Positions 1 to 64,000 of a DNA stretch of 64,000 bases are shown piece after piece. Origin of the DNA: Anastrepha obliqua. Its lineage: Eukaryota > Arthropoda > Insecta > Diptera > Tephritidae. A model generated the notes under the pieces. It saw only the letters and a program-made list of their open reading frames with translations. It ran no database searches and was not told the origin of the DNA. The first letter of the stretch is position 1, and every line of letters starts with the position of its first letter. The stretch covers positions 22,258,044-22,322,043 of the forward strand of contig NC_072897.1 in the NCBI RefSeq assembly GCF_027943255.1, read 5' to 3'. A program made the translations under genes and the position numbers.

Positions 1-271
1 TTTCTCTAACTACATCAAAAGTGTATTTAATTTTGCTTTTAATGACCCCTAATTCAAAAGAATTCGTTAGAAATTATCCAAGGAATTGCGTTTATAAGAT
101 TATAGTCACTTTACTAGTTTTACAAGTAATGTGATATTTTTTCTATTCTTACTTCCTCGTATTTTTTTTTTTTTGCATTTTATGCACTTTTCTATACTTT
201 TTCCACAAAATTATCAGTGTGTAGAGTTTAATAATATGTTTATCTGATACTATAGAATAATAATAAATATT
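1..271 (+). repeat. Left terminal inverted repeat
   Basis: The arm pairs with two separated right-hand segments. It contains an (A)T-rich stretch with a T-run at about 161-174. Similarity to the right arm is high, with a few substitutions and T-run length differences. Confidence 0.75.
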
Positions 272-402
272 TTCGTTACATAGAAACTATAAAATTTATT
301 AATTCCATAAACCATTTTAATCTATTAAATTACCTAACAATATTCAATAACACAAAATATTTTTGGCAATGATGAAATTAGTACATTTTAATCTTTCAAA
401 AT

Positions 403-855
403 TTAAAAATGCTTATTTAATCTTTTTCTCTTTAACTTTGAACCGTCTTCTTCGCGTTTGAGCGACCAACAATACTCTGAAAGCATATTAATAGTGCTTT
501 TCCCCTGAAAACGTTTTTCAACGGCTGTCATTTCCTGATGGAATCTTTCCCCTTGCTCGTCACTCATTTGTCCAAGATTTTCAGGAAAGAAATCTAAATG
601 TGAGTGCAAAAAATGAATTTTTATGGACATGTTGCATCCCATTGCACCATAAGCCCTTAAAAATTCCTTTACGATTGCTTTGTAATCATGACTTCTATTG
701 TTGACAAGAAAATTCTGATCCAAGGCAATAAACAATCCATTAACATCTGTACAATAAACAAGAGATTGGTTTTTATCTTCTTCAAAAAGTAGTTTGAAGA
801 ACATTCGATCTAAATCATTGCGACCGGAGGTGATCTTGAAGTCACTATCTACCAC
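403..855 (-). pseudogene. C-terminal part of a recurrent arthropod multicopy protein (TE-associated)
   Basis: The 150-codon frame contains a stretch with HFLHSHLDFFPENLG followed by DEQGERFHQE and a basic tail (KLKRKR). I recognise this end from an abundant 'uncharacterised protein' family spread through insect and crustacean assemblies. The function is unknown; the high copy number and the TIR context here suggest a transposon-encoded protein. It lies only 11 bp from the N-terminal fragment (867-1463), so the middle of the protein is missing from this strand. The start codon is internal to the real domain. Not a functional gene in this form. Confidence 0.6.
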
Positions 856-866
856 ATTCCACTGCT

Positions 867-1463
867 TTAATCGTGAAGCAAGACCTTCGCTTTGTCTTCG
901 AGAAATTTAAAATCACGTACAATATCTTTGTAATCTGCATTAGTTATTAGATGGCGTTTAGGTGAATGTGATGTAGAAGGAACACTTTCTGTATCACTGT
1001 CTTCACAATCTAGTATATTTACAGATTGGTGATCTTCATTACAATTTAACTGATCATTTACAAGCATTGTGTGCAAATTGTCAACGGCTACTGGCACAGG
1101 TTTTGTTACGGTCAGAACATCAGCATATTTTATATTACAACGTGTTTTGTAATGGTGACCAGTAACATTTGTTTGGCAAAAATAGCAATCTTCTTCTTTA
1201 TGATAAGTTTGATTTTCCCATTTCATTGGACTCAAAAGTTGTAGATGATTGTTATTCTTTTTTGATTTTGCTAGTTTTAATTTTGAAGAACAAGCCACAC
1301 AAATATACTCTGGTTCATACCATTTACTAGTTACGTATGCGCGGTTAAAAATTTCATTATACACTAGAACCATTGCTTTATTGTTTTCAAATTTTAAACG
1401 ATGCTTCTTATCTATAAACCAGCCGCAAATGTAGCAAAAGCTATTTCGATTTTCACAAATCAT
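867..1463 (-). pseudogene. N-terminal part of the same arthropod orphan family
   Basis: 198 codons beginning MICENRNSFCYICGW. It has a cysteine-rich module (CYICG near residue 10, CVACSS near 56, CYFC near 93, then an H and C near 103-109) that could bind zinc. A serine-rich linker and the segment VLTVTKPVPVAV follow. Family members that I recall have this cysteine-rich head, then a middle domain, then the tail seen at 403-855. The reading stops before the middle domain. The role is unknown; DNA binding by the cysteine-rich head is an inference. Confidence 0.55.
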
Positions 1464-1525
1464 TTCTGATTACACCTTTTTTGTATCTTTAGCACATAAA
1501 CGACATGACAGTTCCGTTTTATTGA

Positions 1526-1744
1526 TTGATGAAGGAGTCCTATGCTACAATGGAGAAAATACTTCAAATGATAAAATATAATGAGCATAAGTGGCGAATT
1601 GTTGCAGATTTAAAAGTTTTAACAATTTTGTTCGGCATGCAAGATGGATATACCAAAAATCTATACTATTTTTGTGAGTGGGATAGTCGAGCACCGAATA
1701 AGTATGAAAAAACAGAGATGCCCTCAATGCATTTCCCTCAATAA
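1526..1744 (+). pseudogene. Middle domain of the orphan family, in inverted orientation
   Basis: 72 codons with the core KWRIVADLKVLTILFGMQ followed by GYTKNLYYFCEWDSRA, which is the conserved middle block of the family. It is on the plus strand, whereas the head (867-1463) and tail (403-855) are on the minus strand. The gene has therefore been internally rearranged: its middle has been excised and reinserted backwards, or two copies recombined. No start or stop in a sensible position. Confidence 0.55.
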
Positions 1745-1760
1745 GATTGAGGGACAATTT

Positions 1761-1884
1761 ATTATTATTCTATAGTATTAGATAAACATATTATTAAACT
1801 CTACACACTGATAATTTTGTGGAAAAAGTATAGAAAAGTGCATAAAATGCAAAAAAAAATACGAGGAAGTAAGAATAGAAAAAT
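1761..1884 (-). repeat. Inner half of the right TIR
   Basis: Reverse complement of 133-271. The homology stops at about 1884, in an A-rich tract, and resumes at about 3040 with the outer half. This defines the insert between them. Confidence 0.7.
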
Positions 1885-2445
1885 AAAAAATAGTTTAAAA
1901 GAACTAAAAAACACGCTTTTATTGCCCATCGAACTAAAAAGTATAAAATAAATTTTAATGACAAAGAGGTCTAAAATGAAGTAATAGCATATCGAACGAT
2001 CAGTCATAGTCAACTACCTCAGAACAAAATGATAACAAAAATTAAGATACAAATAGAGTAATTCAAATTAGAGTTAAAAGCGTGGGATGCTTGATATAGT
2101 AAATATTACAATCATTCTATTGGCAACTACCTATGTGCAGAGGGTTATGAAAGTGAAGCAAAATGCATCGTTCGATGGGCAATAAAAGCGTGTTTTTTGA
2201 GTTTTTTTAAACTATTTTTTATTTTCTACTTTTTAGTTCGATTAGCAAAAAAGCGTGTTTTTTAGTTTTTTTTTTTAAACTATTTTTTATTATGAATGAA
2301 TATTATTGTTATCATTGCAGTCAGTGAATTAATGATTCGATATATTCGTGTTATATTTAATTCCTTTCTTATCGACTGTGAGTCTAAAGCTATGCAGTTA
2401 TCGGCCGTGATAAAGAAGTAATCGGGATGAAGAACTTATTTCTTG

Positions 2446-2469
2446 GAGGGAGCCTGAGAAACGGCTACC
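2446..2469 (+). other. Short match to 18S rRNA
   Basis: GAGGGAGCCTGAGAAACGGC plus the next four bases matches a universally conserved stretch of eukaryotic small-subunit rRNA. The match ends abruptly on both sides (24 nt), so it is at most a tiny captured fragment. Confidence 0.4.
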
Positions 2470-2490
2470 CCACTCCATTGGCCAGTTTTT

Positions 2491-2752
2491 TTCGATTTTC
2501 GTGGTGTGGTGAACTATGAATTCCTTCCACCTGGCCAAACTGTTAATAAGGAATATTATTTGAGCGTTATGCGTCGTTTACGTGAAGCAATTCGTCTAAA
2601 AAGACCAGAAAGCTGAATCGAAGAAGGTGCTTATGGCTATACCGGAAATGGACTATTTGGCATGTTTCGGGGATTGGAAAAATCGTTGGCATAAGTGTAT
2701 TTCATCAAGAGGGGATTATTTTGAAGGGGATGAAATTGATTTACAAGAATAA
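2491..2752 (+). pseudogene. Mariner transposase remnant (catalytic-core start plus C-terminus)
   Basis: Translation gives FDFRGVVNYEFLPPGQTVNK and a following YYLSVMRRLREAIRLKRPE, typical of the mariner region after the first catalytic Asp. A stop follows directly. A frame change then gives DYLACFGDWKNRWHKCI and SSRGDYFEGDEIDLQE with a stop at 2750-2752, which is the normal mariner C-terminus. The central part with the second and third catalytic Asp is deleted, so the copy is dead. An AATAAA-like site follows the stop. Confidence 0.8.
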
Positions 2753-2956
2753 ATAAAGATTTTTCATTTTACAACCAAATTCACCTTACATTTTACCCAC
2801 AGGTAAAAAAAGAAAATATTAATCCTGGCAATCCTAATAAGGATAATGGAAAACTTTTATCAAATGATTGCATTGTCATCGGTCCTTGATAGGTGTGCAA
2901 AATTCCAACTCGATCAGATTTTTAGAAGCCAGTGAAAATTAAGCTCAAAGATTCCG

Positions 2957-2987
<31 letters not shown>

Positions 2988-3013
2988 CATACATACATAC
3001 ATACATACATACA
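2957..3013 (+). repeat. (TACA)n microsatellite
   Basis: About 14 uninterrupted tetranucleotide units, typical of fly genomes. Confidence 0.95.
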
Positions 3014-3039
3014 ACCCGACCTAATAAAAGTGTGATAAA

Positions 3040-3177
3040 AATATTAGATTACTTGTAAAACGAGTAAAGTGACTATAATCTTATAAACGCAATTCCTTGG
3101 ATAATTTCTAACGAATTCTTTTGAATTAGGGGTCATTAAAAGCAAAATTAAATACACTTTTGATGTAGTAAGAGAAA
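3040..3177 (-). repeat. Outer half of the right TIR
   Basis: Reverse complement of bases 1-132 with few differences. It is the distal end of the element beginning at base 1. Confidence 0.8.
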
Positions 3178-4052
3178 ATAGATGTTTTATATAAAATTAA
3201 AGCTACCAACTAGTCTCAAAGTTGAAAAATAAGTAAAAAAATCAAATTTTTTGAAAGTTTTTGGTCTCTATCTCCATGAATTCAAAAGATAATAAAAAAA
3301 TTCTTTCACGGTTGGAAAGGTTAAACTTTTAGCTGGAAAATGAAAAAAAATTTAATTTCGTCAAAAAATGACAAAGATACGATGTATTTTGTACATGCAT
3401 ATGCCTAAAAACGGTTTTTTGGCTCTAAAACGAGATTTTGAGGGTGTATTAAAAATTTAATACATACCATTCTTTTCAGTTTTTCATAAGCTACAACCCT
3501 CACCATGTCCGATCCAAAGTTTTTTTGCAACTTTTTTTTTTGTACCACAGTGTTATTTAAGTGCCGTTTATTTAGTCCAAAATAGAGTTTTTTCCTTCAA
3601 ATGCTTGCTAATTCCACAAAAATAAAAATTTTTTAAATCCCCTACGTGTTTCTCTAGATATTCTTATCTAGATTAAGAAAAAAAATGTTTCTTTGTTCCA
3701 GATTAAAATTTGCACCCTCTGTGCTGCGTGCCGCGGAGCTCCTTCAAGAGAAACCACATTACAAAAATGTCTCCAATGCCGCCATTTTCTAAAATTTTTC
3801 GATCAAACTTTGTAGTTTTGTATTTAAGTATATGTATAAGTAATAACTTCCCAAATCAGAGTGATTGTTTCCCCTTTCCTTCTATACAAAAAAATTCTTT
3901 AAAAATCGTGTTTATTTTACGCGTGTACAGTGGTGTTACCCCTTAAAGCCATTCCTTTTTGTTCTGTCATAGATGATAAATACTAAATTAAGATATATGT
4001 ATATAAGTATATCCACGTATGGGATTATCCAATTGACAAAAATTGTCCGAAA
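3178..4052. other. A/T-rich stretch with no recognised feature
   Basis: Long A and T runs and no frame that resembles a known protein. The 78-codon frame at 3710-3946 has no recognisable domain and I do not call it a gene. Confidence 0.5.
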
Positions 4053-4686
4053 TCTATACTAATATTATAAAGAGGAAAACTTTGTTTGTTTGTTTGTAAC
4101 GAATAGGCTCAAAAACTACTGGACCGATTTTAAAAATTCTTTCACCATTCGAAAACTACATTATCCAAGAGTAACATGGATTACATTTTATTTTGAAAAA
4201 AAATAGGGTTCCGTAAGATATTTGGATTTTTCGGACACAAACTGAAAAAAATCTTATATATAAAATAAAGTCAACTTTTTGTGTGTGTTCGCTAACCGGG
4301 CGTGTCTGCACCGAATTAAGCCAAACTTACACACATTGCTAAGAAGGTATTGAAGATGGTTTCCGTATAGTTTGGATACCTATTGGTGGATAGGGCTCGA
4401 GATATAGGTCAAAACGTGGACCCGGGTAACCTTTGGATGTGTATGTACAATATGGGTATCAAATGAAAGCTGTTGATAAGTGCTTTAATACGGGGTAATT
4501 TTCACACCTATTGATGACTAGGGTCTCGAAATATATGCCAAAACGTGGACCCGCTGTGTCTTTGCACCGAATTAAACCAAACTTATGCACATTGTTAAGT
4601 AAGTATTGAAAATGGGTTTCGTAAAGTTTGGTTGTAATTCGGAGCAGTGGCAACGGGTACAGCGTTCTTTTGAGCCAGCCATAATG
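4053..4686 (+). mobile_element. Helitron 5' end fragment with minisatellite units
   Basis: Begins A|TCTATACTAATATTATAAAG, the classic arthropod Helitron 5' terminus with insertion after an A. The (GTTT)n tract and the 'ACTACTGGACCGATTTTAAA' block follow. From about 4280 it contains minisatellite units with the ATCTCGAG/AAACGTGGACCCG core found in the other Helitrons of this window. Homology to the Helitron at 28321-32037 (reverse strand) ends near 4686, so the 3' part is lost. Confidence 0.75.
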
Positions 4687-5091
4687 TCGCTTTTAATCAA
4701 CAATTTTATGTCGTTCTTTATAGTGAAAATTTTAACTTTTTGTTCAAACGTGCACCATTTCGCGAAAAAACAAAATATCGAAAAAATCCTACGTACGTCT
4801 CTTTCTGTTGTTATATAGAAACTAAAAAAATTTTATTTTTTGATCCAGGACAAAAATTAAGGAGTTTACGTCTTCGGCAATGGACCCACTAGAAAAAAGG
4901 CGCCTTAGGAGAACTGCTGGACAGCGGCCATTTTGAAATTAATTCAGACGAAAAATTTTGTATTTGTACCATGAAAGCTATATTATTAAACCTATTTCAC
5001 AGATTTTCGATTGATTCCTTTGTTGAGTCAAAATAAATTCATAAAACATGCCCATTTTTTGCGCTCTAGACCAGCTTCCCCCCTTAAGATA
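4687..5091. other. Unassigned flank between two Helitrons
   Basis: A/T-rich with no coding signal. Base 5091 is the T/A target base next to the 3' end of the minus-strand Helitron. Confidence 0.5.
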
Positions 5092-5112
5092 CTAGCGGAC
5101 CCTCAACCGCTT
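5092..5112 (-). other. Helitron 3' terminus with hairpin
   Basis: Minus-strand AGCGGTTGAGGGTCCGCTAG followed by T. The AGCGG and CCGCT arms pair and the element ends with CTAG, the expected replication stop signal for rolling-circle transposition. Confidence 0.8.
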
Positions 5113-5223
5113 CAATGAAAAGTGTTCTTTGTTTTTTTCTTGTTTCATCATTTAATTCATGCTCGGCCATTATTTTGTGACTTATTCTAATAACAATTAC
5201 TCTAATGATTGTAAACTAACAAC

Positions 5224-6330
5224 TTATTCTAAAGCCTTCTGATACACAAAATTTTTGGTTTTATTTTCATGCGGTGTATAAATATAAAGTAACGATGGTT
5301 TCCCTACTCGAGAACATCCTACATACAGTTGCCCATGTCCAAGGCATGGATAAGATAGATCAATTCCACATAATTGAAGTGTTTGACCTTGAGACTTATT
5401 GATTGTAATAGCAAAAGCAAGGCGAATGGGAAATTGAAGTCGCTTAAAATCAAAAGGCAAATCTGTTGAAATTATTGGAATGCGCGGAATCAAAACATCT
5501 TTACCATTAAATTTGCCTTTCAAAATTGTTGCTTCAATTACATTGTTCATTGTCCGTTTCACTGCTAATCATATCCCATTGCATAGTTTCGGCTGATTGA
5601 TATTTCGCAACATAATGATCACTGCGCCGACTTTCAATTGCAAACGATGTGGTGGCAAGCCAGGCAAATTAAGTGACTTCAAAAATTCAATTGGATAATT
5701 CACTACATCGTCGGGATTAGTGATTGAATCAATTGATTTATAGGTGACAACTTCACCTGGAATTTGAGTCAAAATACTGGCATTGATTTCATTGACATCG
5801 ACATTTTTGGCAGCTAATATACATAGCTCTCTCGCTTAGCCAATCTTGATTTCGATACTTTTGTGCAGTATTTGTACCACCAAATATGTTTGTGTTATTT
5901 CGAAAATCTTTCAGTGTTCTATTTAAGGCTTCCAGTGATTTTTTGTGAGCCATCGTACATACATCCCATACAATAATTTTACATGTTTGTAAAACCTTTC
6001 CCATTCCAGAATTTTTAGAAATGTTGCAAGTTGGTTCTTCATTTACTTGCATATTTAATGGTAACTTTAATGCAGAATGTACAGTGCGACCGCCGTCCAA
6101 TAAAGTTGCCGCTATTCCAGATGATGCCAAAGCCAATGCAATATTATTCTGTGATCGAATGGTGGCCAAGTCCCACCTGGTGCATCTAAGAAGAATATTC
6201 CTCCTATTTCATTTGCAACATTGTCTATAATTGTGTCGTATACCTGCCTTTGTTCTGTGTTTAATTTTAGTAAGTTTGTTGTTACAAATGTGTTCAGATC
6301 ATTTCGATTATATTCTTTTTCACGTCATAA
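5224..6330 (-). pseudogene. Helitron PIF1-like helicase domain, fragmented
   Basis: Three frames on the minus strand carry successive helicase pieces. About 6170-6330 holds LNTEQRQVYDTIIDN and GGIFFLDAPGGT, the start of Walker A. 5789-6169 holds a segment with IVWDVCTMAHKKSLEAL (Walker B region). 5224-5772 holds the C-terminal motifs (PGEVVTYKSID, LCNG, FAITINKSQGQTL, QLYVGCSRVGKPS). The Gly-Lys-Thr of Walker A is deleted with a frameshift, the Walker B 'DE' reads DV, and roughly 100 residues are missing before YRNQDWLSERA. The helicase cannot work. Confidence 0.85.
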
Positions 6331-8505
6331 TTCTGCATTGTATGCATCATGCATCGGACGATTTGGTGCGATCATACCTAACTCACTCAGAGTTTTATTT
6401 GCAATCATCAGGCAAAAGTCTTCGATTTTAATTAATGCCTCATTATATAATTCATCTGTATAATTCAAATTTGGATTTGCAGTAATGCGACGTACTTGAT
6501 GTAGGATATCTTCTGTCATGTATTCTTGGTAAGTACTCCACAATTCTTTTGGCTTTGCTGGGAAACATGTAGCAATAATGATGGCAAATAGTGTTCTTAT
6601 TTGGTGTGGAGAACTTGTTGCACATGCATCCATAAGAGTTGCATCCCACTGATTATCATTTTCAAGCAAATTCAATTCTTTGCATGCTTGCTGATAAGTA
6701 CAACAAAGATGACCATTAACTCGTTTCAAACTTCCGAGTGATCTTGGGCCGGGAATATCAACTAAGAGTAAACGTAAATAGAAACATTCCACTTTACTTG
6801 GATGCACAGTGTAAAGTCGTCCGATTGCATCACCCAAATGAACACTTGGATATCCATCTACAGGTATTCCTCGTTGCCTTCGTACCCAGGACCTTGATGA
6901 TGCATTCCAAGTATAATATTTAGGAACATTTGAATAAAGCAATGTTCTTGCAAATGAATCTGTTTCACATAAGCTGAAAAATGCAGTTAGTGTTGTTGCT
7001 GGTGGTCGTTCGGCCATTTGTTGAGCAGTATTTTCAGTGAAATAAACACTTTGTTCATTTTCTAAATGGTCTGACAAATGAATAACAGCTGGATGGCGAT
7101 CATGAATCGGAAATGATAATATTCTCCAAACTGCTTCGTTGCTACTAATGTATCTTCCCATTTGGTAATTAGTAATTTCATCATTTCGATTTACAACTCT
7201 AAATACTGGCATGTTAATTCCTTTATTGATATATTTGCAAATGTATTTGATGGATTTTACGGAGTTACAATATTCAACATTTATATGTGCGTCAAATGTT
7301 TTCGATAATAATTTGGAATACGGAACTATCCAACGATTATCGATCTCTACATCTCGATTATTTATTTTCACAGTGACTGTTTTTCCATTATTTTCTGGTG
7401 ATCTTCTACGGTACAATGGATATCCATCATTTCCAGTCATTGTTTCAGCAATTAATTGCCTTGGGTAGTTTTTTGAACATTTACCATCAGCCATACATGG
7501 AGAATTTTGATTTAACGTACCACATGGTCCATTAATCATGTTTTTGGTTACAGTAGTATGTAATTCTGGATCTTCCTTTATATCTGGAATTTCAGCACAC
7601 AACCAAATCAAAATATGCGCATTAGGCAAGCCTCTTTTTTTCCATTCCACAGAATACATGAAACATTGTACATCTCCGTAAACTTTATGTTTTACAATGA
7701 AATCCATTAGAGACTGTAGCTTTCGTCTAAACACTCTTGCAGTAATGTCATGCCTATCAGTAGTTGATTGCCCAGTATAAAAATGATTCTTAATATCATC
7801 CCATTTCGGATTGCATGTGAAAGTTATGAATAAGTCGGGTCGACCATAATTTCTGACATAACACATTGCATCTTGGGCGTATTCATGCATATGCCTTGGA
7901 CTGCCTGTATACGATGAAGGTAATATTACCATTTGACCAATGTTATTAACGTTGGTATCGTTGTTAATTGCATCTCGTAAATGTATGTATTCGTCACAGC
8001 GTAATTTTCTTTGGTTGAATCTAATGTAATTCAATCGTTCTGTTTCTATTTTCGCATACATGTCAACAATATACTGATGAAATAATTTACGACATTTTAA
8101 AATGTGATTCTCTTGATTTTCTCTTATCATGATTCTGTATGCATAATAATTCATTGCGCTTACAGTTTTATTTGTTTCTTGACCATTTGCTGGATTCATT
8201 TGTTTTATATCAATCGAATAACCATCTTCACCACAACAGAACATAAGAGGATATTGTAACGCATCATATTTTCGATGCGTTTCATTAACACGTTGCAGTG
8301 TATGATTTCTTCTTTGCAAAACAATATCTCTTGGTTGAAATTCATCTCCAGATATAACAATTGCAACCTCGTTGCTTGAAGTTGGTTGATTGTATCTTCC
8401 ACGATGTTCGCCGGCAGGCGTTTTATTTGCATCAATTTTAATTTTATGATTATCAGATGACAATCTTTCGATTGTTGTTTTAAAACTTTACACCAAAACA
8501 TTGTG
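6325..8505 (-). pseudogene. Helitron Rep (HUH endonuclease) and Helitron-like N domain
   Basis: A 712-codon open frame (ending at 6325) includes the Helitron-like N-terminal region (YDALQYPLMFCCGEDGYS, MNYYAYRIMIRENQENHIL) and the Rep core (CYVRNYGRPDLFITFTCNPK, then LPNAHILIWL, then YICKYINKGI). Rep nicks and rejoins DNA during rolling-circle transposition. Its HUH motif normally reads HAH-type here, but this copy has Asn for the first His (PNAHI). Copy 2 has PHAHI. The frame is cut at its 5' side by the hAT-like insertion at 8506. Long and open, yet probably inactive. Confidence 0.9.
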
Positions 8506-9514
8506 CAGAGAACGTTAAATATAGAGAATTCTCACGAGCTACGAATAGTGTGAATTGTCAAAAATGAAGTGAAACCGCGAACACTATTTCACCTCGCTTA
8601 ACTCGACAGCGGGGAAGTTCTTAACAGAGCTGATTACAGTGAATTATGTACAAGTACATTGGCTCTGCTCAGTTTTTGGTTTCTGTATGAAATCAAATTG
8701 ACGAATGCCGACGGCATTTTGCAAGGCATTTGCTTGTGCATTTTTATGTTCCCTTGGTAAACGAAAATTTATTCAATTTGTATTTTCAAACAAAGGTGAT
8801 GAAGAAAAAATGATTGAATATTTATTATATGCGCCAACATTTCAAATCAAAGTAACTTTAATATTTTGATTTAATTTAAAAAAATTCATTATAAAACGAC
8901 GTCTCACATTTTGGTATGTGCGTTTTAGTAAATTTAAAACTAAACAAATTTGATGAAAATTTTTACTAATTTTTTGAGTCGAAATTAATTCATAGCATAC
9001 AAGTGTTTTGGTATATCGACATATGTATTTACATTTGAATATGAATTTATTTGTTCCTTTGGCAAACCAAATTTTTTTTAATTTACATTTTATTACAGGG
9101 AATAATAATATATGCACATACATTTGTATGTATGCATTTTCTAGATAGTATAAAACTTTAAAATAAATAAAGGAAAACTTCAAAGAAACGTATTTGCATA
9201 TATGGGACAACTAAGTTTAATTGCATCTTTATTAAATATAGTGTTGCACGCATATGTGTGCACTGAAGCAACATGACCTACCTCACGAGCATCGCCTTAT
9301 CATATTTCATGCAATAATTAGGCAGTAAATATTCGAATGATCGAATTCCTGCAAATGCTAAAACAACTTCTTCTGCATATGCATCGACGTATGTGCATGT
9401 GCGTATATGCACACTTGATGCCCTAACTATATCTATCTTTATACGTTCAATTGATCAAATCAATAAATTCTGTATACAAAACGCTTCATTACCAGGCACA
9501 CAGGAAGATGGCAT

Positions 9515-9945
9515 TTTTTTTTTTTTTTTTTTTTTTGGAGGTGGCAAAAAGCATTGAAAGCCGAAAAGTGTGAGACTTGTCTTTCGACTCACCCACTAAA
9601 AACCCCACCCCAGCTCCGTTTCCCTCCCGCGGGACGACCGTTAGGTAATACTTCACGGGAGGGGGACCGGCCTATTGCCTCTTCATGAAAATCTGCGCTG
9701 GTGTTCAGCACATCGCAGTTTGGTATTTACTTATCGTTAAGTATTAATCCTGGGAGGGGAGCGGCCTATTGCCTCTACTTGAAAATCTGCGCTGCTGTTC
9801 AGCGTGACGCAATTTGGTGATTCCTAATACCGTTAAGTATTTCTAGGTACTACTTCACGGGAGGGGGTGTGGCCTATTGCCTCTACGTAACAATCTGCGC
9901 TGTTGTTCATTGCGACGCAGCTTGGTAATTACTATCCTTGCCATG
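9515..9945 (-). repeat. LINE 3' UTR with three tandem ~105 bp repeats
   Basis: Three units of the pattern CACGGGAGGGG...GGCCTATTGCCTCT...ATCTGCGCTG occur at about 9652-9750, 9751-9845 and 9846-9945, directly after the stop codon region and before the poly(A). Repeated 3' UTR units may take part in RNA recognition by the reverse transcriptase, but that is inference. Confidence 0.7.
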
Positions 9946-11636
9946 TTACTGACAGCGGACCAATGTTCTTCTGAGTCAAGCATGATATCTACTAGGTTGC
10001 TAACCATTATTGGCTTCCCCACCCTATCACTCAATTCTACTCTTTCCAGCTCGAAACGAGGGCAGACAAAGAAAACATGTTCTGCATCTTCAACTAGACT
10101 GTCGCAAAAGGTGCAGTACGGGTCATCTTCGTGCTTAAATCTATGCAGATAAGCCTTAAAGCATCCATGCCCACTAAGTAATTGGGTCAGGTAGAAATCT
10201 ATCTGACCATGCTTTCGATTTATCCATCTTGTGATATTCGGGATCAATCGATATGTCCATCGTCCGTTCATGGAGTTCCTCCATTCCTCCTGCCAAGTAC
10301 GGATGCTTCGCTCCCGATCAGTCCTTCGGTTAGTCAGCTGTGCCGGACCCGCTCGATGTTTTTTTATTTCGGCGAATTCTAGCGCAGTCAGCTTAACTGG
10401 TAGCATACCCGCGAGGACTAATACAGCATCTTCCGATACTGTGCGGAATGCACAGCACACCCTGAGGGCACATAACCGGTATACCGATTTAATGCCTTTC
10501 ATGTATGTGCTGCATTTAGTTGCTTCGACCCAGGCTGGTACTGCATATAGCAAGATAGATGATACCACACTGCTAAGCAACTTCCTAGAAGCCTGCCTAG
10601 GTCCTCTCGTATTCATCATAATACGTGTCAATGCGGTTACAGCTTTCGCTGCTTTATCGCTGGCGTATGTTAGGTGCTGTTTAAAGCTCAACCTGTGGTC
10701 AATCATTACCCCAAGGTATTTGATGTACAACTTAGACTCTAGAGCGTGGTCACCTACTCTGAGATTTGCCGTTTCGACTATTTTCCTGCTACTGATGAGA
10801 ACTGCCTCTGTTTTATGGTTTGCAAGGCTTAAACCACTATTGCGCAGCCAATCTTTTGTGATTTCGATCGCTTGGTTGCAAATCGCTTCGGCCTGGTTTA
10901 GGAATTTAGCAACGACTACGATTGCAATGTCATCAGCAAACCCTATGATTTGGGATCCTGGAGGTAGTTGGAGACGCAAAACTCCATCGTACATTATATT
11001 CCAGAGGAGTGGGCCCAACACTGACCCCTGTGGTACTCCTCCGGTTACTCTGCACCTTTTCATTCCTTCGTCGGTTTTGTATTGCAGCACTCTGTTAGTG
11101 AAGTAGCTTGCGACAATTTTCCGAATGTAGGCTGGGACTCGGAAATTCTCCAGCGCATTTAGGATTTTGCCCCAGTTTGCTGTATTAAATGCATTTTTTA
11201 CATCTAACGTTGTGACTAGGCAATACTCTTTATCTCCGTAGAGCCAGCGAGAACCTTCAATCGCTTTGTGAGCAATGCGCTTAATCGCTATAACAGCATC
11301 TGTGGTAGAGCGTGTTTTACGGAAGCCATATTGGTGCGGCGATAACCCTCCGGCACTATCGATGGAAGATTCCAGGCGATTTACAATTAGCCTCTCTAAT
11401 ATTTTCCCTGCCGTGTCCAGTAAGCATAGTGGGCGGTAGCCTGAGGGATCTTCCGCCTAGACCCTTTTGGTATTAGCACTAGCTTTTGCAGTTTCCACTC
11501 TTTCGGGAATGTGCATTCTTCTAGGCAGGAGTTGTAAACATCCACAAAGATTTCTGAATGCTTTTGGATTGCCAACTTAAGAGCTTCATTCGGGATTGCA
11601 TCGGGCCCGGGTGCCTTATTGCCTTTGATCTGTTTA
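9855..11636 (-). pseudogene. R1-type reverse transcriptase and C-terminal domain
   Basis: On the minus strand the protein begins KQIKGNKAPGPDAIPNEALK. It continues through the fingers/palm (LSPHQYGFRKTRSTTDA, TLDVKNAFNTANW, GGVPQGSVLGPLLWN) to the catalytic GFADDIAIVV, then the thumb and a C-terminal cysteine/histidine knuckle (CTFCDSL...HVFFVC), ending RPHPLP at 9855. A one-base frameshift near 11449 changes the frame (KGSRRK, then out of frame). Endonuclease and ORF1 are missing through 5' truncation. The large plus-strand frame opposite (10231-11106) is a shadow. R1/LOA-group placement is from overall similarity. Confidence 0.85.
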
Positions 11637-12672
11637 GGAAGATGGCATATGCAAATATAAATATGTGAATTGAATTCAAGCAAAACAATGCTTATTAATA
11701 TACACATATGCATGTACATACAACCGCACACACAGGGCACTCGCTTTATTCCTCAAAATGCGTATGTCGTTCAAAGCTAAAATTCTATGCCTAGCGACTA
11801 CAAGAACAAAATGCAGTCCTAGACGCAGGCGTAGCGGCCATCATTCTAGTTGCCATAGCGCTGAACAGTCGCGGCGGCGCCGAACAGTTTCAACTATTGT
11901 ACTGTGCAACAAAAACTCATCATCAAAAAATTCATTGATAAATTCGAGCTCATAGTTCTAAGAGCAAGAACTTTCGTTCATAAAACGAGCCGCCCATATG
12001 CCAATTTTTTCGACAATTCGAAAATAGTCAATATTGGAATATTTCGCGTAGAATTATTTGCCAATATTTGATAAATCTTCAATTGTTGTCAAGTCGAGTG
12101 CCCGCGGCTTCGTACATATGTATGCATCAATATATGTACGTAAATATGTGTATATGTACAATGCTGTGCCTATGAATATGCGCTGCGCCATGAGTGCGCG
12201 CTGGATTTCTTGAGAAGTCTACCGTTTTATTTTGAGCTGTCGCTAGTGAGCATACATACACACAGCATATACATATGCGCATATGTATATAAATTCACAA
12301 ATTTACATTTGCATATGCCATCTTCCTGTGCGCCTGTTAATGAAGCGTTTTCTATAGAGGATTTTGATTCAGTTGAAGGGATTCAACAAAGTTTTACAGA
12401 CATCAGACAGACAGACATAACATATATATATAATTTTGGATGATTTGGAAAAATTCAAATATATAGGTCATAATAAAAAGCTACCTAACATTCTTTGCTT
12501 CTAATCACCAAGAAATTCTTACCGACTGCTGCTAAATTTACATAATTCAGCCCCTCACTACTAATTTTTGTTGAAAAATGTGTCTATGGTGAAATTGTCT
12601 TCGCGAGACGAGTACCCCTCGAAATTCCATACGTTCCTGTCATTGAGACGTCGCTATATTTAACGCTCTCTG
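11637..12672. other. Remainder of family A element: microsatellites and a recurring module
   Basis: Rich in TATG/CATA motifs. The stretch about 11985-12110 (ACGAGCCGCCCATATGCC core) recurs at about 25490-25600 (inverted), 40400-40530 and 51305-51440. No protein is recognisable. Confidence 0.5.
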
Positions 12673-12790
12673 CATTGTGTGTGTGTAATAAATCTTGTAA
12701 CTCTCTCATAATGACTCTGTTTATATTTCTGGAAAATGCACACCGTGCTTCAAGTTCATCATCGTTCTCATTAATGAAATAAATTTGCAA
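12673..12790 (-). pseudogene. Helitron copy 1, third N-terminal segment
   Basis: Encodes FINENDDELEARCAF and ELQDLLHTHN, then is cut by the family A insertion at 12672. The continuation is the frame ending upstream of 8505. Copy 2 has the joined sequence at 61290-61450. Confidence 0.8.
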
Positions 12791-12856
12791 AAATTTTGAC
12801 TCTTGATCGGGTAGTGGTAGTAATGAACCTATTAAATGATATGCTTGCCCTAGAAT

Positions 12857-13198
12857 CTAAAAGAGGCCATAATTTGTGTCCATAAAATCTAATGATTCAT
12901 TAGATGTGTCAGCGAATGTTGTTGAACGTTGAAGTCTATGTATTACCTTGAACGTTGGCATGAAGTTATCGGTTATAATTTTTCCAGCACCAAAAGATGT
13001 CATTTGAAAACATGAGTTATATGTGGAAATTTTTTCAAGAAAATGTTTGGAATCGGGTGATGTTCCCGATAATAATGTAGCTAATGGTTCGGGCGGATAT
13101 TGTATGTCTGGTAAACGAACTTTTCCTGCAGCGCAACACATGGCTGGTGTTTCAGATTTGAATTTCAATGCTTGACAAAATCTGCAAATTTTATCCAT
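12857..13198 (-). pseudogene. Helitron copy 1, N-terminal cysteine-rich segment
   Basis: 113 codons with ICRFCQALKF, AMCCAAGKVRLPD and NSCFQMTSFGAGKI, the conserved zinc-finger-like head of insect Helitron proteins. It ends at a TAG after NYGLF; the family normally reads through into GQ-YHLIGSLLPLPD. The identical stop is present in copy 2, so the defect predates duplication. Confidence 0.85.
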
Positions 13199-13449
13199 AC
13201 TTCCAATGACAACGTATAGTATTTGTGAGATGAATAGTCAAGTTGTGGATTATATTGAAATGCTGCACCATTCAAATTTACAGAATTGATATTTATTGGC
13301 CGATTTTGAGAACGTGACCTAGTACGATCTCTTTGTTGACTTAATCTATCAGCATGATTTTCCTCACTTTCATTTTGTCTGTGATTTTGCACATTTCTAT
13401 TGTGACGTGTATTACGTCCGATGTTAGCATGTCTTCTACCTCTTGGCAT
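13165..13449 (-). pseudogene. Helitron copy 1, extreme N-terminus (Arg-rich)
   Basis: 94 codons starting MPRGRRHANIGRNTRHNR, very rich in Arg, Asn and Gln, then NLNGAAFQYNPQLDYSSHKY. A frame change near 13180 separates it from the cysteine-rich segment with which it is normally fused. Copy 2 shares the frame change. The start is chosen because copy 2 has the same ATG and the MPRGRR-type start is usual for this family. Confidence 0.8.
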
Positions 13450-13567
13450 TTCTTTTACCGAATCAAAATCGAAAATATCTACGGAAAGTGTGAAAACAAT
13501 ATCTTTTCTTAAATATCTTAAGTAAAAACTTCTAAAATATTAATTATATTTACCGATTTCTATATTC

Positions 13568-14955
13568 CTACGAAATGGGCTGAGGTAAAGGTCGTATTCA
13601 TTCCAAAGGTAGGGAAAAAACCCGAACAATTCTAAGTCATACAGACCGATTAGCCTTAGCTCATTTTTCCTAAAAACAATGGAAAAAATATTGGATCAGC
13701 ACATACGGGAGAATAACTTGGTTAATTTCCCACTGCACCAACTTCAATTTGCCTACCAACAAGGTAAATCTACTGAGACTGCAATACACAGTCTGGTAAC
13801 CATTATTGAAAAAGCTATTGAGCCAAAACAAATCGCACTTTGCGCTTTTATTGACATAACAGGAGCTTTCGATAATACGTCCTATGAGGCAATCAGCAAT
13901 GCCCTATCTCAAAAGGACGTACCTAAACCCATCAGACGATGGATTATATCGATGCTGAGATCCAGAACGATCAGTACAGAATTAGGAGGAAGAATAAAGT
14001 CTATCAAGGCCACAAGAGGTTGCCCGCAAGGGGGAGTACTCTCTCCTCTTCTGTGGACACTAGTAATAGATGAACTTCTCCACAAACTGAACAACCTAGG
14101 ATTCCACACCCAGGGCTATGCTGATGACCTGGGCTGGCATGAAGAGACCATCTCTAACCGCATGCAACAAGCCCTCAACATAATAAACAAATGGTGCACT
14201 GACAAAGGGCTCTCTATCAACCCATCTAAAACTGCGCTAGTGCCGTTCACCAGGAAAAGGAATATCAACATCAAATGTCCTGTCCTGAATGAATCGACTC
14301 TACAACTCTCCACAGAGGCGAACTACCTTGGTATCAACCTTGACAAAGCGCTTACCTGGAACTCGCATCTTGAGAAAGTTACTGTAAAAGCCACAAGGGC
14401 ATTCTATGCCTGCACAAGGCTTTTTGGTAAAACATGGGGGCTCAGCCCCAGAATGACCTACTGGACATTCACTACAGTTGTTAAGCCTATAGTCACTTAT
14501 GCTTCCATAGCATGGTGGCCCAAAGTTAAGCAACGAAAGGCGGCAAGCGATCTTAACAAAGTGTACCGCCTCATCTGCATCGGTATAACAGGAGCAATGA
14601 AAACATGCCCAACTGACGCTTTGGGCGTGCTCCTAGGTATACCACCGCTTCCCATCTTAATTGAAAAAGAAGCAAGACTGAGTGCCTTAAGACTAAAAGG
14701 CAACGCCGATCTTAAAAGTGGAGATATGAGAGGGCATCTAAAGATCTTAGAAGACTTTCGACACACTCCTATACTACACAGGGTGGATACAATATCTCCC
14801 AAACCCATTCTCTACAGAAACTTCCGATTTATTATTAATGAACGAACAACTTGGAGAACTAATTCTATCAATTTCAAGCCTGGATCTCAATTATGGTTCA
14901 CTGATGGGTCCAAGCTGGAAGATGGTAGAGCAGGGGCAGGAATCAATGGGCCTAA
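13568..14955 (+). pseudogene. LINE ORF2: reverse transcriptase and start of RNase H
   Basis: Starts inside the reverse transcriptase (VKVVFIPKVGKK), with a frameshift near 13630. From 13679 it is open as MEKILDQHIREN, with QLQFAYQQGKSTETAI, ATRGCPQGGVLSPLLW and the catalytic GYADD. The RNase H domain begins with LWFTDGSKLEDGRAGAG and is then cut by the LTR insertion. The continuation is at 19091-19848. The 430-codon open stretch and few defects suggest a fairly recent copy. Confidence 0.88.
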
Positions 14956-15648
14956 TGTAATGTACAAGTAATGTAGTGTACTTATAATGATAGTATCAGA
15001 GATCGTCATGTAAATGAGCGAAACAGGATCATCGAAATAAAAGAATTACTAATTCACGGAAGAGCTTTAGGGCAAACCTGCCGACTAAAGGTTCCTTTAA
15101 AAATAAAAGAAGATTTTTAGAGTTAGGGCAAACGACTGCCTTCCAACTATTAGGAGTGAGCTGTGTGAGCTGCTAGAGCTGACTGAGCTGACTTCTGATA
15201 GAATGGCTTTATTTTTATACTTTCTTTTTGCCTTGTCATCAATATACATAATTACAATCAAACATTTGTTGCGAGTAACAAATCAATAACAAAGTTGTAA
15301 ACACTTAAAAATACTATACAAATAAAATTCTGCTTAGGTTGACTTAAATTTTATTCGGGGTTAGCTTACTTCACAGTGAGTTATGGCTTTGCTTTGGAGT
15401 GGGGTATCGTGTGACAAAAGTGCATTTGGTGTGTGCCATGTGTTTACTTATGTTTCGGGTTTCAAAGAAAAGGGCAAAGAGTTTATGTTATTGAAATTGA
15501 AAAAGAATTATGTTATTAAAGTGGAGTAAATTGAAATGAAAGAATTATGTCATTAAAATTGAAAGTAGAGTGAATTGAAGTTGTTTACTTATATTAATTT
15601 GAGTTGGAGTATTAGGAATATTTGGAAGTGAAGTGGAGGTACTCTACA
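14956..15648 (-). repeat. 3' LTR of the FABP-carrying retrotransposon
   Basis: 693 bp, direct repeat of 18403-19090. On the minus strand a short purine stretch (ATAGGGG) immediately precedes it and may be the remains of the polypurine tract. Confidence 0.92.
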
Positions 15649-15826
15649 CCCCTATGGTTAAGATTGAAAATTACTGTGCTAAGAAATTTGTTTAAATTTT
15701 GCAAGTACAGTGGTTTTCAATAAAAATAATTTTATGACTTTAAAAGTTTCTTAGTATATCTAAATCTATTTTTAATTCTATGTTTTATAGTACATTTTTC
15801 TTAAATTTATTTAATATGATAATATT

Positions 15827-17422
15827 TTAGGTGATTTTGTATTTCTTAAGGGTACTATTATGATATTCCTTAAGCTTATTGTTAATTTGTAATACAGAAT
15901 TGACTCCTTTACGCTCTACTATGAGATAAGGGCCATGATATGGACTTTGCTGTTTTCTTCTAGTTTCTAGTTTTACAAATACCCAGTCACCTACTTTTAG
16001 TTCTGATGTGTTACTGTTCTTGTCATATAGTTCTTTTCTCTTTTGTTTTGTTAGTTTTATCAGTTCTTGTGCTCTAAGAAGTGACTCTTTTAGTCTAAAT
16101 TTCATCTCATTTGCGTAATTGTTTAAGTTATATACTGGTTGATTGTCCTCGATTATGTCAGTTGGTAAGCGTGGAAGTTTTCCGTATATTAACTCGTATG
16201 GTGTAAATTCCGTCTCTATGTTTGGCGTGGTATTAAAAGCGAATGCAAAATAAGGTAACCACTGGTCCCATTCGTGATTTTCTATGAAGTGTAACAGAAA
16301 TTCATTTAGGACTCTGTGACTCCTTTCAACTGTTATTGTCTGATGGTGATAGGGTGCTGAAAAGGTCTGCTTTATATTTAGTATTTCGCAAATATTTTTC
16401 ATTAATTCATTTGCAAACTCTGTACCTCGATCAGATTTTAATGTTTTAAAAAGTCCGTATTTTAGTATTACCTGTTCTACTAGTATCTTTGCGATAGAAA
16501 TTGCTTCTTTAGTTTTCATTGGGAATAAGATTACGTATTTTGTCAGTTCGCATTGTACCGTTAAAATATATCGGAAACCATTTGATATAATCAATGGTCC
16601 TACTGTATCTATGCTTAAATTTTCAAAGCTTGTACTAGGTGTGTCCGTTATTGTCATTTTTTCTTTTATGTACTTTGTCTGTTTGTTTCGAGTACATTCT
16701 TTACAACTGTTTATATATCGTTTTATCATTTTTCTCATGTTCTTCCATATGTATTTTTGCTTTAATTTTAAGATAGTTTTTCTTATACCCAGATGTCCTC
16801 CTAGTGCTGAATTGTGATACTCAAAGATTTTTTTTTTTTTTATTTCTTCGTCATTAATTTGTTTTGGGGCTTTATATAAAATTATTCTTAGGGGTCTTAA
16901 TTTTTGTTCTATTTTTTCACTTTGTAACTTGTTGAATGCATTCTTAAAATCTTCAATATTCATTTCTTTTAATAAATTATCTTTTGCTAGCGCTAGCTTT
17001 TCTATATTTCTTTTAGTCGCTATTGATGATAGTTTCGCCATGATTGAAACGTATTTCAGAGGCTCCTCACTATATCGGACTATAATATCCCCTTTTTTAT
17101 TTATCTGTATTTCGAATCCTTTCATTTTTTCTTCGTATACGAATTTTAATCTTTTTATATTTCTTATATCAGCTATGGACGTACATTCCCAAATGTGAAG
17201 TTGGCCTGACTTCGAATGAGAGTTGTAGTTCTCCTTGTCTACCCTGGTTTTTTTTTTGGCAGACATTCCCCTTGTTATTACAAATATTTTATTATTGTCA
17301 TCACAATTCGTTGGTATCATTTTTTTTAGTATGTCTGAGTCTATCTTTATTCGTGATAATGCATCGGCGTTTGTGTTCATTTTGCCTTGCTTGTAGACTA
17401 TATCGAAATCATAGTCTGACAA
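15827..17422 (-). CDS. Gypsy-type integrase with RNase H tail (partial pol)
   Basis: 531 codons, uninterrupted. Residues 1-25 are the end of the pol RNase H region (SDYDFDIVYKQGK then NADALSRI). The HHCC zinc-binding module is H203, H210, C240, C243. The catalytic triad is D272 (SIDTVGP), D331 (SDRGTEF) and E366 (VERSHR). The second spacing is 34 residues by hand count, one less than the canonical 35: QTNGQVE-type sequence reads QTITVE here. The C-terminal part has the SH3-like region of gypsy integrases (VGDWVFVK, GPYLIVERKG). Integrase inserts the cDNA into the host genome. The ATG used is internal to pol, so no protein may start here. Confidence 0.88.
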   Translation of the reverse strand: MSDYDFDIVYKQGKMNTNADALSRIKIDSDILKKMIPTNCDDNNKIFVITRGMSAKKKTRVDKENYNSHSKSGQLHIWECTSIADIRNIKRLKFVYEEKMKGFEIQINKKGDIIVRYSEEPLKYVSIMAKLSSIATKRNIEKLALAKDNLLKEMNIEDFKNAFNKLQSEKIEQKLRPLRIILYKAPKQINDEEIKKKKIFEYHNSALGGHLGIRKTILKLKQKYIWKNMRKMIKRYINSCKECTRNKQTKYIKEKMTITDTPSTSFENLSIDTVGPLIISNGFRYILTVQCELTKYVILFPMKTKEAISIAKILVEQVILKYGLFKTLKSDRGTEFANELMKNICEILNIKQTFSAPYHHQTITVERSHRVLNEFLLHFIENHEWDQWLPYFAFAFNTTPNIETEFTPYELIYGKLPRLPTDIIEDNQPVYNLNNYANEMKFRLKESLLRAQELIKLTKQKRKELYDKNSNTSELKVGDWVFVKLETRRKQQSPYHGPYLIVERKGVNSVLQINNKLKEYHNSTLKKYKIT

Positions 17423-17994
17423 ATCAAGTCTAATCCTAATCTAAGTCTAATCTACACTTTTTTTTATTTTCATTAAGGTGCACGAATATTCAATTTTATG
17501 TTTATTTAACTGAATGCAAAAAGTCACATTTGTTCTTATGCCGGTTTTGTGCTTAAATATTTGTCAATGATAAAAATTGTAAATTCAATGTTAATATATT
17601 TAAATGCATTAGCGAAAAATCTCTATTCAACAATATTTATCATAGCATGTGTGAACAATTTGATGCGCGTCGTTATTAATATTGAGAATTATTTCACTTT
17701 AATTAGCAGCCTAATCACATAAAAATAGTTAATTGTTACCTAATAACGACTTCATACTTTTAATTACATTATTTTATGCATTAATCAGCAAATAATCAGT
17801 CATAAACAAAATTGGGATATTCACAATCCAAAATATATATATATGTATATGTAGTTATATAAAGTACAATGTATGCTGTATGATAGTTAGTTTTTCAATC
17901 ATTAGTTTATTGCAAGAAGTGGCATTTTTTATTTTAAATTACTTTAGCTTTTTGTTACTGTTGTTTTGAACTTCGCATGTAGCGCACTGCGCAT
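17423..17994 (-). other. Probable 3' UTR and poly(A) remnant of the captured FABP mRNA
   Basis: After the FABP stop the minus strand is A/T-rich non-coding sequence. It contains AATAAA at 17501-17506 and, about 35-40 bases further, an A8 run (17458-17465) that abuts a short TCTAATC-type filler and then pol. This is the order expected for an mRNA 3' end joined to the retrotransposon. Confidence 0.6.
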
Positions 17995-18347
17995 TTATAC
18001 AGCCTTGTAGACTCTGACGGACTTCACGTCGTTGAGGGTGAGAGTAGTCACTAGCTCGGAGTTAGTGAATTCACGAATAATGGTCGATGGTTTGTCACCC
18101 TTCTGTTCTTGCACCAATTTGTTGCCATCCAGAGTGAAGACGCTCTTCACTTTGCGACCATCAAGTGTCTCTTCATCGAATTCCTCTCCCAGCTTGAAGT
18201 TGACCGTAGTTATCTTAAAGGTTGAGGCAGTGGTGAAAGAGTAATTATCACCATCCTTCTTCAGTTCAACTCCTTCAATTCCTTCATGTATTCGTCGAAG
18301 TTTTCACTCTTTTCTAATTTGTATTTCTTTCCTTCCCAGACAGCCAT
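17995..18347 (-). pseudogene. Captured fatty-acid-binding protein (FABP/iLBP) copy inside an LTR element
   Basis: The minus strand starts MAVWEGKKYKLEKSENFDEY. After a frame-shifting deletion it continues VELKKDGDNYSFTTASTFK, FKLGEEFDEETLDGRKVKSV, TLDGNKLVQEQKGD and TLTLNDVKSVRVYKAV with a stop at 17995-17997. This is the beta-barrel of an intracellular lipid-binding protein. The C-terminal R-x-Y that contacts the fatty-acid carboxylate is present. Roughly 17 residues of the helical lid are missing, with a frame change near 18272. No introns are present. Base composition is richer in G+C than the pol frame beside it. As it stands it cannot make a whole FABP. Confidence 0.9.
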
Positions 18348-18402
18348 TTTTACTAATGATTTATTTTTAGGATCGTCCGCAGGATCGTCCGCAGGATCGC
18401 CA
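18348..18402 (-). other. Putative primer binding site and leader with 12 bp repeats
   Basis: Directly inside the 5' LTR the minus strand reads TGGCGATCCTGCGG, a TGG-initial primer-binding-site position. It is followed by about 2.5 copies of a GGATCCTGCGGAC-like 12-mer and a short A/T leader before the FABP start codon. The tRNA used is not identified. Confidence 0.5.
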
Positions 18403-19090
18403 TGTAATGTACAAGTAATGTAGTGTACTTATAATGATAGTATCAGAGATCGTCATGTAAATGAGCGAAACAGGATCATCGAAATAAAAGAATTACTAAT
18501 TCACGGAAGAGCTTTAGGGCAAACCTGCCGACTAAAGGTTCCTTTAAAAATAAAAGAAGATTTTTAGAGTTAGGGCAAACGACTGCCTTCCAACTATTAG
18601 GAGTGAGCTGTGTGAGCTGCTAGAGCTGACTGAGCTGACTTCTGATAGAATGGCTTTATTTTTATACTTTCTTTTTGCCTTGTCATCAATATACATAATT
18701 ACAATCAAACATTTGTTGCGAGTAACAAATCAATAACAAAGTTGTAAACACTTAAAAATACTATACAAATAAAATTCTGCTTAGGTTGACTTAAATTTTA
18801 TTCGGGGTTAGCTTACTTCACAGTGAGTTATGGCTTTGCTTTGGAGTGGGGTATCGTGTGACAAAAGTGCATTTGGTGTGTGCCATGTGTTTACTTATGT
18901 TTCGGGTTTCAAAGAAAAGGGCAAAGAGTTTATGTTATTGAAATTGAAAAAGAATTATGTTATTAAAGTGGAGTAAATTGAAATGAAAGAATTATGTCAT
19001 TAAAATTGAAAGTAGAGTGAATTGAAGTGGTTTACTTAATTTGAGTTGGAGTATTAGGAATATTTGGAAGTGAAGTGGAGGTACTCTACA
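18403..19090 (-). repeat. 5' LTR of the FABP-carrying retrotransposon
   Basis: 688 bp, nearly identical to 14956-15648. The main difference is a 5 bp deletion near 19035. Confidence 0.92.
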
Positions 19091-19848
19091 CTAAATTTAA
19101 AAAATCGATTCCGATGGGACTCTACCCAACAATATTCCAGGCAGAAATACATGCCATTGAAATATGTGTGAGAGAATGCCTTCGCAGGAAAATGAGAGGT
19201 ACTCACATCTACATACTCTCAGATAGTCAAGCGGCTCTAAAAGCCCTTCTATCAACAACTATCACCTCTAAATTGGTAAATGATTGCCTAAACCTTCTCA
19301 ACATGTTAGGAAACCTCAGCACAGTAACTCTAGTCTGGATTCCGGGACATGAAGGGCATGAGGGGAATGAAATGGCTGATGACCTCGCAAAACAAGGAGC
19401 AAATATGCAACTTACTGGTCCTGAGCCTTTCTGTGGACTCACGAAAAGCCACATTAATGAATTCCTCAGGAAATGGGAAGAAAGGAAATTTGCTGCACAC
19501 TGGCTAAATTGTGCCGGTCAGCGTCAAGCCAAACAATTTCTTAGTCCCAACAAAGGAATATCAGACAAGCTACTCTCACTAAACAGAGTAGATCTGCGTC
19601 TTTTAACAGGATACCTCACAGGTCACTGCAGCCTGAGGTATCATTTAAATAACATTGGTCTATCAGAGACCAATGTCTGCCGCTTTTGCGAAATGGATAT
19701 AGAAAGCTCAGAACATGTGCTCTGTGAATGTCCTGCGCTGGGCAGACAAAGACTTCACCACCTTGGTGGTATCGTAGTATCTCCATGTAATCTTTGGAAC
19801 AACAAACCCACAATAGTGCTAAAATTTATAAAAAGCCTTAAACTCTAG
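19091..19848 (+). pseudogene. LINE ORF2: remainder of RNase H and C-terminus
   Basis: Continues the frame of 13679-14955 as KFKKSIPMGLYPTIFQAEIHAI. RNase H acidic residues are visible: QAEIHAIE, YILSDSQAALKAL, and WIPGHEGHEGNEMADDLAKQ. A C-terminal knuckle follows (CRFCEMD...HVLCECPAL). RNase H removes RNA from the cDNA hybrid and is typical of I/R1/LOA-type LINEs. The first few codons of the longest local frame belong to the LTR and are not part of the LINE. Confidence 0.88.
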
Positions 19849-19925
19849 GGTCACAAAAATAGGTCTTGCACAATAGATCAACTCTGGTCGCAGTGCGTAA
19901 TGGCCTTCTAATAATACCGATTTCT

Positions 19926-20797
19926 GTTGTGTGTATTTTTCACACCATTTATTCACTGTTTCACTTGTTATCAATCATTGGCAAAATTAATATATAATAT
20001 ATTTTGTAAATTTTTCGTGAAAATATCGTTGGAAAATGTGAAAACCATCTCTTCTCTTAAATATTTCTGACGCACTTTGTTTATCTCTTTGGCTGATGCC
20101 TGGAAACTGCTTCACTTGAACACTTTACCAAATAAAACACTTTCTTGTTAGTTTTAACACTTACTTTCACTATGCACTATTACTGATAACCTTTGGTAAT
20201 CTTCTAAGAAAACGGCCTTGCTTATGAATTATACTTTTTTAGCGACGACCTGTTCAGGTTCGTTGAGCTAATGGTTTTGCTTCGGTTATTCCGAAGTGTG
20301 GGTGTAAAGAAAAAGTATTTAAGCAAAGTGTTAAGTTAGTCACAGCAGCATTGTGTTACGATTAATTATTGCAGACGGTCAGCTACAGCTGTGCCTGCTA
20401 ATTTGTATGTTTCTATTCTATGCGAATGCAGGCGTGCAGCCACTGCTGTATGAATATATGAATATGTATGTATGTTTGCATTCCATTGAAATGTATGTAA
20501 TGGAATGAAAATTTAGGCATAAATACTGCTGCGTTAACTTGTACATATGTGAGTAAAATGTACGCTCCATGCAACCGTTTACAATAACAACCACACGCGT
20601 AAAAAGAACGCCGCCTCGTGTATACTGTGTGTTGACGAAGAAGTAAAGGAGATTTTAACCAAACGTAGTTACAAACCTTCTCCACATGTGTCTCTTCAAT
20701 GTGGCAAAGTTTGGTTAAAACCGGTTGAGCCATTCTCCGTAAAGTTCATCACAACGCGAAAAACGGCTGAATTTATATATATATAATAATATATAGA
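19926..20797 (-). other. Helitron copy 1, 5' non-coding region
   Basis: Corresponds base by base to 59455-60335 of copy 2 on the other strand. It includes the block GTTGTGATGAACTTTACGGA found near every Helitron 5' end here. Small frames such as 20413-20733 occur in both copies without any recognisable domain. Confidence 0.75.
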
Positions 20798-20976
20798 TTG
20801 AAAATGAATATATTGTGAGATCTCAATTTTGCTTGGTTGAAACGAATAAAATTAAGACGTTCTGTTTCTATTTTGGCATACATATCAACGATGCACTGAT
20901 GATATAGTTTACGACATCTCAAGATATAGTTTTGTTGTTGTGGACGAACCATCAATCGATAAGAATAAAAATTCAT
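20798..20976 (-). pseudogene. Helitron-like N domain fragment of the older Helitron
   Basis: Reads MNFYSYRLMVRPQQQNYIL, RCRKLYHQCIVDMYAKIETE, RLNFIRFNQAKLR and is then interrupted by copy 1. It is homologous to MNYYAYRIMIRENQENHIL in copy 1 but clearly a different subfamily. Confidence 0.8.
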
Positions 20977-21179
20977 GGCACTAACTTTTTTCTGTACATG
21001 TAGACCTGAAAATAAGTGGAAAATGTGACTTAAGAAATTTCTACAAATGATGAAATGTCAACACACTGAAAATATTACTTACCTGTTCGTGGACCATTTT
21101 AACTGGTTGTAGTACATAAGAATGCAATCTCTTAACCTGAAGGCGAGTTCCCAATTGGTCTATATCTGGAATCCTTAGT

Positions 21180-21840
21180 TACCCAGCGAAAAGAAAAGTC
21201 CTCTTTTCATTAGCATTTATCAGCAACTTACAATGGGTACTCATGTGGTTCAAACACATTCTAGGGTTATCCAGGTGCACGTTTTGGTCTATATCTCGAG
21301 ACCCTAGTTACGGAGGGGCATTAAAAATACTCTATACTATAGCAATCATCAACAGCTCCCATTTGCTACCCATATTGTACGAACACATCCTTAAGTTATC
21401 GGGGTCCACATTTTGGCCGATATCTCGAGACCCTAGTCACGGAGCGGCATTAAAAATACTCTATACTACAGCAATCATCAGCAGCTTCCATTTGCTACCC
21501 ATATTGTACAAACACATCCTAGGGTTACCCGGGTCCACGTTTTGGCCTATATCTCGAGACCCTAGTCACGGAACGGTATGAAAAATACTCTATACTATAG
21601 AAATCATCAGCAGCTTCCATTTGCTGCGCATATTGTACGAACACATCCTTAAGTTATCGGGGTCCACATTTTGGCCGATATCTCGAGACCCTAGTCACGG
21701 AGCGGCATTAAAAATACTCTATACTACAGCAATCATCAGCAGCTTCCATTTGCTACCCATATTGTACAAACACATCCTAGGGTTACCCGGGTCCACGTTT
21801 TGGCCTATATCTCGAGACCCTGGAATCCGATTCCTAAAAT
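21180..21840 (-). repeat. Helitron minisatellite, ~126 bp units
   Basis: About five units with the landmarks ATCTCGAGACCCTAGTCACG, CCCATATTGTAC and GGTCCACGTTTTGG. The unit length is a multiple of three, so one frame stays open through repeats (HLLPILY...FWPISRDPSHG). I regard that frame as a by-product. The same unit forms arrays at 28980-31560, 53540-53800 and 58772-59090. Confidence 0.85.
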
Positions 21841-21965
21841 TTTGAAACACAAACCTTTTCCACATGTGTCTTTTCAATGTGGCTAAGTTTGGTTAAAATT
21901 GGTTGAGCCATTCTCCGTAAAGTTCATCACAACGCGAAAAACGGCTGAATTTTTATATATATAGA

Positions 21966-22492
21966 TTACCACGGAGTGGAACCAACATGCTTTGAAATTG
22001 GTATAAAATACCATCCCATTGGCAAACATTTCTGGGTCCATCGAACTTTTTCAACGGCCCAGGAGCAGTGCTTTCGCAGAAGCACTAGGACGAAAAAGTC
22101 TAATAATAGAATCTTATGTTATCTACACTCACCGGTAAACCAGGTTGGTTGTAGATAAAACACATTTATTAATTATAAGTCTCCTAAATCCAAATCTTCT
22201 GGTCCATATTTAAACAAATTTGATAATTTTCACCATTTTGCATTTTTATCCTAATAAATAGATATGTATACGAAATATCATCATTCTTATGGGAACGTAG
22301 AAAAACAGAAAAACAGTATTTCCCTATCCTTAATCCATACATAGTTATATACGTACATATATGTAATGCGGCATACACATACATACATATGTACATGATT
22401 AAGCATTTTATTCTACCCATCGTAAGCTTTCCTAACTTAGAGTCAAAATGATCATGCGGTTCAAAACTTTGTTTATACATACATATGTGTTG
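21966..22492. other. Unassigned flank
   Basis: The plus-strand frame at 21976-22158 contains GVEPTCFEIGIKYHPIGKHF but matches no family I know. The rest (22160-22490) is A/T-rich with TACA/TATG motifs. Confidence 0.4.
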
Positions 22493-23211
22493 CAGAGAAC
22501 GTTAATGTATAGAGAAGTCTAAATGACAGGTACGTATGGAATTTCGAGGGGTACTCGTTTCGCGAAGACTAATCACCACCACAGGCACATTTTTCACCAA
22601 AAATTAACAGTAAGGGAATTTGTTGGTGATTAGAAGCAAAGAATATTAGGTAACTTTTTAATATGCCCTATGCCCATAACTATATATTTGAATTTTATCC
22701 AAATCATCCAAAATTATATCCATATATAATATTATATTATGTCTGTCTAAGGTGCTTTGTAAAACTTTGTTGAATACCCTTCAACCAAATCAAAATCCTC
22801 TTTAGAAAACGCTTCATTACCTGGCACACAGGAAGATGGCATATGCAAATTTAAATATGTGAATTTATATATGTATGTATGTACATATGCGGCCGCGTGG
22901 ACTTGCCACAGAAAAAATATCGCAAAAAATGTCCAAGGTATCCAGCGCGCTCTCATAGGCATAGCATTGTGCTGTTGTTATGAACAGCGCTGAACAGTTC
23001 ACATACGTATGTATGTGTACATACATTTAGTATATTATGTCTGTCCATTAAACTTAGTTGATCAACCAAATAAAATCGTTTATAAAGAATTGGTTCATTA
23101 CCAGGCACACAGGAAGATGGCATACGCAAATTTAAATATGTGAATTTATATAATTACATATGCGCATATGTACATATATGATGTGTGTATGTACCTATGC
23201 GCACAAACATA

Positions 23212-23915
23212 ATATTAATTCAAGAACAGTGGGTGTCTAAAGGACAAATACGGGGCTTTGAAGATATAAAGTGGGGGTCTATCCTTTATAAAGAGGGTGT
23301 ATTATTATGCCGAAAGCGGTTGATTGCACTGTGTTAAGACAATTGTGTTGTCAAGACTTAGTTGCGCTAAAAATAAGGTATCGATTAGAGGGGAAAGAAG
23401 TAGAGACAATTGTCGTCTGGGCCTATTTTCCTTGCGACTCCATTCTCTCTCCCCCTACGAGGGAGTTTATGGAAGTTGTAAGATATGCTGAATCCATGGG
23501 ATTAGGTCTAATTGTGGGATATGACGCAAATTAACAGAACACACTCTGGGGTAGCACAAAATGGAACTTCAGGGGGCATAAACTCATGGAATTCATTCTG
23601 TCATCTCGCTTGGTTATACAGAACGTTGGCTGGTGCGACTTTTGTGACCAGCAGAAGGCAGGAAGTGATTGATATGACATTATCTAACGATAAAATATCA
23701 GATCATATCACTGGTTGGAAAGTACTCGATAAAGATTCCCTGTCGGACCATCGTTGTATAGAGTTCAGGCTTGCGGCCGAGACAACCTCGATCCCAGCAG
23801 GCCGGAATCCTCGAAAAGCGGATTGGACACGATATGAGAATCTCAGTAAAGAGGAAATTCGTGATATTTCCAAACTCCGGACAATAACTGCGATTGAAGA
23901 AGCCACAAATTCAGT
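23212..23915 (+). pseudogene. LINE endonuclease (APE type), broken
   Basis: Successive frames give ILIQEQWVSKGQIRGFEDIK, then VVWAYFPCDSILSPP, LGLIVGYDAN (the catalytic GCDAN-type motif with Tyr for Cys), and DKDSLSDHRCIEFRL (SDH motif). A stop and frame change lie near 23530. The enzyme nicks the target DNA to start reverse transcription. Confidence 0.75.
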
Positions 23916-23925
23916 GGAGTGAATT

Positions 23926-25210
23926 TTGATCGAGTGTTATAACAAGGTGTGCCCGGAACGCAGGAGAAGAGAGGGTAAGACAGTCCCTTCGTGGAACGCC
24001 GAACTCTCGAAACTCCGGAAAACTTCCAGGAAACTTCTTAACAGATCTCTTAAAACTCAGTTGGAAGAAGATTGGACTGTCTACCGAAAGCTGAGGAAGG
24101 AATATAAAAAGAAAATTAGATCATCTAAATTGGACTCTTACAGAACCTTCTGCAGTGAACTGGCGGGACGGAAGAGTTCAGCGAGGTTATGCAAAGCCCT
24201 CCAAAGAGACCGGACATGTAGGCTAGACTCACTGCCCAAATCAGATGGTACTTATACATACTCAAAATTAGAAGTGTACGATGTTCTCTTTTCAACACAT
24301 TTACCTGGCTCCAGGAATGTTGTTGGTCAAAGCTCTATCGATCAATCTGATCATGTCAATATAATTACCAGCAGACGTGATTGGTTTATTGCATCCAGGA
24401 TAGTTAACAAGGAAACGATAAGGTTCGCCTTCTCGTCATTCGAAAACTTTAAGTCCCCAGGACCCAATGGCATTTACCCAATCATGCTCAAGCGAGGCGG
24501 AGAACAACTAATAAAGGCTTTGAAAAAAATCTTTACGGCATGTCTTGCGCACGCTTATGTTCCACAACTGTGGCGTTTGGTGAAAGTTGTATTTGTCCCA
24601 AAGCCAGGCAAGGACAGCTACGCTTTACCAAAAAGTTTCAAACCTATAAGCCTGACATCGTTTATGCTTAACGGTCTGGAACGTATGGTGGAGAAGCACA
24701 TTAGGACGAGGGTTCTAAGTCGAAACCCTCTCAACGTCAGACAACATGCTTATCAAAGTAGGAAATCTTGCGAATCGGCTCTGTACAAGTGCGTTAGCAT
24801 AATCGAAAAAGGGCTGGAAACAAAAGAGTACACTCTTGGCGTGTTTGTGGACCTTGCTCTTCTATCAGAAGTCATGGACTAGAAGAAATCATTGTCTGAT
24901 GGATCCACTCTATGCTATCCAAAATGCTGCTTACCATGGATAGAGAAAGCGATGAAGGAGTTGAGGTTAAGAAGGATTGCCTACAATGTGATGTACTCTC
25001 TTCCCTACTTTGGTGCTTCGTGATGGACTCCCTTCTTAATGATCTGCAGGAAATTGGACACATCCAAGCCTTCGCAGACGATGTGTGCGAACTAATCTCA
25101 GGACGATCACTTGAAGTTATATGCAATAAAATGCAGGTAGCTCTAAATAAGATTGAGTATTGGTGCGAATTGCATGGTCTTTCGGTGAATCCTACAAAAA
25201 GTTTGGTGCA
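23926..25210 (+). pseudogene. LINE reverse transcriptase, broken
   Basis: The frame at 23926-24882 carries the pre-RT helical region and FENFKSPGPNGIYPIMLKRG, VKVVFVPKPGKDSY, FKPISLTSFMLNGLERMVE and RQHAYQSRKSCESAL. It is then disrupted at about 24860. 24912-25210 carries the region around the active site, written AFADDVCELISG, and WCELHGLSVNPTKS. Homology ends there. Confidence 0.8.
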
Positions 25211-25732
25211 CTTTTTATCAATTGAAGAACTACATACGTAAAGTAATTTACTAATTAACTATTTACCTACTATTAGAGAACATAAAATAATTGTTTTGAA
25301 ATTTACCTAGTATTGAAATATCCGACACAGAACTTTTTTATAAGCTTGTTTTCTGCAACTTACTGAATGCTCATGCGCACACTTGACGCACAGCAGCTGC
25401 GGTTGTCGAGCAGTTAGAAATACATATTTACATACATATAATATATTGATACAAACATACATATGCTCGGAGCCGCGGGCACTCGACTTGACAAAAATTC
25501 AAGATTTACCAAATATTGGCAAATAATTCTACGCGAAATATTCCAATATTGACTATTTTCGAATGGTCGAGAAAATTGGCATATGGGCGGCTAGTTTTAT
25601 GAAGGAAAGGAATAAAGTAAGTGCCCTGTGTGCGCGGTTATATGTACATGCATATGTGTATATCAAAAAGCATTGTTTTGCTGGAAGTTCAGAAAAATAT
25701 GTACGTACATAGGCTAGGGCATCAAGTGTGCA
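25211..25732. other. Family A sequence left of the provirus
   Basis: Non-coding. 25490-25600 is the inverted form of the recurring module (GGCATATGGGCGGCTAGTTT). Ends at TGCA, the provirus target site. Confidence 0.6.
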
Positions 25733-26033
25733 AGTTAAATAAAACTACACTTAGTTAGTTTTTTTATAATAATTTTATTTTAAATGCCGATGCAACCGCT
25801 TTTAGTGAGTGGTACTTTACGACTATTTTTATAAGTAAACTTCAAAAATATTTTAAAAGAATTTATTCAAAGAATTGCACATGTCGCTGCAACGTGATCA
25901 GTAGCTTGCCGTTAGCTTGAGGTGCGGATTAGTCCGAACTATCAGGTAAACAAAAACTGAGCTTATGGTGCGCGTGTGAAAGTGCTATGCGCACCGAAAA
26001 ATATTTATTTCGCTTGAAATTGTGTCGTTAACT
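25733..26033 (-). repeat. 3' LTR of the errantivirus-like provirus
   Basis: 301 bp. Shares with 42731-43080 the blocks GATGCAACYGCTTTTAGTGA and GATCAGTAGCTTGCCGTTAG. Shorter than the 5' LTR through internal indels. Confidence 0.85.
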
Positions 26034-26044
26034 CCTCCCCCTTT
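26034..26044 (-). other. Polypurine tract
   Basis: Minus-strand AAAGGGGGAGG directly against the AGTTAAC start of the 3' LTR, the expected plus-strand primer position. Confidence 0.85.
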
Positions 26045-26524
26045 AAATAACTCGGTGTCCTCACTGAGTTGCGTTAAGGTCATCGGTATTTGGAAGTTAC
26101 TGAAGGTCTTGGATATTCCGTCCTGTTTCCCCGATCTTTTAGTTTTGTCCATAGCTGATGTCACCGTAAATGATTTTGTCCGTTTCTGAAGGATTATTCT
26201 AAGCACGATTATTATTAAAGGTGCTTTTGTGATTCCAAGTACACTATAGAAAGTACTCAGTTGAAATTTGTTCACTAAAGTTTCAACGAGAGAATTTCTT
26301 CGAAATTTATAGAAGTATTTCCTGATTGAACTATGGCAGGTATAGGGTTGGCATTTGAAATTTGTCTATTTTCGTAAGTTCGATGGTCGGCTTTAATAGT
26401 GGCATTATAACATTTTATTAAGAATGTTCCATCCAGATTAACTGGCTTTTCTGCTATTTCCACTGTCCCGTTATAAGAATTTAAAAGGAGTATGCCGGGG
26501 TTGATTTCTTCTATTTGTGGAATA

Positions 26525-27455
26525 CAAGGTTTGATTGAAAAGTAATGAGCCTTCCCACGCGGAGCGTCTGCCAAGCGATCAACCGAATCCGCTGGTGGGG
26601 GAAAATGACCGTTGGACCTTCCCCTTCTACTAGAAACCGGTTCCAGTTCACTGGCAACAGCGGTGCAGTCAACATCGGTCCGCGAGTGAAAGCTGTTTTA
26701 AAGTTTTTGCAATGGCCAAAATGCAGCGATCGTTGGAGCAATGTTACTCGATCAATTGCGTAAAGCTAAACAAAACGAGTACCGAAACCATTGGGCTACT
26801 CAAGGAGGCTTACGGGGACCAATCTCAGTCCAATGCCCATGTAAAACGGTGGCACAAGTCGTTCAAGGAAGGCCACGACCCAAGAAGGCGCGCATGTCGA
26901 AATCCAAGGTCAAAACCATGCTGATCATCTTTTTCGACTCTCGAGGCATCGTCCACAAGGAGTTTGTAACTCCAGGAAGCACTGTAAACGCGGCATTTTA
27001 CAAAGAAGTGCTCGTCCGGCTGAAAAACCGGGTCGCCCGGGTTCGGACCGACCTCGTCAACAATTGGACTCTTCATCACGACAATGCGCCGGAGCACACC
27101 GCTTTCCTCTGCACCTCGGCATTGGCCAAGATGGGGGTTCCGGTGCTTCTGCACCCTCCCTACAGCCCAGACCTGCCCCTCCGGACTTCTTTTTGTTCCC
27201 GCGCCTGAAAAGAAAGCTGAAGGGGAGGCGTTTCGACTCCATCGAGGCGATCCAAAAAACTGTGACAGCCGAATTGAACGCGATTCCGGCGGATGAGTCT
27301 AAAAAATGTTTCCTGCAGTGGAAGAACCGCTACCAGCGGTGTATTGACGCTCAAGAGGCCTATTTTGAAGAATATTAGTGGTATAAGCCAAAAGGTTTAA
27401 TAAAACTGCTCAAAAAAAAAAAAACTTAGGCTCATTACTTTTCAATCCAACCCTG
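26525..27455 (+). mobile_element. Mariner element, internally deleted, inside env
   Basis: Inverted ends carry TTGATTGAAAAGTAATGAGC at the left and its inverse at the right, with TA at both flanks (26523-26524 and 27456-27457). The surrounding env sequence is contiguous when it is removed. At 931 bp it is shorter than the usual ~1.3 kb. Confidence 0.88.
26712..27378 (+). pseudogene. Mariner transposase, internally deleted and frameshifted
   Basis: Begins MAKMQRSLEQCYSINCVKLN with the helix-turn-helix region (TETIGLLKEAYGDQSQSNAH, VKRWHKSFKEG). A deletion near 26885 removes the rest of the DNA-binding region and the first catalytic Asp. It resumes with IIFFDSRGIVHKEFVTPGST, WTLHHDNAPEHTAFL (second catalytic Asp) and PPYSPDLP. 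A frameshift near 27170 leads to PPDFFLFPRLKRKLKGRRFD and ends EAYFEEY. Unusually G+C-rich beside its host, which points to a later arrival. Confidence 0.85.
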
Positions 27456-28320
27456 TATGTTGTGCGTTCATCATAGTGCAGTCGAAAGGTTGACCACTAA
27501 GCAATTTTGGTAAACATGTACTATTTGAAACATTTTTAAAATTCCCTTCTTTACAAATTAACACATTATTTAAAGTTTTACATTCACTTATGATCTCTAA
27601 GACTGAATTCTTACAAACTATTATTTTATTCTTTGGGATTTTTAAAATAGAATTCTTCTTTTTCACTGCTTTAAGAATTAGATTTTTGGAGTTTTCTTCA
27701 TTTGTTTTAGGTAAATTAATAATATAAATTAACGGTAACCCATTTAAGGATATTTTTATTATACATCACCGTATTCAATGGCTTCTACAAGATTGACATA
27801 CAACATTTACTGTTCTTCAAAAAATTCTTTGGTTATTTTTAATTCTAGGTCTGATAGAATAAATTAATTGATAATACCTCCTTTTAACAATTGAATTGAA
27901 TAATCTACATTTATTATTTCTTCTTTTATTATTTTGAGTTTTCGCTCTATCGACTCCGATAAGTCTTTTCGAATTTGATCATTCGATTTAATAATATTTG
28001 TCATTAGTCCTTTAGTCTTTCTGCACTAATCTATTTATAACTACCTGTTGATTATTGGTTCTTAAAACATCATTAATTTTATCTGAAATAATTTGGAAAT
28101 CATCATGATCCGGTGTCCCAGAAACCCCTTTCCACACCGTACCGAATTCATTTATTACCCTTTTATTTCTCGCAGGTTTTAATCTACGTAATACGCTTTC
28201 AATAATTTGAATTTCGTACATTAGGTAGGGGTAACTTTCATCACTTTTTGTCACGTCTTCTGTCAAAACGCTTCTATTTCATTAAGTATTGGCTCGTATT
28301 GTTCTCGGTTTATTACGTGA

Positions 28321-28970
28321 CTAGCAAACCCGGCCCCCTTCGCTGGGCACACTAAAATAGAATAGATATGGTTTACAACAGAAAATATATGGTTTTCATA
28401 TTATTTATTTCTTTATTCTTTATTCAAGCGCTTTGTTTTTGAGTAAATATAAAATATAAATTGAAAATCACGAAAAAGGAAGATTGTTTTTAAATTTCAA
28501 ATCAACGCATATGAATAAACAATCGTCTTTTTTCCTGATCATCCATGCATTTTTCGTTTCAATTTATATGTTTTATTAAGCATTGGAGCTTTTTTAACCA
28601 TTATCCATTTATATTTTTCAAAAAAAAAACGAAAAAAATTGTTTTTCCCACGAACACATAATTTCATTCGGATTTCACACTAAATTCTCAAATTTCGTAA
28701 GAAATTATTCACTGTTCCAAAATCCACTCCAAAAAAATTCACAAACAATTTTTACATGTTGCACTTACGTTTTTTCCTTATGGCATCCAAATCAGAAAGA
28801 AATATTGACACATTGTAACTCACACTGTCAATTTGACAGTTCAGTTCCGCCCCAAGCGTTAAAAAAGTAAGCAACATTATGGCTGGCTGAAAAGAACGCT
28901 GTACCCGTTGCCACTGCTCCGAATTACAACCAAACTTTACGAAACCCATTTTCAATACTTACTTAACAAT
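28321..28970 (-). other. Helitron 3' region
   Basis: Non-coding unique part between minisatellite and 3' end. It is homologous, reversed, to 53800-54317. The small frame at 28752-28955 also exists in the other copy but has no recognisable domain. Confidence 0.6.
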
Positions 28971-28979
28971 GTGTGTAAG

Positions 28980-31560
28980 TTAGGTTTAATTCGGTGCAAA
29001 GACACGGCGCGTCCACGTTTTGGCATATATTTCGAGACCCTAGTCACGGAGCGGATGGAAATACTCTGAACTAAAGCATTCACCAACAGCTTCCATTTGA
29101 TACCCATATTGTACATACACATCCGAAGGTTACCCGGGTCCACGTTTTGACCTATATCTCGAGCCCTATCCACCAATAGGTATCCAAACTATACGAAAAC
29201 CAGGTTGTAAAAGACTTCGTGTATTTAGGAACCAGCATTAACACCGATAACAATCTCAGCCTTGAAATCCAACGTAGAATCTCTCTTGCCAACAAGTGCT
29301 ACTTTGGACTAAGCAGGCAATTGAGCAGTAAAGTCCTCTCTCGACGAACAAAATTAACACTCTACAAGACTCTCATCATGCCCGTCCTAACGTATGGCGC
29401 AGAAGCTTGGACGATGACAACATCCGATGAAGCGACGCTTGGAGTGTTCGAGAGAAAGATTCTGCGTAAGATTTTTGGACCTTTGCACGTTGGCAACGGC
29501 GAATATCGCAGACGATGGAACGATGAGCTGTATGAGCTTTACGACGACATAGGCATAGCGCAGCGAATCAAGATCCAGCGGCTTCGTTGGCTGGGTCATG
29601 TCGTCCGAATGGATACAAACGCTCCGGCTTTGAAAGTATTCGATGCGGTACCAGCTGGTGGTAGCAGAGGAAGAGGAAGGCCTCCTCTGCGTTGGAAAGA
29701 TCAGGTGGAGAAGGACTTGGCTTCACTTGGTGTGTCCAATTGGCGCCGGTTAGCACGAGAAAGAAACGACTGGCGCGCTTTGTTAATCTCGGCCAAAACC
29801 GCGTAAGCGGTTATCGCGCCAATTAAGAAGAAGAAGTCATCAATAGGTATGAAAATTACCCCGTATTAAAGCACTTAGCAACAGCTTTCGTTTGATACCC
29901 ATATTGTACATACACAACCAAAGGTTATCCGGGTCCACGTTTTGACCTATATCTCGAGACCCCAGTCACGGAGCGGCATGAAAAATACTCTGTACTAAAG
30001 CATTCACCAACAGCTTCAATTTGATATCCATATTGTACAAACACATTCTAGGGTCCACGTTTTGGTCTCTATCTCGAGACCCTAGTCACGGAGCGGATGG
30101 AAATACTCTGAACTAAAGCATTCACCAACAGCTTCCATTTGATACCCATATTGTACATACACATCCGAAGGTTACCCGGCTCCACGTTTTGACCTATATC
30201 TCGAGCCCTATCCACCAATTTGTATCCAAACTATACGGAAACCATCTTCAATACCTCCTTAACAATGTGTGCAAGTTTGATTTAATTCGGTGCAAAGACA
30301 CGGCGGGTCAACGTTTTGGCATATATTTCCAGGCCCTAGTCATCAATAGGTATGAAAATTACCCCGTATTAAAGCACTTATCAACAGCTTTCATTTTATA
30401 CCCATATTGTACATACACAACCAAAGGTTACCCGGGTCCACGTTTTGACCTATATCTCGAGACCCTATCTACCAATAGGTATCCAAACTATACGGAAACC
30501 ATCTTCAATACCTCCTTAACAACGTGTATAAGTTTGGTTTAATTCGGTGCAAAGACACGTCGCGTCCACGTTTTGGCATATATTTCGAGACCCTAGTCAT
30601 CAATAGGTATGAAAATTACCCCGTATTAAAGCACTTATCAACAGCTTTCGTTTGATACCCATATTGTACATACACAACCAAAGGTTATCCGGGTCCCCGT
30701 TTTGACCTATATCTCGAGACCCCAGTCACGGAGCGGCATGATAAATACTCTGTACTAAAGCATTCACCAACAGCTTCAATTTGATATCCATATTGTACAA
30801 ACACATTCTAGGGTCCACGTTTTGGTCTCTATCTCGAGACCCCAGTCACGGAGCGGATGGAAACACTCTGAACTAAAGCATTCACCAACAGCTTCCATTT
30901 GATACCCATATTGTACATACACATTCTAGGGTCCACGTTTTGGTCTCTATCTCGAGACCCTAGTCACGGAGCGGATGGAAATACTCTGAACTAAAGCATT
31001 CACCAACAGCTTCCATTTGATACCCATATTGTACATACACATCCGAAGGTTACCCGGGTCCACGTTTTGACCTATATCTCGAGCCCTATCCACCAATAGA
31101 TATCCAAACTATACGAAAACCATCTTCAATACCTCCTTAACAATGTGTGTAAGTTTGGTTTAATTCGGTGCAAAGACACGGCGGGTCCACGTTTTGGCAT
31201 ATATTTCGAGACCCTAGTCATCAATAGGTATGAAAATTACCCCGTATTAAAGCACTTATCAACAGCTTTCATTTGATACCCATATTGTACATACACAACC
31301 AAAGGTTACCCGGGTCCACGTTTTGACCTATATCTCGAGACCCCAGTCACGGAGCGGCATGAAAAGTACTCTGTACTAAAGCATTCACCAACAGCTTCAA
31401 TTTGATACCCATACTGTACATACACATCCGAAGGTTACCCGGGTCCACGTTTTGACCTATATCTCGAGCCCTATTCACCAATATGTATCCAAACTATACG
31501 GAAACCATCTTCAATACCTTCTTAACAATGTGTGTAAGTTTGGTTTAAGTCGGTGCAGAC
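28980..31560 (-). repeat. Helitron minisatellite array, mixed ~125-bp units
   Basis: At least a dozen units sharing GGTCCACGTTTTG, ATCTCGAG and CCATATTGTACATACACA. Two alternating unit types are visible: one contains GTCACGGAGCGG and the other CCACCAATAGGTATCC plus an ATTCGGTGCAAAGACACG block. They form a higher-order pattern, interrupted by a LINE fragment at 29202-29835. Confidence 0.88.
29202..29835 (+). mobile_element. LINE 3' fragment (same family as 62337-64000)
   Basis: Encodes the reverse-transcriptase C-terminus: DFVYLGTSINTDNNLSLEIQ, LPVLTYGAEAWTM-type region, and RLRWLGHVVRMDTNAPAL to SAKTA with a stop. It ends in AATTAAGAAGAAGAAG. A short repeat tail and a very short 3' UTR fit RTE-like LINEs. 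The 5' truncated copy sits in the minisatellite; no clean target duplication was found. Confidence 0.85.
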
Positions 31561-31604
31561 ACGCCCGGTTAGCGAACACACACAAAAAGTTGACTTTATT
31601 TTAT

Positions 31605-32037
31605 ATATAAGATTTTTTTCAGTTTGTGTCCTAAAAATCCAAATATCTTACGGAACCCTATTTTTTTCCAAAATAAAATGTAATCCATGTTACTCGTGGA
31701 TAATGTAGTTTTCGAATGGTGAAAGAATTTTTAAAATCGGTCCAGTAGTTTTTGAGCCTATTCGTTACAAACAAACAAACAAACAAACAAAGTTTTCCTC
31801 TTTATAATATTAGTATAGATATAAGATTTTTTTCAGTTTGTGTCCTAAAAATCCAAATATCTTACGGAACCCTATTTTTTTCCAAAATAAAATGTAATCC
31901 ATGTTACTCGTGGATAATGTAGTTTTCGAATGGTGAAAGAATTTTTAAAATCGGTCCAGTAGTTTTTGAGCCTATTCGTTACAAACAAACAAACAAACAA
32001 ACAAACAAAGTTTTCCTCTTTATAATATGAGTATAGA
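31605..32037 (-). repeat. Tandem duplication of the Helitron 5' terminus (two ~218 bp copies)
   Basis: The sequence from the 5' TC through the (GTTT)n tract to AAAAATCTTATAT occurs twice, with 5' ends at 31819 and 32037. Both copies begin after an A. Confidence 0.88.
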
Positions 32038-32094
32038 TTTAGTTTAAAGGTCGATGTTTGTAATTTTACCGTCCCCGCCTCTATTGTCATTATT

Positions 32095-32530
32095 GGCTCG
32101 TTAGTTTAGTCGAATATATGAACCTGTCCGTAGCAGAGGTTGATGAGAACGTTTATTTCCTAGCCTTTTGTTGATACTTGAATAAATTATCTGTCCTTCG
32201 AAAAATGTTTTGAATGCTTTCCTTTTTTGATTATGATACTTTAAATCTTTCTCTTGTTTGTCTGCTAAGTTGTTTATGTTTTCTAACCTGTCCTGTTTTA
32301 ATTGTGTAGGGTCAGTCGTTACTGTCCTTCCAAAGAAAATTTCTACAGGTCTTCTTCTTATTGTTGAATGAATGGAATAATTGTATTTAAAGATAGATCT
32401 ATTAAGCAGATCATTAAATGAATCACGAATTTTTTCTGCCTAAACGCAGCGAATAATTTCTGATAAAGTCGAGTGAAAGCGCTCTACCTGTCCGTTCACT
32501 GAGCTCTAAATATTTCGATGTTGTATTGAT
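32095..32530 (-). pseudogene. Integrase C-terminal remnant of the provirus
   Basis: Minus-strand reading gives NGQVERFHSTLSEIIR, a stop, then SIHSTIRRRPVEIFFGRTVT and YHNQKRKAFKTFFEGQIIY. This is the last part of the gypsy integrase core with the third catalytic Glu, plus the C-terminal domain. The upstream pol (protease, reverse transcriptase, RNase H, zinc-binding region) is absent. A SINE marks the junction. Confidence 0.8.
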
Positions 32531-32533
32531 CCT

Positions 32534-32866
32534 GCGGCCGCCGTAGCCGAATGGGTTGGTGCGTGATTACCATTCGGAATTCACAGAGAGAATGTTGGTT
32601 CGAATCTCGGTGAGACCAAAATTAATAAAAACATTTTTCTAATAGCGGTCGCCCCTCGGCAGGCAATGGCAAACCTCCGAGCGTGTTTATGCCATGAAAA
32701 AGCTCCTCATAAAAATATCTGCCGTTCGGGGTCGGCTTGAAACTGTAGGTCCCTCCATTTGTGGAAAAACATCAGGACGCACACCACAAATAGGAGGAGG
32801 ACCTCGGCCAAACACCCAAAAAAGGGTGTACGCGCCAATTATATATATATTATACGGTGACTCTGA
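32534..32866 (+). mobile_element. tRNA-derived SINE
   Basis: Pol III boxes are clear: A box TAGCCGAATGG (32544-32554) and B box GGTTCGAATCT (32597-32607), about 43 bp apart as in tRNA genes. A tRNA-unrelated body and a (TA)n tail follow. The body includes GCGGTCGCCCCTCGGCAGGC and GGTGTACGCGCCAATTATAT, which I associate with an abundant tephritid repeat. Not a functional tRNA: no cloverleaf acceptor stem is apparent. Confidence 0.82.
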
Positions 32867-33540
32867 TTGGGGGGTATTATACGACTCCAACGCGGTGCCC
32901 GCGTTTCCAACAATCTTGTTACGCACGAGAGCGTCGTATAGTGTTAATATGCGTTCGACACTTTTTTTCCATGAAGCAAACTTTTTGGGGTCCGCCTGAA
33001 AACTCCCTAAGACATCTGATAACATCTGGAACCTTATCCAGATCACCTAGATTTGCTCTGTGGATATCATCGAGGCCCTGATCTACGAAAAGGTTTGCCC
33101 TTGGATTTATTAATGTTGGTTCTATAGACGCACATTCTGCAATGCACTGCCTGCGAACCGCCTGACTAATAGCAATTTCCATCTCTGGACTTAAAGTTTG
33201 TGCTTGTGGATTATGGTTTGGGTTGGGAGGCTGGTTATTGTTGATGACTGGAGGACGTATCACGTTATTTGGATTCATGATGTTTAAAAAAACTTTTTAA
33301 TAATTCAGGCCCTGATCTACGAAAAGGTTTGCCCTTGGATTTATTAATGTTGGTTCTATAGACGCACATTCTGCAATGCACAGCCTGCGAACCGCCTGAC
33401 TAATAGCAATTTCCATCTCTGGACTTAAAGTTTGTGCTTGTGGATTATGGTTTGGGTTGGGAGGCTGGTTATTGTTGATGACTGGAGGACGTATCACGTT
33501 ATTTGGATTCATGATGTTTAAAAAAACTTTTTAATAATTC
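32867..33540 (-). pseudogene. Gag N-terminal remnant with tandem duplication
   Basis: Starts MNPNNVIRPPVINNNQPPN (33512 and again at 33278) and continues EMEIAISQAVRRQCIAECAS, then DLDKVPDVIRCLREFSG. After a frame change it reads FASWKKSVERILTLYD. The latter two are typical of errantivirus Gag. Only about the first third of Gag is present. The first 78 codons occur twice. Confidence 0.75.
33073..33540 (-). repeat. Tandem 234 bp duplication at the gag start
   Basis: Units 33073-33306 and 33307-33540 are almost identical, differing at one or two bases (for example CTGCCTGCGAACC versus CAGCCTGCGAACC). The unit length is 78 codons. Confidence 0.9.
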
Positions 33541-34159
33541 AATCAGATGCAAAAAATTTTTTTATCAAATTCAAAAGAAAGTTTTTGTTAGCACAGAATT
33601 TTCCTACTGGGTATTTCTAGAATTTTACTCTCACTTTTCTTAAGTTTATCAATCTTAACTAATAAAAATATTTAACTAAATAATAGTATCTAACCAATAT
33701 TTTACAACGATACACTCACAACAGTAGCATAAACTTCATTGCTGTTAACTTTTGTGGCCGTTCTGCAGTTGAGGCACTGTTGCCGATGTTAAATTCCTCT
33801 ACCGCTTTTACGTTTGCGTGCACTGTTGATGTAAATGAAATCCAGCTACCACTTTGTAGAAAATTTTGAATTCTGCTGCCGCTTTTACAATTGTTGGCAC
33901 TGTGTTGTTGTGGAACATTTAAGGTCTGTTGCTGTTTAAAGTAATTTTAAGTTGTCTGTCGCTGGCTTTATAATTTATTTATGTGTCTTCGACTTTCCTT
34001 TGGTTTTATTAATTTCGTTTAGAATGTCTTATATTACTGCCACTTCGTTATTACAATTTCCAAAAAGTTTTGTTTGGATTTGCCATTGCTTATAACAAAT
34101 TTTAATAAATACACATATTTATTTTTCCGCACCATTTTTTTGCCACATCCTCGTTACCA
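33541..34159 (-). other. Probable provirus leader sequence
   Basis: A/T-rich non-coding sequence upstream of gag on the minus strand. No motif beyond the position supports a function. Confidence 0.4.
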
Positions 34160-34990
34160 ATTTGTTTAACGGTTATTTACAGTATGACTACATCCAGTCT
34201 GTGCGGTTTAAGAACCTTATTAGGTTGTTGAAGTCTAAGCCAGAAAGTTGTTTGAGATTCTCGAACAACGGTCGGCCCAGGGATAACATTCTGTTCTTCC
34301 ATAGAGCAGGGCATACACAGAGGTAATGGAAGATTGTCTCATTTTTCTCCGGTTGTTTACAACTGTGACAGTATGTATTGTGAGGGATACCCATTTTGGG
34401 TGCTTGTTCTCCGATAGACCAAAAGCCAGTTATGACTGCCGTTAGTCTCCAGGCGTTCCGTCGTTTCATGTTTATCAATGTGGACGATTGCTTGAGGTTG
34501 TAGGTGGGCCATAACGTCCTGCTGATTTTGCATTTCGTCTGGTCTCTCCATTTACAATCGGCGATTTGAAGGTATTTTAGGGAAATTGCATTCTTGACTG
34601 CACCTAAGGGTGTGAATACCGGTACTGCAAGAACGTTATTCATGGCAGATCCCCCTCTTGCCTGTTCATCGGATTTTTCATTACCTTCTACGTTCCGGTG
34701 TCCCGGGACCCAAATTAGCCTACAAGCTTCCCCAATCTTCAGTACTTCCGCCTGGAAGACACTGCTGGTATTAGGGAGACGCACAGACTTTTCAATTCTA
34801 AGTCTATGAGAATATATACCAGCTCAAATACCACAATCCATTTTACTGCCGTCTGTATAGACTGTGGTATCGAAGTTGTTTAGAGAGAATCCCTTATTCC
34901 ATTCTTCCTTAGATGGAAAGAGAGTGGCAAAATTCTTGTTGAAAGTTACCATCGGGACGATGTAGTCAGTTCTCACCGAGGTTAATTGAG
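34160..34990 (-). mobile_element. LINE RNase H/C-terminal fragment
   Basis: Minus-strand frames give TVYTDGSKMDCG, PNTSSVFQAEVLKIGEA, RLIWVPGHRNVEGNEKSD and a C-terminal knuckle (CHSCKQPEKNETIFHYLCVC), then RFLNRTDWM. The part holding the SDSQAA acidic residue is deleted between EVLKIGEA and RLIWVPGH. Same family as the LINE at 54318-58771. Boundaries are approximate and no target duplication was found. Confidence 0.75.
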
Positions 34991-35043
34991 TTTATCGCAA
35001 TAATAGACTAGCATAACCATAGCAAATTAAATTATCATCATCA

Positions 35044-35208
35044 TGCATCAAATAGACGTTAAGAAATATAACTTTATTGTTTGAATATGTAAAAAATGAC
35101 GATGAAATAAAAGGCGAAGTTCAGTTCAGTTATACACCAACAGTCCACCAGTGCAGTTTTTTAATTATACAGTCCGCTCGTGAATATGACAAATTACATT
35201 TATGAATA
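35044..35208 (+). repeat. LTR-like direct repeat, left copy
   Basis: Begins TGCATCAAATAGACG and matches 42346-42510 over about 165 bp in the same orientation. About 10 bp inside lies TGGTCCAATCGAACCGG, which has the look of a primer binding site complementary to a tRNA T-arm and 3' end. Confidence 0.6.
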
Positions 35209-35667
35209 TTAAAAATTGGTCCAATCGAACCGGATTTAGACTGTTTTCATCTAAAAACAGACATAAAAGTCGAAAAGTGCGGTTTTCTTTCTTGTTAAAT
35301 AAAGTGTAGCATCAATAAACTGCAAGAGATTTTATGTGTTGTACAAAAAAACAGATAAGTTTTTTCATGTCTGCAACCAAAGCGTTTCTACGCAATTATA
35401 CATATGTATATTCATATAAATAAAATGTACCATTATGTGTAAACTATCGGCAATTCTCATTTGAGTATTAGTATGAATAAGCAATTAACAGACAAAAAGT
35501 GATTGTGAGGAAAGTTATAAAATTCCTACGAATAGTGATTGCTAAAAAATTCAATGAACTGGTGAAATAAAGTTGTTCAAGAAAGGCGACAGATCAATAT
35601 AACGGACGTTCAGTGAAGCAACCAGTGTATATCTATATAACATAAAAGCGCAGCGGAGCGCTCGTAC
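35209..35667 (+). other. Non-coding stretch between LTR-like repeat and B1
   Basis: A/T-rich, with no reading frame of interest. Could be the leader of a short LTR element. Confidence 0.4.
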
Positions 35668-35994
35668 CAGAGAATGTTAATGCAATGAGAAGGTGCAAAT
35701 GTTACTGTGAACTTTTTTTAGTACAATTGAGATTTGAAAGATTTGAAGTAAGGGAATTTAGCACACCGAGTTAATAGACACCTCACTGACTTTTGCCCAC
35801 ACAAAAATTAGAAACACCACACATCTTTCACCTCAACACACAACACATTTCTCACCTCGACATTAAACCAATTAAATTTTTACTATTTTCGTATTTTTGA
35901 AATAATAAGCGAATACGTAAAATTTATTACATAATTTTTTTTTCAATTACATTAAAAAAAAATCGATTTAAAAAAAAAACATTTATAAAAAAAA

Positions 35995-36185
35995 GTTTGC
36001 GCCGGGAATTGAACTCGAGTCTAACATGTGGCGAGGAAAAATAGGCGGTGCGTTTATTTCTTCGACTGCTTATTTTTTACCATTTTGTTACTTTTGAAAT
36101 GATAAGCGGATACATAAAATTTATTACAAATTTTTTTACGATTACATCAAAAAAAAAAATTTGCACCGAGAATTGATGGCGAGTC
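35995..36185 (-). repeat. Two tandem tRNA-like modules, left arm of B1
   Basis: Minus strand: GAGTTCAATTCCCGGCGC at about 36000-36017 followed by a T-run, and a diverged second copy near 36160-36180 also followed by a T-run. Each is preceded by AATAAACGC...TTT/ATCCTC. They look like the B-box half of tRNA genes with Pol III terminators. A boxes are unclear. Confidence 0.5.
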
Positions 36186-36721
36186 ACGTGGGGAGGATAA
36201 ATACGCAGAGCGTTTATTTCTGCGCCTGCGTTGTGAACAAAAGGTTTTGTGCATGAGCGCGACGCGAATAAATTTTAATAAAGTTCTGAAAGTAATTCAT
36301 GAAGTTTTTCATTACACACATATGTACATAAATGAACGTATACTTTATATGTAAATAAATGATGGTATATGATAATATACATAAGTACATAATATGTATG
36401 TACATGTCAATAGGAGGTATTTGCATTCAGAAAAAAAGAACGGTTTAAGATAAATCAACACTTATTTTATATTGTATGTCAATTTATAGTTTATGTATTC
36501 GACAGCATTTACATACATATGTATGTATGTACATTTGTATATGAAAAACAATAATGCACAAGCGCAAGAACATCATATCACATATGCAAGTATGCCCAAA
36601 TAACCTTGACTTATGTATGTACACATGTCACTGCACATCGCATTCTTACAAGAAATCAAATACACATACACAAATACACACAAGTGCAAAAACAATTCTG
36701 CTCTATGTATGTATGTATATA

Positions 36722-38010
36722 CAGGGTTGGCCATATTAAACTGACCCATTGAGTAACCCTATAACTTTTTATTGTAATTTCAGATCAGCTAATGACATAC
36801 CGCGTTGGAAGCGTCAGTCGAAGGATATTTATACCATGAGCTGTACATCAGCTGTACATTCAAAATTCCTTCTCGATTGTAAAAACGCAACGTGCGTGGA
36901 GAAAAAAAAATAAAGTGAAAAGTGCGCCGTCAAAGAACGCAATCAAGCAAATGCACAAAAGATTTTTGTCTTCCGGCACTGTGGCTAATACCCGACGTCC
37001 AAATAAAAAGCGGCCAAGACGATCTAACGAAAATATCGCGGCCGTACGAGCCAGTATCGAGTCATCGCCGCGAAAGTCAGGTAATCGTCGTTCTGCTCAG
37101 TTGGACATCCCTCGGACCACTCTACGACGTATCATTCGTTTGGATTTGGGGATATTCCCGTACAAAATACAACTAAATCAACAACTGTTGCCGGCCGATA
37201 AGCCTCGTCGCTTGGAATATGCCAATTTTGTCGTCCGAATGGCCCAAACTAATGAGGATTTTTGGCATCAAATCATTATGAGTGTTGAGGCCCATTTCTC
37301 CTTGAACGGAACCGTAAATAAGCAAAATTGCCGTTTCTACGCCACTGAAAACCCTCAAATTATTGAAGAGGTACCTCTCCATGACCAAAAAGTTACAGTC
37401 TGGTGTGGCATTTGCGCTGATATGGTCATTGGGCCGTTCTTCTTTGAAAATGGTCAACACCAACCATTGACCGTCAATCAAGAGCGTTATCGGGCCATGA
37501 TAACCGATTTTGTGATGCCGATTGTTCGTGAAAATGGTATGGAGCACTTCTGGTTTCAGCAAGATGGCGCACCACCACACACGGCACGAGCCACCGTCAA
37601 CTTATTGAAGACTTTGTTCCCTGGCCGTTTGATATCAAAAAGCGGCGATTTTGACTGGCCGCCACGATCACCGGATTTGACGCCACCGGACTTTTTTCTT
37701 TGGGGCTATTTGAAATCTAAGGTTTACGTCAACAAGCCAAAGACACTAGGCGCACTTAAGGCCAATATCCGACGGGAAATAGCCGCCATATCGGCCGAGA
37801 CGCTGGCCAAAACTATGGAAAACGCCGAAAAACGGGCACATTACGCTATACGAGCTAAGGGCGACCACTTGCGCGATATCATATTCAAAAAGTGATGTAA
37901 ACGAATCTCCTTGAACTAAATTAAATGTTTTTCACAATGAAACACAAAAAAATGTTTTTTTTTCCATATTTTTTTAATAATCACATGGGTCAGTTTAATA
38001 TGGCCAACCC
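36722..38010 (+). mobile_element. Mariner-type element (DD41D spacing) inside B1
   Basis: Inverted ends CAGGGTTGGCCATATTAAAC and the inverse at about 37987-38010. B2 lacks the element at the corresponding place (near 49845), which gives the empty site. Confidence 0.85.
36915..37895 (+). pseudogene. Tc1/mariner transposase with 326-codon open frame but altered active site
   Basis: The frame has a helix-turn-helix part (PSKNAIKQMHKRFLSSGTV, DIPRTTLRRIIRLDL). Around residue 121 the first catalytic motif is normally DEAHF and here reads VEAHF. The second is FQQDGAPPHTA. The third region is SPDLTPPDFFLWGYL. By hand count there are 41 residues between the second Asp and the Asp of PPDFF, the spacing reported for the DD41D group. 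About 40-50 N-terminal residues appear to be missing. It should be catalytically dead despite being open. Confidence 0.85.
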
Positions 38011-38053
38011 ACTTTATGTCCTAGCATATATACATACATATACGAGTATACCC

Positions 38054-39956
38054 ATGATGGAAAGAATAATGAGATGGCGCCTATCGTGGTCCCGTTACTT
38101 TGCGCTCAGCGAATTTGATAACTAATTACGTGGAGCTAAACTCCAGTATGGCCAGATTACCATTTTCGTAACTTGATTTATCATTTTTTTTTTTTGTTAT
38201 TTTTATTATTTTTTGTCTCGGAGTTTTAGTTCTTTCTTCATGACATTTTTCTAGCTGTTCTAATTAAAATGTAATGCTTATAATTTTGTAAAATATACAT
38301 TTTTTAATAATTATTTAAATAATTCACTCAGTTTTATTTAGCTTTACTTTTTTTTAACATCTGGTGGCATTGCCCGCGAGTGCAGGTGTTGTTGGTGTTC
38401 TTCTGCTTTCGGCAGTCAAATCTCTCTCTCGCTACTGCAGTGTTACCTAGCTTTGGATATAAAAACGCATTAAAATGCCCATTCAAAGAAAATAACACAA
38501 CAAATTTTTATTGAATCACTTAAAGAACTTTGTATGCGTGACAAATTGTCTTTAAAATGTGCTTTTTTTTTAAATAAATGTGTCATGCTTATGTACAATT
38601 TAATTTATGAGGTTTTTTTGTTAGGCGAGACTCTTTTGTTAAGGGAACGACTTTTTTGCTATATTTGAAGTTATGTAACTAGATAAGGTACTCTTTTTGT
38701 AAAAATGTCAGTATGGTTTCTTTAGTATTTTCTCGTATTTTCTTGTTTATTTTTACAATGAATATAACTCTTAATGTCCTATGTCTCACTAAGGATTGAT
38801 GACCGGAAGAAACGATTACACCTCTATGGTTTTAATTCGCAATCAATAAATTCAAAGGCTTTTTAAAATGTGTAAAAAGGTTTTCAATCGTAAGAAGAGT
38901 TGAGAGAGGGGCATTTAATATTTTTGCATAACCTTAAATAGAGCCAAAAATTAAATTTGCACTTTCAAATTATCAAATTTTATAAGAGTAAAAAAATTTT
39001 CATTAGCACTAAAATCTTCTCAGAGATCTGATCACATTGCCCATGATTGCGGTTATTGTTGATGTTTATGAATATTCGTTTCTTCTTTGAAATTTGCGTT
39101 AATAAGAACAAACGGTAACAAGCGTTTTAATGAATATTTACGCAAAAATAAGATAATTCGTGAAAGTGTACTCGTATAAGTTAAAAATAAGAAAACATGA
39201 AATGTGTTGTGAAAAATTCTCAATATGCATATATATTTTTGATAACAAACAATAATATCTATATCTTTAATCATATAAATAACTGCATAAGCTGATCACT
39301 GTTCCATAGATGCAATTCTTAAGCCTACAAAAACGGTTTGTTTGTGATCACAAATATGTGCACGCATAAGTCTATTTGCATACATATGTTTATAATATTT
39401 AATTAAATTTAAGTTAAATGTTTTAAAATGTCTATAGGAATAGTAACTGAGCACCGATCCACGGACTGAGTACACTGCCTCCGCCATCCATCCAGTGGCA
39501 CCATCCGTTCAAGGCACTTCTCCTGCCGCTACTCCATCAGCACTATTAAAATCCACATTCACACATTGTTCAATCTTATCAGCGGCTGTTCAACAATATT
39601 AGACACTATAAAATGTGTAGATCCACGACTTGGTTGAACAATTTAATATGATTTGCAAAATATTTAAGATTTTTCCCACCATTTTTTCAAAATACTAAAT
39701 TTTATAAGAATCAACTAATTTTCATTAGCACTAAAATCTTCTCAGAGTGACCTTTTATAACATTCTTTCTTTAATAATACAGTTTTTTTTAACTTACAGT
39801 TTCGGTAGCTTTAAATTAAACGCAAAAAGAAACAAACACGAAACAAAAAAAGCACTAAATTTATTGCGAAGAGCAAATGGTTGGCAATACTGCACAACTC
39901 AGCAAACGTGACGTCACGTACGCTCTGATGGGCGCAATCTTCTTTCTATCATTCTT
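38054..39956. repeat. Central segment of B1, inverted relative to B2
   Basis: Ends ATGATGGAAAGAATAATGAG and (inverted) ATGATAGAAAGAAGATTGCG form imperfect ~30 bp inverted repeats. The whole segment matches 49866-51047 on the opposite strand. It is longer here because of a 0.7 kb insert at about 39027-39745. Confidence 0.8.
39001..39746. repeat. 0.7 kb insert flanked by a ~50 bp direct duplication
   Basis: The block ending CATTAGCACTAAAATCTTCT occurs at about 39001-39024 and 39721-39744. B2 has it once (near 50075-50110). The interior holds no recognised gene. Confidence 0.7.
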
Positions 39957-40659
39957 GGAGTATACCTACTCTAAACTTCCTACAAAATAATTGTATTCAT
40001 ATGTTACTACATCCATGCACGTTCATACATTCATGCATATATGCGCGAGCACAGCGCTCCCTTCTTGCTTCCGTGTACGTTTGTCTTTCACCAGTCGATA
40101 TTCCTAATATTGTACTTACAAAAACACAATACTTTGATAGACGCAAAAGCAACAGCAAGCGCAACGCGATGGCCGCTTTGCCACCACACATTCTAAAATG
40201 TTCTAGAACACAACAAAAACACATACCTCACATTCGCATGTCGCCCAAAGCTAAAATCTAAGCCTAACGACTACAAAAACAAAATACATTCATAGACGTA
40301 GTCGCAGCGGCCATGATTCTAAACAGCTGAACAATTTAGAACAAAAACAAAAAGTTCATTCATAAGTTCGAACTTATATTTCAATTTCATTCATAAAACG
40401 AGCCGCCCATATGCCAATTTTCGCGACCATTCGAAAATAGTCAATATTGGAATATTTCGCGTGGAATTATTTGCCAATATTTGATAAATCTTGAATTTTT
40501 GTCATGTCGAGTGGCCGCGGCTCCGTATGTATGTATGCACCCTTACATGTATGTAAATATGTCTTCTAACTGTTCGACAGTCGCGAGTTAATGCGACTTA
40601 GATTCCTTGAACAATTCCAGCGAATCACATATTTCTGTCCGCAAAGCCGCATATATGTA

Positions 40660-41035
40660 CCCTATGATCAAAAAGTACCGGGAATGTTTAAATAAAACTT
40701 AACAGGCAAATTTATATTATCTTATTCAAAATATGACCCGTCTGAAGCAATACACATATGGAACGTTTAACCCAGTCCTCCAAACAACCCCGGTAGGCCG
40801 ATTTGTATTCTCTTTGATCAGTGCGATGGCGCGTTGTCATCATGCAAAATCTGAGAATTGTTTGCTCACATATCCAGCGGTTTGCAACATACAGCATCTC
40901 TCAAAGGCTTCAAAACGGATAAATAATATTCTCTATTGCCTGTCTGGCCCGATGGAAGGTACTCATGGTGGACTATGCCTTGGCAATCGAAGGAAACAGT
41001 CAACATCACCTTCCCGGTTCTTTTTGCTCATAGGG
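40660..41035 (-). mobile_element. Deleted mariner (376 bp) shared by B1 and B2
   Basis: Ends CCCTATGATCAAAAAGTACC and its near inverse, flanked by TA. The minus strand reads VMLTVSFDCQGIVHHEYLPS then NREYYLSV, followed by a frame-broken remainder of a mariner transposase with CLEDWVKR near the end. Confidence 0.82.
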
Positions 41036-41089
41036 TATACATATCCCATCTTTTCACTGACAGACAAGAAGACGGTCGCAGTTGTTGTT

Positions 41090-41960
41090 TTTTATATGCA
41101 TACATTTTGCGTTCGTTGAAGGTATATATATGTATGCGTGTATGCGTGTTTGGCTTTCTGGATGCATCCATGGATATTAGAATATTTTCTCATCAATATG
41201 TGTATGTAAGTAGTTCAGATTTAACTGAAGAGATTAAATATAGGAATACATATTAATATGATTGCCTTTATGGCTGTTTTACATATAAATTAATTCAAAA
41301 AAGGTATGAATAATTTTATATAGAAAATAAATTTCTAAATAACAGGTATTAGAAAAACCTGAATACACTATTTTAAATCAATTCTAATTAAACCAAATAT
41401 AAAAAATGGAATAAAAATATCGAACAAAAAACTGTGTACAGGACTTGAACCTGAGTCAAATATGGGACGATGTACTGCATACACGACACGTCTTTCACGA
41501 TTGCGGTAAACTTCAATTACTAATGAAATTTTCTAAATCACTCATTTATTCGATTCGCAGTTTTATATGCACATATTCTGCGTTAGTTGAAAGTTTGAAT
41601 GCGTAATTATTTGCATATGTATCTGTGGATGGGCCTTTGGCTTTCTGGACGGATATTAGAATGATATTTTCTCATCAATATAATTTGGATTTGATGAAAG
41701 AGATTAAAGACATATGTACATATTTTCTGTTTTGATTGATTTATATAAAAATCAGGTCGTATACAGTATGAACTATTTTATACCGAAAAGAAATTTCCAT
41801 TTATGAAATACAAAAGAAACAGTATTTTAAAGAAATTTTAATTAAAATAAACTCAACAATTTTACCAAACTGTCCTGGTTTGAGTTGTAAAAAAGTGTGC
41901 AAGAAAAAAAAATATGACTTGAGGACTTGAACCTGAATTAAATACGTGCCAAAAAACAAA
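41090..41960 (-). repeat. Two tandem ~450 bp units with tRNA-like ends, right arm of B1
   Basis: Units about 41090-41530 and 41565-41965 share TTTGGCTTTCTGGA and TTTTCTCATCAATAT. Each carries, on the minus strand, GGTTCAAGTCC (a perfect Pol III B box) near 41450 and 41930, followed by a T-run or T-rich stretch. Confidence 0.6.
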
Positions 41961-42345
41961 ACGAATAATTCCGCCGACTCTAGCTTCTGCACAACAAATT
42001 ACCTGCCGCGCGGTCTTCTTAATCGCAAATTTATTTGCTTCGATTTCCTTAGTAGTGTGCCGAAAAATCTTATGAACTTCCTCAGTAGTTTGGTAAACGC
42101 AGAAAATATCTGAATTTCTGTCCTAGCGTGGTAAGTAAATATAGAAACCCTCCACTCGCGTCACTCGCGTGGTAAATATCTGCAATTCCCACCTCGTGAG
42201 GAAAGTTGAATTTGAAATTACCTTAGTTTGAATCTACAAATTAGAACTCGAAAAAAGCTCATTTAACATTTGCTCCTTCTCATTGCATTAACATTCTCTG
42301 GTAATACTCAACTAAATTACTAAAATGATTTACTAAATACAACAC

Positions 42346-42510
42346 TGCATCAAATAGACGCTAAGAAATATAACTGTATCTTTCGAATATGTAAAAAATG
42401 GTGATGAAATAAAAGGCGAAGTTCAGTTCAGTTATACACCAACAGTAAACCAGTGCAGTTTTTTAATTATACAGTCCGCTCGTGAATATGACAAATTACA
42501 TTTATGAACA
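42346..42510 (+). repeat. LTR-like direct repeat, right copy
   Basis: Starts TGCATCAAATAGACGCTAAG and ends ATTTATGAACA, so it has TG...CA ends. Matches 35044-35208. No flanking duplication found. Confidence 0.6.
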
Positions 42511-42719
42511 GGTTTAATCAATATCACTCTTAAATTTTTAGCATTTTTTCTTAAAGTCTAACCGGTAGGTGTTAACGCTTCTCTCCTTTTTTCCTTACTG
42601 GTGACTCGGGGAGCCTTTAACTGCGGAAAATGTTTTCCGATCCGGCACAATAACACATACGCGTACACGATATTTTATTTGAATCACTGTTCGCGCAATT
42701 CCCTTTTCTTTTCTTATTA

Positions 42720-42732
42720 CGTTGGGCGTCAG
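42720..42732 (-). other. Primer binding site of the errantivirus-like provirus
   Basis: The minus strand directly inside the 5' LTR reads TGACGCCCAACG, one mismatch from the tRNA-Lys-type TGGCGCCCAACG used by many retroelements of this group. Confidence 0.7.
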
Positions 42733-43080
42733 TTAAAAAAAACTATAATTAGTTATTTTTTTAATACTTTTATTACTTAAATAAAAACTATACTTTATTA
42801 TGTTTTTATAATTGTTTTATTTTAAATGCCGATGCAACTGCTTTTAGTGAGTAGTACTTTACGACTAACTTTAAAAATATTTTAAAAGAATTTATTCAAA
42901 TAATTGCACTTGTCGCTGCAACGTGATCAGTAGCTTGCCGTTAGCTTGAGGTGCGGACATAGCGTTAGCAAATTAATCCGAACTATCAGGTAAACAAAAA
43001 CTGAGCTTATGGTGCGCGTGTGAAAGTGCTATGCGCACCGAAAAATATTTATTTCGCTTGAAATTTTTGTGTCGTTATCT
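42731..43080 (-). repeat. 5' LTR of the errantivirus-like provirus
   Basis: About 350 bp, direct repeat of 25733-26033. Directly followed by TGCA and family A sequence. Confidence 0.85.
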
Positions 43081-43368
43081 TGCATACGCTCATACAAATA
43101 TATACATACATGTATATGCAAAAGAGAATTGTTGTAGCATTTGTTATGCAGGAATTTGATCATTAGGATATTTACTCCCTAATTATTGCATGAAATGTGA
43201 TAAGGCGATGCTCGTGAGGTAGTTGTCCCATAAATACAAATACGTTTCCTTGAAGTATTCTTCCTTTTATTTTAAATTTCAAAGTTTTATACTATCTAGA
43301 AATCCCTACATATATTATTCCCTGTAATAAAATGTTAATTGAAGAAAATTTAGGTCACGGTTGTTACA

Positions 43369-43605
43369 GTGCGTATGCACGTGCTATGGAACACTATGAT
43401 GAGGAGAGTTCTTGCCGAAGATTCATTCTCAGACTACGGGTACATTGAGTTTCAGTGTGGCGAGGAGGCACAAGTGCCCAGAAAAACAGACTGGCAGAAG
43501 TTTAGGGGTGCGTTGCGGGACCTTGAACTGACACCACCAAGACTTCGAAGAGAACTAACCATTGAGGCGGCTGTTGAGAAATTCAACGCTGCCCTAACTG
43601 AATGA
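43369..43605 (+). pseudogene. LINE endonuclease end and linker
   Basis: Contains LAEDSFSDYGYIEFQ, the SDH-type motif with Tyr in place of His, then PRKTDWQKFRGALRDLEL and a stop. About 50 bases later the frame continues at 43656. Confidence 0.7.
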
Positions 43606-43655
43606 TTTGAAACAGCCTGTCCAATTCAAACTATCCCTAACCGGACTCCCGTTTC

Positions 43656-45113
43656 TTGATTGAATCTCTGAGTGACACGGCCAAATTGGTTAGGGTTCTG
43701 AAAAGGGACCCAACTGCAAAGCTGGGGTCACTTAGGAAATCTGACGGTTCCTTCACGGAGCGGCAAAGTGAGACACTCAGCTTGCTGATAGAATCTCACT
43801 TTCCTGGTAATCAGATAAGCGTCATCCGGCAACAGCCCTTATTGATAGAGGCGGTTGTCAGAGCTGCTACACCTTCTCGGCATTACTGGTACGTTGCCAG
43901 ATCTGTGGTGAATGAGGCCGCCATTCGATTTGCCATCAAATCTTTTGGCGGCTACAAGTCGCCCGGACCAGATGGCATATATCCTGCCATGCTGAAGGAA
44001 GGCGCAGAGTCCGTGACAGCAGCCCTGAAGAAAATCTTCTTTGCATGCCTGTCAAGGGCCTACATACCACGCTCTTGGAGGATGGTGAGGGTCGCCTTTA
44101 TCCCAAAGGTTGGAAGAGACGACTACACCAGCCCCAAAGGCTTAAGATCCATCAGCATGACTTCTTTTATGCTGAAAAGTCTCAAACGACTGGTAGAATT
44201 GCGCATACGTCAGAAGTCGCTGAAGGCTCACCCTCTGTCTCCGTTTCAGCATGCCTATCAAAGTGGAAAATCCTGCGAGTCGGCACTGCAAAACCTTGTT
44301 GCCAGGGTAGAGCTGGCCATCGACAGGAGGGACTACGCAATGGGCATCTTTTTAGACATAGAAGGGTCGTTTGCTAGTAGGCACGGCATAGACTGGGTGC
44401 TAGTGAATTGGATTCGTTCGTTGCTGGCCCAAAGAATCGTTTCGGTACAAGCAGAGGAAGATCTGCTGGTGTCATCCGGGGTTAATAGTAGTTGCCCCCA
44501 AGGCGGTGTGATGTCTCCATTGCTCTGGTGCATGGTAATCGATCCTCTACTCACCATTATAAACGATTCAGGAGTATACGCACAAGGATATGCGGACGAT
44601 GTTGCTTGCTTGGTAACAGGCCCTTCGCTTATGAACATCTGCAGGAAAGTGCAGAAAACTCTGGATCGGATTGACACTTGGTGCTGTGCGAATGGGCTAT
44701 CGGCAAATCCCGCCATGACTGGTATTGTCCTCTTCACCAGAAGAAGGAAGCTTGATGAACTCGTTCTGCCCAAGCTAAAAGACGTCACAATCCCGCTATC
44801 CAAGGAAATTAAATATCTTGGAGTAATCCTCGATAGTAAGCTCCTATGGAAATCACACGTTGAAACAAAGACATCCAAAGCACTGACAGCTTATCACCTA
44901 TGCATCAGTGGTCTGGATGAGAGGACTCTCTGTAGTGGGAGTCAGGAGGACCTTATCGAGACTACAACGCACTGTGCCATATGTTGCACCGGAGCTTTTC
45001 CGACTATTTCAGGCCCGGCATTAGATGCTCTGACTGGTTTACCACCTTTTGATTGTTTCATCCAAGGAGAGGCCTTAAAGGCCCCCTGCAGGCTGAAACA
45101 CAATGGGAACTGA
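43656..45113 (+). pseudogene. LINE reverse transcriptase, long open frame
   Basis: 485 codons open: RVLKRDPTAKLGSLRKSDGS, YKSPGPDGIYPAMLKEGAES, PKGLRSISMTSFMLKSLKRL, FQHAYQSGKSCESAL, SSCPQGGVMSPLLWCM and the catalytic GYADDVACLV, with ANPAMTGIVLFTRRRK and KYLGVILDSKLLWKSH in the thumb. The palm motif A region reads FLDIEGSF, so the first catalytic Asp is present. A stop ends it before RNase H. Confidence 0.85.
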
Positions 45114-45426
45114 TATGGTCCCTGTCCGGCATTGGAACACAGAGAAGGCACGGACGTCGATCCAACGATTCTCTCCATGCCCCTTGACTCCATGCCATCA
45201 AGAGTCGTACTTGAAAAGAGATACAGTGTAGTGCTACCAGAGGTTCAATTGTGGGAAGACTCAGAAAAATTGTAGGAAGACTGAGAAAATGAGGCCAACT
45301 TCTTTGGCCCAGAGCCCATTTTGCCACTACTTTCTGCGGCTATCACAGCCACGGTTAGCAAATGGGTAACTACCTCCCAAAAGCGAGCTTTGGCAGGCTG
45401 CGAGAAGCTGCAGATGGACTAAACTG

Positions 45427-45753
45427 ATGTTACCTGTCATGTCCGATCGACTGTCGCAAACTCTTCTGTCACTAAACAGAGGGGAGTGCAGACGACTGGT
45501 TGGATTTATGATGGGCCACTTTCTGTGGGCGAAGCATATGGAAAGGTTGGGCATCTCAGACAGTGTAGTCTGCCCAGCTTGTGAAGAGAAGGATGAGACG
45601 GCGGACCAGTTCCTGTGCGTCTGCACCGCCTTCGCTCGAATCAGGTTTGAGGTCTTTGGCACTGATGTGTTAAGAAGCGACCATCTTGGCTCCTTGGCAC
45701 CACAAGATCTACTCAGATTTCTTCGCAGATCGGGTAGATTTAAAGAAAATTAA
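45427..45753 (+). pseudogene. LINE ORF2 C-terminal knuckle
   Basis: LLSLNRGECRRLVGFMMGHF, then CPACEEKDETADQFLCVC and LLRFLRRSGRFKEN with a stop. The same C-terminal layout as in the other RNase H-bearing LINEs here. Confidence 0.8.
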
Positions 45754-46733
45754 ACGGGAGTCCAAATGTAGTACAATGGCCTTAATTTATGTCTGAGTGC
45801 TGCACTTGCTACTTGTCCCGACAAAAAAAAAAAAAAAAATGTAACACTATAAGAATTGAAGATGCAATTGAACTTTTGCACAAACATAACTAACATAATA
45901 CATGTATGTATATATTGATATACGTACATATAAAGTTGGGTTTCGGGAATTTCCCGACGGGAATTCTCGAGAAATTCTCGATATTTTTCCATCCCGAATC
46001 TCGAGAATTGAAATTTTTAGCATTTCGGGAAATCCCGAATCTCGAGAATGTTTCAAGATTTCTCGAGAAATCCATTTTTTTTTAATTTTTGTTGTCAAAT
46101 ATTAAGAGAAAAAACAATTCTTTCAAAAGTAAAAGAATACACATACATATGATTAATACCTGGAAACATCAAACTGTAACGGCCATTATGTTACAAAGAA
46201 TCGCACACTACATACTCTTTCGCAGAATCACATACAATTCACACCATAGTTTCAATTGCTATGCGAAAAGCCACAACAGTATAACTGTTCCATTTGTTTG
46301 TTTGTTTGTTTTTTTTTGTTTTAGGGTGACTACAGAGTAAATGCTAGATGCGTTGCTATGCTATGTCGAGGGAAAGCACTGTAACATCAAGCTAATGAAG
46401 TTTAGTTTTATGTGTTTCTTATATGTAGCAGCAGTTAAGCAATTAGAAATGCTTTGAAAATAGTCAAGCAATTTCAATTTGTTCGCAGACTGCACAGACG
46501 ACGTTTGTAAATTTATTTTTTGTAGTGAGCGGGTGCATTTCATTTTGTGGTACCTGATTAAGTATAAATTATACACCGTATAATAAAATATTTTGTGGTT
46601 CAAATATTACTTATTCTTAAGTTTTGAATCGACGTATCGTTGACTGTGAGTACCGGTTAGTTACTTCCTTTAAAAAACAAAATTTAAAACAAATTTAGAA
46701 TTTTTAGCACTAAAAATCATGAGTTCAGAATAC

Positions 46734-47225
46734 GAATAGGACCAAGTGTGGCAGCTTTTCAAGCGATTTGACGACGAAGCAACATGTTTGAAATGCAATA
46801 AAATCATTAAATGCAAGTCATCGTCAACATCTGGACTTCACCGTCACATGGAGAGGATACACAACATGAAGCGAAGGGAACATGAGGCTCCAAAAGAACA
46901 GCCACCAGCCAAGAAGACCCGAACTCTTCACAACTTTTTCAATACTTCTTCCTCGCCTGAATCGCTTGAACAAATTGTTGCAAAATTGGCTGCAAAAGAT
47001 GGAATTCCAATAAACGCGATAACAAAAAGTGAGTTCATTCGTAATAGTATCAGCCGCTTAGGATTTCATCTTCCAAAGTGTCACAAAGCTGTTCTGGGTT
47101 TGGTTATGAAGTTCTGCACGAAAATAAAAAGCGATTTGAAGCTCAAAATTGAAAATTTTAAATCTGCACAGCGTAAGTTCAGCTTGAGCATCGACGGACA
47201 AGCGTGCGAAACCGACGTTACATGA
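46734..47225 (+). pseudogene. hAT transposase N-terminus with BED zinc finger
   Basis: VWQLFKRFDDEATCLKCNKI...SGLHRHMERIHN is a BED finger (C-x2-C...H-x4-H). KKTRTLHNFF and KLAAKDGIPINAITKSEFIR follow, then FSLSIDGQACETDVT at the start of the RNase H-like core. A frameshift follows; the strand continues as RYMNIHIYYDDGQSDNLGL and breaks again at an A-run near 47341. A stop lies just upstream (46738), so the annotated start is uncertain. Confidence 0.88.
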
Positions 47226-47526
47226 ACATCCATATATATTATGACGATGGACAATCTGACAACCTTGGTCTGGTTCGCATTCAGGATTCATGTCCCGCTG
47301 AAAAAGTATATGAGCTCGTAAATGAATTCTTATCCAGCCTAAAAAAAAAACTTAACAGCTCGTAGATCTAGCCGTTTGTTATCGGCCTTTAAATATTTAC
47401 ATGATCCAGTTAACAGCTCTAGTGATAAATCTGAATTTTTCCACACCTGTTCTAAAACAGAATTGATAAAAGAAGCCGAAAACTACTTGGTTCGTCTATT
47501 TTCTACGAGCATTCAAGAAGACCACA

Positions 47527-47886
47527 GTGTCTAGTTCTGACGATGATGACGTATTTGCAACCAACAACGTCGATGAAGAAGATATGGCGAAACAGCTTGA
47601 AAAATACGTTCAGCAATGCTCAAAACCGAAAGCAGACATTGCGCAACATGCGGCGAACCAGATGTTTTCGTCGCTTAGAAACGAGCTAAAACTATATGAA
47701 AAAACTGGAGAGAAAACACAAAATGTTGAAAGACTGATCGGGGCTTTTAACACTGTTAAGCCAACATCGACTCAAAATGAGAGGAATTTTTCTACAGCGG
47801 GTAATTTTGTGTCCAAAAAGCGTACGCGATTGTCAGACGAAGCCATTGACAGCCTGTGTTTTTTAAAACACCATTTTGGGAAATAA
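47527..47886 (+). pseudogene. hAT transposase C-terminal dimerisation domain
   Basis: 119 codons: acidic linker SSSDDDDVFATNN, then NVERLIGAFNTVKPTSTQNE, RNFSTAGNFVSKKRTRLSDE and IDSLCFLKHHFGK. The terminal part is the hAT dimerisation motif. Most of the catalytic core between the two fragments is deleted. Confidence 0.9.
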
Positions 47887-48243
47887 TGTTTACAATCACT
47901 TTTTCCCCCTATTTTAATAAGTATAATCTTGAATTATTTTTGTTTTGAATTTTTTTGTAATTATTTTTGTTTCCCTTTTTTGTTTGCAAAAATTGAAATA
48001 GTAATATTTTCAAATATTTTTTTATGTAATTTATACTTTAATAAAAATAAATAAAAATAATATTTTATGAAATTCATTGCTCTTACACTGGTTTTAGATT
48101 TTTTTTAAATTAATTATTTTGGAAATCTCAAAAATTATTTTCGGGAAATCCCGCATCTCGAGAATTGAAATTTTCGTTATTTCGGGAAATCCCGATTCTC
48201 GAGATTGGGATTTTCTCGGGAAATACCCAACTCTACGTACATA

Positions 48244-48733
48244 TAATATATATACATATTTACATATGTACACATGTATCAATGTACCAAAACACTTGTA
48301 TGCTCTATGAATTCTCGTCTAAAATTAATTTCGACTCAAAAAATGATTACAAATTTTCATAAAATTTGTATGAAGTCTTAAATTTACTAAAACGCACACA
48401 TAAAACGTGTGGTCGTTTTATAATGTATTTTGTTTAAATTGTTCTTTTTAAATTAAATGAACATATATATACATATGTTACTTTGACTTTCAATGTTGGC
48501 GCAAATCTTTTATTTATTGTATTGTTTATTGTATTTGTTTGAAAATATAAATTGGATAAATTTTCGTTTATCAAGTGAACATAGAAATACACAAGCAAAT
48601 TCCGACGGCTATTCGTCAATTTGATTTCATACAGAAGCCAAAAACTGAGCAGAGCCAAAGTATTTGTACATAATTCTCTGTAATCAACTCTGTTAAGAAG
48701 TTCCCCGCTGCCGAGTTGAGCGAGGTGAAAAAG
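48244..48733. other. Family A copy 2, sequence up to the B2 junction
   Basis: Reverse complement of about 8590-8990 in family A copy 1 (GTTCCCCGCTGCCGAGTTGA block). Ends in GAGGTGAAAAAG where B2 begins; the terminal ~80 bp expected from copy 1 are missing. Confidence 0.65.
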
Positions 48734-49865
48734 CAGAGAATGTTAATGCAATGAGAAGGTGCAAATTTTACTGTGAGCGTTTTTTAGTACAATTGAGATT
48801 TGAAAGATTTGTAGTAAGGAAATTTAGCACACCGAGTTTATAGACACCTCACTGACTTTTGCCCACACAAAAATTAGAAACACCACACATCTTTCACCTC
48901 AACACACAACACATTTCTCACCTCGACATTAAACCAATTAAATTTTTACTATTTTCGTATTTTTGTAATAATAAGTGAATACATAAAATTTATTACATTT
49001 TTTTTTTTTTCAATTATAATACATTAAAAAAAAAACGAATATAAAAAAAATTAATAAAAAAAAGTTTGCGCCGGGAATTGAAATCGAGTCTAACATGTGG
49101 CGAGGAAAAATAGGCGGTGCGTTTATTTCTCCGACTGCTTTTTTTTTACCATTTTGTTACTTTTGAAATGATAAGCGGATATATAAAATTTATTACAAAT
49201 TTTTTTACGATTACATTAAAAAATTTAAAAACGAAAAAAAAAATTTGCGCCGAGAATTGATAGCGAGTCACGTGGGGAGGATAAATACGCAGAGCGTTTA
49301 TTTCTGCGCCTGCGTTGTGAACAAAAGGTTTGTGATGTCTACGTATGTAGACATGTATGCGCGCGACGCGAATAAGTTTTAATAAATTCTGAAAGTAATT
49401 CATGAAGTTTTTCATTATATACATTCATAAATGAACGTATACTCTATATGTACATAAATGATGGTATATGACAATATACATAATATGTATGTATGTACAT
49501 GTCAATAGGAGGTATTTGCATTCAGAAAATAAAACGGTTTAAGATAAATCAACACTTATTTTAAATTGTATGCCAATTTATAGTTTATGTATTCGACAGC
49601 ATTTACATACATATGTACAGACGTATCTACATTTGTATATGAAAAACAATAATGCACAAGCGCAAGAACATCATCTTCCTTTCATACATATGTACATATG
49701 CATGTATGCCCAATAACCTTGACTTATGTATGTACACATGTCACAGCACATCGCATTCTTACAAGAAATGAAATACACATACGCACTAGTGAACGAGTTT
49801 CTTTCTAACAAGTGCAAGAACAATTCTGCTCTATGTATGTATATATACCCACTTTATGTCGTAGC

Positions 49866-51047
49866 AAGAATGATAGAAAGAAGATTGCGCCCATCAGAGC
49901 GTATGTGACGTCACGTTTGCTGAGTTGTGCAGTATTGCCAACCATTTACTCTTCGCAATAAATTTAGTGCTTTTTTATACCGAAAATGCGACAATTTTTA
50001 AGTTTGGTGTTTGTTTCTTTTTGTTTTTAATTTAAGGCTAGCGAAACTTTAGGTTAAAAAAAAACTGTAAAAGGCCACTCTGAGAAGATTTTAGTGCTAA
50101 TGAAAATTTTTTTACTCCTATAAAATTTGATAATTTGAAAGTGCAAATTTAATTTTTGGCTCCATTTAAGGCTATGCAAAAATATTAAATGCCCCTCTCT
50201 CAACTCTTCTTACGATTGAAAACCTTTTTACACATTTTAAAAAGCCTTTGAATTTATTGAATGCGAATTAAAACCATAGAGGTGTAATCGTTTCTTCCGG
50301 TCATCAATCCTTAGTGAGACATAGAGCATCAAAAGGTGTATTCATAGTAAAAATAAGCAACAAAATACCAGAAAATACTAAAGGAACCATACTGACATTT
50401 TTACAAAAAGAGTACCTTATCTAGTTACATAACTTCAAATATAGCAAAAAAGTCGTTCCCTTAATAAAAGAGTCTCACTTAACAAAAAAAAACTCATAAA
50501 TTAAATTGTACATAAGCATAAAACATTTATTTAAAAAAACGCACATTCTACAGACAATTTGTCACGCATACAAAGTTCTTTAAGTAACACAATAAAAATT
50601 TCGTGTTTTATTTTCTTTAAATGGGCATTTAGTGCGTTTTCTTATCCAAAGATAGGCAACTCTGCAGTAGCGAGAGAGAGATTTGACCGCCGAAAGCAGA
50701 AGAACACCAACAATACCGGCAATCGCGGGCAATGCCACCAGATGTTAAAAAAAGTAAAGCTAAATAAAACTGAGTGAATTATTTAAATAATTATTAAAAA
50801 ATGTATTATATTTTACAAAATTATAAACATTACTTTTAATTAGAATAGGCTAGAAAAATGTCATCTGGAATGAACTAAAACTCCGAGACAAAAAATAATA
50901 AAAATAACAAAAACAAAATGCTAAATCAAGTTACGAAAATGGTAGTCTGGTCATACTGGAGCTAAAATCACGTAACTAGTTGTCAAATTCGCTGAGCGCA
51001 AAGTAACGGGACCACGATGGGCGCCATCTCATTATTCTTTGCATCAT
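49866..51047. repeat. Central segment of B2 (opposite orientation to B1)
   Basis: Left end AAGAATGATAGAAAGAAGAT, right end inverse of ATGATGCAAAGAATAATGAG. Includes TGACGTCACG near 49907, a CRE-like palindrome that is also present in B1. Confidence 0.8.
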
Positions 51048-51570
51048 GACGCAAAAGCAACAGCAAGCGCAACGCGAAGGCCGCTTTAGCACCACGCAAA
51101 ATGTTCTAGAACACAACAAAAACACAAGGCTCAACATGCGTATGTCGTTCAAAGCCAAAATCTTAACCTAGCGACTACAAAAACAAAATACATTCGTAGA
51201 CGCAGTCGCAGCGGCCATGATTCTATCAGCGACGGCGCTGAACAATTTAGAACAAAAACAAAAAGTTCATTCATAAGTTCGAACTTATATTTCAATTTCA
51301 TTCATAAAACGAGCCGCCCATATGCCAATTTTCGCGACCATTCGAAAATAGTCAATATTGGAATATTTCGCGTGGAATTATTTGCCAATATTTGATAAAT
51401 CTTGAATTTTTGTCATGTCGAGTGGCCGCGGCTCCGTATGTATGTATGCACCCTTATATGTATGTAAATATGTCTTCTAACTGTTCGACAGTCACGAGTT
51501 AATGCGACTTAGATTCCTTGAACAATTCCAGCGAATCACACATTTCTGTCCGCAAAGCCGCATATATGTA

Positions 51571-51917
51571 CCCTATGATCAAAAAGTACCGGCAATGTTT
51601 AAATTAAACAAAACAGAGTTAAATTTAAGGCAAATTTATATTATCTCTTTCAAAATATGACCCGTCTTAAGCAACACACATGTGCCGTCGTATTCTCTTT
51701 GATCAGTGCGATGGCGCGTTACCATCATGCAAAATCCAAGAATTGTTTGCTCACATTTCCGGCCGTTTGCAACATACAGCATCTCTCAAAGGCTTCAAAA
51801 CGGATAAATAATATTCTCTATTGACTGTCTGGCCCGATGGAAGGGACTCATGGTGGACTATGCCTTGGCAATCGAAGAAAACAGTCAACATGACCTTCCC
51901 TCTTTTTGCTCATAGGG
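51571..51917 (-). mobile_element. Deleted mariner in B2
   Basis: Same insertion as 40660-41035, flanked by TA. Minus strand VMLTVFFDCQGIVHHESLPS. Confidence 0.8.
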
Positions 51918-51967
51918 TATACATATCCCATCTTTTCACTGACGGACAAGAAGACGGTCGCAGTTGT

Positions 51968-52513
51968 TGTTTTTTATATGCATACATTTTGCGTTCGTTG
52001 AAGGTTTGTATATATTTATATACATATGCGTGTATGCGCGTTTGGCTTTCTGGATGCAGCCATGGGTATAAGAATATTTTCTCATCAATATGTGTATGTA
52101 GGTAGTTCAGATTTGACTGAAGAGATTAAATACATACATGCATATATGAATGCACATTCATATGCATTGCCTTTATGGCTCTTTTACATATAAATCAATT
52201 CAAAAGAAGTATGAATAATTTAATATAGAAAATAAATTTCTAAATAACAGGTATTAGAAAAGCTGAATACACTATTTTAAATCAATTCTAATTAAACCAA
52301 ATATAAAAAATGAAATAAAAATATCAAACAAAGAAAAATACTTAAGAGACTTGAACCTGAGTCAAGCATGAGACTATGTACTGCATACACAACACGTCTT
52401 TCACGATTGCGCTAATCTATAATTACTAATGAAATTTTCTATATCACTCATTTATTCGATTCGCAGTTTTATATGCACATATTCTGCGTTAGTTGAAAGT
52501 TTGTATGCGTATT

Positions 52514-52546
<33 letters not shown>

Positions 52547-52820
52547 GTGTATGCGTGTTTGGCTTTCTGGACGGATATTAAAATGATATTTTCTCATCAA
52601 TATAATTTGGATTTGATGAAATGGATTAAAGACATATGTACATATTTTCCATTTATGAAATACAAAAAAAACAGTATTTTAAAGAAATTTTAATTAAAAT
52701 AAACTCAAAAATTTTACCAAACTTTCCTGGTTTGAATTGTAAAAAAAAAATGTGCAAAGAAAAAAATATGACTTCAGGACTTGAACCTGAATTAAATACA
52801 TGCTAAAAAACAAAAAGAAT
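51968..52820 (-). repeat. Two tandem units with tRNA-like ends, right arm of B2
   Basis: Counterpart of 41090-41960; B boxes GGTTCAAGTC on the minus strand near 52345 and 52785. Confidence 0.55.
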
Positions 52821-53172
52821 AATTCCGCCGACTTTAGCTTCTGCACCACAAATTAACTCTCGCGCGGCCTTCTCAATCGCAAATTTATTCGCTTCGCTGT
52901 GGGCATGAAATAAGTCGATTTCCTTAGTAGTGTGGCGAAAAATCTTATGAAATTCCTTAGTAGTGTGGTAAACGCAGAAAAAATCTGAATTCCTGTCCTA
53001 GCGTGGTAAGTAAATATAGAAACCCTCCACTTGTGTGGTAAATATCTGCAATCCCCCACTAGTGAGGAAAGTTGAATTTGAAAATTCCTTAGTATGAATC
53101 TACAAATTAGTACTCGAAAAAAGCTCATTTAACGTTTGCTCCTTCTCATTGCATTAACATTCTCTGGTTCCA

Positions 53173-53447
53173 CAGAGGACGTTAATGTATAGAGAAGTCT
53201 CACGAGCTACGAATAGTGTGCATTGTCAACCAAATAAAGATTTAAAATCCAACATTTAAAATCAAAGTAACTTTGATGTTTGTTGCTTTAATTCTAAAAG
53301 AAGAATTTAAACCAAATACATTATAAAACGACCTCACATTTTGTTGTGTGCGTTTTAGTAAATTTGATGAAAATTTTTACTAGTTTTAATTTTAGCCAAG
53401 AATTCAAAGAGCATACTGGTATATTGATGAATATATATGTATATCAA
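53173..53447. mobile_element. Terminal fragment of another family A element
   Basis: Starts CAGAGGACGTTAATGTATAG and matches the family A copy 1 end from 8506 in the same strand (TCACGAGCTACGAATAGTG). Truncated by a Helitron 5' end at 53448. Confidence 0.75.
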
Positions 53448-54317
53448 TCTCTATATATAAAACTTCAGCCGTTTTTCGCGTTGTGATGAACTTTACGGAG
53501 AATGGGTTAACCGATTTTAACCAAACTTACACTCAATGTTAAGTGGGTATTGTAGATGGTTTCCGTATAGTTTGGATATCTATTGGTGGATAGGGTCTCG
53601 AGAAATAGGTCAAAACGTGGACCCGGGCAACCTTTGGTTGTGTATGTACAATATGGGTATCAAATGAAAGCTGTTGATAAGTGCTTTAATACGGGGTAAT
53701 TTTCATACCTAATGATGACTAGGGTCTCGAAATATATGCCAAAACGTGGACCCGCCGTGTCTTTGCACCGAATTAAACCAAACTTACGCACATTGTTAAG
53801 TAAGTATTGAAAATGGGTTTCGTAAAGTTTGGTTGTAATTCGGAGCAGTGGCAACGCGTACAACGTTCTTTTGAACCAGCCATAATGTCGTTTACTTCTT
53901 TAACGCTTGGGGCGGAACTGAACTGTCAAATTGACAGTGTGAGTTACAATGTGTCAATATTTCTTTCTGATTTGGACGCCATAAGGAGAAGACGTAAGTG
54001 CAAAGTGTAAAAATTTTTTTATGATTTTTTTGGAGTGGATTTTGGAACAGTGAATAATTTCTTACGAAATTTGAGAATTTAATGTAAAATCCGAATGAAA
54101 TTATGTGTTCGTGGAAAAAAAAATTTTTTTCGTTTTTTTTTTTTTGAAAAATATAAATGGATAATGGTTAAAAAAGCTCCAATGCTTAATAATACATATA
54201 AAGTGAAACGAAAAATTCATGGATGATCAGGAAAAAAGACGATTGTTTCTTAGTTATTCATTTGCGTTGATTTGAAATTTAAAAACAATCTTCTTTTTTC
54301 CTGATTTTCAATTTATA
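53448..54317 (+). mobile_element. Helitron 5' fragment
   Basis: A|TCTCTATATATAAAACTTC at 53448 with GTTGTGATGAACTTTACGGA, minisatellite units (53540-53800) and a unique part matching the reverse strand of 28440-28970. The 3' end is cut at the LINE junction near 54317. Confidence 0.75.
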
Positions 54318-55337
54318 TTATTTATTTCTGCAGAGAAAGTGTTCCATAGTCTCTTTCTCTGTAGGATCCCCCCAGCTTCTGCAAAGGGGGTTGTACGGAA
54401 TTCCAAGCTTCTCCGCGTGAGTGCCGATCACCCAGTGGCCAGTGATCACCGCGATGAGTTTGGAAATTGAATGGCGGGGGGTTCCTATCACCTTAAGCGT
54501 TCTGTTTATATCGTATTGAGGCCATAGTGCTTTTGAAATGGCACACGATGAGACGGACCTCCGTCTGTCTTGCGCTTTTCTTAGAAAGAAGTTGTGTAGT
54601 TTCCCTTTAACGATGGCCAAGGGGATACCAAGGGGTTCTGCCGCTTCCTTCCTGGCAAGCTCATCGGCAATTTCATTTCCCTCTATAATCCTGTGCCCAG
54701 GAACCCAGATGAGGGAGATGTTTCCTGCCCGTTCGAGGCGTTTAAGTTCCTCCTTACAGGAGTTCACGAGAAGAGAGCTGCAATGCGGCGACGACAGTGC
54801 CTTGATTGCAGCTTGGCTATCGGAAAAAATATTTATGTCTCCCTCCCAACAGCGATCCCGAAGCATTTTGCATGCCTGCAGGATCGCGAAGACCTCTGCT
54901 TGAAAGACGCTGCTTGTCTCCGGCTGTTTATAGGAGACCGAAATGTTGGCTGATTTGGAGTAGACCCCCGCTCCCACTCCAGACTCCATTTTGGATCCGT
55001 CAGTGAAAGCAGAGGCCTCTATATCCGCAACAACTCTCCCCTCTTTCCAATCTTGCCTGCTCGGAAAGATAGCCCTAGCACAGCCCTCAAAGTACAGTTC
55101 GCGGATGGAGAGGTCGGTGCGAATATCAGAGAAGGAAGGGGAGATCTGCTTTAAGATGCTGCTATGCCCAACAGGGAGTTGTCTCCAAAGGCCAAACTCC
55201 TTCAGTTTGATAGCACTCTGAGCAGCAATGGATTTAACCTGCAGATCCACAGGAATTAAGTGGAGTATAACGTTGAGCGCAGCGGTGGGACATGTTCTGC
55301 AGGCACCAGTGATGCCCACACATGCAGTTCTCTGCAC
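54318..55337 (-). pseudogene. LINE ORF2: connection and RNase H domains
   Basis: Contains GITGACRTCPTAALNV, then RNase H residues at SAFTDGSKMESGVGAG, QAEVFAILQACKML, NIFSDSQAAIKALS and WVPGHRIIEGNEIADELARK. The knuckle begins CRSWGDPTEKETMEHFLC, with W in place of the second Cys, and is cut off by the 3' truncation. Confidence 0.85.
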
Positions 55338-55382
55338 TCTCTCTAATTTAGTGAGGTTGTAGCCCTTCTGAAGAGCTAACCA

Positions 55383-55730
55383 CTAAACTAGGCAACCGTA
55401 TGTCAAAATTGGCAGAACCACTAAGTTGTACATCCAAAGTACGACACGTGGCTTGAGGCCAGATTTTTTGCCGAACATAGATTTACAGGCGTAGAAGACT
55501 ATATTAGCCTTCTTAACTCGATTTTCTATGTGCAGCTTCCAGTGGAGCTTGGGGTCAAGTATTACACCAAGATACTTGACTTCCGATGAAAGTGTAAGAC
55601 ACTGGTCGTTAAGTCTAGGAAGCTTAAACGGCGGGGGCTTGTATTTTGTGGTGAATAGCATCAACTCCGTTTTGTCAGAGTTGACTCTGAGACCGCTACT
55701 GGCGGCCCACCTGCTGAGTAGCCAGTGCAC
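55383..55730 (-). pseudogene. LINE ORF2: reverse transcriptase thumb
   Basis: WAASSGLRVNSDKTELMLFT then VKYLGVILDPKLHWKLHIE and YGCLV; it runs into 54318-55337 after a stop near 55383. The catalytic FADD/YADD motif lies in the deleted part. Confidence 0.82.
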
Positions 55731-55887
55731 CTTCCAAAATTTCAGCCATTACTGCCATTACCCCCCCCTGGTTTCACAGTGCTCTCGGATGTGACAGTCG
55801 ATCACTCTTTCAAACACCTTGAGAATAAAGGAGGTAAGACTTATAGGTCCGAAGTCCTTGGCCAGGACGTAGCCCCTCGTTCCTGCC

Positions 55888-56951
55888 TTAGGAATGAAGA
55901 CCACTTTGGTTTTTTAAGGATTCGCCTGCAGATTCAGCCCACTCCCCGTTCTCTCTTTTGACAAGAGTTTTACAGGAGTGGTCCTTGGATAGGATCCTGC
56001 TGAGTCTGGCCGAGTCTTTTACGGATTCGATGGATTCGCAGTACTCTTTCCAAGAGTTGCGCTTCGCATCTCTAATGGCTTTCTTATAAACTTTCAAAAT
56101 TTCCCGGTAATCTTGAAAGTTCCTTATTTGGTAACATTTGTTGAAGACTCCCCTAACCTTCTCTTTCAAGTCGGTCAGCGTTTTGCTCCACCAGGGAGGA
56201 AGTCTTTCTTGCTAAAGGATACTGGGCAGGCCACTTTGAAGGCAGTCTGATAGGACCCTTCTAAGTGTCTAACTTGCGTGTCCAGTTGTTCCTTAGTGGT
56301 AGTCAAGAACTTACTCCTATTCAGCTTCTTGCAGAAAACCCTGTGGAAAAGAGACCAGACTGTTCGTTTAGGGTTCCTGCGGGGTAGCAAGGTCTCCCGA
56401 ATGAAATCGATTTCGTAGAGGATCATCCTGTGGTCCGAAAACGAGTTCCTCTGGGAGACCGTCCAATTTTCAACCCTAACAGCAGATGTGTTTGTAGAAA
56501 GAGAGATATCAAGAACTTCCTCCCAACCATTTGATGTTCCCGATGCTGGGAAGACAAAAGTTGGGATGTTGCCCTTGTTCCAGATAAGTAAATTACGGCT
56601 TAGTATAAAATCAAACAGAGACTCACCCCGTTCATTGATCTCGCTGCTGCCCCAAATGGTGTGTCTGGCATTCGCGTCGCATCCGATCAGGATGTTCTCC
56701 TTCTTGGGCTGTAGAGTATCCACTAGATGCTGCAACTCCTCAGGAGGCGCCGATCTGTCGTGGGCCATGTAGGCAGATACCAAGCAGAAGCAACTACCAC
56801 TGGATGGTTCCACCCTGACCGCAGTCACATCCGGTGAACTGAAATTAGATAGCAAAAAGGCATTAATTGTGTTCCTTACTAGGATACAGGCCCTTGGCTT
56901 ACCATCAGTATGGACATAAAAGAGGTCATAGGATCTGTCCCTCAGTCCCAT
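55888..56951 (-). pseudogene. LINE ORF2: APE-type endonuclease and linker
   Basis: 56175-56951 reads CFCLVSAYMAHDRSAPPEEL, ILIGCDANARHTIWGSSEIN, NGWEEVLDISLS and SFSDHRMILYE. The catalytic Asp/Asn (GCDAN) and SDH are intact. 55888-56169 continues with KKAIRDAKRNSWKEYCESIE in a shifted frame. The first part of the endonuclease (about 60-70 residues) lies in the damaged 56952-57100 stretch. Confidence 0.85.
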
Positions 56952-57104
56952 GATTTTATGCTGCTAGATCCAAGGCTCCAGTATCAGGCAGACATCGATG
57001 ACCTCCTCCCGGTGGGTGACTCTTAGGTTATCTGTGGCTAGTTTTAAATGACGAAGGTTAATTTGTAATACTTTTAACAGACTGTTCAAAAGTGTTACTT
57101 ACCT

Positions 57105-58499
57105 TTACGACTGCTCCCTCAGTTCAGAAACTGCGTCCGTCCCAGACAGCCGCAGATCGTCGAGCAGCTTGTTGGTGTCATCCCCCAATTTCTGCAGGTC
57201 ATCGTCCAGGGCGACAGAGGCGGGGAAGACCTTCACTTTGGCCAACCTGAGGCCAAAGCGAAGTTTGAACTGCTGTTTTTCGAGTGCCTCCAGCGACTCG
57301 TTGTTAATCAGCAGTAATATGGCTGAGCTATGCTGCTGAGGTTCTTCTAATTTGATGACAGACCAGTCATCCATAGGAACCTCAGGGTTCTGAAGCTTGA
57401 GACACGGGACAATTTCCGAACTGTCCAGCTCCATTTTCGGCAACCAGATTCTGGCTCGTGGTCGCCTGGGAATTTCTGAGGCAGGGATGAGCTTTAGCGA
57501 AAGCCCTTCCCAGGCGTTGCTAACCGTAGCAAGGCTCTTCTCCAGAAACTCTTTCGAGTACTGATTGGCACATTTTATCACCCTACAGCCTCGACAGATT
57601 TCACCCGAGTCGAAGAGAGGTGCTGGCCCTTTCTTATCCATGAGGTGTCTGACGACCATACCCGATAGCCGTCCCTCAATGGCATCCCAAAGGGGTAACA
57701 CCGCTCTTCCACTATTGGTTTTCGCGTCCACGAGGGCAACTTGGAGATGATCTCTGGCCACCTCACTGTAAGCCGGCCTCGAGGCCGCGCCTGCCGCACT
57801 GGTTGAAGGGCCCCCAGCCCCCTGGGTTGAGGAGTATTTGCTCCTTTTGGCCACGCGTCCACTCACATCCTGTGAGCAGTTACGTTTAGCCGAGCTCCGT
57901 GCCGGTTTTGGCTGTTGGTGTAGTTGTTGTTGTGGCTGGATTAATTTTGCTGCAGACGCGGCCTCGTACTCTCTGATCGCGGCCTCGTACTTCACACGGT
58001 CCTCAGCGTCCCGCTCGTGCGCTTTACCGGCTTGTTCATTCTTGGCAATCTTTGCCAGAATGATTTTCGCCCTCAGGTAGCGCGCTTTGAGCAGGGTACC
58101 GGACGACTTCTTGTTCTTTTTCTTTTTGGTGACCTTCGCAGTGGTCACCGGGGCATTGCCAGGGGTCACCTTGGCGACCTTACCAGAGGCCCCCAAGGAA
58201 ACCTTACCAGAGGCCGCCTTGATTTCCTCACCAGAGCTCGTCTTGGTAGCCGACTGGAGAAGGCTTGGTCGTAGAAGCGGGGTGCTGTGTCTTGCACCGC
58301 TCGAACATGGCTCGACGATCGTTTCCTGGCTGGAGGCCAGAAGATCGTCCTTGTAGAGAGTTCCCAGCACACTCTCCGTCAACTCCTTAACTAATTCTTT
58401 TGTTTTATTTATTTTTGAATCCATTTGCTTTTTGGTCCCACGCGTAGGCACGGAAGGGATGGTCCGCCACGGCAGAGCCGGCATGCCGTGGTAAGGCAC
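57105..58499 (-). CDS. LINE ORF1 protein (nucleic-acid chaperone-like)
   Basis: 464 codons, uninterrupted. N-terminal half is Lys/Ser/Ala-rich and low complexity, with a heptad-like helical stretch (LKARYLRAKIILAKIAKNEQ). The C-terminal half (from about residue 250: LQVALVDAKTNSGRAVLPLW to LAKVKVFPASV) resembles the DUF4780-type domain often found in insect LINE ORF1 proteins. ORF1 proteins coat the RNA; the role here is inferred from position. The first ATG is in the 5' region (MPYHGMPALPW); the ATG of MDSKINKTKELVKEL 26 codons in is the likelier start. Confidence 0.75.
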   Translation of the reverse strand: MPYHGMPALPWRTIPSVPTRGTKKQMDSKINKTKELVKELTESVLGTLYKDDLLASSQETIVEPCSSGARHSTPLLRPSLLQSATKTSSGEEIKAASGKVSLGASGKVAKVTPGNAPVTTAKVTKKKKNKKSSGTLLKARYLRAKIILAKIAKNEQAGKAHERDAEDRVKYEAAIREYEAASAAKLIQPQQQLHQQPKPARSSAKRNCSQDVSGRVAKRSKYSSTQGAGGPSTSAAGAASRPAYSEVARDHLQVALVDAKTNSGRAVLPLWDAIEGRLSGMVVRHLMDKKGPAPLFDSGEICRGCRVIKCANQYSKEFLEKSLATVSNAWEGLSLKLIPASEIPRRPRARIWLPKMELDSSEIVPCLKLQNPEVPMDDWSVIKLEEPQQHSSAILLLINNESLEALEKQQFKLRFGLRLAKVKVFPASVALDDDLQKLGDDTNKLLDDLRLSGTDAVSELREQS

Positions 58500-58771
58500 T
58501 TAATACAACCGAGCTAGCCTGGGCGTCGGAGGGGACCGTTAAAGACTGGTTGTTTAGACACTACCAGCCATGCAGCTCTCGGCACGGGTACCTCGACACC
58601 TTAGCTTAAAGTGCTGACAAGGTTATACCGCCTTGTCATCGGTGGACAGAGCCTCGTTAGCGAAAACAGGGAGTACCAAGTCCATGGCATCAGGTCCTGG
58701 ACAGTGGGTAGAGGTTGCCAATTTGAGAGGAGTGGCTATATTGTTCGCATCACTTTCCCATTTAACCCCCC

Positions 58772-59454
58772 TGGTGAATGCTTTAGTGCAGTGTATTTTT
58801 CATGCCGCTCCGTGACTGGGGTCTCGAGATATAGGTCAAAACGTAGACCCGGGTAACCTTTGGTTGTGTATGTACAATATGGGTAACAAAAGGGAGCTGT
58901 TGATGATTGCTATATTATAGAGTATTTTTAATGCCCCTTTGTAACTAGGGTCTCGAGATATAGACCAAAACGTGGACCTGGATAACACTAGGATGTGTTT
59001 GAACCACTTGAGTATCCATTGTAAGTTGTTGATAAATGCTAATGAAAAGAGGACTTTTCTTTTCGCTGGGTAACTAAGGATTCCAGATATAGACCAATTG
59101 GGAACTCGCCTTCAGGTTAAGAGATTGCATTCTTATGTACTACAACCGGTTAAAATGGTCCACGAACAGGTAAATAATATTTTCAGTGTGTTGACATTTC
59201 ATCATTTGTAGAAATTTCTTAAGTCACATTTTCCACTTATTTTCAGATCTACATGTACAGAAAAAAGTTAGTGCCATGAATTTTTATTCTTATCGATTGA
59301 TGGTTCGTCCACAAGAACAAAATTATATCTTGAGATGTCGTAAACTATATCATCAGTACATCGTTGATATGTATGCCAAAATAGAAACAGAACGTCTTAA
59401 TTTTATTCGTTTCAACCAAGCAAAATTGAGATCTCACAATATATTCATTTTCAA
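58772..59454 (+). mobile_element. Older Helitron hosting copy 2 (minisatellite and Rep fragment)
   Basis: Minisatellite units at 58772-59090 (GTGACTGGGGTCTCGAGATA), then sequence identical in order to the reverse strand of 20798-21240, ending with the Rep N fragment at 59276-59454. Confidence 0.75.
59274..59454 (+). pseudogene. Helitron-like N domain fragment with intron-like upstream sequence
   Basis: SAMNFYSYRLMVRPQEQNYI and DMYAKIETERLNFIRFNQAK. Just upstream, CACGAACAGGTAAATAAT (near 59170) and TTATTTTCAG (near 59246) look like a 5' and 3' splice site about 77 bp apart. Interrupted at 59455 by copy 2. Confidence 0.7.
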
Positions 59455-60630
59455 TCTATATATTATTATATACTATATATATAAATTCAGCCGTTTTTCG
59501 CGTTGTGATGAACTTTACGGAGAATGGCTCAACCGGTTTTAACCAAACTTTGCCACATTGAAGAGACACATGTGGTGAAGGTTTGTAACTATTTTTGGTT
59601 AAAATCTCCTTTACTTCTTCGTCATCACACAGTATACACGAGGCGGCGTTCTTTTTACGCGTGTGGTTGTTATTGTAAACGGTTGCATGGAGCGTACATT
59701 TTACTCACATATGTACAAGTTAACGCAGCAGTATTTATGCCTAAATTTTCATTCCATTACATATATTTCAATGGAATGCAAACATACATACATATTCATA
59801 TATTCATACAGCAGTGGCTGCACGCCTGCATTCGCATAGAATAGAAACATACAAATTAGCAGGCACAGCTGTAGCTGACCGCCTGCAATAATTAATCGTA
59901 ACACAATGCTGCTGTGACTAACTTAACACTTTGCTTAAATACTTCTTCTTTACACCCACACTTCGGAATAACCGAAGCAAAACCATTAGCTCAACGAACC
60001 TGAACAGGTCGTCGCTAAAAAAGTATAATACTTAAGCAAGGCCGTTTTCTTAGAAGATTACCAAAGGTTATCAGTAATAGTGCATAGTGAAAGTAAGTGT
60101 TAAAACTAACAAGAAAGTGTTTTATTTGGTAAAGTGTTCAAGTGAAGCAGTTTCCAGGCATCAGCCAAAGAGATAAACAAAGTGCGTCAGAAATATTTAA
60201 GAGAAGAGATGGTTTTCACATTTTCCAACGATATTTTCACGAAAAATTTACAAAATATGTATTAATTTTGCCAACGATTGATAACAAGTGAAACAGTGAA
60301 TAAATGGTGTGAAAAATACACACAACAGAAATCGGTAAATATAATTAATATTTCAGAAGTTTTTACTTAAGATATTTAAGAAAAGATATTGTTTTCACAC
60401 TTTCCGTAGATATTTTCAAGAAAAATTTCAAAAATATATATTATTTTTGCTGATCATTTCCCATTTCTGTTCTGCGTAATTTTCATTTCAACGCGTGCTC
60501 ACAGTTCAATTATATTTTTAAAATGTGGCGCTAACAGTATGTTAATTTGAATTCCAGTTTAAAAACAAGAAAAGTAGGAATCAAGAGCTCAGAGTAACAT
60601 AAAGAAGACCACTTTGATTCGGTAAAAGAA

Positions 60631-61223
60631 ATGCCAAGAGGTAGAAGACATGCTAACATCGGACGTAATACACGTCACAATAGAAATGTGCAAAATCACA
60701 GACAAAATGAAAGTGAGGAAAATCATGCTGATAGATTAAGTCAACAAAGAGATCGTACTAGGTCACGTTCTCAAAATCGGCCAATAAATATCAATTCTGT
60801 AAATTTGAATGGTGCAGCATTTCAATATAATCCACAACTTGACTATTCATCTCACAAATACTATACGTTGTCATTGGAAGTATGGATAAAATTTGCAGAT
60901 TTTGTCAAGCATTGAAATTCAAATCTGAAACACCAGCCATGTGTTGCGCTGCAGGAAAAGTTCGTTTACCAGACATACAATATCCGCCCGAACCATTAGC
61001 TACATTATTATCGGGAACATCACCCGATTCCAAACATTTTCTTGAAAAAATTTCCACATATAACTCATGTTTTCAAATGACATCTTTTGGTGCTGGAAAA
61101 ATTATAACCGATAACTTCATGCCAACGTTCAAGGTAATACATAAACTTCAACGTTCAACAACATTCGCTGACACATCTAATGAATCATTAGATGTTATGG
61201 ACACAAATTATGGCCTCTTTTAG
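60631..61223 (+). pseudogene. Helitron copy 2, N-terminal segments
   Basis: Arg-rich start MPRGRRHANIGRNTRHNR (60631-60915) and, in an overlapping shifted frame, the cysteine-rich segment ICRFCQALKF...NSCFQMTSFGAGKI (60882-61223). Both the frame change and the closing TAG are shared with copy 1. Differences from copy 1 are a few substitutions only (for example LDVMD versus LDFMD). Confidence 0.85.
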
Positions 61224-61224
61224 A

Positions 61225-62336
61225 TTCTAGGGCAAGCATATCATTTAATAGGTTCATTACTACCACTACCCGATCAAGAGTCAAAATTTTTGCAAATTTA
61301 TTTCATTAATGAGAACGATGATGAACTTGAAGCACGGTGTGCATTTTCCAGAAATATAAACAGAGTCATTCTGAGAGAGTTACAAGATTTATTACACACA
61401 CACAATGTTTTAGTGCAAAGTTTTAGAACAACAACAATCGAAAGATTGTCATCTGATAATCATAAAATTAAAATTGATGCAAATAAAACGCCTGCCGGCG
61501 AACATCGTGGAAGATACAATCAACCAACTTCAAGCAACGAGGTTGCAATTGTTATATCTGGAGATGAATTTCAACCAAGAGATATTGTTTTGCAAAGAAG
61601 AAATCATACACTGCAACGTGTTAATGAAACGCATCGAAAATATGATGCATTACAATATCCTCTTATGTTCTGTTGTGGTGAAGATGGTTATTCGATTGAT
61701 ATAAAACAAATAAAACCAGCAAATGGTCAAGAAACAAATAAAACTGTAAGCGCAAAGAATTATTATGCATACAGAATCATGATAAGAGAAAATCAAGAGA
61801 ATCACATTTTAAAATGTGAAAATAGAAACAGAACGATTGAATTACATTAGATTCAACCAAATAAAATTACGCTGTGACGAATACATACATTTACGAGATG
61901 CAATTAACACCGATACCAACGTTAATAACATTGGTCAAATGGTAATATTACCTTCATCGTATACAGGCAGTCCAAGGCATATGCATGAATACGCCCAAGA
62001 TGCAATGTGTTATGTCAGAAATTATGGTCGACCCGACTTATTCATAACTTTCACATGCAATCCGAAATGGGATGATATTAAGAATCATTTATATACTGGG
62101 CAATCAACTACTGATAGGCATGACATTACTGCAAGAGTGTTTAGACGAAAGCTACAGTCTCTAATGGATTTCAATGTAAAACATAAAGTTTACGGAGATG
62201 TACAATGTCAAAAAAGAGGCTTGCCTCATGCGCATATTTTTATTTGGTTAAAACAAAAACTAACCACAGATAAAATTGATCATATTATATGTGCTGAAAT
62301 TCCAGATATAAAGGAAGATCCAGAATTACATACTTC
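61225..62336 (+). pseudogene. Helitron copy 2, N domain and Rep core
   Basis: Reads GQAYHLIGSLLPLPDQES, FINENDDELEARCAF, then the N domain. A deletion of about 14 codons after NHILKC shifts the frame near 61820. The Rep core follows (YVRNYGRPDLFITFTCNPKW) with the intact-looking KRGLPHAHIFIWL. The stretch before it (FMYSVEWK in copy 1) is deleted. It ends at DPELHT, where the LINE begins. Confidence 0.88.
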
Positions 62337-64000
62337 TTCTTCTTAATTGGCGCGATAACCGCTTACGCGATTTTGGCCGAGCTTAATAAAGCGCGCCAGT
62401 CGTTTCTTTCTCGTGCTAACCGGCGCCAGTTGGACACACCAAGTGAAGCCAAGTCCTTCTCCACCAGATCTTTCCAACGCAGAGGAGGCCTTCCTCTTCC
62501 TCTGCTACCACCAGCTGGTACCGCATCGAATACTTTCAAAGCCGGAGCGTTTGTGTCCATTCGGACGACATGTCCCAGCCAACGAAGCCGCTGGATCTTT
62601 ATTCGCTGCGCTATGTCTATGTCGTCGTAAAGCTCATACAGCTCATCGTTACATCGTCTGCGATACTCGCCGTTGCCAACGTGCAAAGGTCCAAAAATCT
62701 TACGCAGAATCTTTCTCTCGAATACTCCAAGCGTCGCTTCATCGGATGTTGTCATCGTCCAAGCTTCTGCGCCATACGTCAGGACGGGCATGATGAGAGT
62801 CTTGTAGAGTGTTAGTTTTGTTCGTCGAGAGAGGACTTTACTGCTCAGTTGCCTACTTAGTCCAAAGTAGCACTTGTTGGCAAGAGAGATTCTACTTTGG
62901 ATTTCAAGGCTGACATTGTTATAGGTGTTAATGCTGGTTCCTAAATACACGAAGTCTTTTACAACCTCAAAATTATAACTGTCTACAGTGACGTGGGTGC
63001 CGATACGCGAATGCGCCGACTGTTTGTTTGAAGACAGGAGGTACTTCGTTTTGTCCTCGTTCACCACCAGACCCATTCGCTTTGCCTCTTTATCCAGTTG
63101 TGAGAAGGCAGAACTAACAGCGCGGTTGTTAAGGCCGATGATATCGATATCATCGGCATACGCCAACAATTGTACGCTCTTATAAAATATTGTGCCTGAG
63201 CGATTAAGTTCTGCGGCTCGTACGATGCTCTCCAACATCAGGTTAAAGAAGTCACACGACAGTGAGTCACCCTGCCTGAAACCTCGTTTGGTATCAAACG
63301 GCTCGGAGAGGTCCTTCCCAATTCTGACGGCGCTGCTGGTGTTGAGCAACGTCATCTTACATAGCCGTATTAGTTTTGCGGGGATACCAAATTCAGACAT
63401 AGCGGCATACAGGTAACTCCTTTCCGTACTGTCGAATGCAGCTTTGAAGTCGACGAAAAGATGGTGTGTGTCGATTCTCCTTTCGTGGGTCTTTTCCAAG
63501 ATTTGGCGTATTGTGAATATTTGGTCGATGGTAGACTTTCCAGGTCTGAAGCCACACTGATAAGGTCCAATCAGTTGGTTGACGGTGGGCTTCAGCCTTT
63601 CACACAATACGCTCGCTAGAACCTTATAGGCGATATTTAGAAGACTAATCCCGCGGTAATTGGCACAAATTGCAGGATCGCCCTTCTTATGGATTGGGCA
63701 GAGCACACTTAAATTCCAATCGGCAGGCATGCTTTCATCCGACCATATTTTGCATAGGAGCTGATGCATGCACCTTACCAGCTCCTCGCCGCCATGTTTG
63801 AATAGCTCAGCCGGCAGTCCGTCGGCGCCCGCGGCTTTGTTGTTCTTTAGGCGCGTTATCGCTATTCTCACCTCGTCATGATCGGGTAACGGAACTACAA
63901 TTCCGTCGTCAACGATTGGGGTATCGGGATCTTCACATTCTCTATGACATGCGCAGCTGTCACTGTTTAACAGGTTCGAGAAGTGTTCCCTCCATAATTT
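62337..64000 (-). mobile_element. RTE-like LINE, running off the window
   Basis: Minus strand, 3' end AATTAAGAAGAAGAAG at 62337, only about 25 bases after the stop codon. Inserted in Helitron copy 2 after GAATTACATAC. The same 3' end occurs at 29826-29836. The other end and any target duplication are outside the window. Confidence 0.85.
62363..64000 (-). CDS. LINE reverse transcriptase, open to the window edge (partial)
   Basis: The frame is open from the window edge (no stop in the last 129 bases upstream of the first internal ATG at 63871). Motifs: NNKAAGADGLPAELFKHGGE, CPIHKKGDPAICANYRGISL, YQCGFRPGKSTIDQIFTIRQ, VDFKAAFDSTERSYLYAAM, KRGFRQGDSLSCDFFNLML and the catalytic LLAYADDIDIIG. The C-terminal part is DFVYLGTSINTYNNVS to GRGRPPLRWKDLVEKDL. 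No RNase H follows. Likely RTE-related, but clade not certain. The endonuclease should lie beyond base 64000. This is the best preserved reverse transcriptase in the window. Confidence 0.88.
   Translation of the reverse strand, partial: KLWREHFSNLLNSDSCACHRECEDPDTPIVDDGIVVPLPDHDEVRIAITRLKNNKAAGADGLPAELFKHGGEELVRCMHQLLCKIWSDESMPADWNLSVLCPIHKKGDPAICANYRGISLLNIAYKVLASVLCERLKPTVNQLIGPYQCGFRPGKSTIDQIFTIRQILEKTHERRIDTHHLFVDFKAAFDSTERSYLYAAMSEFGIPAKLIRLCKMTLLNTSSAVRIGKDLSEPFDTKRGFRQGDSLSCDFFNLMLESIVRAAELNRSGTIFYKSVQLLAYADDIDIIGLNNRAVSSAFSQLDKEAKRMGLVVNEDKTKYLLSSNKQSAHSRIGTHVTVDSYNFEVVKDFVYLGTSINTYNNVSLEIQSRISLANKCYFGLSRQLSSKVLSRRTKLTLYKTLIMPVLTYGAEAWTMTTSDEATLGVFERKILRKIFGPLHVGNGEYRRRCNDELYELYDDIDIAQRIKIQRLRWLGHVVRMDTNAPALKVFDAVPAGGSRGRGRPPLRWKDLVEKDLASLGVSNWRRLARERNDWRALLSSAKIA

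What the first reader, a model, noticed from the sequence alone, without database searches (positions are those of the whole stretch)
14956..19090. LTR retrotransposon that has transduced a host fatty-acid-binding-protein mRNA
Seen: between two nearly identical LTRs with a CTAA duplication, on the same strand as pol, lies an intron-less FABP sequence (17995-18347). It is followed by an A/T-rich 3' UTR with AATAAA and an A8 run (17458-17465) joined to the tail of pol RNase H. Gag, protease and reverse transcriptase are gone. Known: retroviruses can capture cellular mRNAs through template switching; this is rarely documented for insect gypsy elements. Inferred: the FABP mRNA was co-packaged and recombined into the element at both ends, and the chimera then moved in trans. 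Near-identical LTRs mean it jumped recently.
Basis: partly seen in the sequence, partly recalled or inferred. Interest (0 to 1): 0.88.

Follow-up and report, generated by a model that had tools for sequence, protein, structure and literature searches.

The report
Host FABP mRNA copied into retrotransposon
A retrovirus-like jumping element in what looks like a fly genome has had its middle replaced by a copy of a host fatty-acid-binding-protein messenger RNA; this is a clean and well-preserved example of a gene-copying accident already known from flies.

Summary
A 4,135-bp LTR element (14956-19090, minus strand) has LTRs of 693 and 688 bp that differ by one base and a 5-bp indel. CTAA flanks it, and removing it restores a 698-codon non-LTR-retrotransposon frame. 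Between the primer-binding region and a pol remnant (presumed RNase H tail plus integrase) lies a same-strand FABP copy (18347-17995) with a short 5' leader, 529 bp of AT-rich 3' sequence, AATAAA and an A8 run. No separate target duplication was found round the FABP part. The FABP frame is broken by a net 43-nt loss; integrase is one residue short before its catalytic Glu. Short tandem repeats sit at the three internal joints.

Best reading: an FABP mRNA was packaged with element RNA and reverse transcriptase switched templates. This is LTR-mediated retroposition (Tan et al. [quoted passage not shown] So "rarely documented" is wrong, and a later jump in trans is not needed. Parental gene, intact element and copy number could not be examined: the genome search did not complete. 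Verdict: real, good anatomy, known kind.

The parts
13613..14955 (+). 5' part of the non-LTR retrotransposon frame (RT) that was the target
   Evidence: Pfam RVT_1 1.1e-35; joins in frame with 19095 onward when the insert is removed
14952..14955 (.). target-site duplication CTAA, left copy
14956..15648 (-). 3' LTR of the element (693 bp, TG...CA)
   Evidence: 1 mismatch + 5-bp indel against the other LTR
15649..15653 (-). short purine run AGGGG next to the 3' LTR, weak candidate polypurine tract
   Evidence: sequence; by position only
15827..17440 (-). pol remnant: presumed RNase H tail (recalled motif) and integrase in one open frame of 537 codons; D-x58-D-x34-E
   Evidence: Pfam Integrase_H2C2 6.7e-19, rve 3.3e-9; PFV and Ty3 matches; spacing
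17429..17454 (-). short imperfect tandem repeats at the joint between the A-run and pol
17458..17465 (-). A8 run, candidate remnant of the mRNA poly(A) tail
17501..17506 (-). AATAAA, ending 35 nt before the A8 run
17466..17994 (-). candidate FABP 3' UTR (529 bp, 74% A+T)
   Evidence: by position; not compared with a parental gene
17995..18270 (-). FABP coding part 2 (91 codons and stop)
18265..18286 (-). 9-bp imperfect duplication at the site of the missing FABP codons
18276..18347 (-). FABP coding part 1 (24 codons from ATG)
   Evidence: 5gge_A, E 4.6e-7
18348..18368 (-). 21 bp between the leader repeats and the FABP ATG, candidate 5' UTR
   Evidence: by position
18369..18399 (-). 12-bp unit repeated 2.6 times with 100% matches, at the 5' joint
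18391..18402 (-). candidate primer-binding site TGGCGATCCTGC directly after the 5' LTR
   Evidence: sequence; match to the 3' end of tRNA-Arg(ACG) is recalled, not tested
18403..19090 (-). 5' LTR of the element (688 bp)
19091..19094 (.). target-site duplication CTAA, right copy
19095..19848 (+). 3' part of the target frame (RNase H)
   Evidence: Pfam RNase_H 6.4e-11

Best explanation
It is an LTR-mediated retrocopy: a Ty3/gypsy-type element whose gag, protease and most of pol were replaced, during reverse transcription, by a nearly whole host FABP mRNA. Shown by sequence: one clean insertion (TSD CTAA, open empty site), element ends intact, order LTR - primer-binding region - FABP (short leader, coding part, AT-rich tail, AATAAA, A8) - pol remnant - LTR, all on one strand. 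Inferred: an FABP mRNA was packaged beside element RNA in a virus-like particle; minus-strand synthesis, going from the 3' end of the element RNA, left it in pol, jumped into the poly(A) tail of the mRNA, copied it to near its 5' end (slipping once inside it and losing about 16 codons), then jumped back to the element leader next to the primer-binding site. The product got two LTRs and was integrated by proteins supplied by an intact element. It probably makes no working FABP (broken frame) and cannot move on its own.
For: Single TSD and restored 698-codon frame. Same-strand FABP with ATG and stop. AATAAA ending 35 nt before the A8 run at the 3' joint. Between the sequence before the FABP ATG and the 60 bases after the A-run the longest exact shared word is 5 bases, against a shuffle mean of 6.1 (500 shuffles). 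Tandem repeats at the three joints among the five arrays that TRF lists in the interior; 0.019% of 200,000 random placements hit all three joints within 10 bases, and 0.44% hit the two joints not defined by their own repeat (the joints were chosen after looking). The net loss of 43 nt equals a 52-nt jump at a GTTG microsimilarity plus a 9-nt duplication if the parent encodes 131 residues (arithmetic; parent not seen). The mechanism is described in PMC5408686, PMC9674220 and PMC4997597 (passages).
Against: The parental FABP gene, an intact copy of the element and a transcript were not seen: the genome search did not complete (ten calls). Intron loss is therefore unproven: PMC3796463 (passages) gives 3 exons for D. 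melanogaster and 2 for mosquitoes, and the codons now missing lie where I recall the first FABP intron to fall. Three other A8+ runs lie in the interior, so the A8 run could be chance. AATAAA also occurs at 17906-17911, 17928-17933 and overlapping the A-run (17463-17468), and ATTAAA at 17698-17703 and 17759-17764, so a polyadenylation signal somewhere is expected in such AT-rich sequence and the outer 3' part need not be FABP UTR. With one mismatch allowed, the flanks share 9 bases (shuffle mean 8.3), which is at chance level but not nothing. Microsimilarity at the two fusion points cannot be tested without parents.
Confidence: 0.85

Rival explanations
1. DNA-level capture as proposed for acute retroviruses: an element next to the FABP gene was fused to it by a deletion or by read-through, and the 3' part was gained by a later recombination.
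For: The 5' joint lies close to the primer-binding site, and PMC4997597 (passages) describes read-through and non-homologous recombination as the believed route for oncogenes.
Against: The segment begins only 21 bp before the ATG and ends in AATAAA plus A8, as a whole mRNA would. No intron-like interruption is seen in the two coding parts.
Confidence: 0.08
2. A processed FABP pseudogene made by a LINE inserted into an LTR element that had already lost, or later lost, gag and most of pol.
For: A-run at the 3' end; several non-LTR retrotransposon frames lie in the window.
Against: No direct repeat found round the FABP part: longest exact shared word 5 bases, shuffle mean 6.1; 9 with one mismatch, shuffle mean 8.3. 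It needs deletions ending exactly at the insert on both sides.
Confidence: 0.04
3. The chimera is itself an established non-autonomous element with several copies, carrying FABP as cargo through repeated rounds, and this is a later copy.
For: Both LTRs and the primer-binding region are kept, so its RNA could be copied by helper proteins; LTRs near-identical.
Against: No second copy in the 64-kb window. Internal AATAAA words would tend to end its transcripts early (inference). Copy number in the genome not examined.
Confidence: 0.12
4. Assembly artefact or chimeric contig.
For: None seen.
Against: TSD, empty-site restoration and matching LTRs are hard to get by misassembly.
Confidence: 0.01

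Closest known systems
LTR-mediated retrocopies of Drosophila, mosquito, zebrafish and chicken (Tan et al. 2016, Genome Res 26:1663; not held, known here only through PMC5408686, PMC9674220 and PMC8232201, passages)
   Same: mRNA-derived insert inside an LTR retrotransposon, LTRs kept, integration by the element's route
   Different: Here nearly the whole mRNA appears to be taken, with a candidate poly(A) remnant; [quoted passage not shown]
Pxyfem of Plutella xylostella (PMC9674220, passages)
   Same: template switch between LTR element RNA and a host mRNA; a 15-bp duplication at one joint
   Different: its authors could not identify LTRs; it is multicopy on the W and makes small RNAs; nothing of the kind is known for this copy
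Bs1 of maize (PMC13317346, passages)
   Same: LTR element carrying cellular gene pieces
   Different: Bs1 took pieces of three genes, none a full-length ORF; here one gene with UTR-like ends
Acute transforming retroviruses (PMC4997597, passages; general anatomy recalled)
   Same: replacement of viral genes by cellular sequence, needing helper proteins
   Different: no sign that this FABP is expressed, functional or spread

Membership tests
LTR-mediated retrocopy | host gene sequence between parts of a discontinuous LTR retrotransposon | tested here: met
   FABP between primer-binding region and pol remnant, no room for gag/protease/RT
LTR-mediated retrocopy | one target-site duplication at the LTR ends, none round the retrocopy | tested here: met
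   CTAA and restored frame; no flanking repeat above chance inside
LTR-mediated retrocopy | derived from spliced mRNA: introns of the parental gene absent | tested here: inconclusive
   no intron-like interruption in two coding parts, UTR-like ends and A-run, but parental gene not available; 3 exons in D. melanogaster, 2 in mosquitoes (PMC3796463)
LTR-mediated retrocopy | microsimilarity at the fusion points | not testable with these tools
   needs parental element and gene; the genome search did not complete
Ty3/gypsy LTR retrotransposon | LTRs with TG...CA ends and a 4-bp TSD | tested here: met
Ty3/gypsy LTR retrotransposon | tRNA primer-binding site after the 5' LTR | not tested
   TGGCGATCCTGC is in place; the tRNA match is recalled; no tRNA gene in the window
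Ty3/gypsy LTR retrotransposon | pol order RT - RNase H - integrase | tested here: inconclusive
   integrase found, with PFV and Ty3 chains as matches; RNase H tail by recalled motif only; RT gone
Errantivirus | env gene after pol | tested here: not met
   178 bp between integrase frame and 3' LTR; an env lost earlier cannot be excluded
LINE-made processed pseudogene | own target-site duplication round the insert | tested here: not met
Acute-retrovirus-like transducing element | chimera replicates with a helper and spreads the gene | not testable with these tools
   single copy in the window; genome search did not complete

The most novel reading that the evidence does not exclude
The chimera is a replicating, multi-copy transducing element of the host, or a source of small RNAs against the parental FABP gene as Pxyfem is for PxyMasc, rather than a dead one-off.
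Probability: 0.08. Interest if true: 0.7.

Novelty: new member of a known kind. Interest (0 to 1): 0.42.

Why it matters
It shows in one young insertion nearly the whole path of LTR-mediated gene copying: both ends of an apparent mRNA, a probable poly(A) entry point, a slip inside the mRNA and repeats at the joints. If the parental gene and element are compared, the order and positions of the template switches can be read directly. It adds an apparently dipteran case, but it does not open a new kind of system.

Tried and rejected
Relatives of the integrase in viral contigs: 2 pattern matches, none confirmed. FABP relatives in genome contigs (162 pattern matches) and viral contigs (25): none confirmed. 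A 23-base pattern of the element in viral contigs: none. FABP region in phage records: none. Rfam at gathering threshold on 14900-19200: none. tRNA genes in the window: none. A second copy of the element in the window by blastn: only itself and its own LTRs. An alternative splice as cause of the missing FABP codons was considered; the 9-bp duplication there speaks for polymerase slippage, but it cannot be excluded. Literature searches: judged from the titles and abstract beginnings listed (6 of 6, 20 of 21, 20 of 24, 20 of 149, 12 of 14, 25 of 68, 12 of 927 and 11 of 11 papers); only joined FABP with LTR-element terms, and none of their 17 listed titles is about an FABP capture. Tan et al. 2016 is not held and was not read. 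PMC6380325 and PMC8580249 were opened (passages) and gave nothing used here.
Full report
What is there. On the minus strand of 14956-19090 lies an LTR element. Its LTRs are 693 and 688 bp and differ by one base and one 5-bp indel, within about 12 bases of each other. CTAA flanks it, and when 14956-19094 is removed the target, a plus-strand non-LTR retrotransposon frame (RT, RNase H), is open for 698 codons instead of 452. So this is one clean integration of the usual LTR kind, and a recent one by LTR identity. No rate was applied to give an age.

The inside. In element direction the 2,754-bp interior reads: TGGCGATCCTGC directly after the 5' LTR (a likely primer-binding site; that it matches a tRNA-Arg 3' end is recalled); a 12-bp unit repeated 2.6 times; 21 bp; an ATG (18347); an FABP coding sequence to 17995; 529 bp of 74% A+T; AATAAA at 17501-17506; A8 at 17458-17465; a short repeat-rich joint; then one open frame of 537 codons with integrase domains. 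Its first residues look, by recalled motif, like the end of a Ty3/gypsy RNase H, but Pfam and PDB gave nothing there. Integrase matches PFV (E 7.7e-25) and Ty3 (2.6e-21) chains. There are 178 bp between the integrase frame and the 3' LTR, too few for env.

The FABP. The second part (91 codons) matches Pfam Lipocalin/FABP (E 6.2e-16) and, best of all PDB chains, an FABP isoform B, 5gge_A, which I recall as the Drosophila protein; 64 of 91 residues are identical. The first 24 codons match the same chain's start. The residues in between (24-39 in that chain) are missing, and the parts are in different frames: the coding length is 353 nt where 131 codons and a stop would give 396. At this place stands AAGGAATTG AAGGAGTTG AACTG. 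A jump between two GTTG words (52 nt lost) and a 9-nt duplication would give exactly -43 if the parent encodes 131 residues; this is a model, as the parent was not seen.

Joints. Tandem Repeats Finder gives 13 rows for 14900-19200, five of them in the interior: 18369-18399 (5' joint), 18265-18286 (site of the missing codons), 17429-17454 (pol joint), 17833-17861 (AT run) and 15958-15973. With 200,000 random placements, 0.019% touch all three joints and 0.44% touch the two that are not defined by their own repeat. I chose the joints after looking, so this is a guide and not a test. Repeats at joints are what repeated slipping of reverse transcriptase would leave; PMC9674220 reports a 15-bp duplication at one joint of its own case (passages), and PMC4997597 tells of patch sequences at retroviral non-homologous joints (passages).

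Was it an mRNA? For: same strand as the element, UTR-like stretches on both sides, AATAAA ending 35 nt before an A8 run at the change from host-like to pol sequence. Against over-reading: A8 or longer occurs 4 times in the interior and 21 times on the minus strand of the window; 3.05% of interior points have one ending within 20 nt upstream; AATAAA occurs four times and ATTAAA twice between the FABP stop and the joint. D. melanogaster FABP has 3 exons and mosquito ones 2 (PMC3796463, passages), so the lack of introns is suggestive but not shown for this species.

Not a separate pseudogene. Between the sequence before the FABP part and that after the A-run the longest exact shared word is 5 bases, below the shuffle mean of 6.1; with one mismatch it is 9, near the shuffle mean of 8.3. 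A LINE-made insertion would usually show a longer repeat, and would also need two deletions that end exactly at it.

Mechanism. Minus-strand synthesis runs from the element's 3' end: pol, then a switch into the A tail of a packaged FABP mRNA, along the mRNA with one internal slip, then back to the element leader by the primer-binding site. Proteins came from an intact element; integrase here is one residue short before the catalytic Glu and gag, protease and RT are absent, so this copy cannot be expected to move alone. It need not ever have been transcribed as a chimera: switching and integration can happen in one cycle. These steps are inferred; only the anatomy is shown.

What is known. PMC5408686 (passages) describes this mechanism from Tan et al. 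[quoted passage not shown] PMC8232201 (passages) and PMC9674220 (passages) also tell of LTR-mediated retroposition in animals. In Lepidoptera a survey found non-LTR elements dominant (PMC11675541, passages). Plants have Bs1 and others (PMC13317346, passages). So the kind is known. The present case is unusual, as far as I saw, only in that nearly the whole mRNA with a candidate tail remnant seems to be kept.

Limits. The host genome could not be searched and the protein database was off, so the parental gene, intact element, copy number and species are not established; 'fly' rests on the FABP match and the general look of the window.

Noticed in passing
15827-17440 (minus): Integrase frame is open but reads D-x58-D-x34-E; alignment to PFV integrase shows a one-residue gap just before the catalytic Glu.
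   Followed up: partly
16828-16841 (minus): A14 run inside the integrase frame, coding for a lysine stretch.
   Followed up: no
15582-15593 and 19029-19036: The only two LTR differences (one base, one 5-bp indel) lie within about 12 bases of each other, perhaps one event.
   Followed up: no
5789-8487 (minus) and 61224-62346 (plus): Helitron-type coding regions in opposite orientation; the first was scanned (PIF1, Helitron_like_N), the second looks near-identical by eye and is broken into overlapping frames.
   Followed up: partly
9855-11456, 23923-24882, 43641-45113, 54318-55382, 62363-64000: Non-LTR retrotransposon RT or RNase H frames (23923-24882 only below the Pfam cut-off, 43641-45113 not scanned and named by eye). 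Among the frames scanned, FABP is the only recognised host-type gene.
   Followed up: partly
26702-27208, 36840-37895 and 46740-47225 (plus): Remnants of DNA transposons: Transposase_1 (mariner-type), a DUF4817 helix-turn-helix protein with 351 open codons, and a BED zinc finger frame.
   Followed up: partly
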